64,000 nucleotides of DNA from a bacterium (GTDB taxonomy: Bacteria > AUK180): positions 33,464 to 97,463 of the forward strand of contig JAGLGN010000014.1 in NCBI GenBank assembly GCA_023144005.1. The letters run 5' to 3'. Positions 1 through 64,000 of the stretch are shown here, piece after piece. The notes under the pieces were generated by a model. It was not told the origin of the DNA. It made no database searches and saw only the letters and a program-made list of their open reading frames with translations. The first letter of the stretch is position 1; each line of letters opens with the position of its first letter. Both the position numbers and the translations under genes were made by a program.

Positions 1-2
1 GT

Positions 3-50
3 TTCAAAGAGCAAGTGGCGGCTCTTCAGAAAAGGCTTGACGGATCTTGA
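3..50 (+). CDS. C-terminal end of an unknown gene (partial)
   Basis: The first frame that reads like protein runs into the window edge and ends at a TGA at 48-50. It gives the tail FKEQVAALQKRLDGS, an amphipathic, coiled-coil-like ending. It converges on the PilZ gene with a 21-bp gap. A second plus-strand frame is open from base 1 to 96 but reads less naturally and would overlap the PilZ 3' end. No function can be assigned from 15 residues. Confidence 0.35.
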   Translation, partial: FKEQVAALQKRLDGS

Positions 51-71
51 TCCGGATATTATCAGGGACGG

Positions 72-428
72 TCAGTCTGAATTTTTATCGATATAATCTG
101 AAATTAATCTGACATCGGTGTCAGACATATCTTTGAATTCTATACCGAAATCATACAGAGTCCTATTATTTTCGTGCTTTGTAAATACCCTCACCACCTG
201 ACCCTGACACTCGATCACCTTATCTTCAAATTCAAGATCAAAGACAAGCGGTTTAAATACAGAAAGTTCGATCACACTGTCAGTTTCAAGATCTAACTCC
301 AGACAGGTCCCCCCTCCGCTTATATTAATCAGTTTGGCCGAATATTCCTTTGCATCTCCGCCAAACATGAATTTAATATCAGCGCTATGAGTGTGCAGCC
401 GCTCATGTTTTCTCTTATTCTCATTCAT
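72..428 (-). CDS. PilZ domain protein (probable c-di-GMP receptor)
   Basis: A 118-residue protein that is a single PilZ domain. The N-terminal RKHERLH (residues 6-12) supplies the RxxxR arginines and NISGGG (residues 35-40) the [D/N]xSxxG motif that bind cyclic di-GMP in this family. Such stand-alone cytoplasmic PilZ proteins usually transmit c-di-GMP levels to motility or exopolysaccharide machinery by protein contact. The start at 428 has a good AAGGAG 7 nt upstream and its own promoter. It is a single-gene unit, convergent with the gene fragment at the left edge. The partner cannot be told from context. The glycan locus about 8 kb away is a possible but untested target. Confidence 0.85.
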   Translation of the reverse strand: MNENKRKHERLHTHSADIKFMFGGDAKEYSAKLINISGGGTCLELDLETDSVIELSVFKPLVFDLEFEDKVIECQGQVVRVFTKHENNRTLYDFGIEFKDMSDTDVRLISDYIDKNSD

Positions 429-452
429 TTAAATTCTCCTTTATATAAAAGC

Positions 453-481
453 AGTATATAATAAAATACCCGGATTATCAA
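453..481 (-). promoter_or_regulatory. Sigma70-type promoter of the PilZ gene
   Basis: On the minus strand TTGATA (481-476) and TATACT (458-453) are 17 bp apart, leaving a leader of about 20 nt with a Shine-Dalgarno site before the PilZ ATG at 428. Confidence 0.6.
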
Positions 482-560
482 GATAGCCTGATCCAAAGTT
501 GGAGTATTGTAATGCAGGAATCGTCAATAGCTTCCCTTGATATCGGCTTCGCTTTACCCC

Positions 561-668
561 ACACTTCACACTTTCAATGGATGGATTCCTGATATTAAAC
601 CTTGTCCCCGGGACACTGGGTCACTGCTTTCGGCATTGTCCATTGTCAATTATACATTGTCCATTGTG
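561..668. repeat. Simple-word repeat island downstream of tRNA-Leu
   Basis: Short words are reiterated imperfectly: CACACTTCACACTTTC at 560-575 and CATTGTCCATTGTCAATT...CATTGTCCATTGTG at 634-668. It is non-coding. Similar word islands occur at 41787-41809, 59729-59852 and 60472-60690, all outside the bodies of conserved genes. Confidence 0.6.
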
Positions 669-675
669 TTTATCG

Positions 676-764
<89 letters not shown>

Positions 765-815
765 GATTTGAAAAGGATGCCTTTCGGCTACCTTTGAGTT
801 TGTTAACTACTTATT

Positions 816-840
816 GTACTGTCTCGTAAATAAAGTACAC
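816..840. repeat. Remnant of the MITE terminal repeat
   Basis: GTACTGTCTCGTAAATA at 816-832 is identical to the terminal inverted repeat of the 254-bp element at 41830-42083 and is followed by AAGTACAC, which matches the outermost bases of that element's opposite end. The 25-bp unit therefore looks like an internally deleted or excised copy lying between secG and tRNA-Leu. TGTACT (815-820) and AGTACA (834-839) can pair. Confidence 0.55.
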
Positions 841-847
841 AGCCTAC

Positions 848-1240
848 TTATTTATTGTCTGGCTTTGCTGCCGGAGCAGGTTCTGCGGGCTCAGGTGTTT
901 CTGTGACCGGCATTGCCGCTGTCTCACCCTGTCCGGGGAGAGGCATTTCACTTTCCTGCTGAACCTCTGTCTGACCGGTTGTCCCCGCCTTTTTCATAAG
1001 AGAGGTTTCCGCCCTCTTGGTACTACCAGCAAGGATCAAAGAGATCACAAAAAAGAGTATGGCCAATATGGTCGTGAGTCTGTTCAGGAACTTGTTCCCT
1101 CCGGTAGCACCGAAGAATGAATCTCCGCCGCCGCCGCCAAACAAACTTGACATATTTCCACCCTTGCCTGATTGTAAAAGAACAGAAATAATGAGTATTA
1201 TACAAACAATAATGTAGATTGTCAATAAAAGTGCAAACAT
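848..1240 (-). CDS. secG: Preprotein translocase subunit SecG
   Basis: A 130-residue inner-membrane protein of the SecYEG channel. It has two membrane helices (about residues 3-23 and 55-75) separated by the family signature LLQSGKGGNMSSLFGGGGG. The C-terminal tail is longer than usual, rich in Pro, Glu and Ala, and probably disordered (residues about 85-130). The start has GGAGG 7 nt upstream, and the gene begins 2 nt after the tpiA stop, so it is the last protein gene of the gap-pgk-tpiA-secG block. That order is common in many bacterial phyla. SecG assists protein export, here also serving the secreted protein that heads the same operon. Confidence 0.95.
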   Translation of the reverse strand: MFALLLTIYIIVCIILIISVLLQSGKGGNMSSLFGGGGGDSFFGATGGNKFLNRLTTILAILFFVISLILAGSTKRAETSLMKKAGTTGQTEVQQESEMPLPGQGETAAMPVTETPEPAEPAPAAKPDNK

Positions 1241-1242
1241 TC

Positions 1243-1986
1243 TTAATCCTCCCTTGAAAGTCTAGTGATCTGAGCGAAGGTTTCAGGAGATAAGCTTGCG
1301 CCGCCCACCAAAAAACCGTCTATATCTTTCATATTCATTAATTGTTTTGTGTTATCCGGCTTAACGCTGCCGCCATATAATATGGATGTGGCATCACCGC
1401 AGCCTTCACAGAATTTTTCAACCGTTTTACGGATGAAGGCATGAGCTTCCTGGGCGATTTCCGGCGTAGCCGTTTCACCTGTTCCGATAGCCCATACTGG
1501 TTCATACGCAATTATCAGGTCTGAGACACACCCGATGGATTTCAAGCCTTCCTTGAGCTGGTGGCCGAGAACATCAAAGGTCTTGCCTGATTTTCTTTCT
1601 TCCAGTGTTTCACCAATACAGAATACCGGAATAAGATTGTTCTTCAAAGCGGAAACGACTTTGCGATTTAATAATTCGTCTTTCTCTCCGAAGACATGCC
1701 TTCTTTCAGAATGGCCGACAAGGATATATTTGCAGCCAAGGTCACGGAGCATTCCGGGAGAGATCTCGCCTGTGAACGCACCCTTTTCCTTATCATACAT
1801 ATTTTCTCCGCCATAAAGCATCTTGTCCTGCTCCTGAAAGAGGTGAAGGTAGATCGAAGGAGGAAAAATAATGTTCTTCACACCCTCAATATCCGCCACC
1901 AATTGCGGGAAATCTTTAATAAAATCGGCAATAGCCAATGAATTCAAATTCATCTTCCAATTGCCTGCAACTATCTTTTCTCTCAT
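1243..1986 (-). CDS. tpiA: Triosephosphate isomerase
   Basis: Interconverts dihydroxyacetone phosphate and glyceraldehyde 3-phosphate in glycolysis and gluconeogenesis (cytoplasm). A TIM barrel of 247 residues with GNWKMN (catalytic Lys near residue 11), VGHSERR (catalytic His), AYEPVWAIGTG (catalytic Glu) and the phosphate-binding YGGSV loop, all intact. Two consecutive ATGs exist (1989 and 1986). The second is preferred because GGAGG lies only 1 nt from the first and 4 nt from the second, and because MREKIVAGNWKMN matches the family N-terminus. With that start the gene overlaps the pgk stop by one base (TGATG). Confidence 0.97.
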   Translation of the reverse strand: MREKIVAGNWKMNLNSLAIADFIKDFPQLVADIEGVKNIIFPPSIYLHLFQEQDKMLYGGENMYDKEKGAFTGEISPGMLRDLGCKYILVGHSERRHVFGEKDELLNRKVVSALKNNLIPVFCIGETLEERKSGKTFDVLGHQLKEGLKSIGCVSDLIIAYEPVWAIGTGETATPEIAQEAHAFIRKTVEKFCEGCGDATSILYGGSVKPDNTKQLMNMKDIDGFLVGGASLSPETFAQITRLSRED

Positions 1987-3170
1987 CATTCCTCCAATGC
2001 CCTGAATCCGGGAAGGTTCACTCCCGATAACATCTCCAGCGAAGCTCCGCCGCCGGTTGAGATGTGGGACATTTTATCACTTTTATTAAATTTCTTTACC
2101 GACGAGGCGGAATCTCCTCCACCCACTACGGTAATACCCTCGCACTCTGCCATCGCGTCAATAACGGCAACGGTGCCCCGGGCGTATTCATCTATTTCAA
2201 AGATCCCCATGGGGCCGTTGAATACAACAGAACCCGATTTAACTATCAGGCCGCTGAATAATTCACAGGTCCGCGGGCCGATATCCACTCCTATATCCGA
2301 ATCCTGCATGGCGATGACATCACGGATCTCCTTGTACTTCGGAGATTCAATGCTGTCAACCGCGAGAGTATCCACGGGAAGCACTAATTTGTCACCCGCC
2401 CTTTCCATTATTCTCGATGCGATGTCAAGAGATTCCTCTTCCAGCAAAGACTTTCCGACATTATAGCCCTTTGCCTTCAGGAAAGTGAACATCATTCCGC
2501 CGCCGATAAGTATATGGTCGGCCTGCACTATCATTGTTTCCAATAGTCCTATCTTGTCTTTTACTTTGGCGCCTCCGCTTATTACCGAATACGGCCTTTC
2601 CGGAGTTGTGAGCTTTTCATTCAAATACATATACTCTTTTTCCACAAGGAAGCCCATCGCTTTGTTCTCCATGGGAAAAAGCCCGGGCAGGGTGAAGACG
2701 GAAGCATGTTCTCTGTGCATTGTACCAAAGGCATCATTTACATAGAATTTCGCGCCGAGAGCAGATAATTGTTTCGCAAATTCAGCATCGCCTTTCTTTT
2801 CGGCTTTGTGGAACCGGAGATTCTCAAGCAAGAGAATTTGGCCCGACTGAAGGTCAGAAACGAGGCTGTTGACATCCTCGCCGATCACTTGCTTAGAATA
2901 TTTAACATTCGCGCTGCCAAGATACTCCTGTAATTTCTCAAATACGGGCTTCAGAGAAAATTCCTCTTCATAACCGATACCGGAAGGTCGCCCCAAATGC
3001 GAAGCTACTATTACCCTAGCGTCTTTTTCCAGTAGATATTTGATCGTCGGCAGGGCGGCATCGATCCTTTTAGTATCTTTAATAATACCATCTTTAACCG
3101 GGACATTGAAATCCACCCTAAGAAAAACTACATCGGCTTTCCCGATGGTAAGCCGCTTTATCGAGTTCAT
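1986..3170 (-). CDS. pgk: Phosphoglycerate kinase
   Basis: Transfers phosphate from 1,3-bisphosphoglycerate to ADP (cytoplasm, glycolysis). 394 residues, normal length. Visible signatures are RVDFNVP near residue 18, SHLGRPSG near 57, ISGGAKVKDK near 199, NGPMGIFE and the nucleotide loop GGGDSASSVKKF. The start codon follows the gap stop directly (TAAATG), so translation is probably coupled. It forms the middle of the gap-pgk-tpiA block. Confidence 0.98.
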   Translation of the reverse strand: MNSIKRLTIGKADVVFLRVDFNVPVKDGIIKDTKRIDAALPTIKYLLEKDARVIVASHLGRPSGIGYEEEFSLKPVFEKLQEYLGSANVKYSKQVIGEDVNSLVSDLQSGQILLLENLRFHKAEKKGDAEFAKQLSALGAKFYVNDAFGTMHREHASVFTLPGLFPMENKAMGFLVEKEYMYLNEKLTTPERPYSVISGGAKVKDKIGLLETMIVQADHILIGGGMMFTFLKAKGYNVGKSLLEEESLDIASRIMERAGDKLVLPVDTLAVDSIESPKYKEIRDVIAMQDSDIGVDIGPRTCELFSGLIVKSGSVVFNGPMGIFEIDEYARGTVAVIDAMAECEGITVVGGGDSASSVKKFNKSDKMSHISTGGGASLEMLSGVNLPGFRALEE

Positions 3171-4184
3171 TTATTCTTTATCTGCCATGTATTTTATGAG
3201 GTCGGCCATTCTACAGGAATAACCCCATTCATTGTCATACCATGAGAATATCTTTGCCGTCTTTCCCATCACTCTGGTCATTGCAGGATCAAATATTGAG
3301 GAGTGTGAATTACCGATAAAATCGGTTGAGACAAGCGGGTCTTCTTCATATTCCAAAATTCCCTTCAATTCTCCATTGGCGTATTCTTTCATCTTACCAT
3401 TGAGTTCTTCTACCGTAACTTCTTTGTTAAGCTCTACCGTAAGGTCGACCATGGAAGCGTCCGGGGTAGGAACTCTGACTGCAAGGCCGTCAAGTTTTCC
3501 ATCCAATTCAGGAATTACAAGGCCAACGGCTTTTGCGGCACCGGTGGTGGTGGGGATCATGGACATAGCCGCGGCACGGCCTCTTCTGAGGTCGCTATGG
3601 GGCAGGTCAAGGATCTTCTGATCGTTCGTATAGGCATGTATCGTTGTCATAAACCCGTGGTCCAGCCCGAATTCCTTATTCAGAACATAGGCGACAGGGG
3701 CAAGACAATTTGTTGTACAGGAAGCATTCGAGATAATGAAATGCTTTGCCGGATCATAATTTTTATGGTTAACACCCATTACAAAGGTCGCGTCCGCACC
3801 GGGAGAACCTTTTGCGGGAACACTCAGAACAACACGCTTGGCTCCTGCCTGAAGATGAAGAGATGCCTTCTCATGTGTTCTGAAGATACCTGTGCATTCC
3901 AGCACATAATCTACTCCCAATTCCTTCCAGGGAAGTTTTGAGGGGTCTCTTTCTTTGTATATTTTGAACTTTTTACCGCTTATGTTCAGAAATTCACCTT
4001 CAACCTTTACCGGATGGGGAAATTTCCCGTGAACACTATCATATTTCAGAAGATGGGCCAATGTTGCGGGATCGGTCAGATCATTAATAGCAACTACATC
4101 AATATCCGAAAAGCAATCACAGCTCAATAACCTCTTGAAAACAAGGCGGCCGATTCTACCAAAACCATTAATTGCAACTTTCAT
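3171..4184 (-). CDS. gap: Glyceraldehyde-3-phosphate dehydrogenase (type I)
   Basis: Oxidises glyceraldehyde 3-phosphate with NAD+ and phosphate. 337 residues. The Rossmann motif INGFGRIGR is at residues 5-13, INDLTD (33-38) is typical of NAD-dependent enzymes, the catalytic Cys156 lies in SNASCTTNC, His183 in TIHAYTNDQ, and [11 protein letters not shown] is near the C-terminus. The start has GGAGG about 8 nt upstream. The gene begins 26 bp after the PorV-like gene with no visible promoter between, so glycolytic expression seems tied to the promoter at 8524-8552. Confidence 0.98.
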
Positions 4185-4210
4185 AAAATAAATCCTCCAA
4201 TCAATAAAGT

Positions 4211-5158
4211 CTATTTAAACAATAAACTGATTCCCAAGTGATTTGTCTCGCCGATATCACCGAAGGGAACATAGGCATAATCGAACTGCAGAGTAAGGAT
4301 ATCAACCTTTCTGTTGCCCTGGGTCTTCTGAAAAGTATGATCAAACCCAACTCCGAAGCCTACGCTTCCTGTCTCCACATTGGAATATCCCACACGAAGA
4401 GGGATGGCGCCGAACAAGGAATACTCAAGGCCCACAGATATTACCGCCGGATTTCCCGAAGGTATGGATGCCTGAAGCGAAAGATCCATTCCTTTGATGA
4501 GTTTGTAATTACCGCCGATAACAATATTCATGGGTATCTTTTCTGTCGGTACTTCATAATCGCCTATGACATCCCGCTCGTACAAGAGGCCCGAGCCGAG
4601 GTTTGAAATAGCAAGGCCGACATTTCCATTGCCTATCTTATACTTCATACCGATATCCATAAGAAAGGTCTCCGCGAGAACATTCGCAAGTTCTTCTTTG
4701 TAAAATTTACCCGCGATGGCAAAGGAGAAGTTATCTCCTAATTTTTTCCCGTATGTCAAAAAGAATTGATTGTAACTCACATCGAACTGCTCGACCGACT
4801 CTTCCCAGCTTCCCCATGTAAATGCGTCTATGGGCTCTGTAAAAAACACATTGACCGCAAGGCCGAAGAAATCTGTTTCCGTGAAGGGAATGCAGAACGC
4901 GAAATATTCCATGGATGTATCCACGAGGTAATTTGTCTGGCCGATTGAAACAGAGGCCGCGGTAAAGGAAGTTACATTCGCAGGGTTGTAGAATATTGCC
5001 AAGGGTTCATTGCTTGAGGTGACCATGGCATTTCCCAGCGCATATGCCTTTGCTCCGATGGGCATTAAAAGGAATGCTCCGGAGGTCTCACCGTTAGAAG
5101 CCGCAAATGTGGATACTGCAAAAAGGATGACCACCAGTGTTATTATTATTTTTTTCAT
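4211..5158 (-). CDS. PorV/PorQ-family outer-membrane barrel protein
   Basis: 315 residues with a signal peptide (about 1-20, ...[10 protein letters not shown]) followed by the PorV/PorQ family opening: [15 protein letters not shown] (about 31-45) and [12 protein letters not shown] (about 51-62). The rest alternates short hydrophobic and polar strands ending in LGISLLFK, an aromatic-terminated beta-barrel end. PorV-type barrels are FadL-like proteins that in type IX secretion carry cargo released by the translocon. Here it lies 7 bp after a giant secreted protein with a C-terminal sorting-like domain, a fitting cargo partner. Two ATGs are adjacent; the second (5158) has AAGGAG 6 nt upstream. 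No T9SS core gene (PorK-N, SprA) is in this window. Confidence 0.8.
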
Positions 5159-5168
5159 CATTGTCTCC

Positions 5169-8100
5169 TTATCTCACTATTACAAGTTTCCCTTTCTTGA
5201 CATCCTCGTCATCGTCAGGGTTGGTTATAACATAGAAATACAATCCGGTAGCTATCGCTTTGCCGTCCTCATTCATCAGATCCCACTTCTCACCACCGTC
5301 ACCATAAGTGGTTTCGCTGGTGGCGGAATGCTCAATGGCTCTGATAAGACCGCCTTTAATATCGTAAATAGTAATAGTCGCATTTTCAGTCAGCTGCACG
5401 AATACCATGTGATTGTTTTCCTGAAGAGCGTCCGCGGTTCCGTAGATGAAAGGATTGGGAACACAATGCGCCAGTTCAAGATTCTGCTCTTTATCAAAGT
5501 CCTTTGAAACAGTGGCGACATTAGAAGGCTGGCTTTCAAGATCCGTGGTTCTGTTAAATGAGGTCACAAAATAGTAATATGTGGCATACTCCGTAATATA
5601 GGTGTCAACGAATGTATAAGTGTCAGCGGTCGTTGCATCGGCAGCACCGATCTTCACAACATAATCTTCATCCAACGGCTCTACACTGTCGTATATCGCG
5701 GCACTTGAACATCTGTAAACATAGTATCTGAAAATATCTCCTGCTGCTTTGTCCCAAGTGAGTGTAATACTCTTATTGGTATCTTCGGCCGCAAGGTTCG
5801 TAGGATAATCAGGAGAGCTTTCCAGGGTAAACGGGTCAGATGTCGTAATGTCAATGAAGGGTGTCAGAAAGTCAAGCTTCTTCACATAATACTGATAACT
5901 GGAATCACCAGCAAGAGGTGTATCCGAATAATCAATAATCGTTTCCGGATCTCCTTCAAGGTAGATCCCTGCAATTGTAAATGACTGCGTCTCATACATT
6001 ACGGTCTTGGTCGTTCCTGTCTCGGAAAGATAATAGGTCGCGCCCCAATCATCGAGCTTCTCCCACCAGAGCATTGCTGTCGGGGTATCCCAATAAACAT
6101 CCGTGTTGGTCGTTGAACCGGTCCAGATCATCTTGTACTGGGTAGTATCAACATCGCTGACCGTGAAGGGTGATTCCCCTTCGATGTTCTGGATGAAGAA
6201 ATTATTTATTATAAGGTCATCAGAGTCGTCATTGAATCCGGGAAGAGCGAGAATGACCTCGTTGAGAGGATCGCTTGCATTGAATGTCAGGTCCGCCGCA
6301 TTAACGATATATTCTTCACCGTCGATGAACATCAGGATATCAGATGTCGTATCCGAACCGATAAATTCATAAACACCGCCCTGAAGATATATTGACTCCT
6401 CCAAATTGCCTGCTCTGTAAAGCTCGTACCTATCGAGGTCCTTTTCTCTGGATGCCGGGGAGCTCCAGGATAAAAGAAATACATTGGAGTTATCCTCATA
6501 GGCAAATTCACCTTCCAGGTCAATTGCCGCAGGTACAAGATGGAATTCATAATAAGCTGGCATACTTTCATTGAAATAAGCAGATTCTAATTGCGGGACC
6601 GAAGTATTGGAATCCCACCACGCATCGTCATTCGAAGAAAGCGCAAATGCGTAATTTATAAAATCGGATCCGTTCATTTCTGATTTGAACTGCTCGGCAG
6701 GGACAATAAAATTATCATCCGTATATGGAGTATATGCAGTAGGCGCACCCTTCAAAGTACCGCAAAGCTGAGTAACATCACCCGTTTTCAACCTTCTGTA
6801 CTTAATTGACGGATTAGTACTGCTCAAGCCGTCCCAAGTGGAATAATATAAATTGTATCCGCAACCGGCGGGAACAGAATCATTGCCAGCGCCAAAATCA
6901 ATATTGTCCCATACAATATGTATATTGATACCACCATCCGATACATCATATTTCTCGTACATATCAATGATCTCAGGTTTCGGTGATGGTGATTTATCAA
7001 GGCTGTTCGCGGGAGAGTAGAAATTCGTAGCTCCGACAACGCCTGTTTTATAGGCAGTATCGGCATAGCCGAAGGCCGTATCCAAATTGCCCTTCAATGT
7101 AACAAGGTCCGCGCTGTCTCCATAAGCGCCGGCAATAACAAACGGCACTACCGTGGTCTCACCGGCATCGAGCTGAATCGGGCCGACTGTGACCGCGATC
7201 GCATAATTACCGGGAACCGTTGCAGGGGCATCGAAATCACCCGGAGCAACGAAGTCATCGTAAAGATCGCCGCTTGAAAAATAATCCATGGGATTCAGCG
7301 GTTTTAGGAAATTATCTAAAGTATACCACCAGGTTCTTTCAGGATCACCGGTGGCATCGTAATAGAAAGTATAAGGGGCAAGCTCCGGATTCTTAGTCCA
7401 TAGCGCGGAGGGCATAACACCCGGACCGGAGTATCTATACGAGTACCTTATCAATCTGTTGTCAACATCGGTAAGCCCGGCTATCGACGAAGCGGAATTA
7501 TCGGGTTGATACTGAACGATATTGAATGCGACCGGCGCATGCGTAAGCGCCTTGATACCAACCGCAACGGGGTGATCCGCGCCGAGAGTAAAATCGTACA
7601 TAAAGCCGAAATCACCATCATAAAGACCGCCGATAGGATCCTGCCATGCGGCATAATCGTTGAATTCGCCGTTGTCTTCAGTCTTGTAATAAAAGATATC
7701 ATACAAGCCGTCACTGGAGCTGCTTGCTGTAAGTCCGGAAGTGGTCCATTTTGTATTAATGGCAAGGTCGGCACGGTATGTGATATATATCTCCTTGTCT
7801 TCAGCGGAGTTGTTGGTTATAATATAATCCTTGATCAGAACATCTTCATAATCATCATAAGTCTCGTCCGCAGAAACCCCCCAATCAGACCATGTAAAAA
7901 TGCTATTGACCTTTGAGGATGCATATTGGTAGGTCCTATGAGTAATGGATATCCCAGAAGCGGGTGAATATGCTTCCGATTTTGTCTCTACCGTTCCACA
8001 AACAGAATAATGAGGCTCTTCATAATTTCCCCAGACATATGTATATCCCTCAAAGGAAAGGACAGGGTTTTGAACCAGATATGATTTCAGAAAAGGGGTA

Positions 8101-8501
8101 TTTCTGAAGTCTTTAAAAGTCTCGACATTACCGGCATCGTCAGATATGATAATCGTTCCCATGAACATCTGCTCATACTCGGTCTGCTCGAAATACATAC
8201 CGTCACCACCCTGAGGGTAATTGTAAAACTCACCGTACCATGCATGTCCGGGATGAGCATAAGCATCAAAAACAACACCATCCGAGATACCCGTAGCGGT
8301 GCCGCTGTAGATAAAACTATTGTCGTAAAACGCACCATTGCCCAAGTAGTCCTGTCCGGTAACCATACTGTACAGGAAATTCGAGTAGAATGTATTGATC
8401 TCAACATAGGGCGTTCTGTACAGCGTTGCCGCACTGGGAAAAAGCCCAACCACAAGAAGGACAGCAACTACAAGTATTGCCTGAAGCTTGAATCTTTTCA
8501 T
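5169..8501 (-). CDS. Giant secreted surface protein with FlgD-like C-terminal sorting domain
   Basis: 1110 residues. The upstream in-frame start (8552) is rejected: the ATG at 8501 has GGAGG close upstream and begins a clean signal peptide, MKRFKLQAILVVAVLLVVGL. The body is beta-rich and unfamiliar up to about residue 660, rich in Tyr, Asp and Gly with WYTLDNF-type segments. Fibronectin III-like modules follow (NLAAEDTNKSITLTWDKA, about residues 925-945). The last 90 residues (VPNPF..., ITIYDIKGGLIRAI, GLYFYVITNP, KKGKLVIVR) match the FlgD Ig-like / type IX type A sorting domain. It probably reaches the cell surface by a T9SS-like route. No catalytic motif is recognised; adhesion or glycan binding is possible. 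Confidence 0.75.
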   Translation of the reverse strand: MKRFKLQAILVVAVLLVVGLFPSAATLYRTPYVEINTFYSNFLYSMVTGQDYLGNGAFYDNSFIYSGTATGISDGVVFDAYAHPGHAWYGEFYNYPQGGDGMYFEQTEYEQMFMGTIIISDDAGNVETFKDFRNTPFLKSYLVQNPVLSFEGYTYVWGNYEEPHYSVCGTVETKSEAYSPASGISITHRTYQYASSKVNSIFTWSDWGVSADETYDDYEDVLIKDYIITNNSAEDKEIYITYRADLAINTKWTTSGLTASSSSDGLYDIFYYKTEDNGEFNDYAAWQDPIGGLYDGDFGFMYDFTLGADHPVAVGIKALTHAPVAFNIVQYQPDNSASSIAGLTDVDNRLIRYSYRYSGPGVMPSALWTKNPELAPYTFYYDATGDPERTWWYTLDNFLKPLNPMDYFSSGDLYDDFVAPGDFDAPATVPGNYAIAVTVGPIQLDAGETTVVPFVIAGAYGDSADLVTLKGNLDTAFGYADTAYKTGVVGATNFYSPANSLDKSPSPKPEIIDMYEKYDVSDGGINIHIVWDNIDFGAGNDSVPAGCGYNLYYSTWDGLSSTNPSIKYRRLKTGDVTQLCGTLKGAPTAYTPYTDDNFIVPAEQFKSEMNGSDFINYAFALSSNDDAWWDSNTSVPQLESAYFNESMPAYYEFHLVPAAIDLEGEFAYEDNSNVFLLSWSSPASREKDLDRYELYRAGNLEESIYLQGGVYEFIGSDTTSDILMFIDGEEYIVNAADLTFNASDPLNEVILALPGFNDDSDDLIINNFFIQNIEGESPFTVSDVDTTQYKMIWTGSTTNTDVYWDTPTAMLWWEKLDDWGATYYLSETGTTKTVMYETQSFTIAGIYLEGDPETIIDYSDTPLAGDSSYQYYVKKLDFLTPFIDITTSDPFTLESSPDYPTNLAAEDTNKSITLTWDKAAGDIFRYYVYRCSSAAIYDSVEPLDEDYVVKIGAADATTADTYTFVDTYITEYATYYYFVTSFNRTTDLESQPSNVATVSKDFDKEQNLELAHCVPNPFIYGTADALQENNHMVFVQLTENATITIYDIKGGLIRAIEHSATSETTYGDGGEKWDLMNEDGKAIATGLYFYVITNPDDDEDVKKGKLVIVR

Positions 8502-8523
8502 AAGGCCTCCATAATTTTTCAAT

Positions 8524-8552
8524 ATTATAGCATTTTTCATAATCAATTTCAA
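8524..8552 (-). promoter_or_regulatory. Promoter of the secreted protein - porV - gap - pgk - tpiA - secG operon
   Basis: TTGAAA (8552-8547), a 17-bp spacer and TATAAT (8529-8524) on the minus strand. The predicted leader of about 17 nt carries GGAGG before the ATG at 8501. No other promoter is obvious downstream until tRNA-Leu. The 200 bp between here and 8757 holds nothing else I can identify. Confidence 0.7.
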
Positions 8553-8757
8553 TGAATAAATAAAGGATTCAACGGTGATTATTACGCTCTATTTCAAATG
8601 CCCGTACTTGTGATGTCACTTCACATTTATATCAGACAATATCAACGGACCAAACTGCAGGAATTTCTATAGTCAGTAGTATTTAATGTCTCTGAAAAAC
8701 CGCTTCAAAATGGAGAAGGGAATTCCTCTTTCGATTGAGCTTTCTCGGAATCAGCAG

Positions 8758-9474
8758 TTAAGAATAGTCACATCTGATGACCAATTTCCACCAAAGTTTA
8801 AATAGCGCATAAAAGACCCGTATCAGTCGGCGGGTCGTAAAGAACCGAGAGCTACCATGGCGGCGGGAATAATGATGTACCGGTATTTGCTTTATTCTAT
8901 ATCCCGCCCGCTCAATTTTCTTTACCATTTCAACACAAATCACTCCGGTATCGGAATTTATACTTATTCTGTCGAATACATTTTTTCGGATCAGCCGAAA
9001 ATTACAATCTACTTCTTTTAGTTTTATTCTAAATACGATCTTCACAAAAATATTGTACATTCTACCGGCAAGAATTCTATAGAAAGGATCTGAACGATTT
9101 GCTCTGATACCGTTTACCATATCAATCTCTTCTCCCAGAAGATCGTACAAAACATGCAATTCTCTTAAGTCATACTGACCGTCGCCGTCAGCATAAAATA
9201 TCAAATCTTTGGTTGAGTTGGCAAAGCCGCTTTTCAGAGCAGCTCCATATCCCCGATTGATTCCATGATGAATAACTTTTAGGTTTTCATACTCTCCTAA
9301 CATTCTGGACAATACTTCCTTGCTTCCGTCTGTGCTGCCGTCATTTACGACTATTACTTCATAGTCATCCGTGAGTTGGCTCATTGTTTCAATAGCAACT
9401 TTGACTACATTTTCTATCGCGTTGACTTCATTTAAGCAGGGAAAAAAGGCGGAAATAGAGGATCGATCTTTCAT
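8758..9474 (-). CDS. Family 2 glycosyltransferase (dolichol/polyprenyl-phosphate mannosyltransferase-like)
   Basis: 238 residues with a GT-A fold. Motifs are VVNDGSTDGS (residues 42-51), NRGYGAALKSG (73-83), the metal-binding DGD at 96-98 (YADGDGQYD) and the acceptor-side DCNFRLIRKNVF followed by YSRRHGSSRF. This pattern is that of DPM1/GtrB-type enzymes that load a sugar onto a polyprenyl phosphate carrier at the inner membrane. No C-terminal membrane helices are present, only an amphipathic/aromatic end. The ATG at 9474 is chosen over the upstream TTG because that TTG lies inside the -35 box. The ATG sits 7 nt after a consensus -10, so the mRNA is probably leaderless. Confidence 0.85.
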   Translation of the reverse strand: MKDRSSISAFFPCLNEVNAIENVVKVAIETMSQLTDDYEVIVVNDGSTDGSKEVLSRMLGEYENLKVIHHGINRGYGAALKSGFANSTKDLIFYADGDGQYDLRELHVLYDLLGEEIDMVNGIRANRSDPFYRILAGRMYNIFVKIVFRIKLKEVDCNFRLIRKNVFDRISINSDTGVICVEMVKKIERAGYRIKQIPVHHYSRRHGSSRFFTTRRLIRVFYALFKLWWKLVIRCDYS

Positions 9475-9481
9475 TTTTGGT

Positions 9482-9510
9482 ATTATATCTATTATCCAAG
9501 GATATGTCAA
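9482..9510 (-). promoter_or_regulatory. Consensus promoter giving a leaderless transcript
   Basis: Perfect TTGACA (9510-9505), 17-bp spacer and TATAAT (9487-9482). Only 7 nt separate the -10 from the ATG at 9474, so transcription should begin at or next to the start codon. Confidence 0.75.
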
Positions 9511-9553
9511 TTGATTCTTGACTGAGAATGTATATTTAAATCTGAATGGGAAG

Positions 9554-10495
9554 CTATTCCACTTCCCTTTTTTCGCGAATAACGAATTGGGGAGATCTGT
9601 TGGTATTCAGAAAGAGGCGGCCGATGTACTCCCCTATAACGCCAAGCGATAAGAGTTGGATCCCACCAAGAAAGAGCAGCACAGACGCAATAGACATCCA
9701 GTCCGGAGTTGCTAAAGTATTAAAATATATTCTTTCCACAAGGGAATATATGAGAAAAACAAAAGCGATAATTGAAACGAATATCCCCATCCATGTAATT
9801 GTCCGCAAGGGGATAATTGAGAAATTTGTAATTGAATTACTCCATACAGACAGCAGCCTTCGCATAGTATAATTGCTTCGGCCCTTTTTGCGTTTGCGGT
9901 GGGTGACATCTATCTGCCCATAATTATCCGTTGTCCTCATGACCAGACAGTCGATACAAGGAAAGGGGCCCTCATACTTCAGCATTTCTCTCAATACAGA
10001 CCTTGTGATAATCTTGAATGATGAAAGATAGAGCCCTTTTCGTTTTTTAAGCAACAGCGTTGCCATTCGATTATTCACCGCACTACCGAAATTTTTAAAT
10101 AGAGACTGGCGTTTTCGGCTAAACCGCCCGAAAACGACATCAAGATCATTCTCTTTCATGTGCGTCAACAGGACGGGGATATCTTCCGGACTTTGCTGCA
10201 AGTCGTCATCCATTATTATGACCTTGCCTCCACGGCATGATCGAAGGCCGGCAAAGACAGCGTTATCCTGGCCGAAATTCTTTGACAGACGGATAATATT
10301 TATTTTGCCGGATTTATCGTATAAGCTATTCAGAGTATTCCATGAATCATCTCGGCTTGAGTCGTCCACATATATTATTTCATATGATCCCGAGATATCC
10401 TCCATGGCGGAAGTTATCTTATCCGTAAGTTCTCTGAGAGTGCCCTCGGAGTTATATACGGGAATGACAACAGAAAATTCTTTCGATTCACTCAT
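9554..10495 (-). CDS. Membrane-anchored family 2 glycosyltransferase (GtrB/ArnC type)
   Basis: 313 residues. GT-A motifs are VIPVYNSEGTL (10-20), VDDSSRDDSW (43-52), SKNFGQDNAV (71-80) and IMDDDLQQSPED (94-105). Two membrane helices near residues 235-258 and 268-292 follow, as in GtrB, ArnC and related enzymes that transfer a sugar from a nucleotide donor to undecaprenyl phosphate on the cytoplasmic face. RKRKKGRSNYTMRRLL matches the family's conserved positive segment. It has its own promoter with the -10 box 5 nt from the ATG and no Shine-Dalgarno site. With the neighbouring glycosyltransferase and the membrane proteins upstream it belongs to the glycan assembly locus. Confidence 0.9.
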   Translation of the reverse strand: MSESKEFSVVIPVYNSEGTLRELTDKITSAMEDISGSYEIIYVDDSSRDDSWNTLNSLYDKSGKINIIRLSKNFGQDNAVFAGLRSCRGGKVIIMDDDLQQSPEDIPVLLTHMKENDLDVVFGRFSRKRQSLFKNFGSAVNNRMATLLLKKRKGLYLSSFKIITRSVLREMLKYEGPFPCIDCLVMRTTDNYGQIDVTHRKRKKGRSNYTMRRLLSVWSNSITNFSIIPLRTITWMGIFVSIIAFVFLIYSLVERIYFNTLATPDWMSIASVLLFLGGIQLLSLGVIGEYIGRLFLNTNRSPQFVIREKREVE

Positions 10496-10500
10496 GAGAG

Positions 10501-10529
10501 ATTATAACCTAAATCACTTGAAGAATCAA
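10501..10529 (-). promoter_or_regulatory. Promoter giving a leaderless transcript for the GtrB-like gene
   Basis: TTGATT (10529-10524), 17 bp, TATAAT (10506-10501), then CTCTC and the ATG at 10495. There is no room for a ribosome binding site. Confidence 0.7.
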
Positions 10530-10598
10530 TTTCACAATTGATACTATAACAATCCGGATTTTTGCATCCGATCCACTTTCGTACTCTACATTCAAATA

Positions 10599-12275
10599 TC
10601 ACTTTGACTCCTTTTCTGTATTTAACCTTTCAGATATAGGGTTCAATTTGAGGATACTGAACAATTCTCCGCTATAAACGACATCATAAGCCCCGGAGTA
10701 ATCCCTGTAATTATCAAGAAGATAATTATTGAAGTGATCTAATAATGTTTTTCCTATAGCATCGTTCGTAGCGGCTATCAGGATTTTTCCTTGAACAGCT
10801 TGCTCCATAAGTTCCTCTGATGAATCGATGCTGTAGCACTTAAGAGAGCGGTAATAATAAGGAGAATAAGTGTTCCACCCTCCTGGAATTGTTTCGTATT
10901 CCGGATAATCTTTAAACTCCTTCATCGGCGATGCACATTCATAATTCTGCCATGCGGGATGGATAGGAAGAATAGGCGCAATAGGTCCGTTTAGTTTTTT
11001 TGTCATCTTTCTCATTTCTATTAAATGCCTTCGGAAATGATCGGCTTTGACAATATTTGATCTTCCAATATCGAAATAATTCAGAAGAAAAAAGACCGAG
11101 AGAAGCATTATCACCGTAACTCCAAGGGCTTTACGCACCGGCACGGCATCCATACAGAGCACTCCGTGAAATACGAAATAGAAAATAAGAGGTGCCCAAA
11201 TTCGCTCAGGAAGGCGGATAAATGAAAAGACAAATATTCCGAGCAAGACCCACACCACTGAGATCACAAGGGGGTCGAACCGTCGGTCCATACGAAAAAG
11301 GAAGAGAAAGATTGATAATAAAACATATAATGCGACAGTAAAGTGAATAGATATCGGAGTCGTCTCTATGTATTCCTTAAGCACTTTGATCTGTGCGTAT
11401 TTAAATATTCCCGTTTTATTTTCACGGTTGAAACTTTCGAAGGCAACGGCATTGAATGTCTTTTCACCTTGGAAAAAAAAGTGTTTTGCGAGTTCGTACT
11501 CAGCTTTGCTCCAATTTGCTTTCTTTAGAGCTCCTTCGGTATTCTCATTCTCTTCATGAATATATGTCCCGTTTAAATAACCTCGAGCTTTTTGAAATTT
11601 CTGAAATTCCAATGACAGAGTTCTTTTATAATAGATCCCATTTCCCGCGATCAGGAAAAATGACAGCGCTATACTGGAAATAAGAAGTACTGTTTTTTTC
11701 TTTCCGCCTTTGACTAATATCCAGATAATCACGGGTAGAAAGAACAATAAAAAGAATGGAAGGAATTCAGATCTTATCAAAAAAGATAGCGGCAGTAAAA
11801 GATAGGGTATGATCCCTGTCCATTTTAAAGAGGTGCTATGCTTGATATCGATCATAAGATATAAAAAGAATGCACTCTGCATAAACAATGCCGTCTTCGT
11901 GAAGGTCAGCAAGAAGAAAATTCGATAGAAGAAAATTCCAGTAGTAAGAAGCCCGGCAAGAACAGCCTTGGTGTTTTTCAGTTTTGTCAAAGACGAAATA
12001 ATCACAAACAGTGAAAATATGGTCAAGATATTCAGGATTAACCCGTACCATGGAATACCGGGGGCGGCTTTATAAAGCACGCCTAGAGATGAGCTGAAAA
12101 GAATATTCGGGAACAATGCCTTCGCAGAAGCGACTGGACCAAGCCGACCGCTAACCATACGGATGATCAACATATCGTCATTGGTCTCAAATGTCTGGGG
12201 GGAAAATATGGTGCCGGCAAGAATGATCAGGGTGCCGACAAAGATAAAAACCGTATTTCTGCTATATTTAGTCAC
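10599..12275 (-). CDS. Polytopic inner-membrane protein of the glycan locus, function unknown
   Basis: 558 residues with about ten hydrophobic helices in the first 400 residues and a soluble C-terminal domain. The short loop FETNDDMLIIRMVSGRLG (about residues 29-46) after the first helix carries acidic residues, and SFLIRSEFLPFFL lies near 163-175; both recall the acidic loop and later Arg of GT-C glycosyltransferases and Wzy-like polymerases, but I do not recognise a named family. The start is GTG at 12275, overlapping the upstream gene by 8 nt, so the two are translationally coupled. A role in polymerising or transferring lipid-linked glycans is inference from fold type and context. Confidence 0.6.
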   Translation of the reverse strand: MTKYSRNTVFIFVGTLIILAGTIFSPQTFETNDDMLIIRMVSGRLGPVASAKALFPNILFSSSLGVLYKAAPGIPWYGLILNILTIFSLFVIISSLTKLKNTKAVLAGLLTTGIFFYRIFFLLTFTKTALFMQSAFFLYLMIDIKHSTSLKWTGIIPYLLLPLSFLIRSEFLPFFLLFFLPVIIWILVKGGKKKTVLLISSIALSFFLIAGNGIYYKRTLSLEFQKFQKARGYLNGTYIHEENENTEGALKKANWSKAEYELAKHFFFQGEKTFNAVAFESFNRENKTGIFKYAQIKVLKEYIETTPISIHFTVALYVLLSIFLFLFRMDRRFDPLVISVVWVLLGIFVFSFIRLPERIWAPLIFYFVFHGVLCMDAVPVRKALGVTVIMLLSVFFLLNYFDIGRSNIVKADHFRRHLIEMRKMTKKLNGPIAPILPIHPAWQNYECASPMKEFKDYPEYETIPGGWNTYSPYYYRSLKCYSIDSSEELMEQAVQGKILIAATNDAIGKTLLDHFNNYLLDNYRDYSGAYDVVYSGELFSILKLNPISERLNTEKESK

Positions 12276-14379
12276 TTGACCCGTCCGGTGTTATCTTTGC
12301 AGTAAATTCCCCGAAATCCAGAGAATTCCATGAGAAAACATCAAAATATATTGGATATACAATGCGCTTGCGGTTGTAGTAAGGCCATGAGTCCAAAAAG
12401 AATTTTGTAATATTTCTTACTCCTTTATCTGTTTGCAGATGAACATAGAATTTCATTTCCGGTTGGATCTTCTTTTTGATCAATATTTCAAACTCAAACA
12501 CGGTATATCCATGTATTGGCGAAACAGTATATGACTCGACATCAAAATGTTCAAATTGCTTTTTTTCCGGAAAATAGATCTCCTCGTGCTGAGGGACCTG
12601 ACCGGCTCTGAAAAGATAAATACCCTTCTCTTGAAAGACAAGCTCTCTGGAAACAAGCATCTTTGCTAAAGCGCTCCGTGGCATATCATAGATATCATAA
12701 AGGATGTAATCTATGCGGTACTTCTTCTCGATAGAGGCCATGTAATCTATTCCATAAAGCGGGGAAAAATATCTGTACATCTCTACAAGCCGCAATTCTC
12801 GACCGGTGGACTGGGCAGGGAAATAATCCCATGGGAGAACATGGACATCATTTGAAGTAAAAGACGATATCAGATAGCTTGATTGAGGAAACGCCAGATA
12901 TTTTCCCGTAGGAAGATTGGAATATACCTCAGAGAACATCCTATTTTTTGCAAAATACTTTACCGGAAACAATTTATAATCATTTCGAGTAAGCCACGGC
13001 GGAATGTAGCTGATCAATAAAAATATAGCTGCGACCCAAATAAGCTTGTCTCCGGATACTTTTTTCTGATACTTGTGAATAAGGAGCAGTAATATAAATG
13101 AAACGACGACCGGAATAAGGATGATGACCCGGTATTTATTCATATATACCACAGGGAGTACTTTATATGCCGAAGATGGAATAAGAACCATAAATATCCA
13201 TGGTAAAATAGTGAAAAAGAGCAAGATCGATATGCGCAAATATCCCGTTAACAGCCATAAAACAACAACAATTGTAGCGAGAATGACGGGGAAATACCAT
13301 TGTTGTTTCACATGATCAACTTTCTTTGATATTTCGATCTGTTCACATACCTGTACATTATCCATTGAATGGGGGTTCTCATTTCTAATAACCATTCTAT
13401 TTCGATAATAATCCTCCGAGGGCGGCATTAGAGGTCCCTTTAGCACCAGAAGAAAGGAAATCGCCAAAAACACCAGTAAAGCCTTTTCTAGAAATTTGCC
13501 CTTATCGGTAAGCAGCAGGTACAGCAGAAACACTGACAATATCGCGAAGCCGCTGATCATGTGAACCAGGAACAGGCATAGAAATATCGGTACAAGAAGA
13601 TACTTCTTTTCTTGCAGCAGGAGTATGCCCGGAATAAAAAACAGCTGAGCAAAGACCCAGGGCTTGAAATATGAGTTACCGTAATCATCATGTCTGTACA
13701 TAAGAAAATTCACCGCAAGCAGCAAAAGAACAAAGATCAGGCCGTGAGAAGGTGAGAATTTTTCAACCAACTCATAGAATCCTATCAAGGCGAAGAGGAG
13801 AAATAATAGAGATGAGATATGCCAGACCAATTCGATGGATACGGCGCTGAATGAATGGGAAAAGGCGAGGAAGGCGAATTGGCCGGAAAAAGCATATTTA
13901 GAATCAGGCCATTTCGAGAAGAATGGATCAAGAACTGTCATTGTATCATTCTGTATAATGTTGATCGCTCGGGCGGCATAATACGGCGTGTCGGGGTGAA
14001 CATCACCGATAAACAGTATAAGCGGCAGTACAAAGAGCCCGATCAAAAAATATTCCTTTTTCACTATCGGCATCAGGGAAGGCCTGTAGAAAAGTATGGC
14101 GACCGCTGTGAGTGCAATACAGGAATACTGATAATACACAAACGGAAGATTGAATATATAAAATGGAAGAGATAGCATAAACAATGTGTTAATTCCCAGA
14201 AAGAAAGTGGTGAAAAGGTCTTTTCGGCGAAATATCACAGTTCCGATGATCAACGGCATAAGAAAGACAAAGATCAATGAAGGAAGGCCCGTTTTCAGAA
14301 AAGCGCTTACCGTAAGCAAGGTGAGGAGTAGGATTTTTACTGGAAGGCCTTCTTTTAACTGCATCTTAACCGCTGACAT
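12268..14379 (-). CDS. Large polytopic membrane protein, GT-C glycosyltransferase-like
   Basis: 703 residues: about twelve membrane helices up to roughly residue 480, then a periplasmic-type globular domain. GDVHPDTPYYAARAINII (near residues 125-142) resembles the acidic, substrate-binding first loop of GT-C enzymes, and EVYSNLPTGKYLAFPQSSYL opens the soluble part. A similar layout occurs in membrane proteins that glycosylate from polyprenyl-phosphate sugars, which the neighbouring GT2 enzymes could supply. No specific family is recognised. It starts 17 bp after the SGNH hydrolase stop, without a clear ribosome binding site. It is co-directional with the whole 10.6-20.9 kb block. Confidence 0.6.
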   Translation of the reverse strand: MSAVKMQLKEGLPVKILLLTLLTVSAFLKTGLPSLIFVFLMPLIIGTVIFRRKDLFTTFFLGINTLFMLSLPFYIFNLPFVYYQYSCIALTAVAILFYRPSLMPIVKKEYFLIGLFVLPLILFIGDVHPDTPYYAARAINIIQNDTMTVLDPFFSKWPDSKYAFSGQFAFLAFSHSFSAVSIELVWHISSLLFLLFALIGFYELVEKFSPSHGLIFVLLLLAVNFLMYRHDDYGNSYFKPWVFAQLFFIPGILLLQEKKYLLVPIFLCLFLVHMISGFAILSVFLLYLLLTDKGKFLEKALLVFLAISFLLVLKGPLMPPSEDYYRNRMVIRNENPHSMDNVQVCEQIEISKKVDHVKQQWYFPVILATIVVVLWLLTGYLRISILLFFTILPWIFMVLIPSSAYKVLPVVYMNKYRVIILIPVVVSFILLLLIHKYQKKVSGDKLIWVAAIFLLISYIPPWLTRNDYKLFPVKYFAKNRMFSEVYSNLPTGKYLAFPQSSYLISSFTSNDVHVLPWDYFPAQSTGRELRLVEMYRYFSPLYGIDYMASIEKKYRIDYILYDIYDMPRSALAKMLVSRELVFQEKGIYLFRAGQVPQHEEIYFPEKKQFEHFDVESYTVSPIHGYTVFEFEILIKKKIQPEMKFYVHLQTDKGVRNITKFFLDSWPYYNRKRIVYPIYFDVFSWNSLDFGEFTAKITPDGSSD

Positions 14380-14396
14380 GGCAATAATATATCAAA

Positions 14397-15416
14397 TTAT
14401 TTGCCATTATCCAAGTCATTAATATGTTCAGCCATCGCATTTCCAATGATCTTATGTACCAATATCGAGGGGTGAGCATCCATGCGGGAAACAACGAGTT
14501 TTTTTTCGGGGATCTGAGAAATACTGTCGGTAATGTCGGTATATCCTATTTCTGCGATATCCAGAAATTCGGCAAGCCGGGTCATAAGCGAACGGCTGGC
14601 CGCGAGGCCGGCAAGGTCCGGCACAAGGATCACGTGAAAACCGGTTGAATACTGAGAAAGGTATTCCCGTATCGACTCGATATTTTCGACATGTTCGATA
14701 AGCATATTATCCGATCTATAGATTTCTAATAGATATTCCCAATATTGCTCACCCAATTCACTATTTGCACCTTTGTAAATATTCCAAAACAATGAATTAA
14801 AGATAAGTGTATTATTGACGAGAAGGCTTATGAACGGAATTGAAGGGACATCCGGATATGCAGCTCTTTCTACATGATACTTTCTTCCAAGATAATCTAC
14901 GTCATTTATATAGTGTACAAGAAAGACAAAAGCAGGCGTATCGGATCTGGTTTTCAGAGCTGCAACCTGGTCGGGAGTATCCCAACCGCACTTTGCGATG
15001 GTGTTAACCGTTAAGTCCGGCCCTACCTCTGAAGCAAGATAAGCCGCCATTCTATTTTTGATATTCTTGATGCCATGCCCTGCAGCCACTGAATCGCCTA
15101 AAACGACTATCTTTGCTTTAGCTGTATCAGTACTTATTTCATTGTCTCGATATCCTTGTTCATTGATCGGTTTCCAATAACGCTGCAACCATATTTTAGA
15201 CGAAAGAGTGAAGCCAAAGCTATCCGAATTAATGAAAAAGGCGTTGAATGATATCTCCAATAAACTGAATATTAAAGTAATGATCGACAATAATCTTACT
15301 GCTGCATGTATTATTCTGAATACCCGACCTTTATTTCTGAATTTACTCAAATACCTGAATAATGCGATAAATATGGTGGGGATCAGGATTAAGGACAGCC
15401 AATAAAATGCGCCCAT
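14397..15416 (-). CDS. Membrane-anchored SGNH/GDSL hydrolase
   Basis: 339 residues with two N-terminal membrane helices (about 3-21 and 37-55) and a periplasmic SGNH domain. Block I is VVLGDSVAAGHG with nucleophile Ser109; the catalytic Asp-His pair is D313 and H315 in MDAHPS near the C-terminus. Enzymes of this type add or remove O-acyl groups on surface polysaccharides or peptidoglycan. The start overlaps the upstream O-antigen-ligase gene by one base (TAATG). Its place between a ligase/polymerase and GT-C-like proteins suggests glycan O-acetylation or deacetylation, though the substrate is unknown. Confidence 0.8.
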   Translation of the reverse strand: MGAFYWLSLILIPTIFIALFRYLSKFRNKGRVFRIIHAAVRLLSIITLIFSLLEISFNAFFINSDSFGFTLSSKIWLQRYWKPINEQGYRDNEISTDTAKAKIVVLGDSVAAGHGIKNIKNRMAAYLASEVGPDLTVNTIAKCGWDTPDQVAALKTRSDTPAFVFLVHYINDVDYLGRKYHVERAAYPDVPSIPFISLLVNNTLIFNSLFWNIYKGANSELGEQYWEYLLEIYRSDNMLIEHVENIESIREYLSQYSTGFHVILVPDLAGLAASRSLMTRLAEFLDIAEIGYTDITDSISQIPEKKLVVSRMDAHPSILVHKIIGNAMAEHINDLDNGK

Positions 15417-17941
15417 TAATACGACAAGAATATTATTTTAAAGTATGGATACTTCTCCACATCAATTATATCCTTATCGATCTCAATCGTAGGATCAAAT
15501 CCGTTAATCGTTTCAAGAGATGTTTTATACAAAAAATATTCCTCCGCTGTCAACTGCGATCTTTTTTCAAATTTCTCAAGTATTTCCCTTGCTTCGCTCT
15601 TCCCCCAGGTTTTATCTTCCAGTTTCTGTCTGAGAATTGATTTAGCAAATCTCAAGGCCTTTTTCTCATAAGAATTCATCAAAGAATCCTCTCTCAAACA
15701 GTATTCTATCAGATGCTCCCATTTTCCCGAGACCACCATATCATATGCCAGCCTTTCCCATCCTATCTCAGATACCGAATTGCCAAATAATTCATCATGA
15801 CGGATCGCGATCTCCACTGCATTTTCAAGCGATATACCCCGCAACTTGAAATAATAATTTCTTAAATTACTTTTTTTGGATGGATTAAAAAGATAGGAGG
15901 TCAATACTTGTTTTTCCTTAGGGGTATTTTTCGGAATATTAAAATGGAATTTTTTCACATTACTCCCACTTAGATCCCTCGCTTCAACATTAAAAAATAT
16001 ATGCAGATGCTCCTTCAAGAATTCTAATCCAGGGAAAATATCATATAATATCTGCATACTCCTTTGATCCGGAATATCCCCTTGTATCATCATTAAATAG
16101 TGATAAGTAGGATTAATAATACTGATGGGATTATCATTTATAACCGGAGGAAGAGGGGAGAGGGCATCTTCCAATGTGTAAACACTCCGGGAAAGTTCGC
16201 TGATCGCGGCGTTATCCCAGATACTTGAATTAGATCTACTCATTTCATCCCTGATATATTTTGCTTTATCTGCCTGAGACTGCTCTACATCGGTGTGGAC
16301 AAGTGACGATAATTCCTCCGAAAGCCCGGTTACCGCATATGCGAACAGCGCGTCTTTGCGTCTGAGCTTATGTATCCTTAAAAATTCAATACCTTCCTTG
16401 AATCTTCCTGAATTAAACAGGCTTACAAAGAGCACAAAATTAATATTCTCATCATTTTTAACATAACGGCGCATCTTGAACAATTCTTGATTTAGCTCCT
16501 CCCATCTTTCCTGCTGCCATAGTATGTCGGTAAGAAGTTTTCTTGATATAAGCTCCTCAGGAACCATTGAAATGGATGTTCTCAGATCCTTTTCGGCTCC
16601 CTTAAGATCGCCTGCAGCCAAACGGAGAGATGCGAGGTATTTCAGATGAGCCGGATAAACATCTTCCTTAAAATAATCATTAAGATATGCTTCGGCAAAA
16701 GAGAAGGGGAGAAATTTATCCATTTGCTTTGCCCGGGATAGTACATATTCCTGTCTATCGCAGAAATGCGTTATGGGAGAAAATTTACTTAATACTTCGT
16801 AACTGTTTACCAATAACACAAAGATCAATACTGCCGATACCGCGATTTCCTTTGCTTTTGAGTTTCTGCTTTTTACCGTTTTGGTAAAGAGGACGCCATT
16901 CAGCGTGGTAATAATGAAAAATGCAGCAAGGGGTTGATGCAGCGGGTATTCAAATGCGAAGGACAGCAGATATGCGTAGATCGGCCAATATTGTCTCCAA
17001 TTATCCCTTCGCAAAAGTTTGCTCACTATAAAAATATAGAGAAAAATGAAAAGAGCAAAGCCCAACACCCCGCTTTCAACAGCGATGTGGAGAAATTCAT
17101 TATGCGCACGCTTTACAAATATCTTACGGCTGTTCAGCAAGGAATCATCTTTATTCTCTTTTGCTAATTGAAATTTGTATGCGGAAGGAAATCGCCCCAG
17201 ACCCGCGCCGAGCGGGTTACTCTTGATACGAGCCAAGGTAATTTTAAATATCTTACCCCGGGTATTCCAGGGAAGATCAATACTCAATATAAGGATCAGA
17301 AATACCACGGGAAGCAATAAAAGCATCACTTTCATAATCTTTCTGGATGTGATCGCGCGCAGAAGAACCATTAAAAAAAGCAGGCCTATAGCGCCTTTTG
17401 AATATGTTGCAATTAAGGCAACGGAATATATCAAAGGAAAGATCCATTTTCTCTTTTGCGCTGAAAAGAGTTCAAATAGAGTCCCAAGCAGAAGAAGAAG
17501 GCCTAATTCATTCGGATTTCCAACGGTGGCGAATACTTTTTTACTTCCCCAGTCAAAGTCCCAGATGGCAAGATCTACAGAAAAATATTGAAGCAAGGCA
17601 TAGATAGATATCAAGATCAATGATATCCTGATGCCGGGAAGAAGATCGCGGTCTCGTCTAAAAGAAAGAAGGGCCGCAAAAAGGATCACCTGGCAGAATT
17701 GATATATCCCGGGGCGGCTTGGCAATATTAACAATAAGATCGCCAGAGGAAAGATGACCAAGAACGGAATATAGGAGATATTCTTCTGCTTACGGGAAAA
17801 AAAGCTCCACAAAACAAATATTGATATCAAAAGAAGTTTGACTGCCGTGAACGGATTCGACCCCACGGGGATAAATGCTAAAAATATCGCGATGATCAAA
17901 AAATTATCGATTATCTTCTTTATCCCAAATGATCGTTCCAT
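15416..17941 (-). CDS. O-antigen ligase/polymerase (Wzy_C) with C-terminal TPR-like domain
   Basis: 841 residues. The first 380 hold about eleven membrane helices with the Wzy/WaaL signatures VGNPNELGLLLLL (about 138-150), TYSKGAIGLLF (about 178-188), a periplasmic loop and the catalytic-type RAHNEFLHIAVESGVLGF (about 275-292). From about 420 onward the protein is soluble and helical, with TPR-like pairs (ASLRLAAGDLKGAEKDLRTS). Such ligases join lipid-linked glycan to its acceptor (lipid A core or protein) or polymerise repeats in the periplasm. The TPR part may dock partner proteins. It starts 22 bp after the spermidine-synthase-like gene. Confidence 0.85.
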   Translation of the reverse strand: MERSFGIKKIIDNFLIIAIFLAFIPVGSNPFTAVKLLLISIFVLWSFFSRKQKNISYIPFLVIFPLAILLLILPSRPGIYQFCQVILFAALLSFRRDRDLLPGIRISLILISIYALLQYFSVDLAIWDFDWGSKKVFATVGNPNELGLLLLLGTLFELFSAQKRKWIFPLIYSVALIATYSKGAIGLLFLMVLLRAITSRKIMKVMLLLLPVVFLILILSIDLPWNTRGKIFKITLARIKSNPLGAGLGRFPSAYKFQLAKENKDDSLLNSRKIFVKRAHNEFLHIAVESGVLGFALFIFLYIFIVSKLLRRDNWRQYWPIYAYLLSFAFEYPLHQPLAAFFIITTLNGVLFTKTVKSRNSKAKEIAVSAVLIFVLLVNSYEVLSKFSPITHFCDRQEYVLSRAKQMDKFLPFSFAEAYLNDYFKEDVYPAHLKYLASLRLAAGDLKGAEKDLRTSISMVPEELISRKLLTDILWQQERWEELNQELFKMRRYVKNDENINFVLFVSLFNSGRFKEGIEFLRIHKLRRKDALFAYAVTGLSEELSSLVHTDVEQSQADKAKYIRDEMSRSNSSIWDNAAISELSRSVYTLEDALSPLPPVINDNPISIINPTYHYLMMIQGDIPDQRSMQILYDIFPGLEFLKEHLHIFFNVEARDLSGSNVKKFHFNIPKNTPKEKQVLTSYLFNPSKKSNLRNYYFKLRGISLENAVEIAIRHDELFGNSVSEIGWERLAYDMVVSGKWEHLIEYCLREDSLMNSYEKKALRFAKSILRQKLEDKTWGKSEAREILEKFEKRSQLTAEEYFLYKTSLETINGFDPTIEIDKDIIDVEKYPYFKIIFLSY

Positions 17942-17963
17942 GGTGAAATATATCAGAATTCCC

Positions 17964-20177
17964 CTATTTTTTCAAACCGAGACGGCGATGAAGGCGAGTG
18001 ATCCGGTGGGTATATCCGGTATAATACTCACATTTAGGGGCCAGATCCCTGTTTAACAGACCCGGGTCTTTAACGATCAGCACAGGTATTGATCTTATAG
18101 CGGTGCGCATATGTCCAATCTCTGTAAAGATAGATGCCAGCGAATTGAATCTCTCTTCATCAAAATCTATTGCTATATCCGAAGCTACGCCAAAGAATCC
18201 CAATTGCGGGGTGGTGAAGAAGCGGATATGTTCAAATACATGATCGATCGTTGCGGGAACAATATATTGTTCATCTGACCAAAAAAGAAGAACGCCATTA
18301 TCGGACAGGGCAGTTCGGAGCAATTGGAAAAACTCCAAAGAGTACAGATTGTTTGAATATGCGGTCGTGGTTCTCAATGGGTCCATCATTATCAGATCGT
18401 ATTTTTTTGTATTTTCATATAAGAATCTTCTGCCGTCACCGACAATATAATTGATCTTATTTTGATCGAATAAGAATTCAGTCGATTTTGTATTTCGAAG
18501 ATTCTCCAACAGTGAAGGGTTTAATTCCACGACATCTATTTTTTTTGTATCATCACAAAATACGGCAACTTCAACAAAAGTGCCCGTGCCCATGCCGATA
18601 ATTAATACATTTTCAGGAACAGGCGTAGAGGAAAGGCCATAAGCGGCCTCCAGTTGAAATTCCACTCCGGGACGAAAGCCATGCCCCAAACCGTTTAGCA
18701 CATTTTTCACTTTTTCCCCGTTGCTTCCCGTCACCACAACCCCTTCTGTGCTCTCCGAGATCAGAATGGTTGCCATCCCGCTCAACGATCCTTTGTGAAT
18801 ACTTTTATATAGCTGTGTTTTATTCGGAAATATTATGAATACCATGATCAAAAAAGCAACCCATAAGAAGGTCATGCGAAGAGATCTTTTTCTGAGCAGC
18901 AGCGGGATTAAAAATAACACCGCACCGATTCCGAGGATTAAAAATGTAATAGAGGTCCCGAAAACATTCAATAAGACAAAACCCGTAATAAGCGCGCCAA
19001 GAATATTACCAAGCGTAGAAAAGGAATATACAATACCGGATGAGTATCCCCTTGAGACACCCTTTTCGTGAAACAGTGTGGTGATCAATGGGAATGAGGC
19101 CCCCATGAGAAAGGCGGGTGGAAATACGAAAATGATCGGCCAGAGAAAAAGATCAATAGCATACCAGATATTTGACCATTTCAGATATAACGGTGGATGC
19201 AATAAGTATTGAAAGGAATTCTGTGTAAATGCGGTGATTACTCCCCATTTATTCAAATAGTAAAATCCCGTTATAGAAAAGATTACATAGATTCCAATTA
19301 GGCCCTGTAAAAGAAAATATGTATTGCGATCAGACCGAAGACGGGACGATCTAAGGGTGTAATACCCGCCTATACCCAGAGCTGATATAAAAACAAAGAG
19401 AACTGTAGAGAATACATACGGAGAGCCCTTCAATATTACCGAGAGAAATCTGATATATACCATTTCCAGCCCTAAGGAAATAAATCCGGAAAGAGTTACC
19501 AGAAGCAGGATGGAAACAGAGTGAGATGCTTTTTGTTTATATACTGAATTTGATCGAATGCCCGTTTGCCGTGGTAGATACCGTAGCGCCAGAAGCGCGG
19601 AAATGACGTTAATTGATGATGCGCTTATAAGACCAAAATTCATATCCATATAGGAGAGTATCCAGTATGATGAAAGGAGGATGCCGAATCCGCTTCCGAT
19701 CGTATTGAGAAAGTAAAATCTTGAGATCGAATTTTGAAATGAACTCTCTTTTATCGCACTCACCCCAAAGGGAAATGCTGCGCCAATAAGTATCGTTGGG
19801 ATTGACAAAAACAAGAAGATAAATACACCACCGTAAAGGGGGGTTGAAGATGATATAAGAGCTCCAAGTGATGGCAAAAAAGAAAGCGTCACAAGAACAA
19901 AGACAGAAAGAAATAGCTGGGCCAAGATAAATCCCCGCTTACCTGAAACCCCTTTTTTAGAAAAATACGCTCCGAGCAGTGAGCCAGCGCCTAATCCGAA
20001 CATATAAGAAGCAAGTACAATTGAAGTAGAGCCGAATGAGACTCCATAATAGGCAGAGAAGATCCGCTGCCAGACGATCTGATAAATGAGTGCTGCCGTA
20101 CCATAGAGCAAAATCGAAAGGTGAGAGAGAAACACGGTTTTTTTTTTCGGTTTCTGGTGCTTATTCACTTCAGTCAC
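17964..20177 (-). CDS. Polytopic membrane protein fused to a spermidine-synthase-like domain
   Basis: 737 residues. Residues 15-455 form about twelve to fourteen membrane helices resembling MFS-like proteins, with LEMVYIRFLSVIL (about 237-249). Residues 480-720 form a spermidine-synthase-like Rossmann domain: VLIIGMGTGTFVEVA, DVVELNPSL, GDGRRFLYE and DLIMMDPLRTTTAYSNNLYS. Proteins with this fusion are widespread in bacteria, often beside polysaccharide genes, but their reaction is not established; aminopropyl transfer onto a surface component has been suggested. The start is GTG with an 8-nt overlap onto the WbqC gene (GTGACTGA). Confidence 0.85.
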   Translation of the reverse strand: MTEVNKHQKPKKKTVFLSHLSILLYGTAALIYQIVWQRIFSAYYGVSFGSTSIVLASYMFGLGAGSLLGAYFSKKGVSGKRGFILAQLFLSVFVLVTLSFLPSLGALISSSTPLYGGVFIFLFLSIPTILIGAAFPFGVSAIKESSFQNSISRFYFLNTIGSGFGILLSSYWILSYMDMNFGLISASSINVISALLALRYLPRQTGIRSNSVYKQKASHSVSILLLVTLSGFISLGLEMVYIRFLSVILKGSPYVFSTVLFVFISALGIGGYYTLRSSRLRSDRNTYFLLQGLIGIYVIFSITGFYYLNKWGVITAFTQNSFQYLLHPPLYLKWSNIWYAIDLFLWPIIFVFPPAFLMGASFPLITTLFHEKGVSRGYSSGIVYSFSTLGNILGALITGFVLLNVFGTSITFLILGIGAVLFLIPLLLRKRSLRMTFLWVAFLIMVFIIFPNKTQLYKSIHKGSLSGMATILISESTEGVVVTGSNGEKVKNVLNGLGHGFRPGVEFQLEAAYGLSSTPVPENVLIIGMGTGTFVEVAVFCDDTKKIDVVELNPSLLENLRNTKSTEFLFDQNKINYIVGDGRRFLYENTKKYDLIMMDPLRTTTAYSNNLYSLEFFQLLRTALSDNGVLLFWSDEQYIVPATIDHVFEHIRFFTTPQLGFFGVASDIAIDFDEERFNSLASIFTEIGHMRTAIRSIPVLIVKDPGLLNRDLAPKCEYYTGYTHRITRLHRRLGLKK

Positions 20178-20865
20178 TAGATAAAATATATCTTAATGTA
20201 TCTTCGCCACAGTTAAATAATGTATCAAGAATTGAAACTCCGTGAACAAAGGGACCGAATAACTGTGGATATTTCCGATAATTCGCATAATCCTTGTAGA
20301 TTATTTCAATGCCGGTTTTATCAAGAAGATCCTTCTCCACATATGCTTGAGCACGAGGCCCCGAAATGTAAATCTCTGAATTGAAATGATCGCACATAGA
20401 CATGATTAATTGAGTTTTTCTATCATCAATACCGATATCGCTTGCGTAATGGAACTCTGTATTCAAATCCAAAATCTGTGCGAGCTTTTTTATAATGAAC
20501 GTATCAAGTTCAGATAGATGCTCCCATTTGTTATTTACATATATTTCTTCCACTAGAAAAAAATACTTTTTGAAATACGGAGCGTGGGAATAACTGTGTA
20601 TCAGGGATTCACGATGCTTGTACTGCCAATGCCAGAAATTATCGATACGGGCGTCTCTTATCAGCTGATCACGTCCACCTTTCACGGGAACTATAAGTGG
20701 AATAAGGCCGTTGGGGCCTTTTATGAAATTCTTATTTCTCCAATCCCGGACAGTGTATTGGACATTATCCAGAAAGACGAAAATATCCGAATCCTTGATA
20801 ATCTCAAAATAGCCCTTCCACGGAATATATGAGGGCTGTATTATTGCTAACTTTAGACGGTCCAT
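20170..20865 (-). CDS. WbqC-family protein
   Basis: 231 residues of the WbqC family, found in O-antigen and other glycan clusters; a role in amino-sugar acylation or glycine transfer has been inferred, without firm proof. Family hallmarks are IIQPSYIPWKGYFEII (about 8-23), FLDNVQYTVRDWRNKNFIK (about 31-49), PLIVPVKGG and the late ISGPRAQAYVE. The ATG at 20865 replaces the upstream TTG because MDRLKLAIIQPSYIPW is the family N-terminus and the TTG overlaps the promoter. The -10 lies 5 nt before the ATG. It appears to head the operon 20865 to 10599. Confidence 0.88.
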   Translation of the reverse strand: MDRLKLAIIQPSYIPWKGYFEIIKDSDIFVFLDNVQYTVRDWRNKNFIKGPNGLIPLIVPVKGGRDQLIRDARIDNFWHWQYKHRESLIHSYSHAPYFKKYFFLVEEIYVNNKWEHLSELDTFIIKKLAQILDLNTEFHYASDIGIDDRKTQLIMSMCDHFNSEIYISGPRAQAYVEKDLLDKTGIEIIYKDYANYRKYPQLFGPFVHGVSILDTLFNCGEDTLRYILSSD

Positions 20866-20870
20866 TAGCA

Positions 20871-20899
20871 ATTATACTGCATTTGCCCTATATTTTCAA
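20871..20899 (-). promoter_or_regulatory. Promoter of the glycan operon (leaderless)
   Basis: TTGAAA (20899-20894), 17 bp, TATAAT (20876-20871) on the minus strand, then TGCTA and the WbqC ATG. Confidence 0.7.
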
Positions 20900-20906
20900 A
20901 CTTGTT

Positions 20907-20934
20907 TTGAGGCGAAGAAAGAATATGTTATAAT
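20907..20934 (+). promoter_or_regulatory. Divergent promoter with extended -10 (leaderless)
   Basis: TTGAGG (20907-20912), 16 bp, and TGTTATAAT with TATAAT at 20929-20934, an extended -10. Seven bases later comes the ATG of the methyltransferase at 20942, with no Shine-Dalgarno site. It overlaps the region of the divergent WbqC promoter. Confidence 0.65.
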
Positions 20935-20941
20935 CATTCTA

Positions 20942-21640
20942 ATGAATATCATTACAATATTTTGGAAATCCATTTGGGAGCTAAGAGCAAAGATCCACAA
21001 AGATCCCTTGAGGGCAACAGGAAGAGATCTAAACCCGGAAGTTTATCCCCATCTTGCACAGGAGATCTCTGAGAAACTCCATTTGGTCGAGGGTGATTAC
21101 CTTATTGATATCGGTTGTGCCAAGGGAGCATTAGACCTTTTGCTTTCTACAAAGGTTTCTTCGATTATGGCAACGGATTATTCTCAAAGCATGATAGATT
21201 GCGCAATAATGAGAAATTCTGCCAATAATATTGAGTTCCGGCAAGACAATGGCGAGAAGCTGAATCTCTTTTCACAGAAGTTTAATAAAATACTTATATA
21301 TTCCGTATTTCATTATTTTTCCTCATTAACAAAGGTTAAAAACCTTCTAATTAAAATATTCGAGAAATTGCCAAGAGGTGGAGAGGTTCTCATCGGGGAC
21401 CTACCGGATAAAAATAGAAGGCAATTGTTTCCAAGGAGATATTACTGCGAGCAGAAAGGTATTAAAAGAATAGTCGAATATATTGTCTTTTTTTTATCCT
21501 ATCATCTCTGGCAATGGTTCACTAAGGATTCCCTTTCTGAAATATGTAAACAGATCGGTTTTGAATACAGCTTTCTCCCGCAGGAGACCGAACAACCCAC
21601 GAGCAGAGACAGGTTTGATCTATGGCTGAAAAAGAACTAA
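20942..21640 (+). CDS. Class I SAM-dependent methyltransferase
   Basis: 232 residues. The SAM-binding core is LIDIGCAKGALDLLL (about 54-68, motif I), MATDYSQSMIDCA (about 75-87, the acidic end of beta 2), and the later KILIYSVFHYFSS and PRGGEVLIGDLPDKN. It resembles small-molecule or sugar methyltransferases of glycan clusters. Its ATG follows the -10 box by 7 nt, so it is probably translated from a leaderless mRNA. The acyltransferase gene downstream overlaps it by 19 nt, so the two are co-expressed, divergently from the WbqC operon. Substrate unknown. Confidence 0.85.
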   Translation: MNIITIFWKSIWELRAKIHKDPLRATGRDLNPEVYPHLAQEISEKLHLVEGDYLIDIGCAKGALDLLLSTKVSSIMATDYSQSMIDCAIMRNSANNIEFRQDNGEKLNLFSQKFNKILIYSVFHYFSSLTKVKNLLIKIFEKLPRGGEVLIGDLPDKNRRQLFPRRYYCEQKGIKRIVEYIVFFLSYHLWQWFTKDSLSEICKQIGFEYSFLPQETEQPTSRDRFDLWLKKN

Positions 21641-22674
21641 AACCTCTGGATCCGGCCGGCGAGGATCTATGGAATGACTTCCTGAAGGAAAGAGAGCACA
21701 CTTATTTTCATACACTTAAGTATATGAAATTTATTTGCCAAGTCTACCCTGACTTGAAAAGCGCTTATTCTATCCTGATGAGTGAAGGGGAGGCTCGGGG
21801 AATAATCCCCCTTTTCTACAGTCCCTCTATCTTCTGGGGGAAGAAGATCTCACCGGTTCAATTCAATATGTATGGCGGACCTTTGCTTGACGACCCCGGA
21901 GATATTGATATCGTCGCCAAGGAATTATTCACGCTTTTTCCAAAGAGCACCTATATTGCATTCAGGGATTATTATGGGCGGTTTCCTTCCTCAAGGCACA
22001 ACAGGACGATCAATGCAGACGCTTATTTCACAATCGTTAAATTGAGCAAAAAAGAAAATTTAGCCAAACTGATCTATCGAGAGAGGTTTATTGAAAAGAT
22101 CCGCTCACTTAAGAAAAATAATGCTCTATCATTTCGCAAGATCGGAAAAGATGAACTACATGATCTTTATTGTTTATCCGTAAAATTCTTTAAAAAACGA
22201 TTTGGCGTTTCATCTTATCCTGAGAAGTACTTTGAGATCATTTTAGATACTATCGTGAAAGGTGGAAATGGGGAATTGATCGGTTGCTTCTTAGACAAGA
22301 GATTAATAGCAGGAACATTTTTTATCAAATACAGAAACTCCGCCATCTATATGTGGGGCTGTTACGATCTGGCATTGTCACATTTATCACCGATCGCACT
22401 CTTATTAGACCATCAGATAATTAAATTAGCCTCGGAGGGGTACAAAGAATTAGATCTGGGACAAACCCAAATTGGAAATCAAGGACTTCTTTTTTTCAAA
22501 GAGAACTTAGGCGGTGTACATAGAAAGTTAAATAAAGTGTACATCCCTAAGGCAAAAAGTTTTAGGATACCTGCGGGAGACAACTCGTTTTCTATTGCTA
22601 AAAATGTTTTCCGCGTCTTGCCAGACTGGTTAGTGAAAACCCTAACCCCCCTTATATTCAGACTCTATAGATAG
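21622..22674 (+). CDS. FemAB-like / GNAT-type acyltransferase
   Basis: 350 residues with a double GNAT-like layout. The N-terminal half shows GIIPLFYSPSIFWGKKISPVQFN and GGPLLDD; the C-terminal half shows GNGELIGCFLDKRLIAGTFF, MWGCYDLALSHLSPIALLL and LDLGQTQIGNQGLLFFKENLGG, typical of FemAB/MprF-like and exosortase-associated acyltransferases. These transfer aminoacyl or acetyl groups to peptidoglycan or sugar precursors in the cytoplasm. It overlaps the methyltransferase by 19 nt and belongs to the same two-gene unit. A plausible role is acylating an amino sugar of the surface glycan. Confidence 0.75.
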   Translation: MAEKELKPLDPAGEDLWNDFLKEREHTYFHTLKYMKFICQVYPDLKSAYSILMSEGEARGIIPLFYSPSIFWGKKISPVQFNMYGGPLLDDPGDIDIVAKELFTLFPKSTYIAFRDYYGRFPSSRHNRTINADAYFTIVKLSKKENLAKLIYRERFIEKIRSLKKNNALSFRKIGKDELHDLYCLSVKFFKKRFGVSSYPEKYFEIILDTIVKGGNGELIGCFLDKRLIAGTFFIKYRNSAIYMWGCYDLALSHLSPIALLLDHQIIKLASEGYKELDLGQTQIGNQGLLFFKENLGGVHRKLNKVYIPKAKSFRIPAGDNSFSIAKNVFRVLPDWLVKTLTPLIFRLYR

Positions 22675-22681
22675 ATATGAA

Positions 22682-22708
22682 GTCCCCTGAATGAATATAG
22701 GGACGTTT
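22682..22708 (+). terminator. Possible terminator of the methyltransferase-acyltransferase unit
   Basis: GTCCC (22682-22686) can pair with GGGAC (22700-22704) across a 13-nt loop, followed by GTTTTCC. It lies between two convergent genes. The stem is short and the T-run only four. Confidence 0.3.
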
Positions 22709-22774
22709 TCCTACGGTACTATTATTATGCGGAGATGATCATATTTCGCTTCTTGCTCTTCCATCAGATAACAC

Positions 22775-23926
22775 TCAGTTCTTATCGGCATTGATCGGTT
22801 CCGCCAGGATCTCTTTTGCCAATATCTCACCTACCTTATGTTGACCGGCTAAATTCAGATGATAATCTACTGGATCGTAAAGGTCTTCCCCTGTACTTTC
22901 ATAAGAGCTCCTCAAAACAGGAACGAAATTAAGGAAGTCGATTTGCTTATGCTGCAATACCTTAATGAATTCTGCTACGATAAGATCATCGATCTTAAGA
23001 TCCTGCGGCTCCAGGTCCGGAACGGATTTACAAAAAGAAATATAATCCTGATTTGCCCCTTGAACCTGCATCATCGTGGGCAATATCAGGACTTTCAGTA
23101 AAATATTTTTTTGTCTGCATAGAGAAATGAGGTCATCTAATACCGCGGCATATTTATCAAACCATCTCGCCTGTTCAAGAGTTCTAAGCCATCTCACCTG
23201 CCCGATGTCCTGCCCAAGCATGGGGTTTGAAGAAAAAGTATTTTTCGGAACAAGGCGAAAATATATCATGGCAACCAGATTTGAATGCTCAACAAGCCAC
23301 GGAAACGCTCTCCTTTTGGCCGGTAATATTATGGCTTTGCCATCTATAACTTCCACGCTCGGATAGTGATCATGAAATCCGATAAGATCAACAAGATCAT
23401 TGCCCGTATAAAAAGTAAGCAGCGCCATATCCGGCTTTATAATATCACTGTTCTCTTTCAGAAAAAGGTACATCTGTTGGATAGACCAGCTCAATGTGCC
23501 GGAATTGATGACATTGTACGGGGAATCATCATGCTGGCGATTCAAAATACTTTCGGAAACATTAGGGAAAGTGTCATTTACTTTGCAATTGCCGTCCACG
23601 TGTGAATCGCCCAATACCAGGATGCGATATTCATTTTCCGCCTTTTCTCTAATTACATTTTCCTCTCTCAAGCCCTGGGCATTCGTCCGGTATATATAAA
23701 ACCCTTCATCATATCGTGCGGTCTTTACATGAAGACGCGCGAATTTACTGTGCTTCATCCCATACTCTTTATCTGAAACGACACCCAGTTGATTCACATG
23801 GAAGAATTTACCATCATATTTCATTATATATGATGTGCGGAATAATGTTTCAAGTACAAGAAATAGTAATATCAGGAAACTCAGGATCCGAATGGTAATA
23901 AAAAGGTTTCTTATAAATTTTTCCAC
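22775..23926 (-). CDS. Membrane-anchored SGNH/GDSL hydrolase-like protein
   Basis: 383 residues with one N-terminal membrane helix (about 8-28) and a periplasmic SGNH domain. LVLGDSHVDG places the nucleophile at Ser108. FYTGNDLVDL (about 172-181) supplies the conserved Gly-Asn, and DYHLNLAGQ gives the Asp354/His356 pair. Family members deacylate or acylate glycans, or act as thioesterases. The start is GTG immediately after the comEC stop (TGAGTG), so it is the last gene of the nine-gene operon. Whether it belongs functionally to that operon or to the glycan locus that follows is open. Confidence 0.78.
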   Translation of the reverse strand: MEKFIRNLFITIRILSFLILLFLVLETLFRTSYIMKYDGKFFHVNQLGVVSDKEYGMKHSKFARLHVKTARYDEGFYIYRTNAQGLREENVIREKAENEYRILVLGDSHVDGNCKVNDTFPNVSESILNRQHDDSPYNVINSGTLSWSIQQMYLFLKENSDIIKPDMALLTFYTGNDLVDLIGFHDHYPSVEVIDGKAIILPAKRRAFPWLVEHSNLVAMIYFRLVPKNTFSSNPMLGQDIGQVRWLRTLEQARWFDKYAAVLDDLISLCRQKNILLKVLILPTMMQVQGANQDYISFCKSVPDLEPQDLKIDDLIVAEFIKVLQHKQIDFLNFVPVLRSSYESTGEDLYDPVDYHLNLAGQHKVGEILAKEILAEPINADKN

Positions 23927-26827
23927 TCAGAATTCATGTTGAAGATCCGCGATCTCCATATCGCCAGAGGAATTGCCGGAGGTAAATCTCAGTAATTTGC
24001 CGTCACATATCTTATATCTTACATAACCCACTGAGAGATCATAGAAGTTGGTGCCGGCCTTATCCTTCAGATAACTAAAATCCTTCTGGAATTGAGCTAA
24101 CTCCTTGCCCTTGTTGAAATAATCTATATGAAAAAGCATGTCCATGGGCAATGCGAGATTCAGCATATCCTTGAGTTTGTAGTTATACAGGAAGCGTGTG
24201 GGCATAAGGACCACATCGACCTTATCGAAATACTGCTTGTATGACATCAGTTTATCCACTTCCCCCCTGTCCAGATCAGCGGCTAATAAAAACTGTTTTC
24301 TTGAGATCTCAATACCCTTTTTCTTCAAGATATAGTCCGCTTTGAGTACCATATTATCCTGAAAATAGTCCTCTTTGTCGCTGCTTTCCGGGTAGATAGC
24401 ATATATCTCAAACACATATTCACTATTCCCCACCTTCTTACTCTCTCTTAGAATATAATCACCCGCCTTTACCACGACATGGGGTATTTTGCTGGACATT
24501 AGGGTGTTGCTTACCTTCTGACACGTTTCATATCTGCTTTTTACCCAATAAGCCTGGCCTCTTTCCAGTAAATACTCATTATCAGTAGATTTCAAGAAAT
24601 CTTCATAGCTAGATGCGGATGCTTTTTGCACATCTGTGGGAATATAGACCTTCCCCACGGGGTATTCCCTCAGTATTGTGGTAACCGCCGAGTTATTATC
24701 CTGAGAATAATCCGTCAGGATCAGATCGTCTATACGGTTGATACCGTAAGACATCAAAATGCTCATGACCACACGGTCGGCCTCGTCCCACTCCCTTCTG
24801 TTATAGAGAGAATGCTTACCTGCATTTATCAGCACATTTCTTCCCGAAGGCGTTTTGATGAAAACGACATTGCCCTTTGAAAGGGAAAAGAAGGTTATAT
24901 CAACTTCATTATCCCTTTTTGTGGGTATCAGCAGAAGTATGGAGCCCAGCAGGACAATAGCGATTATGATCGCGGGCAGAAACTTAAATATACGCGCCCT
25001 CTTATCATGTTTCTGTTTGAATACCGTCAATTTATATTTATAGTCAAGCCACTTACTTTTGATATACGGAAGATTGATAATGATAAGCAGCGCCACAAAA
25101 TAGAATATCAGCCCGCCGAAGGTGAACTTCTTCACATACGGATATGGGAAAGTGGTCGAAAAGAAATGCGCGGACTGTATAAAGAGCTTCAACAGCAGAT
25201 AATTAGCGGCATTGATGAACAGTCCCATATATATCCCTACAACGGGTATCAGAGACAGAATTGCCGCGATCATCCCCAATTGGACATTGATGCCGATGAG
25301 GGGTATGGCGATGTAATTGGCGTACATACCCGCAATTGGATATCTGCCAAAATAATATGCGGAAAGCGGGATCATCATTCCCAGCTGTATCGCAAATTGT
25401 GCCGATATGAAGGATATCAGCCAAGGCGGCATCTTTCTGTAGGATGGAGCGGCAAGCTGCTTTTTTTCCTCAAATTTATTGGATAAATACAAAAACACCC
25501 CGGAAGCGGCAAAAAATCCCCACAGAAACAGTGAATTAAAGAAATAGCTCTTGAAGATGATGATAAGCGCGGTGAAGGAGGCGAAAACAAAGCAAGCCGC
25601 CCAAAAGGTATATCCGATCAGATACTTCTTGAAAATATCATCCAGAAACGGCGTGATAAGGACAAGTGATAGCACCGCCCCAAACGATAGAGTAAAGGAT
25701 GCTTCTCTCAATAGAAGCGGGTTCACAAATAATATCATAAGAGCGGCAACGGAAATACCCACCTCGATCGAGGTTCGCAGCCCCTTGCCGGAAAGAACCC
25801 ATGCCATCAGCACGGCGCTATTCATTATTACGGCCCGCAAAGTGGATGGCCGTCCGCCGGTGATTATCGCGAATATCACTAAAAAGAGTATCGTAATAAT
25901 TGCATAAACTCTTCTGGGAACCCCTATCAGTGAGAATATCCCGACAAAGAATATCATAAGGATCGTAACATGAAGCCCCGACACGGCCAGTACATGATTC
26001 ACACCCGCCCTTTTGAACTCATCCTTTATCTGATATCGGGCATCAGGCAGGAAGATCCCGTCCATGCCGTATCTCAACCCCAGGGTAATACCGCCTAAAA
26101 ATGCCGACTCCGGGTATTTCACCGTTCTTCGAATGGTTTTCAGGAATTTCTGTTTGATACCCAATGAGAAGGCGACAAAAGGATTCTTCTTCGTCAGCTC
26201 ATCGGGGGTGATGCGCGACGCATCCTTGAAATACGCAGTATAATATACTCCGGTGCTTTCCAGAAATTTTCTATAATCAAAGCCGCCCGGATTCGTTGCT
26301 TTCTGCGGCCTCTTCAAGTCCGTTTCAAAAGTGATATAGTGCCCGTATGAGAGAAATTCCGGGAATTTCCCCTTCTTGAATGAATAATTAAGAAGTATCT
26401 TGCCCTTTTTCACTTCTTTCGAACGGGCGCCGTTAACTGAGATCTTCAGGGGCTTGACATATACCCGCATCCGATTTTCAAAATACTCGGGTTCTCTGTA
26501 CACATAACCTTCGACCGTTGCGGATATTTTGTCTTCTCCTCCGGTAACGGTCAGTATATGCCCTTTTCTATCGATATTCAGAGCATTGTGTGTAAAAGCC
26601 AATCCCAACACAAAGGGCAAAAGGTAAAAGGCCATCAGCATAGGTATCTTCTTGATATACCCCCAGCGCTTATAAGAATAAAACCCCACTGCGATAGCCG
26701 CGAGAAGAACGACGGCAGAAAGGATGAAAAGAAAAAACGGAGAGGCCAGAGGGAAGACACCGAAACTGATGAGTATGCCGAGGACAAAGAACAATGTAAA
26801 GAGGTAGAGTTTATTTTCCCAATACAT
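23927..26827 (-). CDS. comEC: ComEC/Rec2 DNA channel with a degenerate metallo-beta-lactamase domain
   Basis: 966 residues. Two N-terminal helices, a soluble OB-like domain (about 95-210, with NPGGFDYRKFLESTGVYYTA at 179-198), the competence channel with GVNHVLAVSGLHVTIL (275-290) and some ten helices to about residue 640, then a metallo-beta-lactamase-like domain (about 641-955). ComEC moves single-stranded DNA across the inner membrane during natural transformation. In the C-terminal domain the usual HxDxDH metal motif reads DYSQDN (706-711) and the preceding D-x-G strand reads INAG, so nuclease metal binding is probably lost. The start overlaps the 49-aa gene by one base (TAATG). Confidence 0.93.
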   Translation of the reverse strand: MYWENKLYLFTLFFVLGILISFGVFPLASPFFLFILSAVVLLAAIAVGFYSYKRWGYIKKIPMLMAFYLLPFVLGLAFTHNALNIDRKGHILTVTGGEDKISATVEGYVYREPEYFENRMRVYVKPLKISVNGARSKEVKKGKILLNYSFKKGKFPEFLSYGHYITFETDLKRPQKATNPGGFDYRKFLESTGVYYTAYFKDASRITPDELTKKNPFVAFSLGIKQKFLKTIRRTVKYPESAFLGGITLGLRYGMDGIFLPDARYQIKDEFKRAGVNHVLAVSGLHVTILMIFFVGIFSLIGVPRRVYAIITILFLVIFAIITGGRPSTLRAVIMNSAVLMAWVLSGKGLRTSIEVGISVAALMILFVNPLLLREASFTLSFGAVLSLVLITPFLDDIFKKYLIGYTFWAACFVFASFTALIIIFKSYFFNSLFLWGFFAASGVFLYLSNKFEEKKQLAAPSYRKMPPWLISFISAQFAIQLGMMIPLSAYYFGRYPIAGMYANYIAIPLIGINVQLGMIAAILSLIPVVGIYMGLFINAANYLLLKLFIQSAHFFSTTFPYPYVKKFTFGGLIFYFVALLIIINLPYIKSKWLDYKYKLTVFKQKHDKRARIFKFLPAIIIAIVLLGSILLLIPTKRDNEVDITFFSLSKGNVVFIKTPSGRNVLINAGKHSLYNRREWDEADRVVMSILMSYGINRIDDLILTDYSQDNNSAVTTILREYPVGKVYIPTDVQKASASSYEDFLKSTDNEYLLERGQAYWVKSRYETCQKVSNTLMSSKIPHVVVKAGDYILRESKKVGNSEYVFEIYAIYPESSDKEDYFQDNMVLKADYILKKKGIEISRKQFLLAADLDRGEVDKLMSYKQYFDKVDVVLMPTRFLYNYKLKDMLNLALPMDMLFHIDYFNKGKELAQFQKDFSYLKDKAGTNFYDLSVGYVRYKICDGKLLRFTSGNSSGDMEIADLQHEF

Positions 26828-26976
26828 TATTTTTCTTCCAAAAACCCGTAATACGATTCATTGGACCTGAGATTTCCCTCGATCGTATAATTCTTATCAA
26901 AGGCCAGAACCAGGATCGCGGCAATCGCAATGATAATTATTCCTATTAAAATAAAGGTCTTCTTTCCTTTTTTCAT
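26827..26976 (-). CDS. 49-residue single-helix membrane protein
   Basis: A short gene between the HhH-barrel gene and comEC, overlapping both by exactly one base (TAATG at each end). It starts with MKKGKKTFILIG, has one strongly hydrophobic helix (about residues 8-26) and an exported-side tail of about 23 residues rich in Asn, Glu and Tyr. A GGAG site precedes the ATG. The double 1-nt coupling and the positive-inside start make a real gene likely. No homologue is recognised. A lipid-embedded accessory of ComEC is possible but only inferred from position. Confidence 0.7.
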   Translation of the reverse strand: MKKGKKTFILIGIIIIAIAAILVLAFDKNYTIEGNLRSNESYYGFLEEK

Positions 26977-28964
26977 TAACTTCTCCAGTCAAGATAGAAT
27001 TTGAAAGCCCTCTGCGGAACCGTATTATCAGCCCTTGCCGAATTGTCCTGAATATAATACCTTCTTTTGTACCCTATTTTCAGCTTCAGATTCTTTCTCC
27101 AGAGGTTTTTGCTGTAATCAACAGACCACTCCCGGTATTCCTCTGAGGTGGATGAGTCCGACTTCCTGTAAATATTATTGTCCGTGGATTTAAATGAGAA
27201 CAGGAATGTACCCAGAGCGGGTTTCCAGTTCGCCTTCAGCTGATAGGATGCGTTGGCCTTTCTCTGAGGCAGTGAATGTTCCATATAGGTATTGAAGCGG
27301 TAAACGCCTGTCAGGCGTAATTTCTCGGATAGATTGTAATTAAAAGTCACATAAGTCCTGGTGCTTTTGTCCGATTCGGAATAATCCGTAATATATGAAT
27401 CATTCAAGTCCCTTGCCAGATCGTTATCTTTGTACCGCTGCGTCACCGCCATATCAACGAGCGGTGTTATAGGATATTGAAATTTTACCGAGCCGTCGAA
27501 ATTGGTCTGAAGGGTTGAATAATATCTCCAGATATCCGCTTTGGGAGTGATCTCTAATTTCCCCAATTTTAAAAGCGCATCGAATTTAATGCCCCTTTCG
27601 TTCTGGGCGGAAAGCTCCGCAGGAGATTCATATGTAGCGAATGTATATGAGTAGGGATTTTCAAATTCCCTGTGGAAATCCCTGTAAATAAAATTGATCC
27701 GCGCGGTTTTCTTTTTCATGGTCATCTTCAATAAGAAGCCGTGAGCGCCGGATTCCAATTGCCCGAATTCCGCCTGAATAGCCGATTTTTTAAAAGGAGT
27801 CCACCGCATATTCAATCCCCATACCCATGCATCGAACATGTCTTCAGAGTAATTATTCGGCTTGTAGAGATCAGAGGCATAGATCTCCTTATTATGATAA
27901 ACGGTCATTCCGATAAAATTGTCCTCTCCGCCGATTCGCATATGTCCGCCGAAAATGGTCTTGTTGACATAATTCGGAATGGAAAGAGCGATCGTGTCTT
28001 CGTCGAAATCGGTCTCTGAATACGCCGATTCATCCGCGCTGAAATCAGCCGAACTGACCAGAAGATGCGAATACTGATAGAGCTTGTCCTGTATCTGTGA
28101 CGCGAAGATGAAAATCTCCGCCGGTCCCAGCACCGTTCGCATGCCGGCACCCAGGAGATTCAGATTAAAATCGGAAGTAACATCACTTGAACGGTCTCCT
28201 TTGAAGCCGTAGAGATTTTTGTTATCGGATTCATTAAAGACCACGCCAAGGCCGAAGCCCGCCATGTAATTTCCCGTGATCAATTGGAAGTTCTTTGTAT
28301 TCCAATTTATAAATACCTTAGGCAGGGGCCATATTGTTTTCTTCGGGTCAACTATCACTTCGCCGGGCTGAAGGAAGATCTCGCCGTTTTCATCATAGGT
28401 AACAGGCCCGTCATATTCCTCAAAGCTGTATGTAGCGTATCTGCGTTCCTGAAGAATTCCTATATCCAATACCTTTCCGAGGCGGAAGCGGTACTTGAAC
28501 TGTACATAGGGCGTTTCTTCCGATTTGGTCGTGGAAGAGACCTCGTCCCGGAATTTAAAGTTGAGGTCCGTTTTCCTTTTCAATACCTTCTTACCCTTGA
28601 CCTTCTTTATCTTGACTGGAGGAATGATACGCATAAATCCCTCAACAAAACTGAAGTCGGTACGCCCAAGGATCTTTTTGAGCGGCTTGTCATCTTTAAA
28701 TGGCCGGTTCTTGATGATCTCATTAGCGATCTCAAGGTTTACCTTGGGAAGCCGTAACAGCTCGCTCTTGGGAGCGCTATTGACCTCTATCGGATTTGAG
28801 AAGAGTTCCCAAAGCATAATATACTGCTCTTGATCGATATCTCCGGACTCGTAGAGATCCGCGATCTCGTCTTCCGTAGATATGGGTATCGAAAGATCAT
28901 AATCCTGAGCAAATGCAAAAGAGGCCAAAAACAAAACGATCAGAAATAGTATTCTACCTTTCAT
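26976..28964 (-). CDS. Outer-membrane beta-barrel protein with N-terminal helix-hairpin-helix domain
   Basis: 662 residues. Signal peptide MKGRILFLIVLFLASFAFAQ, then a helical region (about 25-50), an HhH DNA-binding-like domain (IEVNSAPKSELLRLPKVN at about 57-74, then IANEIIKNRPF), a Lys-rich linker (IKKVKGKKVLKRK, about 117-129) and a long barrel-like domain of amphipathic strands ending in AFKFYLDWRS. HhH-plus-barrel proteins annotated as ComEA-like are known in Bacteroidota, without proven function. The second of two adjacent ATGs is preferred because it is 6 nt from GGAGG. It overlaps the previous gene by one base. It may bind DNA at the inner face of the outer membrane. Confidence 0.75.
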   Translation of the reverse strand: MKGRILFLIVLFLASFAFAQDYDLSIPISTEDEIADLYESGDIDQEQYIMLWELFSNPIEVNSAPKSELLRLPKVNLEIANEIIKNRPFKDDKPLKKILGRTDFSFVEGFMRIIPPVKIKKVKGKKVLKRKTDLNFKFRDEVSSTTKSEETPYVQFKYRFRLGKVLDIGILQERRYATYSFEEYDGPVTYDENGEIFLQPGEVIVDPKKTIWPLPKVFINWNTKNFQLITGNYMAGFGLGVVFNESDNKNLYGFKGDRSSDVTSDFNLNLLGAGMRTVLGPAEIFIFASQIQDKLYQYSHLLVSSADFSADESAYSETDFDEDTIALSIPNYVNKTIFGGHMRIGGEDNFIGMTVYHNKEIYASDLYKPNNYSEDMFDAWVWGLNMRWTPFKKSAIQAEFGQLESGAHGFLLKMTMKKKTARINFIYRDFHREFENPYSYTFATYESPAELSAQNERGIKFDALLKLGKLEITPKADIWRYYSTLQTNFDGSVKFQYPITPLVDMAVTQRYKDNDLARDLNDSYITDYSESDKSTRTYVTFNYNLSEKLRLTGVYRFNTYMEHSLPQRKANASYQLKANWKPALGTFLFSFKSTDNNIYRKSDSSTSEEYREWSVDYSKNLWRKNLKLKIGYKRRYYIQDNSARADNTVPQRAFKFYLDWRS

Positions 28965-30442
28965 CATTCACCTCCCTGTCCATTGTCAACAGCTGGATCG
29001 TATTCTCCCGTTTTTATCATATTTCTCATATTCTCAAAGGTCTTGGGGCCTATTCTGGGAACATTCATAATATCCTCTATGTTCTTAAATCCGCCGTTTT
29101 GCTTCCTGTAGGAAAGAATGTTCGCCGCTGTCTTCACTCCTACGCGCGGAAGTTTCTGCAGCTCCGCACTGTCCGCGGAGTTGATATCTATTAGCGGTCC
29201 GCTGTAAGAGGTCTTCGAGGCGGTGGAAGTGGACGAGGAACTGCGTGACGGTACAATTTGAGACGATGACTCATATTTACTGCCAACGGTAATATAGGAC
29301 CGTATTTTTTCAACGGTCTTAGCGCCGATCCTGGAGACATTCTGCAGGTCTTCCACTCTTCTGAACGGCCCGTTCACCTTCCGGTATTCCACTATACGCT
29401 CTGCCGTCTTACTGCCGATACCCGGGATCGCGGATAGCTCCTCCGCATTTGCGAGGTTAATATTTATCCTGCCGTTGATCACCGAGAGTTCGGGTTTGGA
29501 TTCTTTGTTTCCGAGTCCAAAGGCAAAGGTATGTGTGGCGCCCAGCTCCGGATGTACCTTCAAGGCGTATGAAACCGCCATACCGCCACCGTAAATACCG
29601 AGACCGGCAGAATAGGAAAGACGCTCCGAGTGAAGATATTCAATGCCGCCGAATAGAGCAAAGTTATCCGTCATATCATACTTGATGCCAAAATGATATT
29701 CGGAATAGAGGTCCCGTTTAGCCGCGAAATTTTCCAGATATGCGTCATAGTCGGCAAAATCACCGACCGCCTCTTCTATCTCCGCTTCCTCGGCGTCGGT
29801 ATAGCTCCCGAGTCCGTAAGTATGTTTCAGAAACGATGCGGGAATATTTGCGATCAAATTGAAATAAATATTCAATTGTACAAATGGCGTATATGATACC
29901 CCTATGCCGACATCCCTCGCCATGTATTCCTGGCCGATATACGGCGCCGAAACATTTCTGAATCTTGCTCCGAAATAAAGTTCCTGATTTACAAAAAGCA
30001 CCATTCCCATATCCAGGGCAAGTGTGGATGCCGAACCGATCTCATCGATAACGACACTCATATATTTCCCTTTGAAGCCAAGTGCGAAATTAGAGCCCAC
30101 ATTAAAGGCGCCGGCGAATTGTATCTGCTGCTCCGCATACAGCCATGAGCCGAATTTTATAAGGTTCAGGCCCATTGTCATGGAACCGAAGCGCTTAATA
30201 TAATTTGCTGAGGTATTTGCGAGCTCATCCATGCCGTAGAGCCGGGATGTGGTAAAATTCAAATGGACATTCTCCAGATAGGCCAGCATGGCGGGATTAT
30301 TGTATATCGCCTCCGGGCCCATAAGGACCAGATTTGCTCCGCCGGTAGCGAGGTTCAGGGGCATATTCCCCTCAAATTCAAAGGCAGTCCATCCATTGGC
30401 GGCCAGAATGATCGCGCAAACTACTATTATTATTTTTTTCAT
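28964..30442 (-). CDS. PorV-like barrel fused to two ComEA-type helix-hairpin-helix domains
   Basis: 492 residues. Signal peptide (1-19), then a PorV/PorQ-like barrel (about 20-315) opening with LATGGANLVLMGPEAIYNNPAM. Two ComEA-type domains follow: the first (about 327-388) has INLANAEELSAIPGIGSKTA and later VSRIGAKTVEKI; the second (about 419-483) has INSADSAELQKLPRVGVKTA and VPRIGPKTFENM. A Ser-rich linker of about 25 residues separates them. ComEA domains bind double-stranded DNA non-specifically in the periplasm and pull it inward. Fusing two to an outer-membrane barrel would put a DNA ratchet at an outer-membrane protein. It lies 9 bp after the second lamin-tail gene. Confidence 0.85.
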   Translation of the reverse strand: MKKIIIVVCAIILAANGWTAFEFEGNMPLNLATGGANLVLMGPEAIYNNPAMLAYLENVHLNFTTSRLYGMDELANTSANYIKRFGSMTMGLNLIKFGSWLYAEQQIQFAGAFNVGSNFALGFKGKYMSVVIDEIGSASTLALDMGMVLFVNQELYFGARFRNVSAPYIGQEYMARDVGIGVSYTPFVQLNIYFNLIANIPASFLKHTYGLGSYTDAEEAEIEEAVGDFADYDAYLENFAAKRDLYSEYHFGIKYDMTDNFALFGGIEYLHSERLSYSAGLGIYGGGMAVSYALKVHPELGATHTFAFGLGNKESKPELSVINGRININLANAEELSAIPGIGSKTAERIVEYRKVNGPFRRVEDLQNVSRIGAKTVEKIRSYITVGSKYESSSQIVPSRSSSSTSTASKTSYSGPLIDINSADSAELQKLPRVGVKTAANILSYRKQNGGFKNIEDIMNVPRIGPKTFENMRNMIKTGEYDPAVDNGQGGE

Positions 30443-30451
30443 GGCAGCCCC

Positions 30452-33400
30452 CTACATCCTTTTCCCAATGGCAACGACTTCTTTCTTATAAATAGATTTC
30501 GTTTCATTTCTCAATTCGATGTATAGAATATATACACCCATGGGCAGCGGTCGGTTACGGTTATCGTCGCCGATCCATTTCACAGAGAAAGGCCCCGGCG
30601 GAAGAACTGTCTTTTCCGATAATGTTTTTACTTCTCTTCCGGCAACATCATATACGCGCACTGTAAGCACTCCCTCGGAAACAACATGCAGGGAGATCTC
30701 GGTATATAATCTGTTCGGATCGCTGCCGTCATTAACAAAGCTCCTCGGGGAGATCTCGATCTGCGTAATATTGCCTGCGGGGATCTCCGTTTCATCGCAA
30801 GGTCTTCCCATCGTGGGTTCTTCCGTGATCGTCCAATCGGCAAGCGTGTTCGTATCTGTAAATTCCGCATCACGCGTTATAGATGATTCTTCATCCACAT
30901 TATTTGATCTGATGGCATTGGTGGCGGCATAGATCCAATCGTAAATATATCCGCTGTCCGGCTGCTCGCCAAGAGGATAATCGGGGTATTTCGCCATATT
31001 GGGGAAGAATTTGTATATCTCTCCGTCCCAATGATATGCTCCTAATTTGGGATCGGATGAAAAATATACCTCATAGAAATCGCTGTATTCAATATAAGAG
31101 ATATCTATCAATTCTGAAACGACCCATGTCGACGCGGCGGGAACCACCTGTCCGTCAGCTATAAGATCACCGTTCTCGTCAAAGGGGAATATCTGTTCTT
31201 CTGAGTTTCTTTCAGCCCATACAACGGCATCTTTGATATTTCCGGAAAAATCCCGAAGCTCAAGATTTTCATCCGTGCTGGAAAGTGAAAGTTTTGAAAG
31301 ATAGACCGTTAATATGCCGTCACTTCCCGCGGTAAGTTCGCTGTCGCTTTCATTTCCTACGGTGATAATGACAAATTCTCCTGTTTTCAAGGTCGTTCCA
31401 GGCTGAATTATCGCGACTACACTGTCCGTCAGCATGAAACAGCCCCCGACATCTACGCCTGCCCCGGAATTGCCGTCATCCTTGCAATAAAGCTCTATCC
31501 AATCCGGAAATCCAGAAGGTGAGTAAAAGTAAACCTCTGATATCACGATATCCGTTTCGGCGGGCAAGGTATCGATCGGATGGCCGTAACCCGGCGTAAC
31601 GACCAGTGTATTCTTCCAGTCAACTTTATCATTGGTATCCGTATTGAAGTAATCCCTGACAATGGAGCCCTTTGAAAAATCAGAAGAGACACAGTCGATC
31701 TCTTCGCCGTCAACGGGAGAGCCGTAGCCTATATTCCATTGGCCGACAGCAAAGGCTTCTTCAAAATCATCGTCGGACAGTGAACCGCCCTGATCCGCCC
31801 AGCAGACAAGGTCTATCAATTCGCCGTTCGGCGTAAATATACCCATTTGTTCGTCCGAATCGGTTATTCCTGTATCGGCGGTCGTCACAAAATATGATGC
31901 CTTGGTTAGAGGAAGCTCCCAGTCATCAGCATTATCATATATTAACAATCCGTAATCGCCGGTACGGAAAATACCGGTTGAAAGCTTTTTATCGGCACTT
32001 GCATCCAGGTCCGTAATGGAGGCGCGGGTGCCGTAGGTGGATATCGAATCAAGGTCATCTATATAAAAACCCCCAAGATCGATACCGTTTCCATTATTAC
32101 CGTCATCTATCATATAAAATTCAACAAAATCCTCGCCGTATGTCCCGATAGAATCTACTTCGGTAATGAGTATCACCGGGTCTTTTACCGTTATTGACTC
32201 GAAATAATCCGAAACGGAATTACCGGTATCCGAGATCGCATTTGCCTTTTGATCAGCGCCCGTGACCCAGAAACCTATGACCGAAAGATTGGGAATATCC
32301 ACGGTGGAGCCTTTGGTAAGGTCAGCTCCGCCTTTATAGACTAAGGAATTTCCCCATATAATGCCGTCTTCGCTGCCGTCCGCGCCGGAGCTGTAGACAA
32401 GTGTTACCGTACCGGTATCAACAAATACTCCCGTGGAGGTCTTGATCTCATACCATAAACTCAAAGTAGATGTATCTTCAATACCACCCTCTTCTGAAAG
32501 CATCAACTCAAATGATGTTGCTGAAAGAGAAACACGGGGGAAATCGCCCGAAGGGGACATAGAAAGAGGAGCAGGGCCGGTAATATCGATCGGCAAGACC
32601 GTTAGGTCCGCGGAAACAATGCCGTCCACTCCTGTATTTTCCGGTGTTATTTCAATAACTCCCGGAGATAGGCATCCGCCGAAATCAACCGTGCCCTCGC
32701 CATTGATCAGGGTCAGCGCGATCGTGTCGGTGCCTCCCGAAAATTGGCCGGTTCCGGTGGGAGAAGCAGATAGCGTAATATCCAATGTCGGAGACGAGGT
32801 ATAAACAGAGTAATTCTCATCAAGAAGCTTAACCGTGACCGTCGTGGTCTCCGGCGCACCTCCGAAAACTTCTATTCTGGTGGGATATACGAAAGCACGG
32901 AGATTGATAGAGGCCTCGGTAGGCCCGACCGAATTTGGGTGACGGGGCGTACCGTAGATCGGATTACCCAGATAATCAGTGCCGTATATGGTAATTAGGT
33001 CATTATCCGCCCAATTTGAAGAATCGTTGCCGTCCTTTCCGAGAATGATCTTTTCCATGGAAACACCGCCCGATTGGCCGGCGAACCATCCATCAGAACA
33101 GTCCACTTGATCAATGAGATTAGCGGAGCTATCATACAAACGGAGGTTTTCTCCGTCATTTGAAAGTTTACTGTAGCCAAGATCTTCCGAATCACTTCCG
33201 ATATCGGCGATCGCCTGTTTTACCGGCTCAGTAGTGCTTCTGTATTCTATCAGATAATATGCTCCTGATCCGATAGTGGTCGTATTGGCAGTGGTAAGGT
33301 CAACAATTATTCCCCCGCTATCCCAAATATACCATCCGGTAAGATCGATATCGGAACCCGTGGGATTGTAAAGCTCGATCCATTCATACCCGCTCTGGGC

Positions 33401-33511
33401 AATGGTACCGCTCCATGAAAGTTCTGAAATAACAACATCGCCGCTTGAAGCGGAATGTATAGCAAGGGGCAGTATTAAAAGGACTATCAAGAATGTTAGT
33501 ATTTTTTTCAT
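30452..33511 (-). CDS. Secreted lamin-tail-domain protein with C-terminal sorting domain
   Basis: 1019 residues. Signal peptide to about residue 21, then a lamin tail domain (LTD, about 25-195: VVISELSWSGTIAQ, WIELYNPTGSDIDLTGWYI, later RHPNSV). Ig-like modules follow to about 445, then LTD-like repeats (ILITEVDSIGTYGEDFVEFY; IVISEVYFYSPSGFPDWIEL). The C-terminal 95 residues form a FlgD Ig-like/type IX sorting domain (LTVRVYDVAGREVKTLSE, LPMGVYILYIEL). LTDs are immunoglobulin-like binding folds; in bacteria they occur on secreted proteins, often with nucleases or ComEC-like hydrolases. The second of two ATGs (33511) is 6 nt from AGGAG. It is likely a surface ligand-binding component. Confidence 0.8.
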   Translation of the reverse strand: MKKILTFLIVLLILPLAIHSASSGDVVISELSWSGTIAQSGYEWIELYNPTGSDIDLTGWYIWDSGGIIVDLTTANTTTIGSGAYYLIEYRSTTEPVKQAIADIGSDSEDLGYSKLSNDGENLRLYDSSANLIDQVDCSDGWFAGQSGGVSMEKIILGKDGNDSSNWADNDLITIYGTDYLGNPIYGTPRHPNSVGPTEASINLRAFVYPTRIEVFGGAPETTTVTVKLLDENYSVYTSSPTLDITLSASPTGTGQFSGGTDTIALTLINGEGTVDFGGCLSPGVIEITPENTGVDGIVSADLTVLPIDITGPAPLSMSPSGDFPRVSLSATSFELMLSEEGGIEDTSTLSLWYEIKTSTGVFVDTGTVTLVYSSGADGSEDGIIWGNSLVYKGGADLTKGSTVDIPNLSVIGFWVTGADQKANAISDTGNSVSDYFESITVKDPVILITEVDSIGTYGEDFVEFYMIDDGNNGNGIDLGGFYIDDLDSISTYGTRASITDLDASADKKLSTGIFRTGDYGLLIYDNADDWELPLTKASYFVTTADTGITDSDEQMGIFTPNGELIDLVCWADQGGSLSDDDFEEAFAVGQWNIGYGSPVDGEEIDCVSSDFSKGSIVRDYFNTDTNDKVDWKNTLVVTPGYGHPIDTLPAETDIVISEVYFYSPSGFPDWIELYCKDDGNSGAGVDVGGCFMLTDSVVAIIQPGTTLKTGEFVIITVGNESDSELTAGSDGILTVYLSKLSLSSTDENLELRDFSGNIKDAVVWAERNSEEQIFPFDENGDLIADGQVVPAASTWVVSELIDISYIEYSDFYEVYFSSDPKLGAYHWDGEIYKFFPNMAKYPDYPLGEQPDSGYIYDWIYAATNAIRSNNVDEESSITRDAEFTDTNTLADWTITEEPTMGRPCDETEIPAGNITQIEISPRSFVNDGSDPNRLYTEISLHVVSEGVLTVRVYDVAGREVKTLSEKTVLPPGPFSVKWIGDDNRNRPLPMGVYILYIELRNETKSIYKKEVVAIGKRM

Positions 33512-33520
33512 CATATACTC

Positions 33521-34405
33521 CTACCACCGATACCCAAGACCGGCAGATACCGTACCCGGCAATAGCGAGCCGAACCCGTATGAGACATCAAGCTCCAACT
33601 TGTTCAATCCGATCTGAGTGCCGAAAAGAATATTTCTTGTGGTGTCATTCAATATGTCGCTGGCGCCGAATCTCAATCTTATCCCTTTGTTGATATTAAA
33701 AGCTAAGCCCGAATTCAATATCATTGAAGATTCTCTGATGACCGCCTGCGTTAAAAGCGTCATCGCCGCGCCCGCATCACCCATTGTCCATTTATACCGG
33801 AAACCGAGGCCGCCGGATATAGCAGGGAACGCACCTTCTTGTTCAAATTCCAGCTTCGTGCCCCAATTATTTACAAAAAGCCCTATTAGAAGCTTTTTCA
33901 TCTTAAAAGCGAGGCCGAGGTCAACTAAAAATGAATCCGCGGTATATGTATCGATGCGGCTGAAAAGGTATTTTATATTTACACCGGCATAAGTGTTCTG
34001 ACCGATGGCATCTCCGAAAGAAAGCACAAGGCCAAGATCGGAAGAGTGAAATTGTCCGGTAACCGTGCCTATCTCGTCCCGGGAATCCTGATATCCCCAA
34101 TTGCCGTAAATGGTGGAAATGCCGACATTGCCGAAATTCTCAAGATATACGGCAGTCGATATCAGAGAGACATCCATCTCCTCATAATATTTTCTATAGC
34201 TTGTTTTAAAATAATTCCAGCCCGAGATCGGCATCAATGCCGGATTGACCAGCATAGAACCGAAATCATCAATATCAACGCCTAGGACGGAACCGCTGCC
34301 GCGTGCTCCCGAAGTCGGGTCAATATTAAAGACATTGGAAGAGCCCATTGCGGCAATGCAAACCGAGATCAAGAGAGCCATTATGAATATTACAGATCTC
34401 TTCAT
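33521..34405 (-). CDS. PorV/PorQ-family outer-membrane barrel protein
   Basis: 294 residues. Signal peptide (about 1-20), then the family opening with SGARGSGSVLGVDIDDFGSM and LVNPALMPISG (about 32-63), alternating strands, and a terminal GTVSAGLGYRW with an aromatic last residue as in outer-membrane barrels. It sits between two lamin-tail proteins carrying C-terminal sorting domains, 3 bp after one and 6 bp before the other, so it is probably the outer-membrane carrier or anchor for them, as PorV is for T9SS cargo. SD: GAGGT about 6 nt before the ATG. Confidence 0.78.
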   Translation of the reverse strand: MKRSVIFIMALLISVCIAAMGSSNVFNIDPTSGARGSGSVLGVDIDDFGSMLVNPALMPISGWNYFKTSYRKYYEEMDVSLISTAVYLENFGNVGISTIYGNWGYQDSRDEIGTVTGQFHSSDLGLVLSFGDAIGQNTYAGVNIKYLFSRIDTYTADSFLVDLGLAFKMKKLLIGLFVNNWGTKLEFEQEGAFPAISGGLGFRYKWTMGDAGAAMTLLTQAVIRESSMILNSGLAFNINKGIRLRFGASDILNDTTRNILFGTQIGLNKLELDVSYGFGSLLPGTVSAGLGYRW

Positions 34406-34408
34406 GAT

Positions 34409-37400
34409 CTACCTCACCACCGAAAACTTGACCATCGCGGTAAAACTATCCGCCTTTACCAGGCCGAAATATATACCCGCGGGGATCTTTCTCCCATATC
34501 TGTCCTTCAGGTCCCAAGTTATCTGATGGAATCCCGCGGATAGCACGGCATCGTGTATCTCTACCACCTTTCTCGCATCCAATGTCAAAATGGTCAGCGT
34601 TACATTGGATTCTTCCAGTATGTTTATCTCGAATGTTATCGTGTCAACATCCGGAGTTGCCGGATTCGGATATGGGGTATATATATTATTCCCGTCAAAT
34701 GAAGTGTCAATGAAATACTCCAGCAGATCAACGCAGGTGAATTCCACTATATGCTTTCCCGCCTCGGTGGACAGGGTCAATGTAAATGATGCCGAACCAT
34801 CTGTGCCGGTAAGGGCGGAAGAAGGAGCGATAGATGCACCCAGGGGAGTGTCAATAAGCGAGGTCGCGACATCCGCTCCATACAATCCCAAGCCGGTATC
34901 AGAAGTGATATATACCAAGATTTCTCGATCCTTCCCAGGGGCGGTGTGCGGGTCTTCCGCGGGGTCAAATGTCATTACAGCGGGAGAAAGGACATCAAAT
35001 TCAGGCGAATTCAGCTCAACAAGATCAGTACCATTCTCTAAAATACTTATCCCGAATTCATATACACCTTCCGCATCAGGGAAATTATAACTATTGAAAT
35101 CTATGCTCACCGAGCTTGCCGCGGTAATGCCGGCAATGGTTATGGTAGAGCCGGAAACCGTATAGGCAACCGTATTGGAAGCATCAACGGTTACTGTCAG
35201 ATTTGCTAATGTTGGTTGAGTAAAGCTTGAATGAACAACGATATACAGATCATCGTCCCCATCCAGCTTGGGATATCCTACCGTATAATCAATACCAAGA
35301 TCTCCATTGCCGCCCTGGCAAAGTGGGACATTTGGGGTTTTTGAAATACCATAAGAGCCGGAAACCGCAGAGTCCACATTACCGAAAGGCGAGGAATTTC
35401 CCGACTCATCAAGGGCTTTCACTGAAATATAATATGTCGTGCCGGCAGGCAGCATTGTCAGTATATGCTCCTCAGCCTGAGCCGGCAGAAGCGGTGTTAT
35501 ACCTGAAGTATCGTACTTATCCGAGGCGATGAAGTCCGCGTCATCAGTGATCGGGGCGGTGGAATAAGCGATCTCATAGCTATCGCATTGAGATACGCCC
35601 AGCCCGTTCTCGCCCACCGCGGTAAAGTTAATTCTGATCCCGCCGATAGTGGGATGGGAATATGCGGCAAAATCATTGATCACCGAGGGCGGGCGATTAT
35701 CGATGGTGTTGAAAGAAAAGAGGTAGTCGCCGCCGGGAGCGCCGTCATCGTCTCCGTCAAGGCCGTTGCCTGAAATATCCATAGCTCCGGAGTAAACGGT
35801 AATATCATATGAAGTATCTTCCGAAAGCGGAGCCGTAAGGGTCATCGTCAATGTCTCATTTCCGGCATCCCAGGAAAGCGTATATGCTACAGCCGGGATT
35901 ATCTCAAGCGATAAATCCACCGATACGGTATTCATTTCCTCTGAGAATGTGATAACAATATCGGTCGCTGTATCTATATTCACTCCCGAATCGATCGGAG
36001 ATGTGTATAGAACGGTCGGTGAGGCATAATCTCCACAGCTTGTACTGTAATTTGAGTTTTCAGCACCGGGTGTGGCATTAAGAGGATTATTGTCGGCATC
36101 AAGGCCGTTTATTGTAATTCCGTCATTGGAGCCCCAGTTACCGGCGACCGAGCCGCCGACACATGGGTCAATTCTCTCCATTGAATAATAAGCGGGTGAG
36201 CCGGTACCGCCGAACCATCCGGCGCCACAATCGACCAGATCAACTGTCACATCGGATGAATTCTTTAAAGTTATCGTCGCGCCGGTGTTACTCAAGCTGA
36301 GAGATGTATCCACAAATCCGCCCGCAACATCATTCACGGTATCCTCGGAATTTTCAATAAGATAATATCCGAAAGCGGGAATAGTTCCCGAAAGTGTTTC
36401 TAAAATAAACCCGACTCCCTGAACATACCATCCCGTAAGGTCGATCCCCTCACCGGTCGGGTTGTATAACTCTATCCACTCATCGGAAGAAGAATGAAGT
36501 GTGCCACCGAAGGCAACTTCATTTACAACAACCTTTCCGGTCATTGACTCATATACTTCGATCGATGGAGAAGCTCCGATCGCTGAAAGCGTACCCGTAC
36601 CTTTCGATCTTACGGTAAAGGCATATGTTCCAAGTGTGTCGCACATAGCGCCGGGCGAACCCAATGACATATCTCCATAAATAAATATCAGCGTATTTCC
36701 GGTATCAAGCGTAGTAATATCCGCTATTATCTCCCAACCGGTGGTCTCATTTCCTGTAATAGACGCGATCGAGGCCACGGCATCACCGGAAAGGGAAAGA
36801 TACCCTTCTGATGCCGGAGCGCCGTCCTGCGGCTGTGACCAGTTCGCGGGAATATATAGCGAGACCTGCCCGCCCGCCATATCAAGCGATGCGGTATAGA
36901 TCACATTTACACTCTGATGATTATCCTTGAGAATATTAGAGGGATATGCGACCGCTGTACCGGTGCCGTCACCATATTGCGATGTCTGAAAATTGAAGGT
37001 ATATGTATCTCCGCCCGAATCATCCACTGAGGCGGAATCAGCCAGCGTATTGCCCGCTACATCCGCAACTACGGTCTTATCGATCTCAATATAATATGTC
37101 GTTCCGAATGACAGCGTATTATGTGTGATCGTAAGTGTCTGTGTAGTATTTGACCATGTATATCCTTCTCCTCCGGGGGAGGGTGATATAATTATCCCCA
37201 AAGTGGAGGTATCCGCCATTTCCTCATCAAAATCAATCGTAATATCCTGAATCGGATTGACCGCGGAAGCGCCGTTGACCGGGGCCGTCGCGGTTATAGT
37301 CGGGGGTGTGGTATCCGCCGCTGCGCCGCCGCAGGTTGAGACTTCAACTGAATTGGGCTGTCCTGGAGTTCCATTGATAGAGGGCTCGCCGTTTATAGTG

Positions 37401-37933
37401 ATCCCGTCATTTGTCGCCCAGTTAGAGCAAACATCGCCGGGCGAACACGGATCGATCCTCTCCATCGAATAAAAACCCGCGGCTACACCTGCGCACCAGA
37501 CCCCTGAATTGTCATCAGCCGTATCTATCACATTACCGGTACCGTCCTGACCGTCGTATAAGATGATACTGTCTCCACCTACATTCATTCCAATTGTAGC
37601 GTCCCAGATCTCAATGGTAGCTCCCGAAGTGAATACTACAGCATCATTTGCATATATCAGATAGCCCTTGGCGGGAATAATAGTGGTATTATTTCCATCG
37701 GCAGCAGAAATATTCAGGACAACCCCGGTATCGGCACCATAAATTGACCAGGCGGCTATATCGATCGGAGCATCTGTGGTATTATAGAGCTCTATCCACT
37801 CATCACTTGTCGAGCCGGATGTACCCGCCCATGCGATCTCATTGATAACAACATCACCGGGAGTCGCAGCTTCCACGATCTGCATAGATGTCAAAAGCAA
37901 GGCAGCAATAAATATGATCGTTAATTTCTTCAT
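34409..37933 (-). CDS. Giant secreted protein with two lamin tail domains and C-terminal sorting domain
   Basis: 1174 residues. Signal peptide about 1-22; LTD 1 (about 25-200, DVVINEIAWAGTSGSTSDEW); SbsA-type Ig-like domain (about 210-320); a beta domain (330-475); LTD 2 (about 480-650, VVVNEVAFGGTLHSSSDEW); a second Ig-like domain (655-770); a fibronectin III-like domain (775-880); further Ig-like modules; and a FlgD-like sorting domain (about 1085-1174, ending SFTAMVKFSVVR). Both LTDs share the distinctive tail SMERIDPC...NDGITING...TPG with paired cysteines. It is probably displayed on the surface. Its start overlaps the DUF3006 stop by 4 nt. Ligand unknown. Confidence 0.82.
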   Translation of the reverse strand: MKKLTIIFIAALLLTSMQIVEAATPGDVVINEIAWAGTSGSTSDEWIELYNTTDAPIDIAAWSIYGADTGVVLNISAADGNNTTIIPAKGYLIYANDAVVFTSGATIEIWDATIGMNVGGDSIILYDGQDGTGNVIDTADDNSGVWCAGVAAGFYSMERIDPCSPGDVCSNWATNDGITINGEPSINGTPGQPNSVEVSTCGGAAADTTPPTITATAPVNGASAVNPIQDITIDFDEEMADTSTLGIIISPSPGGEGYTWSNTTQTLTITHNTLSFGTTYYIEIDKTVVADVAGNTLADSASVDDSGGDTYTFNFQTSQYGDGTGTAVAYPSNILKDNHQSVNVIYTASLDMAGGQVSLYIPANWSQPQDGAPASEGYLSLSGDAVASIASITGNETTGWEIIADITTLDTGNTLIFIYGDMSLGSPGAMCDTLGTYAFTVRSKGTGTLSAIGASPSIEVYESMTGKVVVNEVAFGGTLHSSSDEWIELYNPTGEGIDLTGWYVQGVGFILETLSGTIPAFGYYLIENSEDTVNDVAGGFVDTSLSLSNTGATITLKNSSDVTVDLVDCGAGWFGGTGSPAYYSMERIDPCVGGSVAGNWGSNDGITINGLDADNNPLNATPGAENSNYSTSCGDYASPTVLYTSPIDSGVNIDTATDIVITFSEEMNTVSVDLSLEIIPAVAYTLSWDAGNETLTMTLTAPLSEDTSYDITVYSGAMDISGNGLDGDDDGAPGGDYLFSFNTIDNRPPSVINDFAAYSHPTIGGIRINFTAVGENGLGVSQCDSYEIAYSTAPITDDADFIASDKYDTSGITPLLPAQAEEHILTMLPAGTTYYISVKALDESGNSSPFGNVDSAVSGSYGISKTPNVPLCQGGNGDLGIDYTVGYPKLDGDDDLYIVVHSSFTQPTLANLTVTVDASNTVAYTVSGSTITIAGITAASSVSIDFNSYNFPDAEGVYEFGISILENGTDLVELNSPEFDVLSPAVMTFDPAEDPHTAPGKDREILVYITSDTGLGLYGADVATSLIDTPLGASIAPSSALTGTDGSASFTLTLSTEAGKHIVEFTCVDLLEYFIDTSFDGNNIYTPYPNPATPDVDTITFEINILEESNVTLTILTLDARKVVEIHDAVLSAGFHQITWDLKDRYGRKIPAGIYFGLVKADSFTAMVKFSVVR

Positions 37934-38157
37934 ATATTTCCTCTCGAACCCTCATTGAGTTCATCTTTTATTTTTTTCATTTTCTCCAGACGGGCCTTCG
38001 TCTCGTCCGCGTCAATGGAAATGTCAACATTCAGAACATCTCCTTCCTTCACCCCTTGCGGAAGATGCGCGATGGGGATGAGCATTTCTCCGCCGCGGTC
38101 AAGGACCACAACGGCAAGCTCTTCTTCAAATCTGTCTATAACTGCTGTGAGAATCAT
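37930..38157 (-). CDS. DUF3006-family small protein
   Basis: 75 residues matching DUF3006: AVIDRFEEELAVVVLD (about 5-20), IPIAHLPQGVKEGDVLNVDI (about 27-46), then a charged helix. It is a small beta-barrel-like cytoplasmic protein of unknown function. In other bacteria DUF3006 genes are often found beside ComEC-like metallo-beta-lactamase proteins, so its appearance at the head of an operon that ends with comEC supports a functional link. A GGAGG site lies about 6 nt before the ATG. The next gene overlaps by ATGA. Confidence 0.78.
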   Translation of the reverse strand: MILTAVIDRFEEELAVVVLDRGGEMLIPIAHLPQGVKEGDVLNVDISIDADETKARLEKMKKIKDELNEGSRGNI

Positions 38158-38276
38158 AGGTCTCCTCCATGTTTATTTATTATTTTGCGTAGTCTGAGAT
38201 TGCGCACCTGCGGCGCAGGCAGTGAACTCAAGAGAAACATCGAAAATGTTGTCTTTCTCATATCTTTTTCAGTTAA

Positions 38277-38305
38277 ATTCTAACCTTTTTGAGAATGAAA
38301 TGCAA
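38277..38305 (-). promoter_or_regulatory. Probable promoter of the DUF3006-LTD-ComEA-ComEC operon
   Basis: TTGCAT (38305-38300), 17 bp, TAGAAT (38282-38277) on the minus strand. It would give a leader of about 110 nt before the ATG at 38157. The leader includes a short GC hairpin around 38203-38215 (CCTGC GCC GCAGG) whose role is unknown. The rest of the 38158-38428 gap holds only AT-rich sequence and the divergent promoter. Confidence 0.45.
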
Positions 38306-38394
38306 ACTCACAATGGTCTTTTATTATCTATATATACAAAATATACTAAATAAGGGACACGGACAAAAAATAATACTAAATATACCTTAACTAT

Positions 38395-38423
38395 TTCGCT
38401 TACAGCAGAAATATTGGTAGAAT
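38395..38423 (+). promoter_or_regulatory. Possible leaderless promoter of the methyltransferase
   Basis: TTCGCT (38395-38400), 17 bp, TAGAAT (38418-38423), and the ATG at 38429 only 5 nt later. The -35 is weak, but the geometry matches the other leaderless genes here. Confidence 0.4.
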
Positions 38424-38428
38424 GAATT

Positions 38429-39385
38429 ATGAAATGCGGAATATGCGGAAACAGCAAGGGGAATTCCTCTTACTATGTGAAAGAAATGAAGATAGGAAGC
38501 GGTGATAATTTCAAATATATGCTCTGTAATGAATGCGGAACACTGCAATTATCCGCTCCACCCGATGATATGCACAAATACTATCCCGCAAATTTTGACA
38601 GCTTCTATTCGATAGAGCATGGCAAGCCGTCTCTTTTGAAAAAGATTATATTTCGTATCCGCAATGAGCATTCTTTCGGAAAGAAAGTTTTTCTGGGAGA
38701 AACGATCGCAAAATTATTTCCTAATTATATCAATTCCTATCTTTTTGATCTCAATATCCGCAAGGAGTCCAAAATACTCGATGTCGGGAGCGGAAACGGA
38801 AAGCTGCTTAGCTCTCTTTTCAAAGAAGGGCTTCACAATACTCTTGGGATAGACCCCCATATCGAGCAGGACATCACCCACGCCGGAGGCCTGAAGATAC
38901 TCAAAGGGGGGCTGGAAAGAGTGAGCGGAATGTGGGATATCATCCTTTTGAATCATTCATTTGAGCATGAGTCGTCGCCTAAAGAGCTGCTGTCCGGGAT
39001 CAGAACGATCCTGGCACCGAAAGGAATATGCCTGATAAGAACACCGGTTACGGACTCCTGGGCATTTGAGCATTATCGGCATCACTGGGTTCAGATCGAC
39101 GCACCGAGACATTATTATATTTATTCAACGGATTCGCTGACACTTCTGGCGGAAAGATGCGGATTTAAGGTGAAGAAGGTCATCCGCGATTCAACCGCAT
39201 TCCAATTCTGGGGAAGCGAGCAGTATATGAAAGATATCACCTTGCTTAGCGAGCGCTCCTTGTCCATGGGACCGGCGGGATCGATCTTTTCAAGAAAGGA
39301 GATCCGGGCATTCGAAAAAAGAGCAAAAAAGATGAATACAATGGGTATCGGCGACCAGGCCGCATTCTACCTTGTCAAGGAATAA
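38429..39385 (+). CDS. Zinc-finger class I SAM methyltransferase
   Basis: 318 residues. An N-terminal zinc-knuckle, CGICGN at residues 3-8 and CNECGT about 30 residues later, precedes a SAM domain with ILDVGSGNGKLLSSL (about 114-128), GIDPHIEQD (about 138-146) and DIILLNHSFEHESSPKELL (about 169-187). RTPVTDSWAFEHY and DAPRHYYIYS are typical of this family, found in polysaccharide and natural-product clusters where it methylates sugars. It has no operon partner: the minus-strand murJ gene ends 2 bp after its stop. The start appears leaderless. Substrate unknown. Confidence 0.85.
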   Translation: MKCGICGNSKGNSSYYVKEMKIGSGDNFKYMLCNECGTLQLSAPPDDMHKYYPANFDSFYSIEHGKPSLLKKIIFRIRNEHSFGKKVFLGETIAKLFPNYINSYLFDLNIRKESKILDVGSGNGKLLSSLFKEGLHNTLGIDPHIEQDITHAGGLKILKGGLERVSGMWDIILLNHSFEHESSPKELLSGIRTILAPKGICLIRTPVTDSWAFEHYRHHWVQIDAPRHYYIYSTDSLTLLAERCGFKVKKVIRDSTAFQFWGSEQYMKDITLLSERSLSMGPAGSIFSRKEIRAFEKRAKKMNTMGIGDQAAFYLVKE

Positions 39386-39387
39386 TA

Positions 39388-40929
39388 TTAAATTCCTCTT
39401 TTTCTGAATATTCTGATGAATTTGGAAGGCCCGACAAAGAGCATATACGGAAGCATATTGATCATAAGCAACACGATGGATATCAATGTATTAGCAAAAA
39501 ATGCGGGCATTATTGGAGTAAAGAACGCATTCAAATGGCCTCCGAAATATTTCAAAAGGAAATACGAGACAGCAAATGCGGGGATCAATTTGATCATCTT
39601 GGAAATATTCAATGTCAGTCCGAACATTTTCTTCAAATAGATCCATAGAAACACTACATTTACAGCAGCCGAAAGCGCGGAAGCCAATGCGAGTCCGGAC
39701 GCGCCCAGATATCGTATGAATATCATATTCAATTCAATATTGATCAGCATCGCCACAGAGGTGAATATCACCGGATATTTCACCTGCTTATAGGCATAAA
39801 ATACCTGGCCGAATAATTTAGACAGCGAGTAAAATATGATCCCCGCGGCATAAAAGGTGAGCAGAGAAGCGGTTATAGTCGAGGAGGCAAGGTCGAACTC
39901 CCCTCTTTGAAAAAGTGCCTTGACCGGGTAAATTCCCGCAGCCATAAGATAACTGGATACAGGCAGTATCACATACATAAGGGAATTAAAACTCGTTTGC
40001 AATTCCTTTTGAGGGCTTTCGCCCTTGGAGACCTTTCTGGAAAAGATCGTCAGGGATACGGTGGCTATGCTGACCGCGAATATTCCCATCGGAAGCTGCA
40101 TAAGACGGGTTGAATAATACATCGCGGAAATGACTCCTGAGGATAACATTACCGCAAAGAGATTATCCGCGATCAAATTTATCTCGATGATGGCCTGGCC
40201 GAATATGGCGGGTGTTATTATCTTCACCAGGCGTTTGATCGCTGGCTTTTCTTCTTTCAGATTAAACTTGAACGGCCGTTTTAAGCGGGAAGAAAAATAC
40301 CATTGAGAAAGCATTTGAACTCCGCCGGCGCCGATCACGCCCCACGCGGCTATATATATCTGCCGTATCTGATCCTTCTCCTTGAAGAGCATCAGCAGGA
40401 TCAGAATAAAAGTTATATTATAAAAAATCTGTCCCGCAGCCGGGCGGGCAAAGGAATTGTGTGATTGCTGAACGCCCATGAAAAAAGCAGAGATGCCGAC
40501 CAGGATAAGGTACCAGAAAGTTATGCGCAGCAATCCCGTTGCATTGTCCCTGAATATGTGATTATCCGGAGCGAATACCGTTATCGCCTTGATAATGTAC
40601 GGCGACAGCAACGCACCCGCCAGAGATACCAGAAAAAGTACAAATGAAAAGCGTAGAAAGAGATTACCGAGAAAGAGGCCCTCGCGCGTCTTGTCATCCT
40701 TGCTTACATATCCGGAATATACCGGAATGAACGCGGAATTGAAAGCGCCCTCTCCCAGAAGGCTTCTTAGCGTATTGGGTATTCGATATGCCAGAAAATA
40801 TGCATCCGCAAGTGTTGAAGTACCAAAGAAAGCGGCCAGAATGACATCCCTGAGAAAGCCGAATATCCGGGAAATAAAGACCATTATACTCATCAAAAGC
40901 GAGCTACGGTAAAAATTCTTTTCCCGCAT
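39388..40929 (-). CDS. murJ: Lipid II flippase MurJ
   Basis: 513 residues, about fourteen membrane helices, MOP exporter superfamily. The N-terminus SLLMSIMVFISRIFGFLRDV with ADAYFLAYRIPNTLRSLLGEGAFNSAFIPVY is the MurJ/MviN signature. MurJ moves the peptidoglycan precursor lipid II from the cytoplasmic to the periplasmic leaflet. The gene overlaps the radical SAM gene by 26 nt and has GGAG 7 nt before the ATG. It is the last member of the run from 48083 downward and converges with the methyltransferase. Confidence 0.96.
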   Translation of the reverse strand: MREKNFYRSSLLMSIMVFISRIFGFLRDVILAAFFGTSTLADAYFLAYRIPNTLRSLLGEGAFNSAFIPVYSGYVSKDDKTREGLFLGNLFLRFSFVLFLVSLAGALLSPYIIKAITVFAPDNHIFRDNATGLLRITFWYLILVGISAFFMGVQQSHNSFARPAAGQIFYNITFILILLMLFKEKDQIRQIYIAAWGVIGAGGVQMLSQWYFSSRLKRPFKFNLKEEKPAIKRLVKIITPAIFGQAIIEINLIADNLFAVMLSSGVISAMYYSTRLMQLPMGIFAVSIATVSLTIFSRKVSKGESPQKELQTSFNSLMYVILPVSSYLMAAGIYPVKALFQRGEFDLASSTITASLLTFYAAGIIFYSLSKLFGQVFYAYKQVKYPVIFTSVAMLINIELNMIFIRYLGASGLALASALSAAVNVVFLWIYLKKMFGLTLNISKMIKLIPAFAVSYFLLKYFGGHLNAFFTPIMPAFFANTLISIVLLMINMLPYMLFVGPSKFIRIFRKRGI

Positions 40930-41764
40930 CGGGATTCTCCATAAAAACTATTCTTTTCTCCGCGTTAATATTCGCGGACATCTCTTTTAATTTTTTATAG
41001 GCCTTTTGTCTTTCGGCAAATACATATCTGTATTTCCCGTCTTCTCCAAGAAATAATTCCCCCTTCAGGCGGCCGCGCATCTGGGTTTGCGATACCCTCT
41101 GCAAAAATATATCCTTCATCCCTTTAGTGAGGCGGAGAAGTCCTATTCCCAATCTGTCGATATGATCAAAAGCGCTTTCAATTGATCTGAATATCTGAAT
41201 ATATTCTTTTTCCCAGTCATCATACAGGATCACAGGGTCTAAAATAACGCCGATCCTATAACCCTTATGCTGAAATTCCTTCAATGCGGAAATCCGCTGA
41301 TCGACCGATGATGTGCCTTTCTCGAGATAATGTGAGATGGAGTATCCTGAAATCGTAGAGGTAAAGACAATATTTTCCGGGGGGCTGAATTTCAATAATT
41401 CAAGAACGCCCAAGCTTTTAAAACGGATCTCAAAGTTCTTCTGCGGGAAGCGGGAAAGTATCTTGAATACTGCGGAGATATCGTCCTTCAAAAGAGGCAA
41501 CATGCTTCCGTCGCATGTAACCGTGAGATTGAATTCGTCGCCGCTGCTTTCTTGAAGCTCTTTTTCCAGATCCATAGGGTTTGAAAATATGACAATCGGA
41601 TCCGTATTGAGATAGTCATCCAGAAAGCAGTAAGCACAATGCGAGGAGCATCCCTCAATCAGGTCGATCTGATATCTGCAGCCAGGAGGATATTCCGGAT
41701 GAGAAGTGAAATCCTTTATGAATCTCCCTTTATTTTCTCTTGTGTTCTGCTCCCTAATTGTCAA
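40904..41764 (-). CDS. Spore-photolyase-like radical SAM protein
   Basis: 286 residues. The cluster motif IEGCSSHCAYCFLDDYLNT gives Cys-x3-Cys-x2-Cys (about residues 39-46), typical of the spore photoproduct lyase/DNA-repair-photolyase group of radical SAM enzymes. VTCDGSMLPL, RFKSLGVLELL and TISGYSISHYLEKGTSSVDQRI follow the family pattern. It binds a [4Fe-4S] cluster and SAM; the substrate is unknown, possibly damaged DNA. The only in-frame start is TTG at 41764, with a poorly placed AG-rich region upstream and the MITE just beyond. The N-terminus is short for the family, so a truncated or altered start is possible. Confidence 0.75.
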   Translation of the reverse strand: MTIREQNTRENKGRFIKDFTSHPEYPPGCRYQIDLIEGCSSHCAYCFLDDYLNTDPIVIFSNPMDLEKELQESSGDEFNLTVTCDGSMLPLLKDDISAVFKILSRFPQKNFEIRFKSLGVLELLKFSPPENIVFTSTISGYSISHYLEKGTSSVDQRISALKEFQHKGYRIGVILDPVILYDDWEKEYIQIFRSIESAFDHIDRLGIGLLRLTKGMKDIFLQRVSQTQMRGRLKGELFLGEDGKYRYVFAERQKAYKKLKEMSANINAEKRIVFMENPDAGKEFLP

Positions 41765-41786
41765 TTTCTCTTATTCCCCTCTGCGC

Positions 41787-41809
41787 TAACCTCCAACCTC
41801 CAACCTCAT
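41787..41809. repeat. CCAACCT simple-word repeat
   Basis: TAACCTCCAACCTCCAACCTCA is three near-copies of a 7-8-nt word between the MITE and the radical SAM gene, of the same type as the islands at 561-668 and 59729-60690. Confidence 0.5.
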
Positions 41810-41829
41810 ATTTATGGAGCTGCTCGCTA

Positions 41830-42083
41830 GTGTCCTGTCTCGTAAATACAATGGCAATGGAATGTTTAGATTTGAGGCAATTCCAACGAACAATGAGCGT
41901 TGCGTACCCTTTGTGGTCCGTAAGCGAAGAGAGAGGAAGAAATTGACCAAAGATGATATGCCCTTCGGGCTGAAACTCTTTTTCGGTCTTTTCATACCGC
42001 AGTGGGTATTCGGAGTTCACTGCGCCTCTCATGCTGAATATAATAGCTTCAGCCATTGTAAATGTATTTACGAGACAGTACAC
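41830..42083. mobile_element. 254-bp MITE-like element with terminal inverted repeats, TA target
   Basis: The ends are inverted copies: left GTGTCCTGTCTCGTAAATACA (41830-41850, 20 of 21 matching), right the same with A for C at the fifth base, then a 6-nt difference and a shared ATGGC. TA dinucleotides flank both ends (41828-41829 and 42084-42085), as expected for a Tc1/mariner-IS630-type target duplication. No open frame inside resembles a transposase, so it would be mobilised in trans. A 25-bp remnant of the same ends is at 816-840. The right TA forms the first two bases of the valS stop codon. Confidence 0.75.
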
Positions 42084-44713
42084 TATTGAATACTCTCAAG
42101 ATTCTCTTCGATCCTCTTTAGAAGTTCCTGATTTGACTTTAATGTCTCGCGAACACCTTCTACAACCGATTTCGGAGCTTTGCTAACAAAGTTCTTATTG
42201 GATAATTTATTTTCACTCATAGAGATGAACTTATCCACCTCAGCCCTCTGGTCTTTCAGCCGGGATCTTTCCTTTTCAATATCTATGAGCCCTTGGGCCG
42301 GAATATACGATGTAATACCTTTTATGATCACATTTATACTGCTCCCGGGTTTCTCTGTCATTGTAAAATCCAAAGCGGACGCTTTAACGAATGTGGTCAG
42401 CTCCTCTTTCATCAGGAACATCAATCCCTCTGTCTTTTTATCTGTTTGTAAAATAACCTTTAATTCCGATGACGGCTTGATATTGAACTCCTTTCTGGAT
42501 CTTCTTACCGCGGTGATCCATTCAAGGATTGAAGCCATCAGCTCCTCTCCGGAGATATCGATATCGTCCTTTTTAGGCATAAAGACGGGTTCGTCCATTA
42601 TTCCGGTATCCGATCGGAAACTCTTCGGAAGATAGTCATATAGAACTTCACTGAGAACGGGCATTGCCGGATTAAGATATATCAGAAATCGCTTTGCGAT
42701 GTACAGTAGATTCTGCAGAGTTTCCTTTTTATCCAGATTCTTTTTGCTGGCCTCTATATACCAGTCGCAGAACTCATCCCAGAAAAAGTGATAAAGCGTA
42801 TCCGCATATTCAGAAAAATTGTATTCGTCGAGAGCGGCCTTCATCTTCTTAGCAGCTTGGGAGAATCGTGAATATATCCACTTGTCAAATGGAGTTCTTT
42901 GATCGAACTCATCGACATACTCAACGCTTTCATCGATATTCATCAAGATAAATCGCATGGCGTTCCATATCTTATTGGAAAAATTTCTGCCCATTTGAAA
43001 TTTATTCTCTGACAGTGAAATATCCTGGCCGAATGTTGTGAGCGATATTAATGAAAAACGAACCGCGTCGGCTCCGTATTTATCCGCCATCTCGATCGGA
43101 TCGATCCCATTGCCTAATGACTTAGACATCTTTCTTCCTATCTCATCAAGTATGGTGCCGTGAATATAAACATCAAAAAATGGTTTCTTGTCCATGAATT
43201 TCAGACCCATCATTATCATTCTCGCGACCCAGTTAAAAATGATGCCCCGATCCGTTATCAATACCGAGGTAGGATAATATTCGCTGAGGAGTTCTGTTTT
43301 CTCCGGCCAGCCCATTGTTGAGAACGGCCACAATGCGGATGAGAACCATGTGTCAAGAACATCTTCGTCCTGACGGATATCGGAGGAACCGCATTTCGGG
43401 CATTCTTGCGGAACTTCCTTGGAAACCCATTTTTCATCGCATTCATCGCAGTAGAAAACCGGGATCCTGTGTCCCCACCAGAGTTGCCTTGATATACACC
43501 AGTCCCTGATATTCCGCATCCAATTCAAGTAATATTTTTTCCATTTCTCTGGATAGAAGGTTATCGAGCCATCCTCCACAGCCTTGATCGCGGGCTGCGC
43601 CAGACTTCTCATGGACACGAACCATTGATTTGACACCAGGGGCTCTAAAATAGTATCACAGCGGTAACATGTCGAAACAGAATGTACATGCTCTTCTGTT
43701 CTTACAAGATAGCCCTTTTCCTTCAGGAGCTTAACGATGACCGTCCTCGCGTTATCGCGGTCAAGATTCTCAAAATCCGGTGGGATATCTCCGGTCATCA
43801 TACCTTCTTCATCAATGACCTTGACAAATTCAAGCGCATGTCTTTTTCCCATTTCATAATCATTGGGGTCGTGATAAGGCGTGACCTTGACAGCACCTGT
43901 GCCGAATTCCATCTCAACTGCCGAATCGCCTATTATCGGTATCTCCTTATCCTGTATCGGCAGGATCAGTGTTTCGCCGATCAGGAATTTATATCTTTCA
44001 TCTTCGGGGTTCACGGCTACCGCGGTGTCGCCAAGCATTGTTTCCGGGCGAGTGGTGGCAACCGTCAGATGTGTCAGGCCTTTGATCTCCTTTTTTAATG
44101 GATATTGAATATACCAGAGATTGCCATTGCGTTCCATATGCTCCACTTCCGTATCCGCCAATGCCGTTTGACATCTTGGGCACCAATTGATTATATAATT
44201 CCCTTTATAAATGAGGCCTTCTTCAAAAAGCGTTTCAAAGACCTTATATACAGCATGGGACAAACCCTCATCAAGAGTGAATCTTTCCTTTGACCAGTCG
44301 GGGAGAACGAGTATTCTTCTCAATTGCTTCATTATAATATCGCCTGAATCCTCTTTCCATTTCCAGATCTCTTTGACGAAATCTTCCCTTCCAATATCCC
44401 ATCTTGTCTTTCCCTCTTCTTTTGCCAATTTCTTCTCGACAACCGTATGAGTGGCAATGCCGGCATGATCCATGCCCGGGATCCAGAGCGAGTTCTCTGA
44501 CAGATGGCGATGATATCTGATGAGTATATCCTGAAGCGTATTATTCAGCGCATGCCCGATGTGCAGCATACCGGTGACATTCGGCGGCGGCATTACGATA
44601 GAATAATTCCCATTCTTCGCTGTGCCTTTGACCTTGAAGGCCTCTGTTTTTTGCCAGTTCTCATAAATTCTCCGCTCATGCTCTTTTGGTATATAGTGTT
44701 TCTCTAATTCCAT
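42083..44713 (-). CDS. valS: Valyl-tRNA synthetase
   Basis: 876 residues, class I synthetase that charges tRNA-Val. PPNVTGMLHIGHALN carries the HIGH motif (about residues 39-53) and KMSKSLGNGIDP the KMSKS loop. An editing domain (TTRPETMLGDTAVAVNP, HDPNDYEMG) and two zinc-type cysteine pairs (CDECDEK, CPKCGSS) are visible, followed by the anticodon-binding domain and the C-terminal coiled coil (IDIEKERSRLKDQRAEVDKF). The ATG at 44713 (GAGGT 5 nt upstream) is preferred to the longer frame. It begins 7 bp after argS. Its TAG stop takes its G from the MITE end. Confidence 0.98.
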   Translation of the reverse strand: MELEKHYIPKEHERRIYENWQKTEAFKVKGTAKNGNYSIVMPPPNVTGMLHIGHALNNTLQDILIRYHRHLSENSLWIPGMDHAGIATHTVVEKKLAKEEGKTRWDIGREDFVKEIWKWKEDSGDIIMKQLRRILVLPDWSKERFTLDEGLSHAVYKVFETLFEEGLIYKGNYIINWCPRCQTALADTEVEHMERNGNLWYIQYPLKKEIKGLTHLTVATTRPETMLGDTAVAVNPEDERYKFLIGETLILPIQDKEIPIIGDSAVEMEFGTGAVKVTPYHDPNDYEMGKRHALEFVKVIDEEGMMTGDIPPDFENLDRDNARTVIVKLLKEKGYLVRTEEHVHSVSTCYRCDTILEPLVSNQWFVSMRSLAQPAIKAVEDGSITFYPEKWKKYYLNWMRNIRDWCISRQLWWGHRIPVFYCDECDEKWVSKEVPQECPKCGSSDIRQDEDVLDTWFSSALWPFSTMGWPEKTELLSEYYPTSVLITDRGIIFNWVARMIMMGLKFMDKKPFFDVYIHGTILDEIGRKMSKSLGNGIDPIEMADKYGADAVRFSLISLTTFGQDISLSENKFQMGRNFSNKIWNAMRFILMNIDESVEYVDEFDQRTPFDKWIYSRFSQAAKKMKAALDEYNFSEYADTLYHFFWDEFCDWYIEASKKNLDKKETLQNLLYIAKRFLIYLNPAMPVLSEVLYDYLPKSFRSDTGIMDEPVFMPKKDDIDISGEELMASILEWITAVRRSRKEFNIKPSSELKVILQTDKKTEGLMFLMKEELTTFVKASALDFTMTEKPGSSINVIIKGITSYIPAQGLIDIEKERSRLKDQRAEVDKFISMSENKLSNKNFVSKAPKSVVEGVRETLKSNQELLKRIEENLESIQ

Positions 44714-44720
44714 AACTACC

Positions 44721-46307
44721 TCACATCTTTTCCGGGGCATTGAACCCAATCATATTAAGAATATCTTTGACCATCGTACCCAGAGCGGAGACGAATTTTA
44801 AATATTCTGCCTCTTCATCCGAACCGATGATCTTGCTTTCGTGATAAAAACGGTGAAACTCCGTGGCAAGGGCATTCAGATAAGTGATCACCATCGCGGG
44901 CTCCCTTTTTAAGAGCGCTTCTTTCATCGCGTTTTCAAAAAGGAATATCGAATACAGGAGTTTTTTCTCGGCATCAAGCACTTTACTGATCCCGTCTTTG
45001 TCCGGACGGCCCGCCTTTTCCAAGATGCTGTTGATACGGGCAAACATATATTGAACATAGAATACCGGTGATTTTTCCCCTTCTTTCTCAAAACGGTCCA
45101 ATGAAAAATCCACATGCTGATTAGCGCCCTTGGAAAGGAAGAAATACTTGGCGGCATCCGCGCCGACGCTATCTACTATGTCATTTAACTGAATATAATT
45201 GCCGCTTCTTTTGGACATCACAAGTTTTTCTCCATCCTTGATAAGATTGACCTGCTGAAGAATAATGATCTCCAGAAAATCCTCGGGAATATCGAAGGCG
45301 GTGAGGGCGAGTTGAAGCCGGCGAACACCGCCGTGATGGTCCGGGCCCCAGATATTTATCGCCTTATCGAATCCCCTCTCGAATTTATTGATATGATACA
45401 TAATGTCTCCGAAAAGGTAGGTGTATTCGCCGTTGGATTTTTTCAACACCCAGTCCTGAGAATCTCCCAAGGCGGTATTTTTGATAAAAAGCGCGCCGTC
45501 CTTTTCATATGAAAGGGATTTTTTCTTCAATGTCGATAATACGCGATCAGATAATTGGGCATTCTCATATAAAGAAGATTCGGAGAACCATACATCGAAA
45601 GAGAGGTCTATTCTCTCCAGTATCTTCTTGTTCAATGCTACCGTATGGCCGATGGCGGCATCTTTTAAAAAGGTCTTGGGGTCGGACGCAGACCGTATCT
45701 CTTTGCTGAAATGCTCCGCAAGCTCGCGGACATAGGCATTATTGTATTCATTTTCTTCGAAGCTCACCGTTTGTTTCTCGAATTTCTCCAGATACGCCTT
45801 ATAAATAGAATTTGTGAAGATATTTATCTGATTGCCGGCATCGTTGATATAGTATTCTTTTGTAACTTCCCAACCCGCATATTCAAAAAGGTAAGACAAT
45901 GCCCTGCCGAAAGCGGCGGCACGGCCGGATACCACATTCAACGGCCCGGTGGGATTGGCGGAGATGAATTCGATATTGACTTTTTTACCGTTCTTACTGC
46001 GGCAAATGGAGGAAAAATCATTGAAATGTTGAAGATAGACATTTTCTGAAAGGGTAATATTCAGAAATCCGGGCTTTACGGCTTCCAGGCAGATAATTCC
46101 CTCCGCCTCTATGGCTTCAAGCTCTTTCGCGATCTCCAACGGAGATCTTTTCAATTCGCGTGAGAGCTGCAGGGGAAGTGATGTGTAGAATTCAACGCCC
46201 TCGATCGTTCCCTTTTGTATTACGGGATCGACCGTGAGAGAGTATTTATCTTTGAAATGATCTTTTATCCGCATGGAAAGACCCTTCAGGATAATTCTAT
46301 CTGACAT
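44721..46307 (-). CDS. argS: Arginyl-tRNA synthetase with an altered HIGH motif
   Basis: 528 residues. The N-terminal additional domain, SANPTGPL (117-123 region), INDAGNQINIFT, FGDIMYH, and VMSKRSGN (the KMSKS equivalent) identify ArgRS. The four residues that are normally H-[IV]-G-H directly after GPL read N-V-V-S (124-127) in SANPTGPLNVVSGRAA. The rest of the fold and the DALR-type C-terminal domain look intact, and the gene sits among essential genes, so it is presumably active. It overlaps rlmH by 11 nt. No other argS is in this window. Confidence 0.93.
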   Translation of the reverse strand: MSDRIILKGLSMRIKDHFKDKYSLTVDPVIQKGTIEGVEFYTSLPLQLSRELKRSPLEIAKELEAIEAEGIICLEAVKPGFLNITLSENVYLQHFNDFSSICRSKNGKKVNIEFISANPTGPLNVVSGRAAAFGRALSYLFEYAGWEVTKEYYINDAGNQINIFTNSIYKAYLEKFEKQTVSFEENEYNNAYVRELAEHFSKEIRSASDPKTFLKDAAIGHTVALNKKILERIDLSFDVWFSESSLYENAQLSDRVLSTLKKKSLSYEKDGALFIKNTALGDSQDWVLKKSNGEYTYLFGDIMYHINKFERGFDKAINIWGPDHHGGVRRLQLALTAFDIPEDFLEIIILQQVNLIKDGEKLVMSKRSGNYIQLNDIVDSVGADAAKYFFLSKGANQHVDFSLDRFEKEGEKSPVFYVQYMFARINSILEKAGRPDKDGISKVLDAEKKLLYSIFLFENAMKEALLKREPAMVITYLNALATEFHRFYHESKIIGSDEEAEYLKFVSALGTMVKDILNMIGFNAPEKM

Positions 46308-46686
46308 AGATCTTTCCTTTTGATGTGCAGTAAAATCTGTAAAGTTGTTCCATGAACATCAGCACCGTCAGCTCGGATGTCATTGTCAACGGCGACAGTG
46401 AGATCATTTTCTTTGACGGAATATCTTCTTTAAAACCGGAAGGCGGGCCGATAAGAAAACCGACGGGCGCGCCCTTGCCGCCTTTTACAAATAATGAAAA
46501 GAGTTCGTCCAGACCGATAACCCTTCCCCTTTCGGAAAGTATGTAGTCGGTATCACCGATGGTTTTGTGATTTTCGCGGAGATTCACCTGCCAGCCCTTG
46601 GTATTGATCCTTTTCAGGTATTCATTGACGCCCTGACGGATAAAATCATTCTTTATTTTACCCATATAACGGATATCAATCCTCAA
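46297..46686 (-). CDS. rlmH: 23S rRNA pseudouridine-1915 N3-methyltransferase RlmH
   Basis: 129 residues, SPOUT-class methyltransferase. MRIDIRYMGKIKNDFI is the family N-terminus, so the TTG codon at 46686 is accepted as start. VGFLIGPPSGF is the SAM-binding knot loop and MFMEQLYRFYCTSKGKIY the conserved end. It methylates the pseudouridine in helix 69 of assembled 70S ribosomes. It overlaps rsfS by 11 nt; the rsfS-rlmH pair is a conserved neighbourhood. Confidence 0.95.
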   Translation of the reverse strand: MRIDIRYMGKIKNDFIRQGVNEYLKRINTKGWQVNLRENHKTIGDTDYILSERGRVIGLDELFSLFVKGGKGAPVGFLIGPPSGFKEDIPSKKMISLSPLTMTSELTVLMFMEQLYRFYCTSKGKIYVR

Positions 46687-47014
46687 AACTTATCCTTTTT
46701 CCACTCCCCCAGATGCGCTCCAGGTCATAATACTCCCTTTTTTCGGCAGAAAAACAGTGAACGATTATGTCGTTATAATCTATGATTATCCAGCCGGATG
46801 CGGGGTCACCCTCCATGCTGAGGGGAAGCTCATCCTCTTCATGTTTCATATCATACTTCACCTCTTCCTTCAATTGTTTAAGATGAGGAGTGGACATTGC
46901 TCCGGTAATGATGAAGTAATTTGCAAATGTAGCCATTTCGCTGATGTCAATGATTACAGTATTCTGGCCGTTCTTGGCCTCGAGCAAACGATAAAGTTTT
47001 TCAAGTCTTTCCAT
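46676..47014 (-). CDS. rsfS: Ribosomal silencing factor RsfS
   Basis: 112 residues of the Iojap/RsfS family. TVIIDISEMATFANYFIITGAMSTPHL in outline (about 19-45) and GWIIIDYNDIIVHCF with REYYDLERIWG are the hallmark segments. RsfS binds ribosomal protein L14 and blocks subunit joining during starvation. It overlaps the peptidase-like gene by 14 nt and rlmH by 11 nt, so it lies inside one operon. Confidence 0.96.
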   Translation of the reverse strand: MERLEKLYRLLEAKNGQNTVIIDISEMATFANYFIITGAMSTPHLKQLKEEVKYDMKHEEDELPLSMEGDPASGWIIIDYNDIIVHCFSAEKREYYDLERIWGSGKRISFED

Positions 47015-48083
47015 GTTTTAGTATTTCTTCTCCGGCGATCGAGATCTTTTCAAGCATGCTGTAAAGTATTCCCGTCCCCAATGTAACAGTAGGCAGGATG
47101 ATCTCTTCTTCAACTATACTGCCGCAGGAAAATGTAAAAAGGCCCATATCGAAAGCGGGCGTGCCGGAGGCATTTATCAATGAGCCGTCCAGAGGAAGCC
47201 CTGTTTCAATAGGCAATAATGTGATCTTCTCCATTTTCGCAATATCATTTACGGTACTCTCAAAGAATTCTCTCAATATTCCACCCATTGGATTGGCTCT
47301 CGGGCCGATCCGCTGTACTATATTAAAATCCGCACCAGTGGATTTCAGGTAATTTTTTAACTTTTTAATAAGAAATGAAGGTTCTAATTTCGGGGAGGAA
47401 AATAGAAGATCGCCAAAGGCCATTTTCGGAATAATACCCTTGCGGCCCTGATGAATGAGCTTTTTTATCATTACATGCCAGTCCGTTGTACTTTTTTCTA
47501 TTTCATAAAGCATTTTACACAACTCGAAATACGGGTCCTTTCTTCCCGAGTTCTTATGCACGCGCAAATGCACATATGACAAGGGTTTGATGCCCATTCT
47601 GTTAACCGAGTGCTGATTCATGGTAAGGCATATGTCGAAGGTCCTGTTCTTCAGGAAATAATGCAGCCCTTCATTGTTGGAATTCTGTCCCCGGTGAAAT
47701 AGAAAAGTGATCTTCAGGCCTTTTAAAAGTTTTTCTTTTTCTATCACCGAAAGAAATTTGATCAGTATAACAAGGCGAATATCATCAATAATACCGATAC
47801 CGAATAAATTCTTTTTATATATCTTGATCCTTCTGTCGATTGATGCGAAAATGCCGTCATCGAGTCCGGCGGCAATGCATATATGCAGCGAGCCCGAGCC
47901 CAATGTACATGTAATGTTGCCTACCTCATCTTTTTTAGCGGAAGCGGGAAGACGATGAATAATAAAATTCTCTCTTTGTTCGGTGTCCATCATCGAGCCG
48001 TTAAACGAGGTCAACTTATAAAAATCATCGATTATCTCGCTATTTCTTTCTTTAAATAAGGCGCGGAAATTTATTTTCTTCAC
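47001..48083 (-). CDS. Degenerate M20-type peptidase homologue (probably inactive)
   Basis: 360 residues that follow the M20 metallopeptidase outline: KKDEVGNITCTLG, then SLHICIAAGLDDG where active enzymes have a metal-binding AxHxDxV, then GIIDDIRLVILIKFL (the second metal Asp retained), and FLFHRGQNSNNEGL where the catalytic Glu-Glu pair is expected. NASGTPAFDMGLFTFSCG near the end is also peptidase-like. With His and at least one of the Glu residues missing it is unlikely to be an active peptidase and may have a binding or regulatory role. It starts with GTG and heads the run rsfS-rlmH-argS-valS. Confidence 0.6.
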   Translation of the reverse strand: MKKINFRALFKERNSEIIDDFYKLTSFNGSMMDTEQRENFIIHRLPASAKKDEVGNITCTLGSGSLHICIAAGLDDGIFASIDRRIKIYKKNLFGIGIIDDIRLVILIKFLSVIEKEKLLKGLKITFLFHRGQNSNNEGLHYFLKNRTFDICLTMNQHSVNRMGIKPLSYVHLRVHKNSGRKDPYFELCKMLYEIEKSTTDWHVMIKKLIHQGRKGIIPKMAFGDLLFSSPKLEPSFLIKKLKNYLKSTGADFNIVQRIGPRANPMGGILREFFESTVNDIAKMEKITLLPIETGLPLDGSLINASGTPAFDMGLFTFSCGSIVEEEIILPTVTLGTGILYSMLEKISIAGEEILKHGKT

Positions 48084-48101
48084 TTTTTCACTTAATTGGT
48101 G

Positions 48102-48130
48102 ATTATATCTTATTTTCCCCTTTTTTTCAA
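48102..48130 (-). promoter_or_regulatory. Promoter of the peptidase-like - rsfS - rlmH - argS - valS operon
   Basis: TTGAAA (48130-48125), 17 bp, TATAAT (48107-48102) on the minus strand, about 18 bp before the GTG at 48083. It is back to back with the rpsT promoter. Confidence 0.65.
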
Positions 48131-48133
48131 AGG

Positions 48134-48162
48134 TTGACTTTTCTCGGGGTTTTTGCTAAAAT
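48134..48162 (+). promoter_or_regulatory. rpsT promoter
   Basis: TTGACT (48134-48139), 17 bp, TAAAAT (48157-48162), placing transcription start near 48169 and a short leader with GGAGG. It shows that an in-frame ATG at 48153 cannot be the start of rpsT. Confidence 0.75.
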
Positions 48163-48191
48163 GCCCATTTAACGCATATTTGGAGGCAACT

Positions 48192-48458
48192 ATGGCAAAT
48201 CATAAATCTGCTATTAAACGTATTAAGCAGAACGAAAAGAGAAGGGCCAGAAACTATTATTATAAATCCACTCTCAAGACCTTTGAAAAGAAGTTCGCTG
48301 AAGCCCTGGAAAACAAACAGGCAAAGGCGGAGATCGAGCCGCTTTACAAAAAATTAGTGGCACTTTATGATAAGGTCGCCGGCAAGGGCATAGTACATGC
48401 CAATAGGGCGGCAAGAAGGGTTTCTAAACTGACTCTTGTCTTTAACGGCTTGAAGTAA
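48192..48458 (+). CDS. rpsT: Small ribosomal subunit protein S20
   Basis: 88 residues, Lys/Arg-rich helical protein binding 16S rRNA. MANHKSAIKRIKQNEKRRAR and the later GKGIVHANRAARRVSKL are diagnostic. The ATG at 48192 with GGAGG 6 nt upstream is the start. It is transcribed alone, convergent with holA; an rpsT-holA neighbourhood is common in bacteria. Confidence 0.98.
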   Translation: MANHKSAIKRIKQNEKRRARNYYYKSTLKTFEKKFAEALENKQAKAEIEPLYKKLVALYDKVAGKGIVHANRAARRVSKLTLVFNGLK

Positions 48459-48462
48459 TTCC

Positions 48463-48476
48463 CGTGCTTTCGCACG
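48463..48476. terminator. Possible bidirectional stem-loop between rpsT and holA
   Basis: CGTGC-TTTC-GCACG forms a 5-bp stem with a tetraloop in the 21-bp convergent gap. There is no U-run, so intrinsic termination is uncertain. Confidence 0.35.
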
Positions 48477-48479
48477 AAC

Positions 48480-49535
48480 TCAATCTATAAGTATTCTCGG
48501 AAGAGAGCTTATGAACTGCTCAAAATAATTTCTTTTGAAAAGGGCGCTGGGTGCAGCGCCTTTTATCTTATATTCAAGTTCAAAAAGAAGCTGCAATTGT
48601 TTTTTAAAGGCCTTTGATGAAAGCTTTTTTACATTGCTGATGATCTCTCTTTTCTTTTTATAGGGTGCGTTGAAGGTATTTGAAACCGCATATTCGTCAG
48701 CGCCGCTGCTGAGCTTTCCCTTGATGGAGAGATTCCTTTTATAGGACCACCACAGCCTGCTGATCAGCATAACTTCCCAGCCGGACGCGGATTCTTCCAC
48801 TATGCGACTGAGATATGTATGAGCAGCTGTCTTATTACAAAACAGAGCTGCATCACAAAAATCAAAAACGGAAATGATCCTAAAATCTCCCACGCATTCA
48901 TTTACATCAGATAGCTCTATCTGATCTTTCTCCCCTACGAATAAGGATAGTTTCTCCGCTTCTTTCTTGATCGAGTCCAATGTTCCGTCGGTAGAATTAA
49001 TAAGCATCGAGCAAACGGATTGTGATATTTTTTTATCCTTCTCGCCAAAGAATTTCTCGATCCATTTCTCGATATCTCTGGCATCCAGGGCGTATGCCAT
49101 GAAATGCGCCGCGGTTTTGGAAGAGGTGAGCTTTCGATAATTTTTCGTCCAGGCCGCTCCGCCCGAAAGGTCAACTCTTCCCTGAGAAATAATCACGGCA
49201 ATCGTTTCATTATTGCCTGTGATCCATCCGGAAGAAGAGAGCACATCCAGTATTTCGCCCTTTATCTTGCCGGAGAACTCCGAAAAATAGCTGACTACCA
49301 CCATCCTTCTGGAAAAAAGGCTTGCTTGGCAGAGATGTGTCTCAAATGTCTTACCGTCTTCCCAATTGGCCGGAGTGATCTCCTGATACGAGAACGGATC
49401 TTTGTTCTCGCCCAATACCTGCTTTCTTATTTCCTCGAGCGCCAATTTTTTTATGTAATATTCTTCACCGTCCAGGATATACAGGGCAGTGTTTTTGTTA
49501 AATACGGAACCCGGGTTTTTTAATGTTGTGCTCAT
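48480..49535 (-). CDS. holA: DNA polymerase III subunit delta
   Basis: 351 residues, clamp-loader subunit that opens the beta clamp. The N-terminal ALYILDGEEYYIKKLALEEI, the central DARDIEKWIEKFF, DGTLDSIKKEAEKL and the C-terminal AAPSALFKRNYFEQ match the HolA family, although overall similarity to model members is low. It overlaps the lipoate-ligase-like gene by ATGA and lies at the end of the purine/ABC/chemoreceptor run. Confidence 0.9.
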   Translation of the reverse strand: MSTTLKNPGSVFNKNTALYILDGEEYYIKKLALEEIRKQVLGENKDPFSYQEITPANWEDGKTFETHLCQASLFSRRMVVVSYFSEFSGKIKGEILDVLSSSGWITGNNETIAVIISQGRVDLSGGAAWTKNYRKLTSSKTAAHFMAYALDARDIEKWIEKFFGEKDKKISQSVCSMLINSTDGTLDSIKKEAEKLSLFVGEKDQIELSDVNECVGDFRIISVFDFCDAALFCNKTAAHTYLSRIVEESASGWEVMLISRLWWSYKRNLSIKGKLSSGADEYAVSNTFNAPYKKKREIISNVKKLSSKAFKKQLQLLFELEYKIKGAAPSALFKRNYFEQFISSLPRILID

Positions 49536-50296
49536 CTTCTAAATGTGAACTCCGTGTCAGAATACTTTCCGAATGCCAGCTCTTGTGCCTGTGCTAATTC
49601 CTCTTTCGACAGATCTGATGACTCCGCTTCAAATGCTGGGGAAAGGGCCGAGATCACAGAGTTCTGAATAACTTCCGCGGTAAGCTCCCTGCCGGTCAAT
49701 TCATTTATCCCCTTCACTGATGCCCGCATCGATTCTTCGGGCAGACCGTATATATCGCTCCATAGGGGATAATCAACATCCAGGATCACCGAGCCGTGCT
49801 GAAGGAATTTGCCCTTTGACCTATACTGGGCGCTGCCGATGACCTTATGGCCTTTTATCGTTATTTCATAGAGGGACGGGGAATCAAAACAATTCTCAGA
49901 AGAAGAGCGCTGTTCTCCGCCGGAGATCTCCATGTCAATGCCCAGGGACGAAAAAGCGGACTGGAAGATCCTGGAGATAGCGCCGTATGTATCTTGAAGG
50001 TCAAGTGACGCAAATACATCGTCATAGCCTCCGACAAGAGAATAAGTAAGTTCTAAATGATGAATGACCCCTCTACCGCCGGTCATCCTGCGGACGATCG
50101 CGACATCATCCCTCTCCTTGAGTGAATGAAATCTCTTTGAGCTTTGAAAATAGCCCATAGACAGGGTGGGGATCTCCCAGGTATAGAACCGCATTACGGG
50201 AAGCTTTTCCTCATTATATGAGAGAAAAAGCATTTCATCGATCCCCATGTTCAGGATCCCGGAGTATTCTCTACTCTTCAGTATCCTGATCTTCAT
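49532..50296 (-). CDS. Lipoate-protein ligase / octanoyltransferase family protein (LipM-like)
   Basis: 254 residues. The ATG at 50296 is chosen because [20 protein letters not shown] matches the family N-terminus; the longer frame would be read over the MCP gene. [19 protein letters not shown] (68-86) is the lipoyl/octanoyl pocket, [16 protein letters not shown] (147-162) holds Lys151, and LQHGSVILD follows. Cys136 in [12 protein letters not shown] sits where LipM-type octanoyltransferases have their acyl-accepting cysteine. It is therefore more likely an octanoyltransferase for lipoate synthesis than a scavenging ligase. It overlaps the MCP 3' end by 26 nt. Confidence 0.85.
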
Positions 50297-51980
50297 CCTT
50301 CTTAATATTGAACTGGTCAACCTGTTTTTTAAGGTTTTTCGATATATTTGCCAATTCAATGGCGGCAGCGGACAATTCCTGCATCGAGGCGGCCTGTTCT
50401 TCCGTAGAAGATGAGGCCTGTTCGGTAGATGCCGCTCCTTCTTCTGATATAGCGGCGATCTCAAGTATGGAATCATTTATCTTCTGAGTACCGTCAACCT
50501 GTTCAACTATCTGGGCATTGATGCGCTCCAGATTTGAATTTGCCTGCTGTATGCCGTTAACGATCTCATTGAAAGCATTTTCAGTGCTGGCTGACATATG
50601 GGACAGCCCTTTGATAACCTCCGCACCATTAGCGATGGTATTTGCCAGAGCCGTTACCTGCTTCTGTACTTGTGAAATGGTTATTTCCACCTTCTCCGAT
50701 TCAGATGAGGATTGCTCAGATAACTTTTTCACCTGCTCGGCGACAACGGTAAACCCCTTGCCGGCTTCTCCGGCACGGGCGGCTTCAATAGCCGCATTAA
50801 GAGCGAGGAGATTTGTCTGATTCGCGATATTTTTAATGGAGGAAACGAATTCTCCGACCTGCGTGGAGAGATTGGTAAGCTCACCGATCAATTGCTCTAT
50901 TTCCGTGAAGAGGTCCCTGACCTCGTCAAGATTGGTCAATGAATCGCCAACCTCGTTTTTGCTGTTTCCGGCAAGCGACACAAGTCCATCGAAGCTACCC
51001 AGTGTCTGTTGAGAACTCTCTTTTATGGAAACGGCGAATTCAGAAACCTGTTTTACGAAATTCTTCACATTCTCCACTTTCTCCGATTGATGCATCATGC
51101 CGTCCGAAAGCTCTTCTATGGTCGAAGAGATCTCCTGTGTCGAAGCTGACATCTCTTCCGCGGCCGATGAAAGGTTTTCTGAATAATCAAGTATGTGACC
51201 GGATATCTGTGTTATTCTGCCGACCAGATTCTCTAAAACTCCCAGAAAGCGGTTCAAATATCCGACCAGCTCGCCAAGTTCATCTGAATCGGGATAATGT
51301 AACCTGAAGGTCAGATCGCCGGACCCCTCGGAAAGTTCCATGATCGCATTCCTTATCGTTTTCAGGCCTCTCAAGACTTTACTGATGGCAAAATAATATA
51401 CGAACCCGAAAAGACTCAGGATAAGGAACACTATGATAAGCACAACATTGATATTCTTTGCGGCTGCTTTGTTCGCCTTGCTGCGGTCCATAATGAGCTT
51501 GACATATCCGATCTTCTCACTTGCACCATTACCCTGAGTATATACGCCCGTATAGAAATATTTGCTGCGCTTCTCTTTCTGGGAATGTATGATATCCTTC
51601 TTAAGATCTGCGGTGAGCTTCTTTGCTAATGTCGCTTCTGCCTTGTGTATCTTGACAAAGCCGGGTTTTCCCAAACTGGAGATAAGGTCACCGGAGGAGT
51701 TATAAGCGCCTACCCAGAGTATATTCTGCTCTTTGATAAGGGCTTCCATCGGCTGGCGCAAAAATCCCTCATCCTCCGTAATTATTCCGGTCTGCAGCGA
51801 ATATATAGAATTCTTTATCAAGGCCTCGCCGACACCGTCTATCTCATTTTCCGCATTCTGCAGCCCTACATTGATCAGAATGATCATTATAAATGTCAAA
51901 AATACCAGCAAAACGACCGCTGCAAGCATTATCCTCAATTTTATACTGTGTCTCAGTTGAACTTTGATCCTCTCTTCCAT
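50271..51980 (-). CDS. Methyl-accepting chemotaxis protein
   Basis: 569 residues. Membrane helix 1 (about 16-38), a periplasmic sensor of about 130 residues, helix 2 (about 178-200), a HAMP domain (about 202-255) and a long cytoplasmic coiled coil with the signalling tip [20 protein letters not shown], then [22 protein letters not shown]. Gln/Glu pairs near the ends ([13 protein letters not shown]) are candidate methylation sites. It lies 11 bp after the solute-binding protein gene of the sugar-type ABC importer, suggesting it senses the same nutrient, directly or through the binding protein. An adhesion-type taxis protein unrelated to the importer cannot be excluded. Confidence 0.95.
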
Positions 51981-51991
51981 ATATACCTCTT

Positions 51992-53263
51992 TTATTTATT
52001 TAACTCTACATCGATCTTCTTAGCCGCATCGGAAAGCGCCTTCTCCGAATTCATCAGATCAAGCATTATCATCTCTATCGCTTCCGAAAGTATATTTCTT
52101 GAATTATACCATCCAGAACCCTTGGGTTCAAAATACGCATAGTCCAATGTTTTCAAAGGAATGAGGAATGTCGGATCGTCCGCAATGGCCTGCTTGACGA
52201 TATCCGTATCCATAGCTGACCTTCTTACCGGAAGATAATTGGTCTTTACCGCCCATTTTGCCGTGATCTCCGGGGTCGTAAGCCAATGCAGAAAAGCCCA
52301 TGCCGCCCGCTCCCTTTCCGGATCGCTCTTTATTACAACAATATTTGTCCCGCTTAAAATAACCGCCTTCTTTACCCTGTACGGAGGTTCGGCTATACCA
52401 AGATTAAAGGTCAATTTATTCCGCAGAAAGAATTTGGATACCGAAGATGTCATGATCATTCCGACATCGCCGGCGGCAAAATTATTCTGAAAGTCATACC
52501 CTCGAGTTCTGAAGGCGTATTTTTTCTTTTCAAGGGAATGCCACCAGTCGATGGATTCCCGCCCTTCCTTTGAATCAAAGAGGGCCTTTGTTTCCGCTTC
52601 ATCCGCCAGAAGGCCGCCACTTTGGAGTAATAGGCATTCAAAGGTCCATACACTGAGATTGAATGCATACCCCCATTGATTCGGAATGCCGTCACCATCA
52701 TCGTCGCGGGTCAAGGCCTTACACACGCGATCGAATTCCGACAGCTTCGGATCGGGGTCCCACTTTTCCGGCGGATTAAGGCCGTTCGCTTCGAACATAT
52801 CCTTATTATAATAAAGGATGGGTACGCTCTTATTGAAGGGGATCGACCACAACTTGCCATTAAAAGTATTGTTCTCAATAAACGCGGGATAGAAATCGTT
52901 CTTTTCCGCATCGGGTAAAAGGTCGTAATATTGCTGAAGAGGGATAATTATTTCATTATCTATCAGTTTTGATGTCCAGGACTCATATGCCTGCGACATA
53001 TCGGGCAGATCTTTGGCGGGAATCCCGGCCAATAATGACTGTATCAACGCGGAATAACTTCCCTTATTGATGGGCCGTATGCGGAATTTCGGATTGGTCG
53101 AATTATATTCTTCTATGAGCCCATTTAAAACCTTCTGCATCGGGCCGCCCATCGCATGCCAAAACACAAGCTCCTCTCCCCGGGAATATTTCAACGGATT
53201 CTTTGAAGAACAGCCGAAGAGCAGCAGTAAAGCAATTGAAAATACCAGTATTTTTATTTTCAT
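51992..53263 (-). CDS. Extracellular solute-binding lipoprotein (family 1)
   Basis: 423 residues. Lipobox LLLFGC with Cys18 marks a lipoprotein. [19 protein letters not shown] (about 32-50), [33 protein letters not shown] and [16 protein letters not shown] are typical of UgpB/MalE-type binding proteins of CUT1 importers. It delivers substrate to the two permeases encoded 9 bp upstream. The nearby adenine deaminase and phosphopentomutase suggest a nucleoside or a nucleotide-derived sugar, although the family usually binds oligosaccharides or glycerol phosphates. Confidence 0.93.
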
Positions 53264-53272
53264 GATTTCACC

Positions 53273-54715
53273 TTATCCCTTTAGTCCCGATCTCGCCAGG
53301 CTCTCAATTATCCTTCGCTGAACGAAGAAATACATCACCACAAGCGGAAGGATAACTATTGTGGACGCCGCCATCAGCAGGTTCCAGTCTGTGCCGAAGG
53401 CCTGAGAAAAATTAGAAAGCCCCACCTGCAATGTCTGCATCTTCGGGTCATTTGTAATTATCAATATCCAGATGAATGAATTCCATTGGAAGATAAATGA
53501 GAAAAGTGCCGTGGTAACCAGTATGGGTTTTGAAAGCGGAAGCGCGATATGCCAGAAACCCGCCCATACAGAACCGCCGTCTATCCTCACCGAATCAAAA
53601 AGGTCATCGGGAATGGACTTAAAGAATTGCCGGAGGAGGAAAATATTCGTCACATTGGCGAGCCATGGCAGAATGATCCCCCAATAGGTATTATATGCCC
53701 CCATCTTCGACACGATAATATAATTCGGTATGAGCAGCATCTGCGAAGGGATCATCATTGTACTCAAAAAGAGCGTAAACACCAGTTCTACGCCTTTGAA
53801 GTGGAATCTGGCGAACGCGAAAGCCGCCATCGCCGCGAATGTCACCTGAAGTATCGTAGAGATGAGCGATGTGAAAACACTATTGAAAAGATAGTAATTG
53901 AAATATTGTCCCTGCTTCCACGCCTTGGCAAAATTCTCCCACATGAACCTTCGCTTCTTATAGTCTTTGAGCCGTACTTTTTCCTTGACGCTTACCCTGG
54001 CATGCCGGCCCTGCTTCTCAATGAATTTCGCGGGTAATTCTTCACTTTCTTTTATCCGTAAGATCTCAACCTCTTTATTGTCAAAATAAACCTTACCCTT
54101 ATTGTCTTCGCTCAGCTTTTCTGGAGCGACATACTGTTCAATATCCTGTCCTTTAAATCTGATCTTCGTAAAGGGAATGACCTGTGTATAGCTTGACCCT
54201 TTATCAAGAAGGAGCATCTTACCGTCGGAAGAATCAACGATCATGCCCTTTTTGAATTTATCTTCAAATTTGAATTGCTCAATGCTGTAGTTTCTGACGG
54301 ATTTTGTGGGGACAAGACGGACCTGACCCTCCCCTATCTTAATGAGCGTATAATTTTCGCCGATTTCCTTAAAATAACCGCCGCCCTTTTTCAAAACGGC
54401 TTCATCTGAATTCTCCAAAATATACCAACCGTCTTTTTTTGTTACTTTCTCTTCGGTCCTCTCAAAATATGTACCGTATTTTTTCACGATGTCCTTTGAA
54501 TTCTTCACTGAGGTCGTATCCAGAAATACCGCGGAGTAATGGTGATTCTCCTGAAAATATTTTATTCCGGGCATCGTAAGCGGATTATCCAATATCTCAG
54601 TATCAGCTTTAAGGGCAGTGAAGATCATCCACAAGAACGGATAAATAAAAATGATCACAAAAGCGGAAAGGATGATATACAGGAAAACTTTATTTAATAT
54701 CTGGCCGGCTCTCAT
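53273..54715 (-). CDS. ABC importer permease (MalG/UgpE type) with a 200-residue insert
   Basis: 480 residues against about 275 for ordinary members. Membrane helix 1 (about 12-34) and the loop to LTMPG (50) look normal; then about 205 residues of soluble, beta-rich, Lys/Glu-rich sequence (51-255) are inserted before WENFAKAWKQGQYFNYYLFNS, where the family resumes with five more helices. The ATPase-contact EAA loop is SVRIDGGSVWAGFWHIALP. The insert should lie outside the cytoplasm, where it could touch the binding protein. It overlaps the partner permease by ATGA. No ATPase gene is present nearby, so a shared MsmX-like ATPase is likely. Confidence 0.92.
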   Translation of the reverse strand: MRAGQILNKVFLYIILSAFVIIFIYPFLWMIFTALKADTEILDNPLTMPGIKYFQENHHYSAVFLDTTSVKNSKDIVKKYGTYFERTEEKVTKKDGWYILENSDEAVLKKGGGYFKEIGENYTLIKIGEGQVRLVPTKSVRNYSIEQFKFEDKFKKGMIVDSSDGKMLLLDKGSSYTQVIPFTKIRFKGQDIEQYVAPEKLSEDNKGKVYFDNKEVEILRIKESEELPAKFIEKQGRHARVSVKEKVRLKDYKKRRFMWENFAKAWKQGQYFNYYLFNSVFTSLISTILQVTFAAMAAFAFARFHFKGVELVFTLFLSTMMIPSQMLLIPNYIIVSKMGAYNTYWGIILPWLANVTNIFLLRQFFKSIPDDLFDSVRIDGGSVWAGFWHIALPLSKPILVTTALFSFIFQWNSFIWILIITNDPKMQTLQVGLSNFSQAFGTDWNLLMAASTIVILPLVVMYFFVQRRIIESLARSGLKG

Positions 54716-55662
54716 TGGTACACCACCTTTTTCTCAGCGATCTTCCGCTGAACCACAGTAATGATGAGGATTATTATGAACATCACAAAGGCCATCGCGG
54801 CAGAATAACCCAGCTCCATATCCCTGAAGGCCTTTTTGTACATATAGAACGCCGTGACCAATGTGGTTCCCGCGGGAGAACCTCCATCCTCATATCCGGT
54901 CATTATATATATCGGCCCGAACACCTGGAACGAGAATATCACCGAAGTGGTGATCAGATAATAAAGGGACGGAGAAAGCAGAGGGAATGTTATATTTGTG
55001 AACTGCTTCCATTTGGACGCTCCGTCGATCCAGGATGCTTCATAATACTGCTTCGGGATATTTTTAAGCCCCGCAAGCAGAATGATGATCTGATATCCGG
55101 CAACCTTCCATGTCGTCATGATAATAATAGAGAAGAGCGCCAATGACGGGCCGCCGAAAAATCCCTTCAATACCTTACCGTGCGGATCAAAAAGCATTTG
55201 AAATATTCCCCGGTGCTCACTCAGCCATTTCTGAGGGCTGGCTTTAAATACCTCTGTTATCAAATAATTGAATACGCCGTCGGTCGGATCGTAAAATACC
55301 TTCCATATAGCGGCAACGGCGACCAATGAGGTTATATAAGGCAGGAAGTAGGTGATACGGAAAATATCCTGGCCTTTTAATTTGCGATTAAGCAATTCCG
55401 CGACAAATAGCGAGAGCGCGAGCGTCAACGGCACGGAGATGATCACATACCAGAATGTATTTCCCAATGACTGCAGAAAGCTCGGGTCTGAAAATACCCT
55501 GACATAATTCTTCAGGCCGATGAAACCCAGGTTTCTGAGCTCATATCTGGATAAACTCATAATAAGCGCGTATCCCATCGGAACTATCTTGAATATCAAC
55601 AATATCAAAACAGACGGGCCCAGAAAGAGAAGGGTCCATTTCAAGTTCTCCTTTTTTCTCAT
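54712..55662 (-). CDS. ABC importer permease (MalF/UgpA type)
   Basis: 316 residues, six membrane helices. LFLGPSVLILLIFKIVPMGY opens the protein, and YEASWIDGASKWKQFTNITF is the EAA loop that contacts the ATPase. MTGYEDGGSPAGTTLVTAFY is typical of the sugar (CUT1) group. It abuts the adenine deaminase gene (TAAATG) and overlaps the MalG-like gene by 4 nt, so all are one transcript. Confidence 0.95.
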   Translation of the reverse strand: MRKKENLKWTLLFLGPSVLILLIFKIVPMGYALIMSLSRYELRNLGFIGLKNYVRVFSDPSFLQSLGNTFWYVIISVPLTLALSLFVAELLNRKLKGQDIFRITYFLPYITSLVAVAAIWKVFYDPTDGVFNYLITEVFKASPQKWLSEHRGIFQMLFDPHGKVLKGFFGGPSLALFSIIIMTTWKVAGYQIIILLAGLKNIPKQYYEASWIDGASKWKQFTNITFPLLSPSLYYLITTSVIFSFQVFGPIYIMTGYEDGGSPAGTTLVTAFYMYKKAFRDMELGYSAAMAFVMFIIILIITVVQRKIAEKKVVYQ

Positions 55663-57384
55663 TTACTCACCTATCTTCAGATCGACAAAATCGAATTTTG
55701 ACACATCAAATAATCCCTTGTCCGTGATCTTCAACTTGGGTATAACGGGCAAGGCCATAAAGCCCAATTGCATGAAAGGGTCGGCTATGGCAGAGCCCAT
55801 TTCAGCGGTCATTGCAACAAGCTCCTGCATCTTTTTATCAACTTCTTCAATGGGAAGGTCTGACATCAGGCCGGCGATCGGAAGCGGCAGATTGCCTGTT
55901 ATTTCTCCGTTTTCGGCGATGGAAAAACCGCCTTGGCCGCCCTTGATCCTTATAATGGCTCTGAGGATATCTGTAAAATTGGTACCCACCGCGATGATAT
56001 TGTGTGAATCATGCGCCACCGAACTCGCTATCGCGCCGCGCTTCAGCCCGAAACCGTGTATCAGCCCCAGGCCGATATTCTCAGAAGCGCGATGTCGTTC
56101 CACAACCGCAATTAGAAGGTAATCTCTCTCTATATCCGAAACGATGACACCGTTTTCCACCTTTGCCGTATCAATGATCTCATCCGTTACTATTTGATCG
56201 GAGATCACATTGATGATGCGCACCTTCTGTCCGGGAGAACACGGTATCTTGAAATCATCTTCAGAAAGCCAGCGGATATTAACCGAGCCACGGAGTTCAA
56301 AGGGTATCTTGACCGGCTGTTTATAAACGAACTCCCCTTCATCTATAACCATTCTTCCGCTTTTGATAACAGTATCGATCTCAACGGATTCAAGATCGTT
56401 CAAGAGCAGCAGATCGGCCTTGAAGCCGGGAGCTATGGCACCTATGCCATTCAATCCAAAATATTTCGCGCCTGTATATGAGGCGATCTTATAGGCCAAT
56501 ACGGGATCAACGCCTGCCTTTATGGCGCGCCTGATCATATTGTCGATATGGCCCTCTTTGATCAGATCATGCGGATGTCTGTCATCCGTGCAGAACATGA
56601 TATGTTCGTGATTAACCTTATCGATAATCCCTACGAGACTGTCAAGGTCCTTTGTTGCCGTGCCTTCCCGTATCATAATATTCATGCCCTTGGAAAGTTT
56701 CTCCATGGCTTCCACTTGGGAAGTGGTTTCATGATCGGAATATATCCCGGCGGAAATATATGCGTTCAGTTCTTTCCCCGAAAGGCCGGGGGCATGGCCG
56801 TCGATAACCTTTCCCGAGGCGATGCTTATCTTATCAAGCACCATCGGGTCCTTGCTGAGAACACCGGGGAAATTCATCATTTCTCCCAGTCCGACAACCC
56901 ATTTTTCCGAGAAAAGTGGATTGATGTCAAAGGCGCGCAAAACAGCGCCTGAAGTTTCAAACGATGTCGCCGGAACACATGACGGCGCCATCAGAAAAAT
57001 ATTTATAGGTGTGTATTTCGCGGAATAGAGCATATATCTGATGCCGTCAAGGCCCAGTACATTAGCGATCTCATGCGGGTCTGCCACCACGCTCGTAGTT
57101 CCTTTCTTCACCACCGCATAGGCATATTCATATACGCTTACCATGGAAGATTCGATATGAACATGGGCGTCCATAAAACCCGCGGTCGCGTATTTTCCCG
57201 TACCGTCGATCTCTCTATCCCCTTTGTAATCAGACCCTATTCCTACGATGGTATCTTTATAGATCGCGATATCGACGCCTTTGTCAATATTGCCGGTAAA
57301 GAAATTCAAGAGATCAACATTCTTTATTACTATTTCAGCTGGTATTTTTCCCAGGGAAGCATCGATAATTTCGCCAAGACTCAT
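55663..57384 (-). CDS. ade: Adenine deaminase
   Basis: 573 residues, amidohydrolase superfamily, converting adenine to hypoxanthine with release of ammonia. GFMDAHVHIESSMVS holds the HxH metal ligands, VADPHEIANVLG the next metal site, IDGHAPGLSGKELNAYISAG and FCTDDRHPHDLI the remaining ligands and the ADE-type signature. AHDSHNIIAVGT is in the C-terminal domain. The start has AAGGAG 9 nt upstream and overlaps the phosphopentomutase stop by ATGA. Together they break down purine deoxynucleosides: base deamination plus sugar-phosphate rearrangement. Confidence 0.96.
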   Translation of the reverse strand: MSLGEIIDASLGKIPAEIVIKNVDLLNFFTGNIDKGVDIAIYKDTIVGIGSDYKGDREIDGTGKYATAGFMDAHVHIESSMVSVYEYAYAVVKKGTTSVVADPHEIANVLGLDGIRYMLYSAKYTPINIFLMAPSCVPATSFETSGAVLRAFDINPLFSEKWVVGLGEMMNFPGVLSKDPMVLDKISIASGKVIDGHAPGLSGKELNAYISAGIYSDHETTSQVEAMEKLSKGMNIMIREGTATKDLDSLVGIIDKVNHEHIMFCTDDRHPHDLIKEGHIDNMIRRAIKAGVDPVLAYKIASYTGAKYFGLNGIGAIAPGFKADLLLLNDLESVEIDTVIKSGRMVIDEGEFVYKQPVKIPFELRGSVNIRWLSEDDFKIPCSPGQKVRIINVISDQIVTDEIIDTAKVENGVIVSDIERDYLLIAVVERHRASENIGLGLIHGFGLKRGAIASSVAHDSHNIIAVGTNFTDILRAIIRIKGGQGGFSIAENGEITGNLPLPIAGLMSDLPIEEVDKKMQELVAMTAEMGSAIADPFMQLGFMALPVIPKLKITDKGLFDVSKFDFVDLKIGE

Positions 57385-59075
57385 ATATGAATTCTCCTTA
57401 TACTTTTGTTAAGTTCCACTGCCGCGCGGTCAAATGATGCGACACGCAGTCCGATTTCTCTGAAGCGGGAAATATTTTCGCGCCTTTTTTTAACAATACC
57501 GAACCCTTGATCCGCTGCCAGCCATCTGTTCGGAAAAAGCGCTATGGGCGGGTTTCCTCTGTCTATTTCTCTTCGTATCTCATCAAAGAGCGGATCGTCT
57601 CCCGATAGGCCCGCTAATTGAAATGCGATGCTGTCATCGGTCACGGGGATCACTATAGTATCATAGCTATCCTTCTTATTCGAGGGCAAAGTCGAATAAT
57701 AACACTCGCCTGTTTCAAAAGAACAATCCGCAAGCTCATTGGAAATGAAAATATTGACCCTATTTCCCGAATCCCGCAATGCCTTTGTCAGAAAATAAAT
57801 ATCCTGCCGATAATCCGCCGGGGAAAAGAGGAAAACATCAAATTCCTGATCGGAAATATCCAGCTTGATATTCTCTGTCTCTGTTATCAACTCTCCCAGA
57901 AAGCTCTTTCCGAAGAGGGTACGGTTAACACCAAGCATATGCGCGGCGGTTTGCCCTATATCAGCAAAACTCTCCCGTAGGCCCAGGTCAACGCCTCGGC
58001 GTAGATTCTGTCCGTAAACCATTACCGGAACATACTCTCTTGTGTGATCAGATCCCTTGAATGTCGGATCATTCCCGTGATCTGCGGTCAGGATAAGAAC
58101 ATCGGCGGGTTCCATGAATCCGAGTATTTCGGGAAGTTTTTCGTCAAATTCCTGCAGGGCGCGATAATACCCTTCGACATCTCTTCTATGCCCGTATTTC
58201 ATATCAAAATCAACAAGATTTACCATAATGATGCCGTTTTCCACATTATCATCGGGTAATTTTTTTCTGATCGCGCGGATAGTCGTTTCTATTCCCTCAA
58301 GATTACTCTTGGTGTGAATTGCCGTTGACAGACCTTTTCCGGCATAAAGATCCTCTATTTTACCTATTCCGAGAACAGAGAGTCCGGCAATGAGGCAATT
58401 ATCCAGAACGGTGTTCTCTGGCGGAGACGCTGAAAAATCTCTTCTATTCGCGGTCCTTGTGAACCCGTTCTTCTCATCTCCTATAAATGGCCGCGCTATT
58501 ATCCTGCCGACCAGATCTTTTCCGCTTAGTATGTTTCGCGCGATCCGGCACCATCGGTAAAGCGTATCAAGTGGAATGATTTCCTCGTGAGCGGCTAATT
58601 GGAAAACAGAATCACCGGAAGTATATACAATGGGAAAACCGGTTCTTACATGTTCTTCTCCCAGGTCATTGATAATAGCGGTCCCTGATGCCGGATAATT
58701 CCCCAGCACCTCTGAAGAGATCATTTTTTTGAATTCTTCAAGTATTCTGGGGGGGAAGCCCTCAGGGTATAGGGGGAAAGGTTCTAATCTGGCGAGTCCG
58801 GCCAATTCCCAATGGCCGGAAGTGGAATCCTTCCCTGCTGATATCTCTTGTGCTTTACCGTAAGAAGAAAAACAGTACTTCTGCGGAGGAATGCCATCCG
58901 GGGCGGGAAGAATATTTCCAAAGCCCATCATTTCCAGATTTTTCAAGGTATTCGGATATTCTCTGGCGATATGATAGAGCGTATTAACACCCGTATCTCC
59001 ATATTGAGCAGAATCCGGGGCATCACCGACGCCAAGGGAGTCAAGTATCATAATAATGACTCTTTTAATATCCAT
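57381..59075 (-). CDS. deoB: Phosphopentomutase with a 167-residue C-terminal extension
   Basis: 564 residues; residues 1-397 are a complete DeoB. ILDSLGVGDAPDS (about 10-22), GKDSTSGHWELAG (81-93), NYPASGTAIINDLGEEH, IARPFIGDEKNGFTRTANRRD and LTADHGNDPTFKGSDHTREYVPV in outline carry the Mn and active-site residues. Ser84 stands at the position of the phosphorylated Thr85 of the Bacillus enzyme, a conservative change. DeoB interconverts (deoxy)ribose 1- and 5-phosphate. Residues 398-564 form an alpha/beta domain (FDVFLFSPADYRQDIYFL, DTIVIPVTDDSIAFQLAG) I cannot assign. It heads the purine/ABC/MCP run. Confidence 0.93.
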   Translation of the reverse strand: MDIKRVIIMILDSLGVGDAPDSAQYGDTGVNTLYHIAREYPNTLKNLEMMGFGNILPAPDGIPPQKYCFSSYGKAQEISAGKDSTSGHWELAGLARLEPFPLYPEGFPPRILEEFKKMISSEVLGNYPASGTAIINDLGEEHVRTGFPIVYTSGDSVFQLAAHEEIIPLDTLYRWCRIARNILSGKDLVGRIIARPFIGDEKNGFTRTANRRDFSASPPENTVLDNCLIAGLSVLGIGKIEDLYAGKGLSTAIHTKSNLEGIETTIRAIRKKLPDDNVENGIIMVNLVDFDMKYGHRRDVEGYYRALQEFDEKLPEILGFMEPADVLILTADHGNDPTFKGSDHTREYVPVMVYGQNLRRGVDLGLRESFADIGQTAAHMLGVNRTLFGKSFLGELITETENIKLDISDQEFDVFLFSPADYRQDIYFLTKALRDSGNRVNIFISNELADCSFETGECYYSTLPSNKKDSYDTIVIPVTDDSIAFQLAGLSGDDPLFDEIRREIDRGNPPIALFPNRWLAADQGFGIVKKRRENISRFREIGLRVASFDRAAVELNKSIRRIHI

Positions 59076-59080
59076 AGATA

Positions 59081-59110
59081 TATTTAATACAAAAAATGAC
59101 TTTTTTGCAA
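59081..59110 (-). promoter_or_regulatory. Possible leaderless promoter of the deoB operon
   Basis: TTGCAA (59110-59105), 18 bp, TAAATA (59086-59081), then 5 nt to the ATG at 59075 without a Shine-Dalgarno site. Confidence 0.35.
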
Positions 59111-59196
59111 GTGTTTTACCCTTAATTTCTGCAAATCCGCAGTTGCAGCAGCCCAGAAATCATATTTATCACAAAAGAATGTATACATCTAAAGAC

Positions 59197-59224
59197 TTGA
59201 CTTTCACAAGAATTATGGTAAACT
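59197..59224 (+). promoter_or_regulatory. Promoter of the 144-aa hypothetical gene
   Basis: TTGACT (59197-59202), 16 bp, TAAACT (59219-59224), then a leader of about 25 nt carrying GGAGG before the ATG at 59255. This gene, unlike its neighbours, has a normal leader. Confidence 0.55.
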
Positions 59225-59254
59225 CATATCAGCAAAAATGACCGGAGGAGCTTC

Positions 59255-59689
59255 ATGTATCAACTCTCAATACCGGCAACCGACAATATCGAAATTCAGT
59301 CAAAGTTAGATGCTCTAGCATATGGCAATAAACGCTTACTTTCACTGTCAAATGACCCGACTATGGATACCTCCAAGAAGGCCAGTGCTATGGGAAGGGT
59401 AATTGCACTGATGTACGATAAAAGCTCCTTTAAAAAGCTTGGGGTAATATTGCAATTATGCGAAAGAAAGCAGTCACAGGTCCTTATGGAAGCCTGCCTT
59501 TGGCAATTTTGTAAAGGCAATGATATGCCGATGGAGTTCTTCTTGGATTTCTGGGGGATCTCGGCGGATGCCCTTTTTACTTATGCAAAACGCGAATACA
59601 TTTATCATATAAATCCTGATTTGAGAAATTCCGGAGGGATAGACGGCCCCTCTTCCCTCTTCCTCTTTCACCTCAAAAAGGTATTATAG
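59255..59689 (+). CDS. Hypothetical protein
   Basis: 144 residues, not recognised. It is predicted to be soluble and mostly helical (DALAYGNKRLLSL, KKASAMGRVIALMYDKSSFKKL, LMEACLWQFCKGND, FFLDFWGISADALFTYAKRE) with no signal peptide or membrane helix. Codon use is like its neighbours', and a clear promoter and ribosome site precede it, so expression is likely. It stands alone between the divergent deoB operon and a repeat island. The next gene on the same strand is 222 bp away. Confidence 0.7.
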   Translation: MYQLSIPATDNIEIQSKLDALAYGNKRLLSLSNDPTMDTSKKASAMGRVIALMYDKSSFKKLGVILQLCERKQSQVLMEACLWQFCKGNDMPMEFFLDFWGISADALFTYAKREYIYHINPDLRNSGGIDGPSSLFLFHLKKVL

Positions 59690-59728
59690 TGATCTGATTC
59701 ATAAATAAGATGACAATGGCTGATAGGG

Positions 59729-59852
59729 TAACAAGTGCACAAGCAACAAGAGCACAAGTGACAATTAGGGAAATGAAGAATGAAAGAGGTAAAGGCGTGG
59801 ATATTGTTTTGTTCTCCTCACTTTACACCTCACACTTCACACTTCAGACCGC
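59729..59852. repeat. Simple-word repeat island
   Basis: ACAAGTGCACAAGCAACAAG and GCACAAGTGACAATTAGG (59731-59770), then CACCTCACACTTCACACTTC (59827-59846) are iterated short words, the last being the same type as 560-575. An open frame across the island exists but reads low-complexity (SPHFTPHTSHF), so it is not considered coding. The stretch 59690-59911 holds nothing else recognisable. Confidence 0.55.
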
Positions 59853-59911
59853 ATTTATCGGCAGCATGCATTGCCGGATCTTATGAAAATACAATATCTT
59901 TACTGGACACA

Positions 59912-60469
59912 ATGCAAGTAAAGGGAACGGCGATCAAGAACATTTCTACTTATATTTCCAAAGATTTCGGAACGATGCAATGGTTGAGTCTTTTAAGTCA
60001 CTTACCAGAAGAGTTTAAGGATTATCTACCGGATGGACATGTATATACCACGCGCTGGTATCCATTTGAGTTATATATTCATATACTGAACCTGGCGGAA
60101 GAGATGTTTGGAACGGGTGATAAAAAGGTAATCTTTGAAAATGCGAGATCGGGAGCCATTTCAAATATGAACACAATCTTCAAACTCTTTATTAAAACCT
60201 TAACTCCGGAAGCATTGGCATCAAAGATCCCGCTTTTCTTTTCTCACTTTTTTGATTTCGGCGTTATGATGGTCGAAAAACAGAGCAAGGGACACATCGT
60301 CGCTTCCATACCTCACATTGATTACTATCCGATCTTTTTTGTACGCATTTCCGGCTACCTCAAAGGAATGCTGGATGTTGGCGGCGTTGAATTCTCCAAT
60401 GTATCCTACAATTACGATGCCTTTTCAAAAAAGGTATCTTTCGATATGACCTTTCAGCCAAAGAGATAA
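59912..60469 (+). CDS. DUF2378-like (TIGR02265-type) protein
   Basis: 185 residues from the ATG at 59912. MQVKGTAIKNISTYISKDFG, then LSLLSHLPEEFKDYL, TTRWYPFELYIHILN and SGAISNMNTIFKLFI resemble the TIGR02265/DUF2378 family known from myxobacteria, whose fold is probably related to haem-NO-binding domains; function is unknown. The longer frame from 59780 is rejected because its first 44 residues are translated repeat sequence. The ATG lies 11 nt after a TATCTT box, with no ribosome site. It has no partner gene. Confidence 0.6.
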   Translation: MQVKGTAIKNISTYISKDFGTMQWLSLLSHLPEEFKDYLPDGHVYTTRWYPFELYIHILNLAEEMFGTGDKKVIFENARSGAISNMNTIFKLFIKTLTPEALASKIPLFFSHFFDFGVMMVEKQSKGHIVASIPHIDYYPIFFVRISGYLKGMLDVGGVEFSNVSYNYDAFSKKVSFDMTFQPKR

Positions 60470-60471
60470 GG

Positions 60472-60690
60472 TGCGCACAAGTGACAAGCTGCGCAGTGGA
60501 CCCAGGTACAAGTGGACCCAGTGGAACAGGGGGGAAGGCACAAGGCACAAGTGTGTAAAGGAAAAGGAGACGCATCGGCAACCGAAGAATTGTTTAAGAT
60601 AAGAATTTCTTTTTACCCTATCTTATAATTGTTAATTTCTTTTATTACCATCTCCAATTGTTCATTATTAATTATTCATTATTCATTTTT
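60472..60690. repeat. Simple-word repeat islands between the DUF2378-like gene and hcp
   Basis: 60472-60560 iterates GCACAAGTGACAAG, GTGGACCCAGGTACAAGTGG and AAGGCACAAGGCACAAGTG. 60655-60690 iterates ATTCATTATTAATTATTCATTATTCATTT-like words, which run into the last codons of hcp. I see no gene or clear terminator in this 220-bp convergent gap. Confidence 0.6.
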
Positions 60691-62353
60691 AATTATTCTC
60701 CAGCATATCCGCCAGATCTTTTTCTACGGTCGTGATAGGCCTGATATCAAAATTCTCTACCAACACCTTGACCACGCCAGGAGATAAAAAAGCAGGCAGT
60801 GTCGGACCGAGGCGGATCTTTTTTACGCCCAGATAAAGCAGGCCCAGAAGAACCGTCACGGCTTTCTGCTCATACCACGCCACATTGAATGAAATGGGCA
60901 GATCGTTAATATCCTCAACCTTCAGAACTTCTTTTAATTGGAGAGCAATATATGCAAGTGAATATGAATCATTACACTGCCCCGCATCAATGACCCTGGG
61001 CAATCCTTCGATATCTCCCAGATCCAGCATATTATAGCGGTATTTTGCGCATCCCGAAGTCAATATGACGGTGTCTTTTGGCAGAGCCTCGGCAAATTTT
61101 GTGTAATAGTCTCTGTCCTTATGTCTGCCATCACAGCCGCTCATCACAAAGAATCGCTTTATAGCGCCCTTTGATATCAGCTCCAAAATAGTGCCAGCCG
61201 ATTCAACGAGTGTATTTCTGCCGAATCCGACTATCAGCTTTTTGCCTTTGCGTTCTTCTAAGGGCCCTATCTTCAAGGCCTGTTCTATTACTGCTGAAAA
61301 ATCTTTCATTTCATCAGCTTCGACATTAGGTATGTGCGTCACTCCCGGCCAGCGGACAAGGCCGGTCGTATAGATCCTGTCAAAATACGCGGCGAGCGGT
61401 TTCTGAATACAATTGGTGGTCATGAGGATCGGGCCCTCGAAATCGGAGAATTCACGCTGCTGATTATACCAGGATGTTCCGAAATTGCCTTTTAAATGGG
61501 AATATTTCTTTAATTCCGGATAACCGTGCGCGGGCAGCATCTCTCCGTGAGTATAAATATCGATGCCCTTTCCTTCGGTCTGCTTCAAGAGCTCCTCAAG
61601 ATCCAGAAGGTCATGACCGGATATGATAATACCGGCATTGTTCGCCGTGCCCGTCCACGCCTCTGTGACTACGGGGTTCCCGTAGGTTCCCGTATTTGCC
61701 TCATCCAGCAATGCCATGGCGTCAACCGAGAATTTGCCGGCTTCCATTACCAATGCCACAAGATCAACCTTCTCGATATTTTCATTTACGGTAGCGGATA
61801 GCGCATGGTCGATAAAATCAAGTATCTGATCGCCATTTCTCTTCAAGATCACGGCATGGTCAACATATGCCGAAATACCCTTCAATCCGGAAAGCAGTAA
61901 TTCTCTCAAGGATCTGATATCTTCATTTTTCTGAGAAAGAATTCCGCTAAACTCTGAGTATTTTTCCATCGCGTCAATTGGTCCGTCCAGCTCCACAAGG
62001 GCAGCGTACGGTGCATGCAGAAAATTCTTTTTCACGTTCTTCAGGTCGGCATTATCTGTGGCTTTTGACATAAGATGATTTCTGTAATCCACTGTTTTTT
62101 TGATCCTGTCAAAGATCTCAGCAGGCTCAAAATTCACATTGGTTATTGTAGTAAAAAGATTCTCGGCGATCTGGTGGTCACCCTTTTCTCTGGAAATGCC
62201 TTTCTTTTTTAATTCATTTGCCCAGAAAGCAGCGCCCCTGCTTATCCAAATCAATAGGTCCTGCATTTCTGCGGTAAAGCCGTCTTTGCCGCAAACACCC
62301 TGTACTGTACAGCCCTTATTGCCAAGAGCTTCCTGACATTGAAAACAAAACAT
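60689..62353 (-). CDS. hcp: Hybrid cluster protein (hydroxylamine/NO reductase)
   Basis: 554 residues. The N-terminal MFCFQCQEALGNKGCTVQGVCGK outline gives Cys3, Cys6, Cys15 and Cys21 (C-x2-C-x8-C-x5-C), the arrangement of the strict-anaerobe class with a [4Fe-4S] cluster. Hybrid-cluster ligands are visible in TSGCAKYRYNMLDLG, VIDAGQCNDSYSLAYI and MTTNCIQKPL. The enzyme reduces hydroxylamine in vitro and NO in vivo as a nitrosative-stress defence. GGAGG lies 4 nt before the ATG. It is the last gene of a three-gene operon. No hcr reductase gene is adjacent, so the electron donor is unknown. Confidence 0.96.
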   Translation of the reverse strand: MFCFQCQEALGNKGCTVQGVCGKDGFTAEMQDLLIWISRGAAFWANELKKKGISREKGDHQIAENLFTTITNVNFEPAEIFDRIKKTVDYRNHLMSKATDNADLKNVKKNFLHAPYAALVELDGPIDAMEKYSEFSGILSQKNEDIRSLRELLLSGLKGISAYVDHAVILKRNGDQILDFIDHALSATVNENIEKVDLVALVMEAGKFSVDAMALLDEANTGTYGNPVVTEAWTGTANNAGIIISGHDLLDLEELLKQTEGKGIDIYTHGEMLPAHGYPELKKYSHLKGNFGTSWYNQQREFSDFEGPILMTTNCIQKPLAAYFDRIYTTGLVRWPGVTHIPNVEADEMKDFSAVIEQALKIGPLEERKGKKLIVGFGRNTLVESAGTILELISKGAIKRFFVMSGCDGRHKDRDYYTKFAEALPKDTVILTSGCAKYRYNMLDLGDIEGLPRVIDAGQCNDSYSLAYIALQLKEVLKVEDINDLPISFNVAWYEQKAVTVLLGLLYLGVKKIRLGPTLPAFLSPGVVKVLVENFDIRPITTVEKDLADMLENN

Positions 62354-62376
62354 AAGTCCTCCTTAACGCCAATGCT

Positions 62377-62799
62377 TCAAAGGCAGAGCGTATTTGTATG
62401 CATGATCGAACTGATCACTATGGCAAGTATGCCCAGGGCCATATTGATCCGTACCAATAAGTTCGATATTCCGATCTTCTTCTTTTTCTTCGAGATTTTA
62501 CGCATCATCGCTACGCCCAACATAACAAATGTTAGCCCTACCTTTAAGATCACAAAAGTGCGGGGGACTGCATACGGCGAGACACCGGACCTTGCCATGA
62601 AAATACCGGTGATCAGCAGCAGGAACGCGCTGAAAAATACCGCCTTCGTCAGCCCGTTTTCAAACTTCTTCCATTCATCGGGAGATGATCCCTTCTGCAT
62701 CGGCAGTATAAAAAAGCTCATCAGCAGCAGGCCGCCCACCCAGAAAGAAGTGGCGGTAAAATGTATGGATCTCATTATTATATATAGTATTTCTTCCAT
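62377..62799 (-). CDS. Four-helix membrane protein (CopD-like)
   Basis: 140 residues with four membrane helices. RSIHFTATSFWVGGLLLMSFFILP (helix 1, with an intramembrane His) resembles CopD/YchH-like proteins that may bind metal or haem; LLITGIFMA, ILKVGLTFVMLGVAMM and the final helix follow. The ATG at 62799 is used because it overlaps the previous stop by one base (TAATG) and has GAGG about 9 nt upstream. It lies between the barrel gene and hcp, so it is part of the nitrosative-stress operon. Function unproven. Confidence 0.7.
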   Translation of the reverse strand: MEEILYIIMRSIHFTATSFWVGGLLLMSFFILPMQKGSSPDEWKKFENGLTKAVFFSAFLLLITGIFMARSGVSPYAVPRTFVILKVGLTFVMLGVAMMRKISKKKKKIGISNLLVRINMALGILAIVISSIMHTNTLCL

Positions 62800-63689
62800 T
62801 ATCTTTTTCCTCTTGAAATATTCCACGACAGGCCGGCCTTGATCTGCAGTACATCATCGTATAGATCTCTCTTGAGAGGATATACTTCTGCCAGCATTTG
62901 AAAGCTCATTCTGCCGAGAACGGCTTGAACGCCCAGAGCGCCCGACACACCATAACCCGTAAACGGCAAGCGCTCATCCTTTGAGCGTATATATGCCTGA
63001 ACCGACAATTCCCAAAAAATGTTTCTGAACAATTGATCGCCATAAGAGATCAGCCCTCTATAGAGATCACCCCTTTCCGCACCGGTTATCAGGTCCTTAA
63101 GTCGTGCATCATAGATCAATGCGGTTATCAGCAGCCGCTTTTTTGAAAAGTGGTCACTTATAAGGCGTAAGGAAAAGCCATCACTGCCGACACCGGTGGG
63201 AAGCTCCATCTTTTCAAGCTCTTCAAAGGAGCCGGAATTCAAGCGGTACAAAAACGCCAGAGACAATGCATGGCCCTTTGTTCTTCTTAATTGGAATTTT
63301 GCAGAAAGATAGGTATCTCCCAAGCCGGAGCCCTCTTTTGTCATAATTGATTCTATCTTTTTATTCACAAATACCGTATTTATCGCCAGGGTAAGGTTCT
63401 CTCTCAGTCCATAACTCATATAAAATGTCACACCTGAGTTATAACCCGATCCATCGGCGGGAATCGCGGCCTGCTTAAGCGTTAGTGGGTCGGTGATCGA
63501 GGTAAACCCACCGTAAAAATAATGTATCCGCGTGGCAATGCCTCCGACGGGCGCAGCCGCTGCTCTGTTGAAATATATTGGTGGAGCAGCGAGAGGAGCG
63601 AGCATCAGAACCAAGAACAGGATCCCGGTAAGTATTGTTTTTCTCACTAATATTTTGAAAACAAATTGTGTGTCAGCATCCCGTATCAT
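62799..63689 (-). CDS. Outer-membrane beta-barrel protein (porin-like)
   Basis: 296 residues. The basic start and hydrophobic stretch (ILTGILFLVLMLAPLAAPPIYF in outline) make a long signal peptide, cleaved near AAAAPVGG. The rest alternates strands (VTFYMSYGLRENLTLAINTVF, GLGDTYLSAKFQLRR) and ends ...IKAGLSWNISRGKR, resembling small barrels of the transporter/DUF3187 type. It is the first gene of the hcp operon. Two ATGs are adjacent; 63689 is 6 nt from AGGAG. What it passes is unknown. Confidence 0.65.
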   Translation of the reverse strand: MIRDADTQFVFKILVRKTILTGILFLVLMLAPLAAPPIYFNRAAAAPVGGIATRIHYFYGGFTSITDPLTLKQAAIPADGSGYNSGVTFYMSYGLRENLTLAINTVFVNKKIESIMTKEGSGLGDTYLSAKFQLRRTKGHALSLAFLYRLNSGSFEELEKMELPTGVGSDGFSLRLISDHFSKKRLLITALIYDARLKDLITGAERGDLYRGLISYGDQLFRNIFWELSVQAYIRSKDERLPFTGYGVSGALGVQAVLGRMSFQMLAEVYPLKRDLYDDVLQIKAGLSWNISRGKR

Positions 63690-63769
63690 CATCGACTCCT
63701 TTGGAAGAAGCTTCGTAAAAGCGGAAGTTTATTCCCTTCTGCTGTGCCGGAAATTGAAGCCCTTTCCTT

Positions 63770-63793
63770 ATGTTAGTTATCATTCACTAACAT
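63770..63793. promoter_or_regulatory. Perfect inverted-repeat operator of the hcp operon
   Basis: ATGTTAGT-TATCATTC-ACTAACAT: perfect 8-bp arms around an 8-bp spacer, 24 bp in all. It begins inside the -10 box and covers the predicted start of transcription, the usual place for a repressor. The shape suits a dimeric MarR-, TetR- or Rrf2-type regulator; none is encoded in this window. Confidence 0.7.
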
Positions 63794-63820
63794 TATAGTA
63801 GATATTCTACCCTTTGTCAA
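63792..63820 (-). promoter_or_regulatory. Consensus promoter of the barrel - CopD-like - hcp operon
   Basis: TTGACA (63820-63815), 17 bp, TATAAT (63797-63792): a perfect sigma70-type promoter, suggesting strong transcription when the overlapping operator is free. The leader is about 95 nt. Confidence 0.8.
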
Positions 63821-63930
63821 GTTTTTCTTTGTACTTTTTCATAAATACGATGAAAATGAAAAAGATGTACTGATTGTGTTTTGATCCTTCTTTTCATTAT
63901 TAACATATGCTTTTCTCACATCATTTCATG

Positions 63931-64000
63931 ATGCTCAAAAAGAAAGATATATATATTATTGTTCCGGAAGGTGTTTTCTTTTCTTTTCGCTTTTTCCTTC
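63931..64000 (+). CDS. Possible start of a gene running off the window
   Basis: An ATG at 63931 opens a frame to the window end, MLKKKDIYIIVPEGVFFSF and onward. It has no clear ribosome site; it could be another leaderless gene. The IIVPEG opening is reminiscent of M23-peptidase-type N-termini, but 23 residues are too few for a call. The region 63821-63930 otherwise shows only AT-rich sequence. Confidence 0.25.
   Translation, partial: MLKKKDIYIIVPEGVFFSFRFFL

Follow-up and report, generated by a model that had tools for sequence, protein, structure and literature searches.

The window analyzed here is a 64,000-nucleotide stretch on a 97-kb contig from a Candidatus Mcinerneyibacteriota genome (G000; 2.67 Mb, 96% complete). 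Reading of its open reading frames revealed an operon of nine tightly packed minus-strand ORFs at positions 22775-38157, designated g1 to g9 in the order of transcription (Table 1). Genes g1 and g2 overlap by 4 nt, and gaps of 3, 6 and 9 nt separate g2 from g3, g3 from g4 and g4 from g5, respectively. In the 3' half, g5 and g6 overlap by 4 nt, g6/g7 and g7/g8 overlap by 1 nt each, and g9 follows g8 with a gap of 0. An earlier note made from the sequence of this DNA had described nine minus-strand genes spaced by 0-9 nt or overlapping by 1-4 nt, and the new reading of the ORFs reproduced that arrangement. The gene names given there agreed with the domain searches for g1 to g8, whereas g9, called an SGNH hydrolase, had no family match in either Pfam or NCBIfam and was named from motifs.

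Table 1. Genes of the operon, listed in the order of transcription, with their positions in the window.
Gene	Product	Position	Strand	Evidence
g1	DUF3006 protein, 75 aa, first gene of the unit	37930..38157	-	PF11213 1.1e-20
g2	Secreted surface protein with LTD x2, Big_5, fn3 and C-terminal sorting-type domain, 1174 aa	34409..37933	-	LTD 1.3e-28
g3	PorV/PorQ-family-like outer-membrane barrel, 294 aa	33521..34405	-	NF033709 1.1e-21
g4	Secreted LTD protein (LTD x2) with C-terminal FlgD_ig, 1020 aa	30452..33514	-	Pfam domain search
g5	PorV-like barrel with two C-terminal ComEA-type HhH domains (predicted), 492 aa	28964..30442	-	HHH_3 1.9e-46
g6	HhH-barrel, N-terminal HhH followed by long beta region, 663 aa	26976..28967	-	HHH_3 1.1e-5 (weak), family alignment
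g7	49-aa single-TM peptide, founder of a ComEC-linked family	26827..26976	-	One TM, no Pfam/NCBIfam family
g8	ComEC, 966 aa, DUF4131 and Competence domains, MBL without metal-binding motif	23927..26827	-	Domain searches, motif reading
g9	SGNH-like protein, abuts ComEC	22775..23926	-	Motifs GDSH and DYH, read by eye

The operon is flanked by unrelated genes on the opposite strand, namely a methyltransferase at 38429-39385 and a methyltransferase with a GNAT-type protein at 20942-22674. Scans for promoters and terminators returned nothing above the expectation from shuffled sequence. Genes near the operon include those at 15416-17941, for a protein resembling O-antigen ligase, and at 17964-20177, for a membrane protein resembling spermidine synthase, and a frame of 703 aa (12268-14379) that gave no Pfam match. 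Another frame of the window, of 1127 aa (5169-8552), had no Pfam match either.

The same gene order was searched for in related genomes, as had been proposed, and g1 to g8 were found in identical order and strand in a genome of the same family (G004), whose g4 is 58% identical to that of the window, and fragments of the unit were recovered from three further genomes. In G003, one contig runs from the end of g5 to g8, and a second covers the stretch from the end of g2 through most of g5. In the other family of the class (a class relative is also recorded as Candidatus Mcinerneyibacteriota), the end of g4 to g8 is present in G006, and two contigs of G005 contain the end of g6 with g7 and g8, and the end of g4 with g5 and g6, respectively. 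The maintenance of gene order across these relatives indicates that the arrangement is more than chance, and g1 to g8 can be regarded as an old unit that excludes g9. No g9 was found after ComEC in G003, G005 or G006, and G004 encodes a 23% identical g9-like protein, but beyond a gene on the opposite strand. The SGNH hydrolase was ruled out as a ninth operon member because it is not conserved with ComEC, so that the unit suggested in the earlier note is retained as eight genes instead of nine. A genome of the same genus (G001) lacks the operon en bloc; this was dropped as evidence of loss because the operon flanks are missing as well and the absence may be an assembly gap.

Genes g2 to g6 encode predicted surface and outer-membrane components. 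The C-terminal domain of g2 scored 23.8 bits against TIGR04183, over the cut-off of 23, and that of g4 scored 13.9 bits, under it. For g3, the match to NF033709 (77.8 bits) was under the curated cut-off of 90, and g5 had no match to this family. The match of g5 to TIGR00426 reached 124.3 bits, over the cut-off of 53.1, and the HHH_3 match of g6 remained at 25.9 bits, under the cut-off of 27. The structural model of g5 (mean pLDDT 67) had PorV chains (8gl6_F and 6h3i_F) as its best fold matches, and we read this protein, with moderate confidence, as a predicted PorV/FadL-type barrel with two ComEA domains. The model of g6 was poor (mean pLDDT 57.6) and mainly beta. According to these models, the HhH domains of g5 and g6 would be carried on outer-membrane-type barrels, unlike the small ComEA that is inner-membrane-anchored or periplasmic. 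A search of the window's genome for SprA gave no match, and the control genomes gave none either.

Searches of 386 genomes with g6 revealed distant relatives in many phyla, including 38 anchored loci outside the class. PorV-like barrels accounted for 17 of the 218 genes within 2.5 kb of an HhH-barrel and 2 of the 353 genes beyond that distance, and LTD proteins for 8 and 2 genes, respectively; about half of the 38 loci had none of these partners. Matches of the g6 profile to columns 377-441 in frames of 840-880 aa, seen in many genomes, were rejected as HhH-barrels; the same frames have an HhH match upstream and are possibly DNA polymerase I. Where the module is present, its typical order is LTD protein, barrel and HhH-barrel, nearly touching and on the same strand (G289, G190, G214 and G090), and most of the LTD neighbors carry a C-terminal FlgD_ig, as g4 does. 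The module often has no ComEC or nuclease nearby. The earlier note had held that finding these genes unlinked in other genomes would speak against its reading; the surface genes do occur apart from ComEC, but they then stay together as a module instead of being scattered.

Genes for ComEC-type MBL, DUF3006, ComEC or membrane ComEA were detected near some of the modules (G100, G123, G244, G372, G214 and G289), and DUF3006 also adjoins stand-alone ComEC-type MBL genes in G372 and G244. In the module of G318, a surface protein with DUF5689 and an OB-fold match replaces the LTD protein, and G334 combines LTD with a weak DUF5689 match (L185, L194). In the Pfam searches, g2 and g4 of the window carried LTD and no DUF5689, which was found only in the related modules of these two genomes. 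Two further sets of such genes were observed. A second, ComEC-free set in G003 (L147:1-3432, contig C41) consists of an LTD protein, a PorV-like barrel and a small HhH protein. In G100 (L135:406-19998), an LTD/ComEC-type MBL fusion is accompanied by two barrels, HhH proteins and an HhH-barrel, next to genes that, named by eye, resemble a type II secretion or type IV pilus operon.

The LTD domain is itself expanded in the window's genome, where roughly ten proteins carry it. Sites of LTD genes include C2:19508-29425, C35:89308-94590 and contigs C6, C13, C20, C30 and C36, and the frame on C2 encodes 4433 aa with many LTDs. Since these genomes use LTD widely, as a general surface domain in expanded number, it does not by itself point to DNA.

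These observations bear on a first alternative, in which the LTD, barrel and HhH-barrel proteins form a module for surface display or biofilms, with extracellular DNA or some other polymer as its ligand, that shares the comEC transcript without any part in import. In type IX secretion, surface cargo is carried by PorV-like proteins, and the PorV fold match of g5, the use of LTD as a general surface domain in roughly ten proteins of the genome and the lack of ComEC in most genomes carrying the module are all consistent with such a function. We nevertheless consider it unlikely, given that the order with ComEC is fixed through the class, that the barrels themselves carry HhH/ComEA domains, that MBL, DUF3006, ComEC or membrane ComEA genes lie near several independent copies of the module, and that DUF5689 is linked to transformation in Riemerella (PMC8459023).

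The last gene of the conserved unit, g8, was the sole ComEC identified in a search of the window's genome. It matched the Pfam domains DUF4131 (OB; 2.9e-24) and Competence (2e-38), both over cut-off, and scored 159.7 bits against the NCBIfam equivalog TIGR00361, under the cut-off of 190.05. The signatures of the Competence domain are retained. No Lactamase_B match was obtained with Pfam, and the MBL domain reads LTDYSQDN where an HxHxDH-type metal-binding motif is expected. This loss extends to the relatives of g8. The MBL nuclease motif was kept in none of the 47 related ComEC loci scanned in the collection, and its first histidine was present in 0 of 35 alignable clade members, compared with 20 of 21 control ComECs. 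In a FastTree analysis of 87 sequences, in which the position of single long branches is unreliable, a single branch with an SH-like support of 100 set the 51 long ComECs apart from the other sequences. The ComEC MBL domain therefore looks dead, as judged from its motifs, in the whole clade.

Members of this clade are labeled as Mcinerneyibacteriota, Kiritimatiellae, Verrucomicrobia, Lentisphaerae, Chlamydiae, Elusimicrobia, Muiribacteriota, Ca. Ozemobacter, Hydrogenedentota, Caldiserica, UBP18 and NPL-UPA2, a total of about ten phyla by the labels of metagenome bins, single ones of which may be wrong. Around the clade ComECs, HhH/ComEA proteins were found at 17 loci and PDDEXK proteins at 13, and stand-alone ComEC-type MBL proteins also adjoin relatives of g8.

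Several loci of this collection have further features of their own. A long MBL-dead ComEC and a second ComEC-like protein share one locus in L087 (5907-15626), where the second protein has an intact MBL motif, and also in L072, L074 and L088. In G024 (L038:7556-12400), a secretin of 1614 aa, which combines AMIN and Secretin_N with HhH domains at its C-terminus, is encoded upstream of NDK, a g7-type peptide, a long ComEC and proteins with HhH and MBL domains, with a PilM-like gene near; this fusion is a candidate DNA-uptake secretin with a built-in DNA-binding tail. At L050, L054, L059, L060, L065 and L085, which are mostly from Kiritimatiellae, the peptide and the long ComEC are preceded by genes for a membrane protein with a TRAM domain and for a nuclease-related (NERD) protein.

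The loss of the MBL active site from the entire clade, together with the occurrence of another ComEC in some genomes (with an intact motif in L087) and of several Competence-domain proteins in G024 and G035, could also mean that the long ComEC has changed its role (e.g., to DNA export or another substrate) and imports no DNA, but this is very improbable for a protein that is the only ComEC of the window's genome, keeps the Competence-domain signatures and has competence-type genes as neighbors.

The 49-aa peptide g7, which had merely been listed in the earlier note, turned out to be the most specific part of the system. In a scan with a profile built from six seed peptides, a g7-type peptide preceded the clade ComEC in 38 of the 39 loci whose contig reaches far enough, the exception being NPL-UPA2; two of the 38 matches had a weak score, but the right place and motif, and the spacing was larger at a few loci. 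Searching 386 whole genomes, some of which had contributed loci to the seed alignment, with a 21-row alignment gave 24 g7-type matches in 20 genomes. Twenty of these lie directly before a ComEC frame and two before a PDDEXK frame, and the remaining two look like chance. The family alignment has one invariant Asn and three nearly invariant positions, namely a Gly within the membrane helix and two aromatic residues. None of the 21 family members matched Pfam or NCBIfam. The g7-type peptides thus represent a genuine family that accompanies the long ComEC clade, and their small size would hide them from annotation. The positive N-terminus suggests an N-in/C-out topology that would place the tail, with its conserved SN..YY, in the periplasm, and g7 is probably an assembly or gating subunit of this type of ComEC.

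A candidate nuclease that could act in trans is encoded in many of the clade loci, where a TM protein of ~300-350 aa with a ComEC-type MBL fold lies a few genes after ComEC. Several of these stand-alone MBL proteins have an intact motif (e.g., HPHSDH...HHGS), and some of those in Elusimicrobia are without the motif too. In the window's genome, a second locus on contig C24 (L129:7215-17864) encodes a comEA of the usual membrane kind, with a TM and two HhH domains. It is followed by a UvrD/Rep-like helicase, a 75-aa TM protein and a secreted MBL protein fused to four HhH domains with an intact THPDADH...HHGS motif, and then by pheS and pheT (named by eye) and a PDDEXK/Cas4-like protein of the family that adjoins long ComECs at 13 loci. 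A match of this kind was found in all seven class genomes examined. The helicase is a possible stand-in for ComFA, and weak UvrD-helicase matches were also seen at ComEC loci of Elusimicrobia.

Elsewhere, the window's genome encodes DprA, which the earlier note had listed among the usual partners that are not in the window, three secretins and four PilT-family proteins, all over cut-off. DprA protects incoming strands for recombination and was found in every genome of the class, although G006, which is 72% complete, gave just a single weak match. Another outcome that would have counted against the earlier reading was a complete comEA-comEC-pilQ set located elsewhere together with missing channel residues in this ComEC; no second ComEC was found in the genome.

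DNA taken up through such a system might serve mainly as food or as a source of phosphate instead of transformation, in keeping with the prominence of nucleases (MBL, PDDEXK) in the linked loci and with the anaerobic sediment-type origin given in the record titles of several relatives; the presence of DprA throughout the class argues against this, and we rate it as a slim chance, noting that sequence hardly separates the two uses since both would employ the same uptake machinery.

Altogether, DNA uptake appears to be the likely role of the locus, because a conserved unit contains the sole ComEC of a genome that also has a candidate nuclease locus in trans, DprA, secretins and PilT proteins, and because some related modules share DUF5689 with a protein essential for transformation in Riemerella. 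On balance, we favor the interpretation that g1 to g8 form the envelope part of a natural DNA-uptake (competence) system. The capture and uptake of DNA suggested previously thus stands as the best reading, also considering the competence-type neighbors of related ComECs. Against it, the pilus genes of the genome could make g5 and g6 unnecessary for uptake.

In the mechanism that we propose, the LTD proteins would be exported, anchored on the cell surface by the PorV-like barrels, and may bind DNA there. Double-stranded DNA arriving from outside would then be bound, irrespective of its sequence, by the HhH/ComEA domains of g5 and g6, which are predicted to be periplasmic, and be pulled into the periplasm through or beside these barrels. 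The type IV pilus machinery, components of which the genome encodes, may or may not assist in this step. The inner-membrane ComEA and the secreted MBL-HhH4 protein, both encoded at the second locus, may then take over the DNA and degrade one strand, and the remaining strand would pass through ComEC, as expected from its family. The MBL domain of ComEC, which has lost its motif, may persist because it guides the DNA or offers a surface for docking. The peptide g7, the constant partner of this ComEC type by gene linkage, may contribute to assembly or gating with its conserved tail in the periplasm.

More tentatively, the wider distribution of these genes may reflect an undescribed DNA-import envelope machine of many uncultured phyla, in which LTD or DUF5689 proteins, a PorV-like barrel and an HhH-barrel form an outer gate and a ComEC of the MBL-dead clade works with a separate nuclease and an obligate g7 subunit. 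If this is true, natural transformation would be widely encoded in phyla known only from metagenomes. In the literature searched, which covered few subscription journals, nothing relevant was found on LTD with ComEC, on LTD with DNA uptake or on a small protein of ComEC, and no description was found of the g7 family, the MBL-dead clade or the LTD/PorV-like/HhH-barrel module. The peptide g7 in particular offers a simple, testable new partner of ComEC. Competence systems as such are already known, as is the combination of an inactive ComEC nuclease domain with a separate nuclease, for which the pneumococcus is the precedent (PMC8579336).

Compared with the PorV and PorQ proteins of type IX secretion, the unit shares the predicted fold of g5, the family match of g3 and the cargo-like C-terminal domain of g2. 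It differs in that g3 is below the curated cut-off, g5 has no family match and g5 carries ComEA domains. The components of canonical Gram-negative competence (type IV pilus, PilQ, ComEA, ComEC, ComFC and DprA) are represented in the genome by secretins, the PilT family, DprA, ComEA and ComEC. In contrast to the canonical system, the ComEC of the window is linked to outer-membrane barrels bearing HhH domains, has an inactive MBL site and a small membrane partner, and the MBL nuclease is a separate HhH fusion.

In Streptococcus pneumoniae, the C-terminal domain of ComEC is thought to be inactive and strand degradation is carried out by EndA (PMC8579336). The window's system resembles this arrangement in its inactive ComEC C-terminal domain and in the assignment of strand degradation to another, candidate, protein, which differs in being a ComEC-type MBL fused to ComEA domains and not an EndA-type endonuclease. 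How the non-transforming strand is removed when the C-terminal nuclease of ComEC is inactive has been stated to be an open question (PMC8579336), and the separate MBL-HhH protein is a candidate answer to it.

The nearest experimental anchor is Riemerella anatipestifer, in which the DUF5689 protein RA0C_RS04920 and its operon neighbor RS04915, a predicted outer-membrane barrel, are each essential for transformation, which also requires the HhH protein RS02645, ComEC, ComF, DprA and RecA (PMC8459023). The passage of DNA across the outer membrane in such bacteria is so far a speculative model (PMC8459023), to which the cross-phylum LTD/PorV-like/HhH-barrel module may offer a candidate answer. The two systems are alike in combining a secreted surface protein, an outer-membrane barrel (predicted by the authors for Riemerella), a periplasmic HhH protein and ComEC, and the DUF5689 domain of RS04920 also occurs in HhH-barrel modules related to that of the window. 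They differ in that the window has LTD in place of DUF5689 and that its genome also has type IV pilus genes, so the comparison is best taken as an analogy, based on a single domain and a single architecture that both have in common, and not as homology of the whole system.
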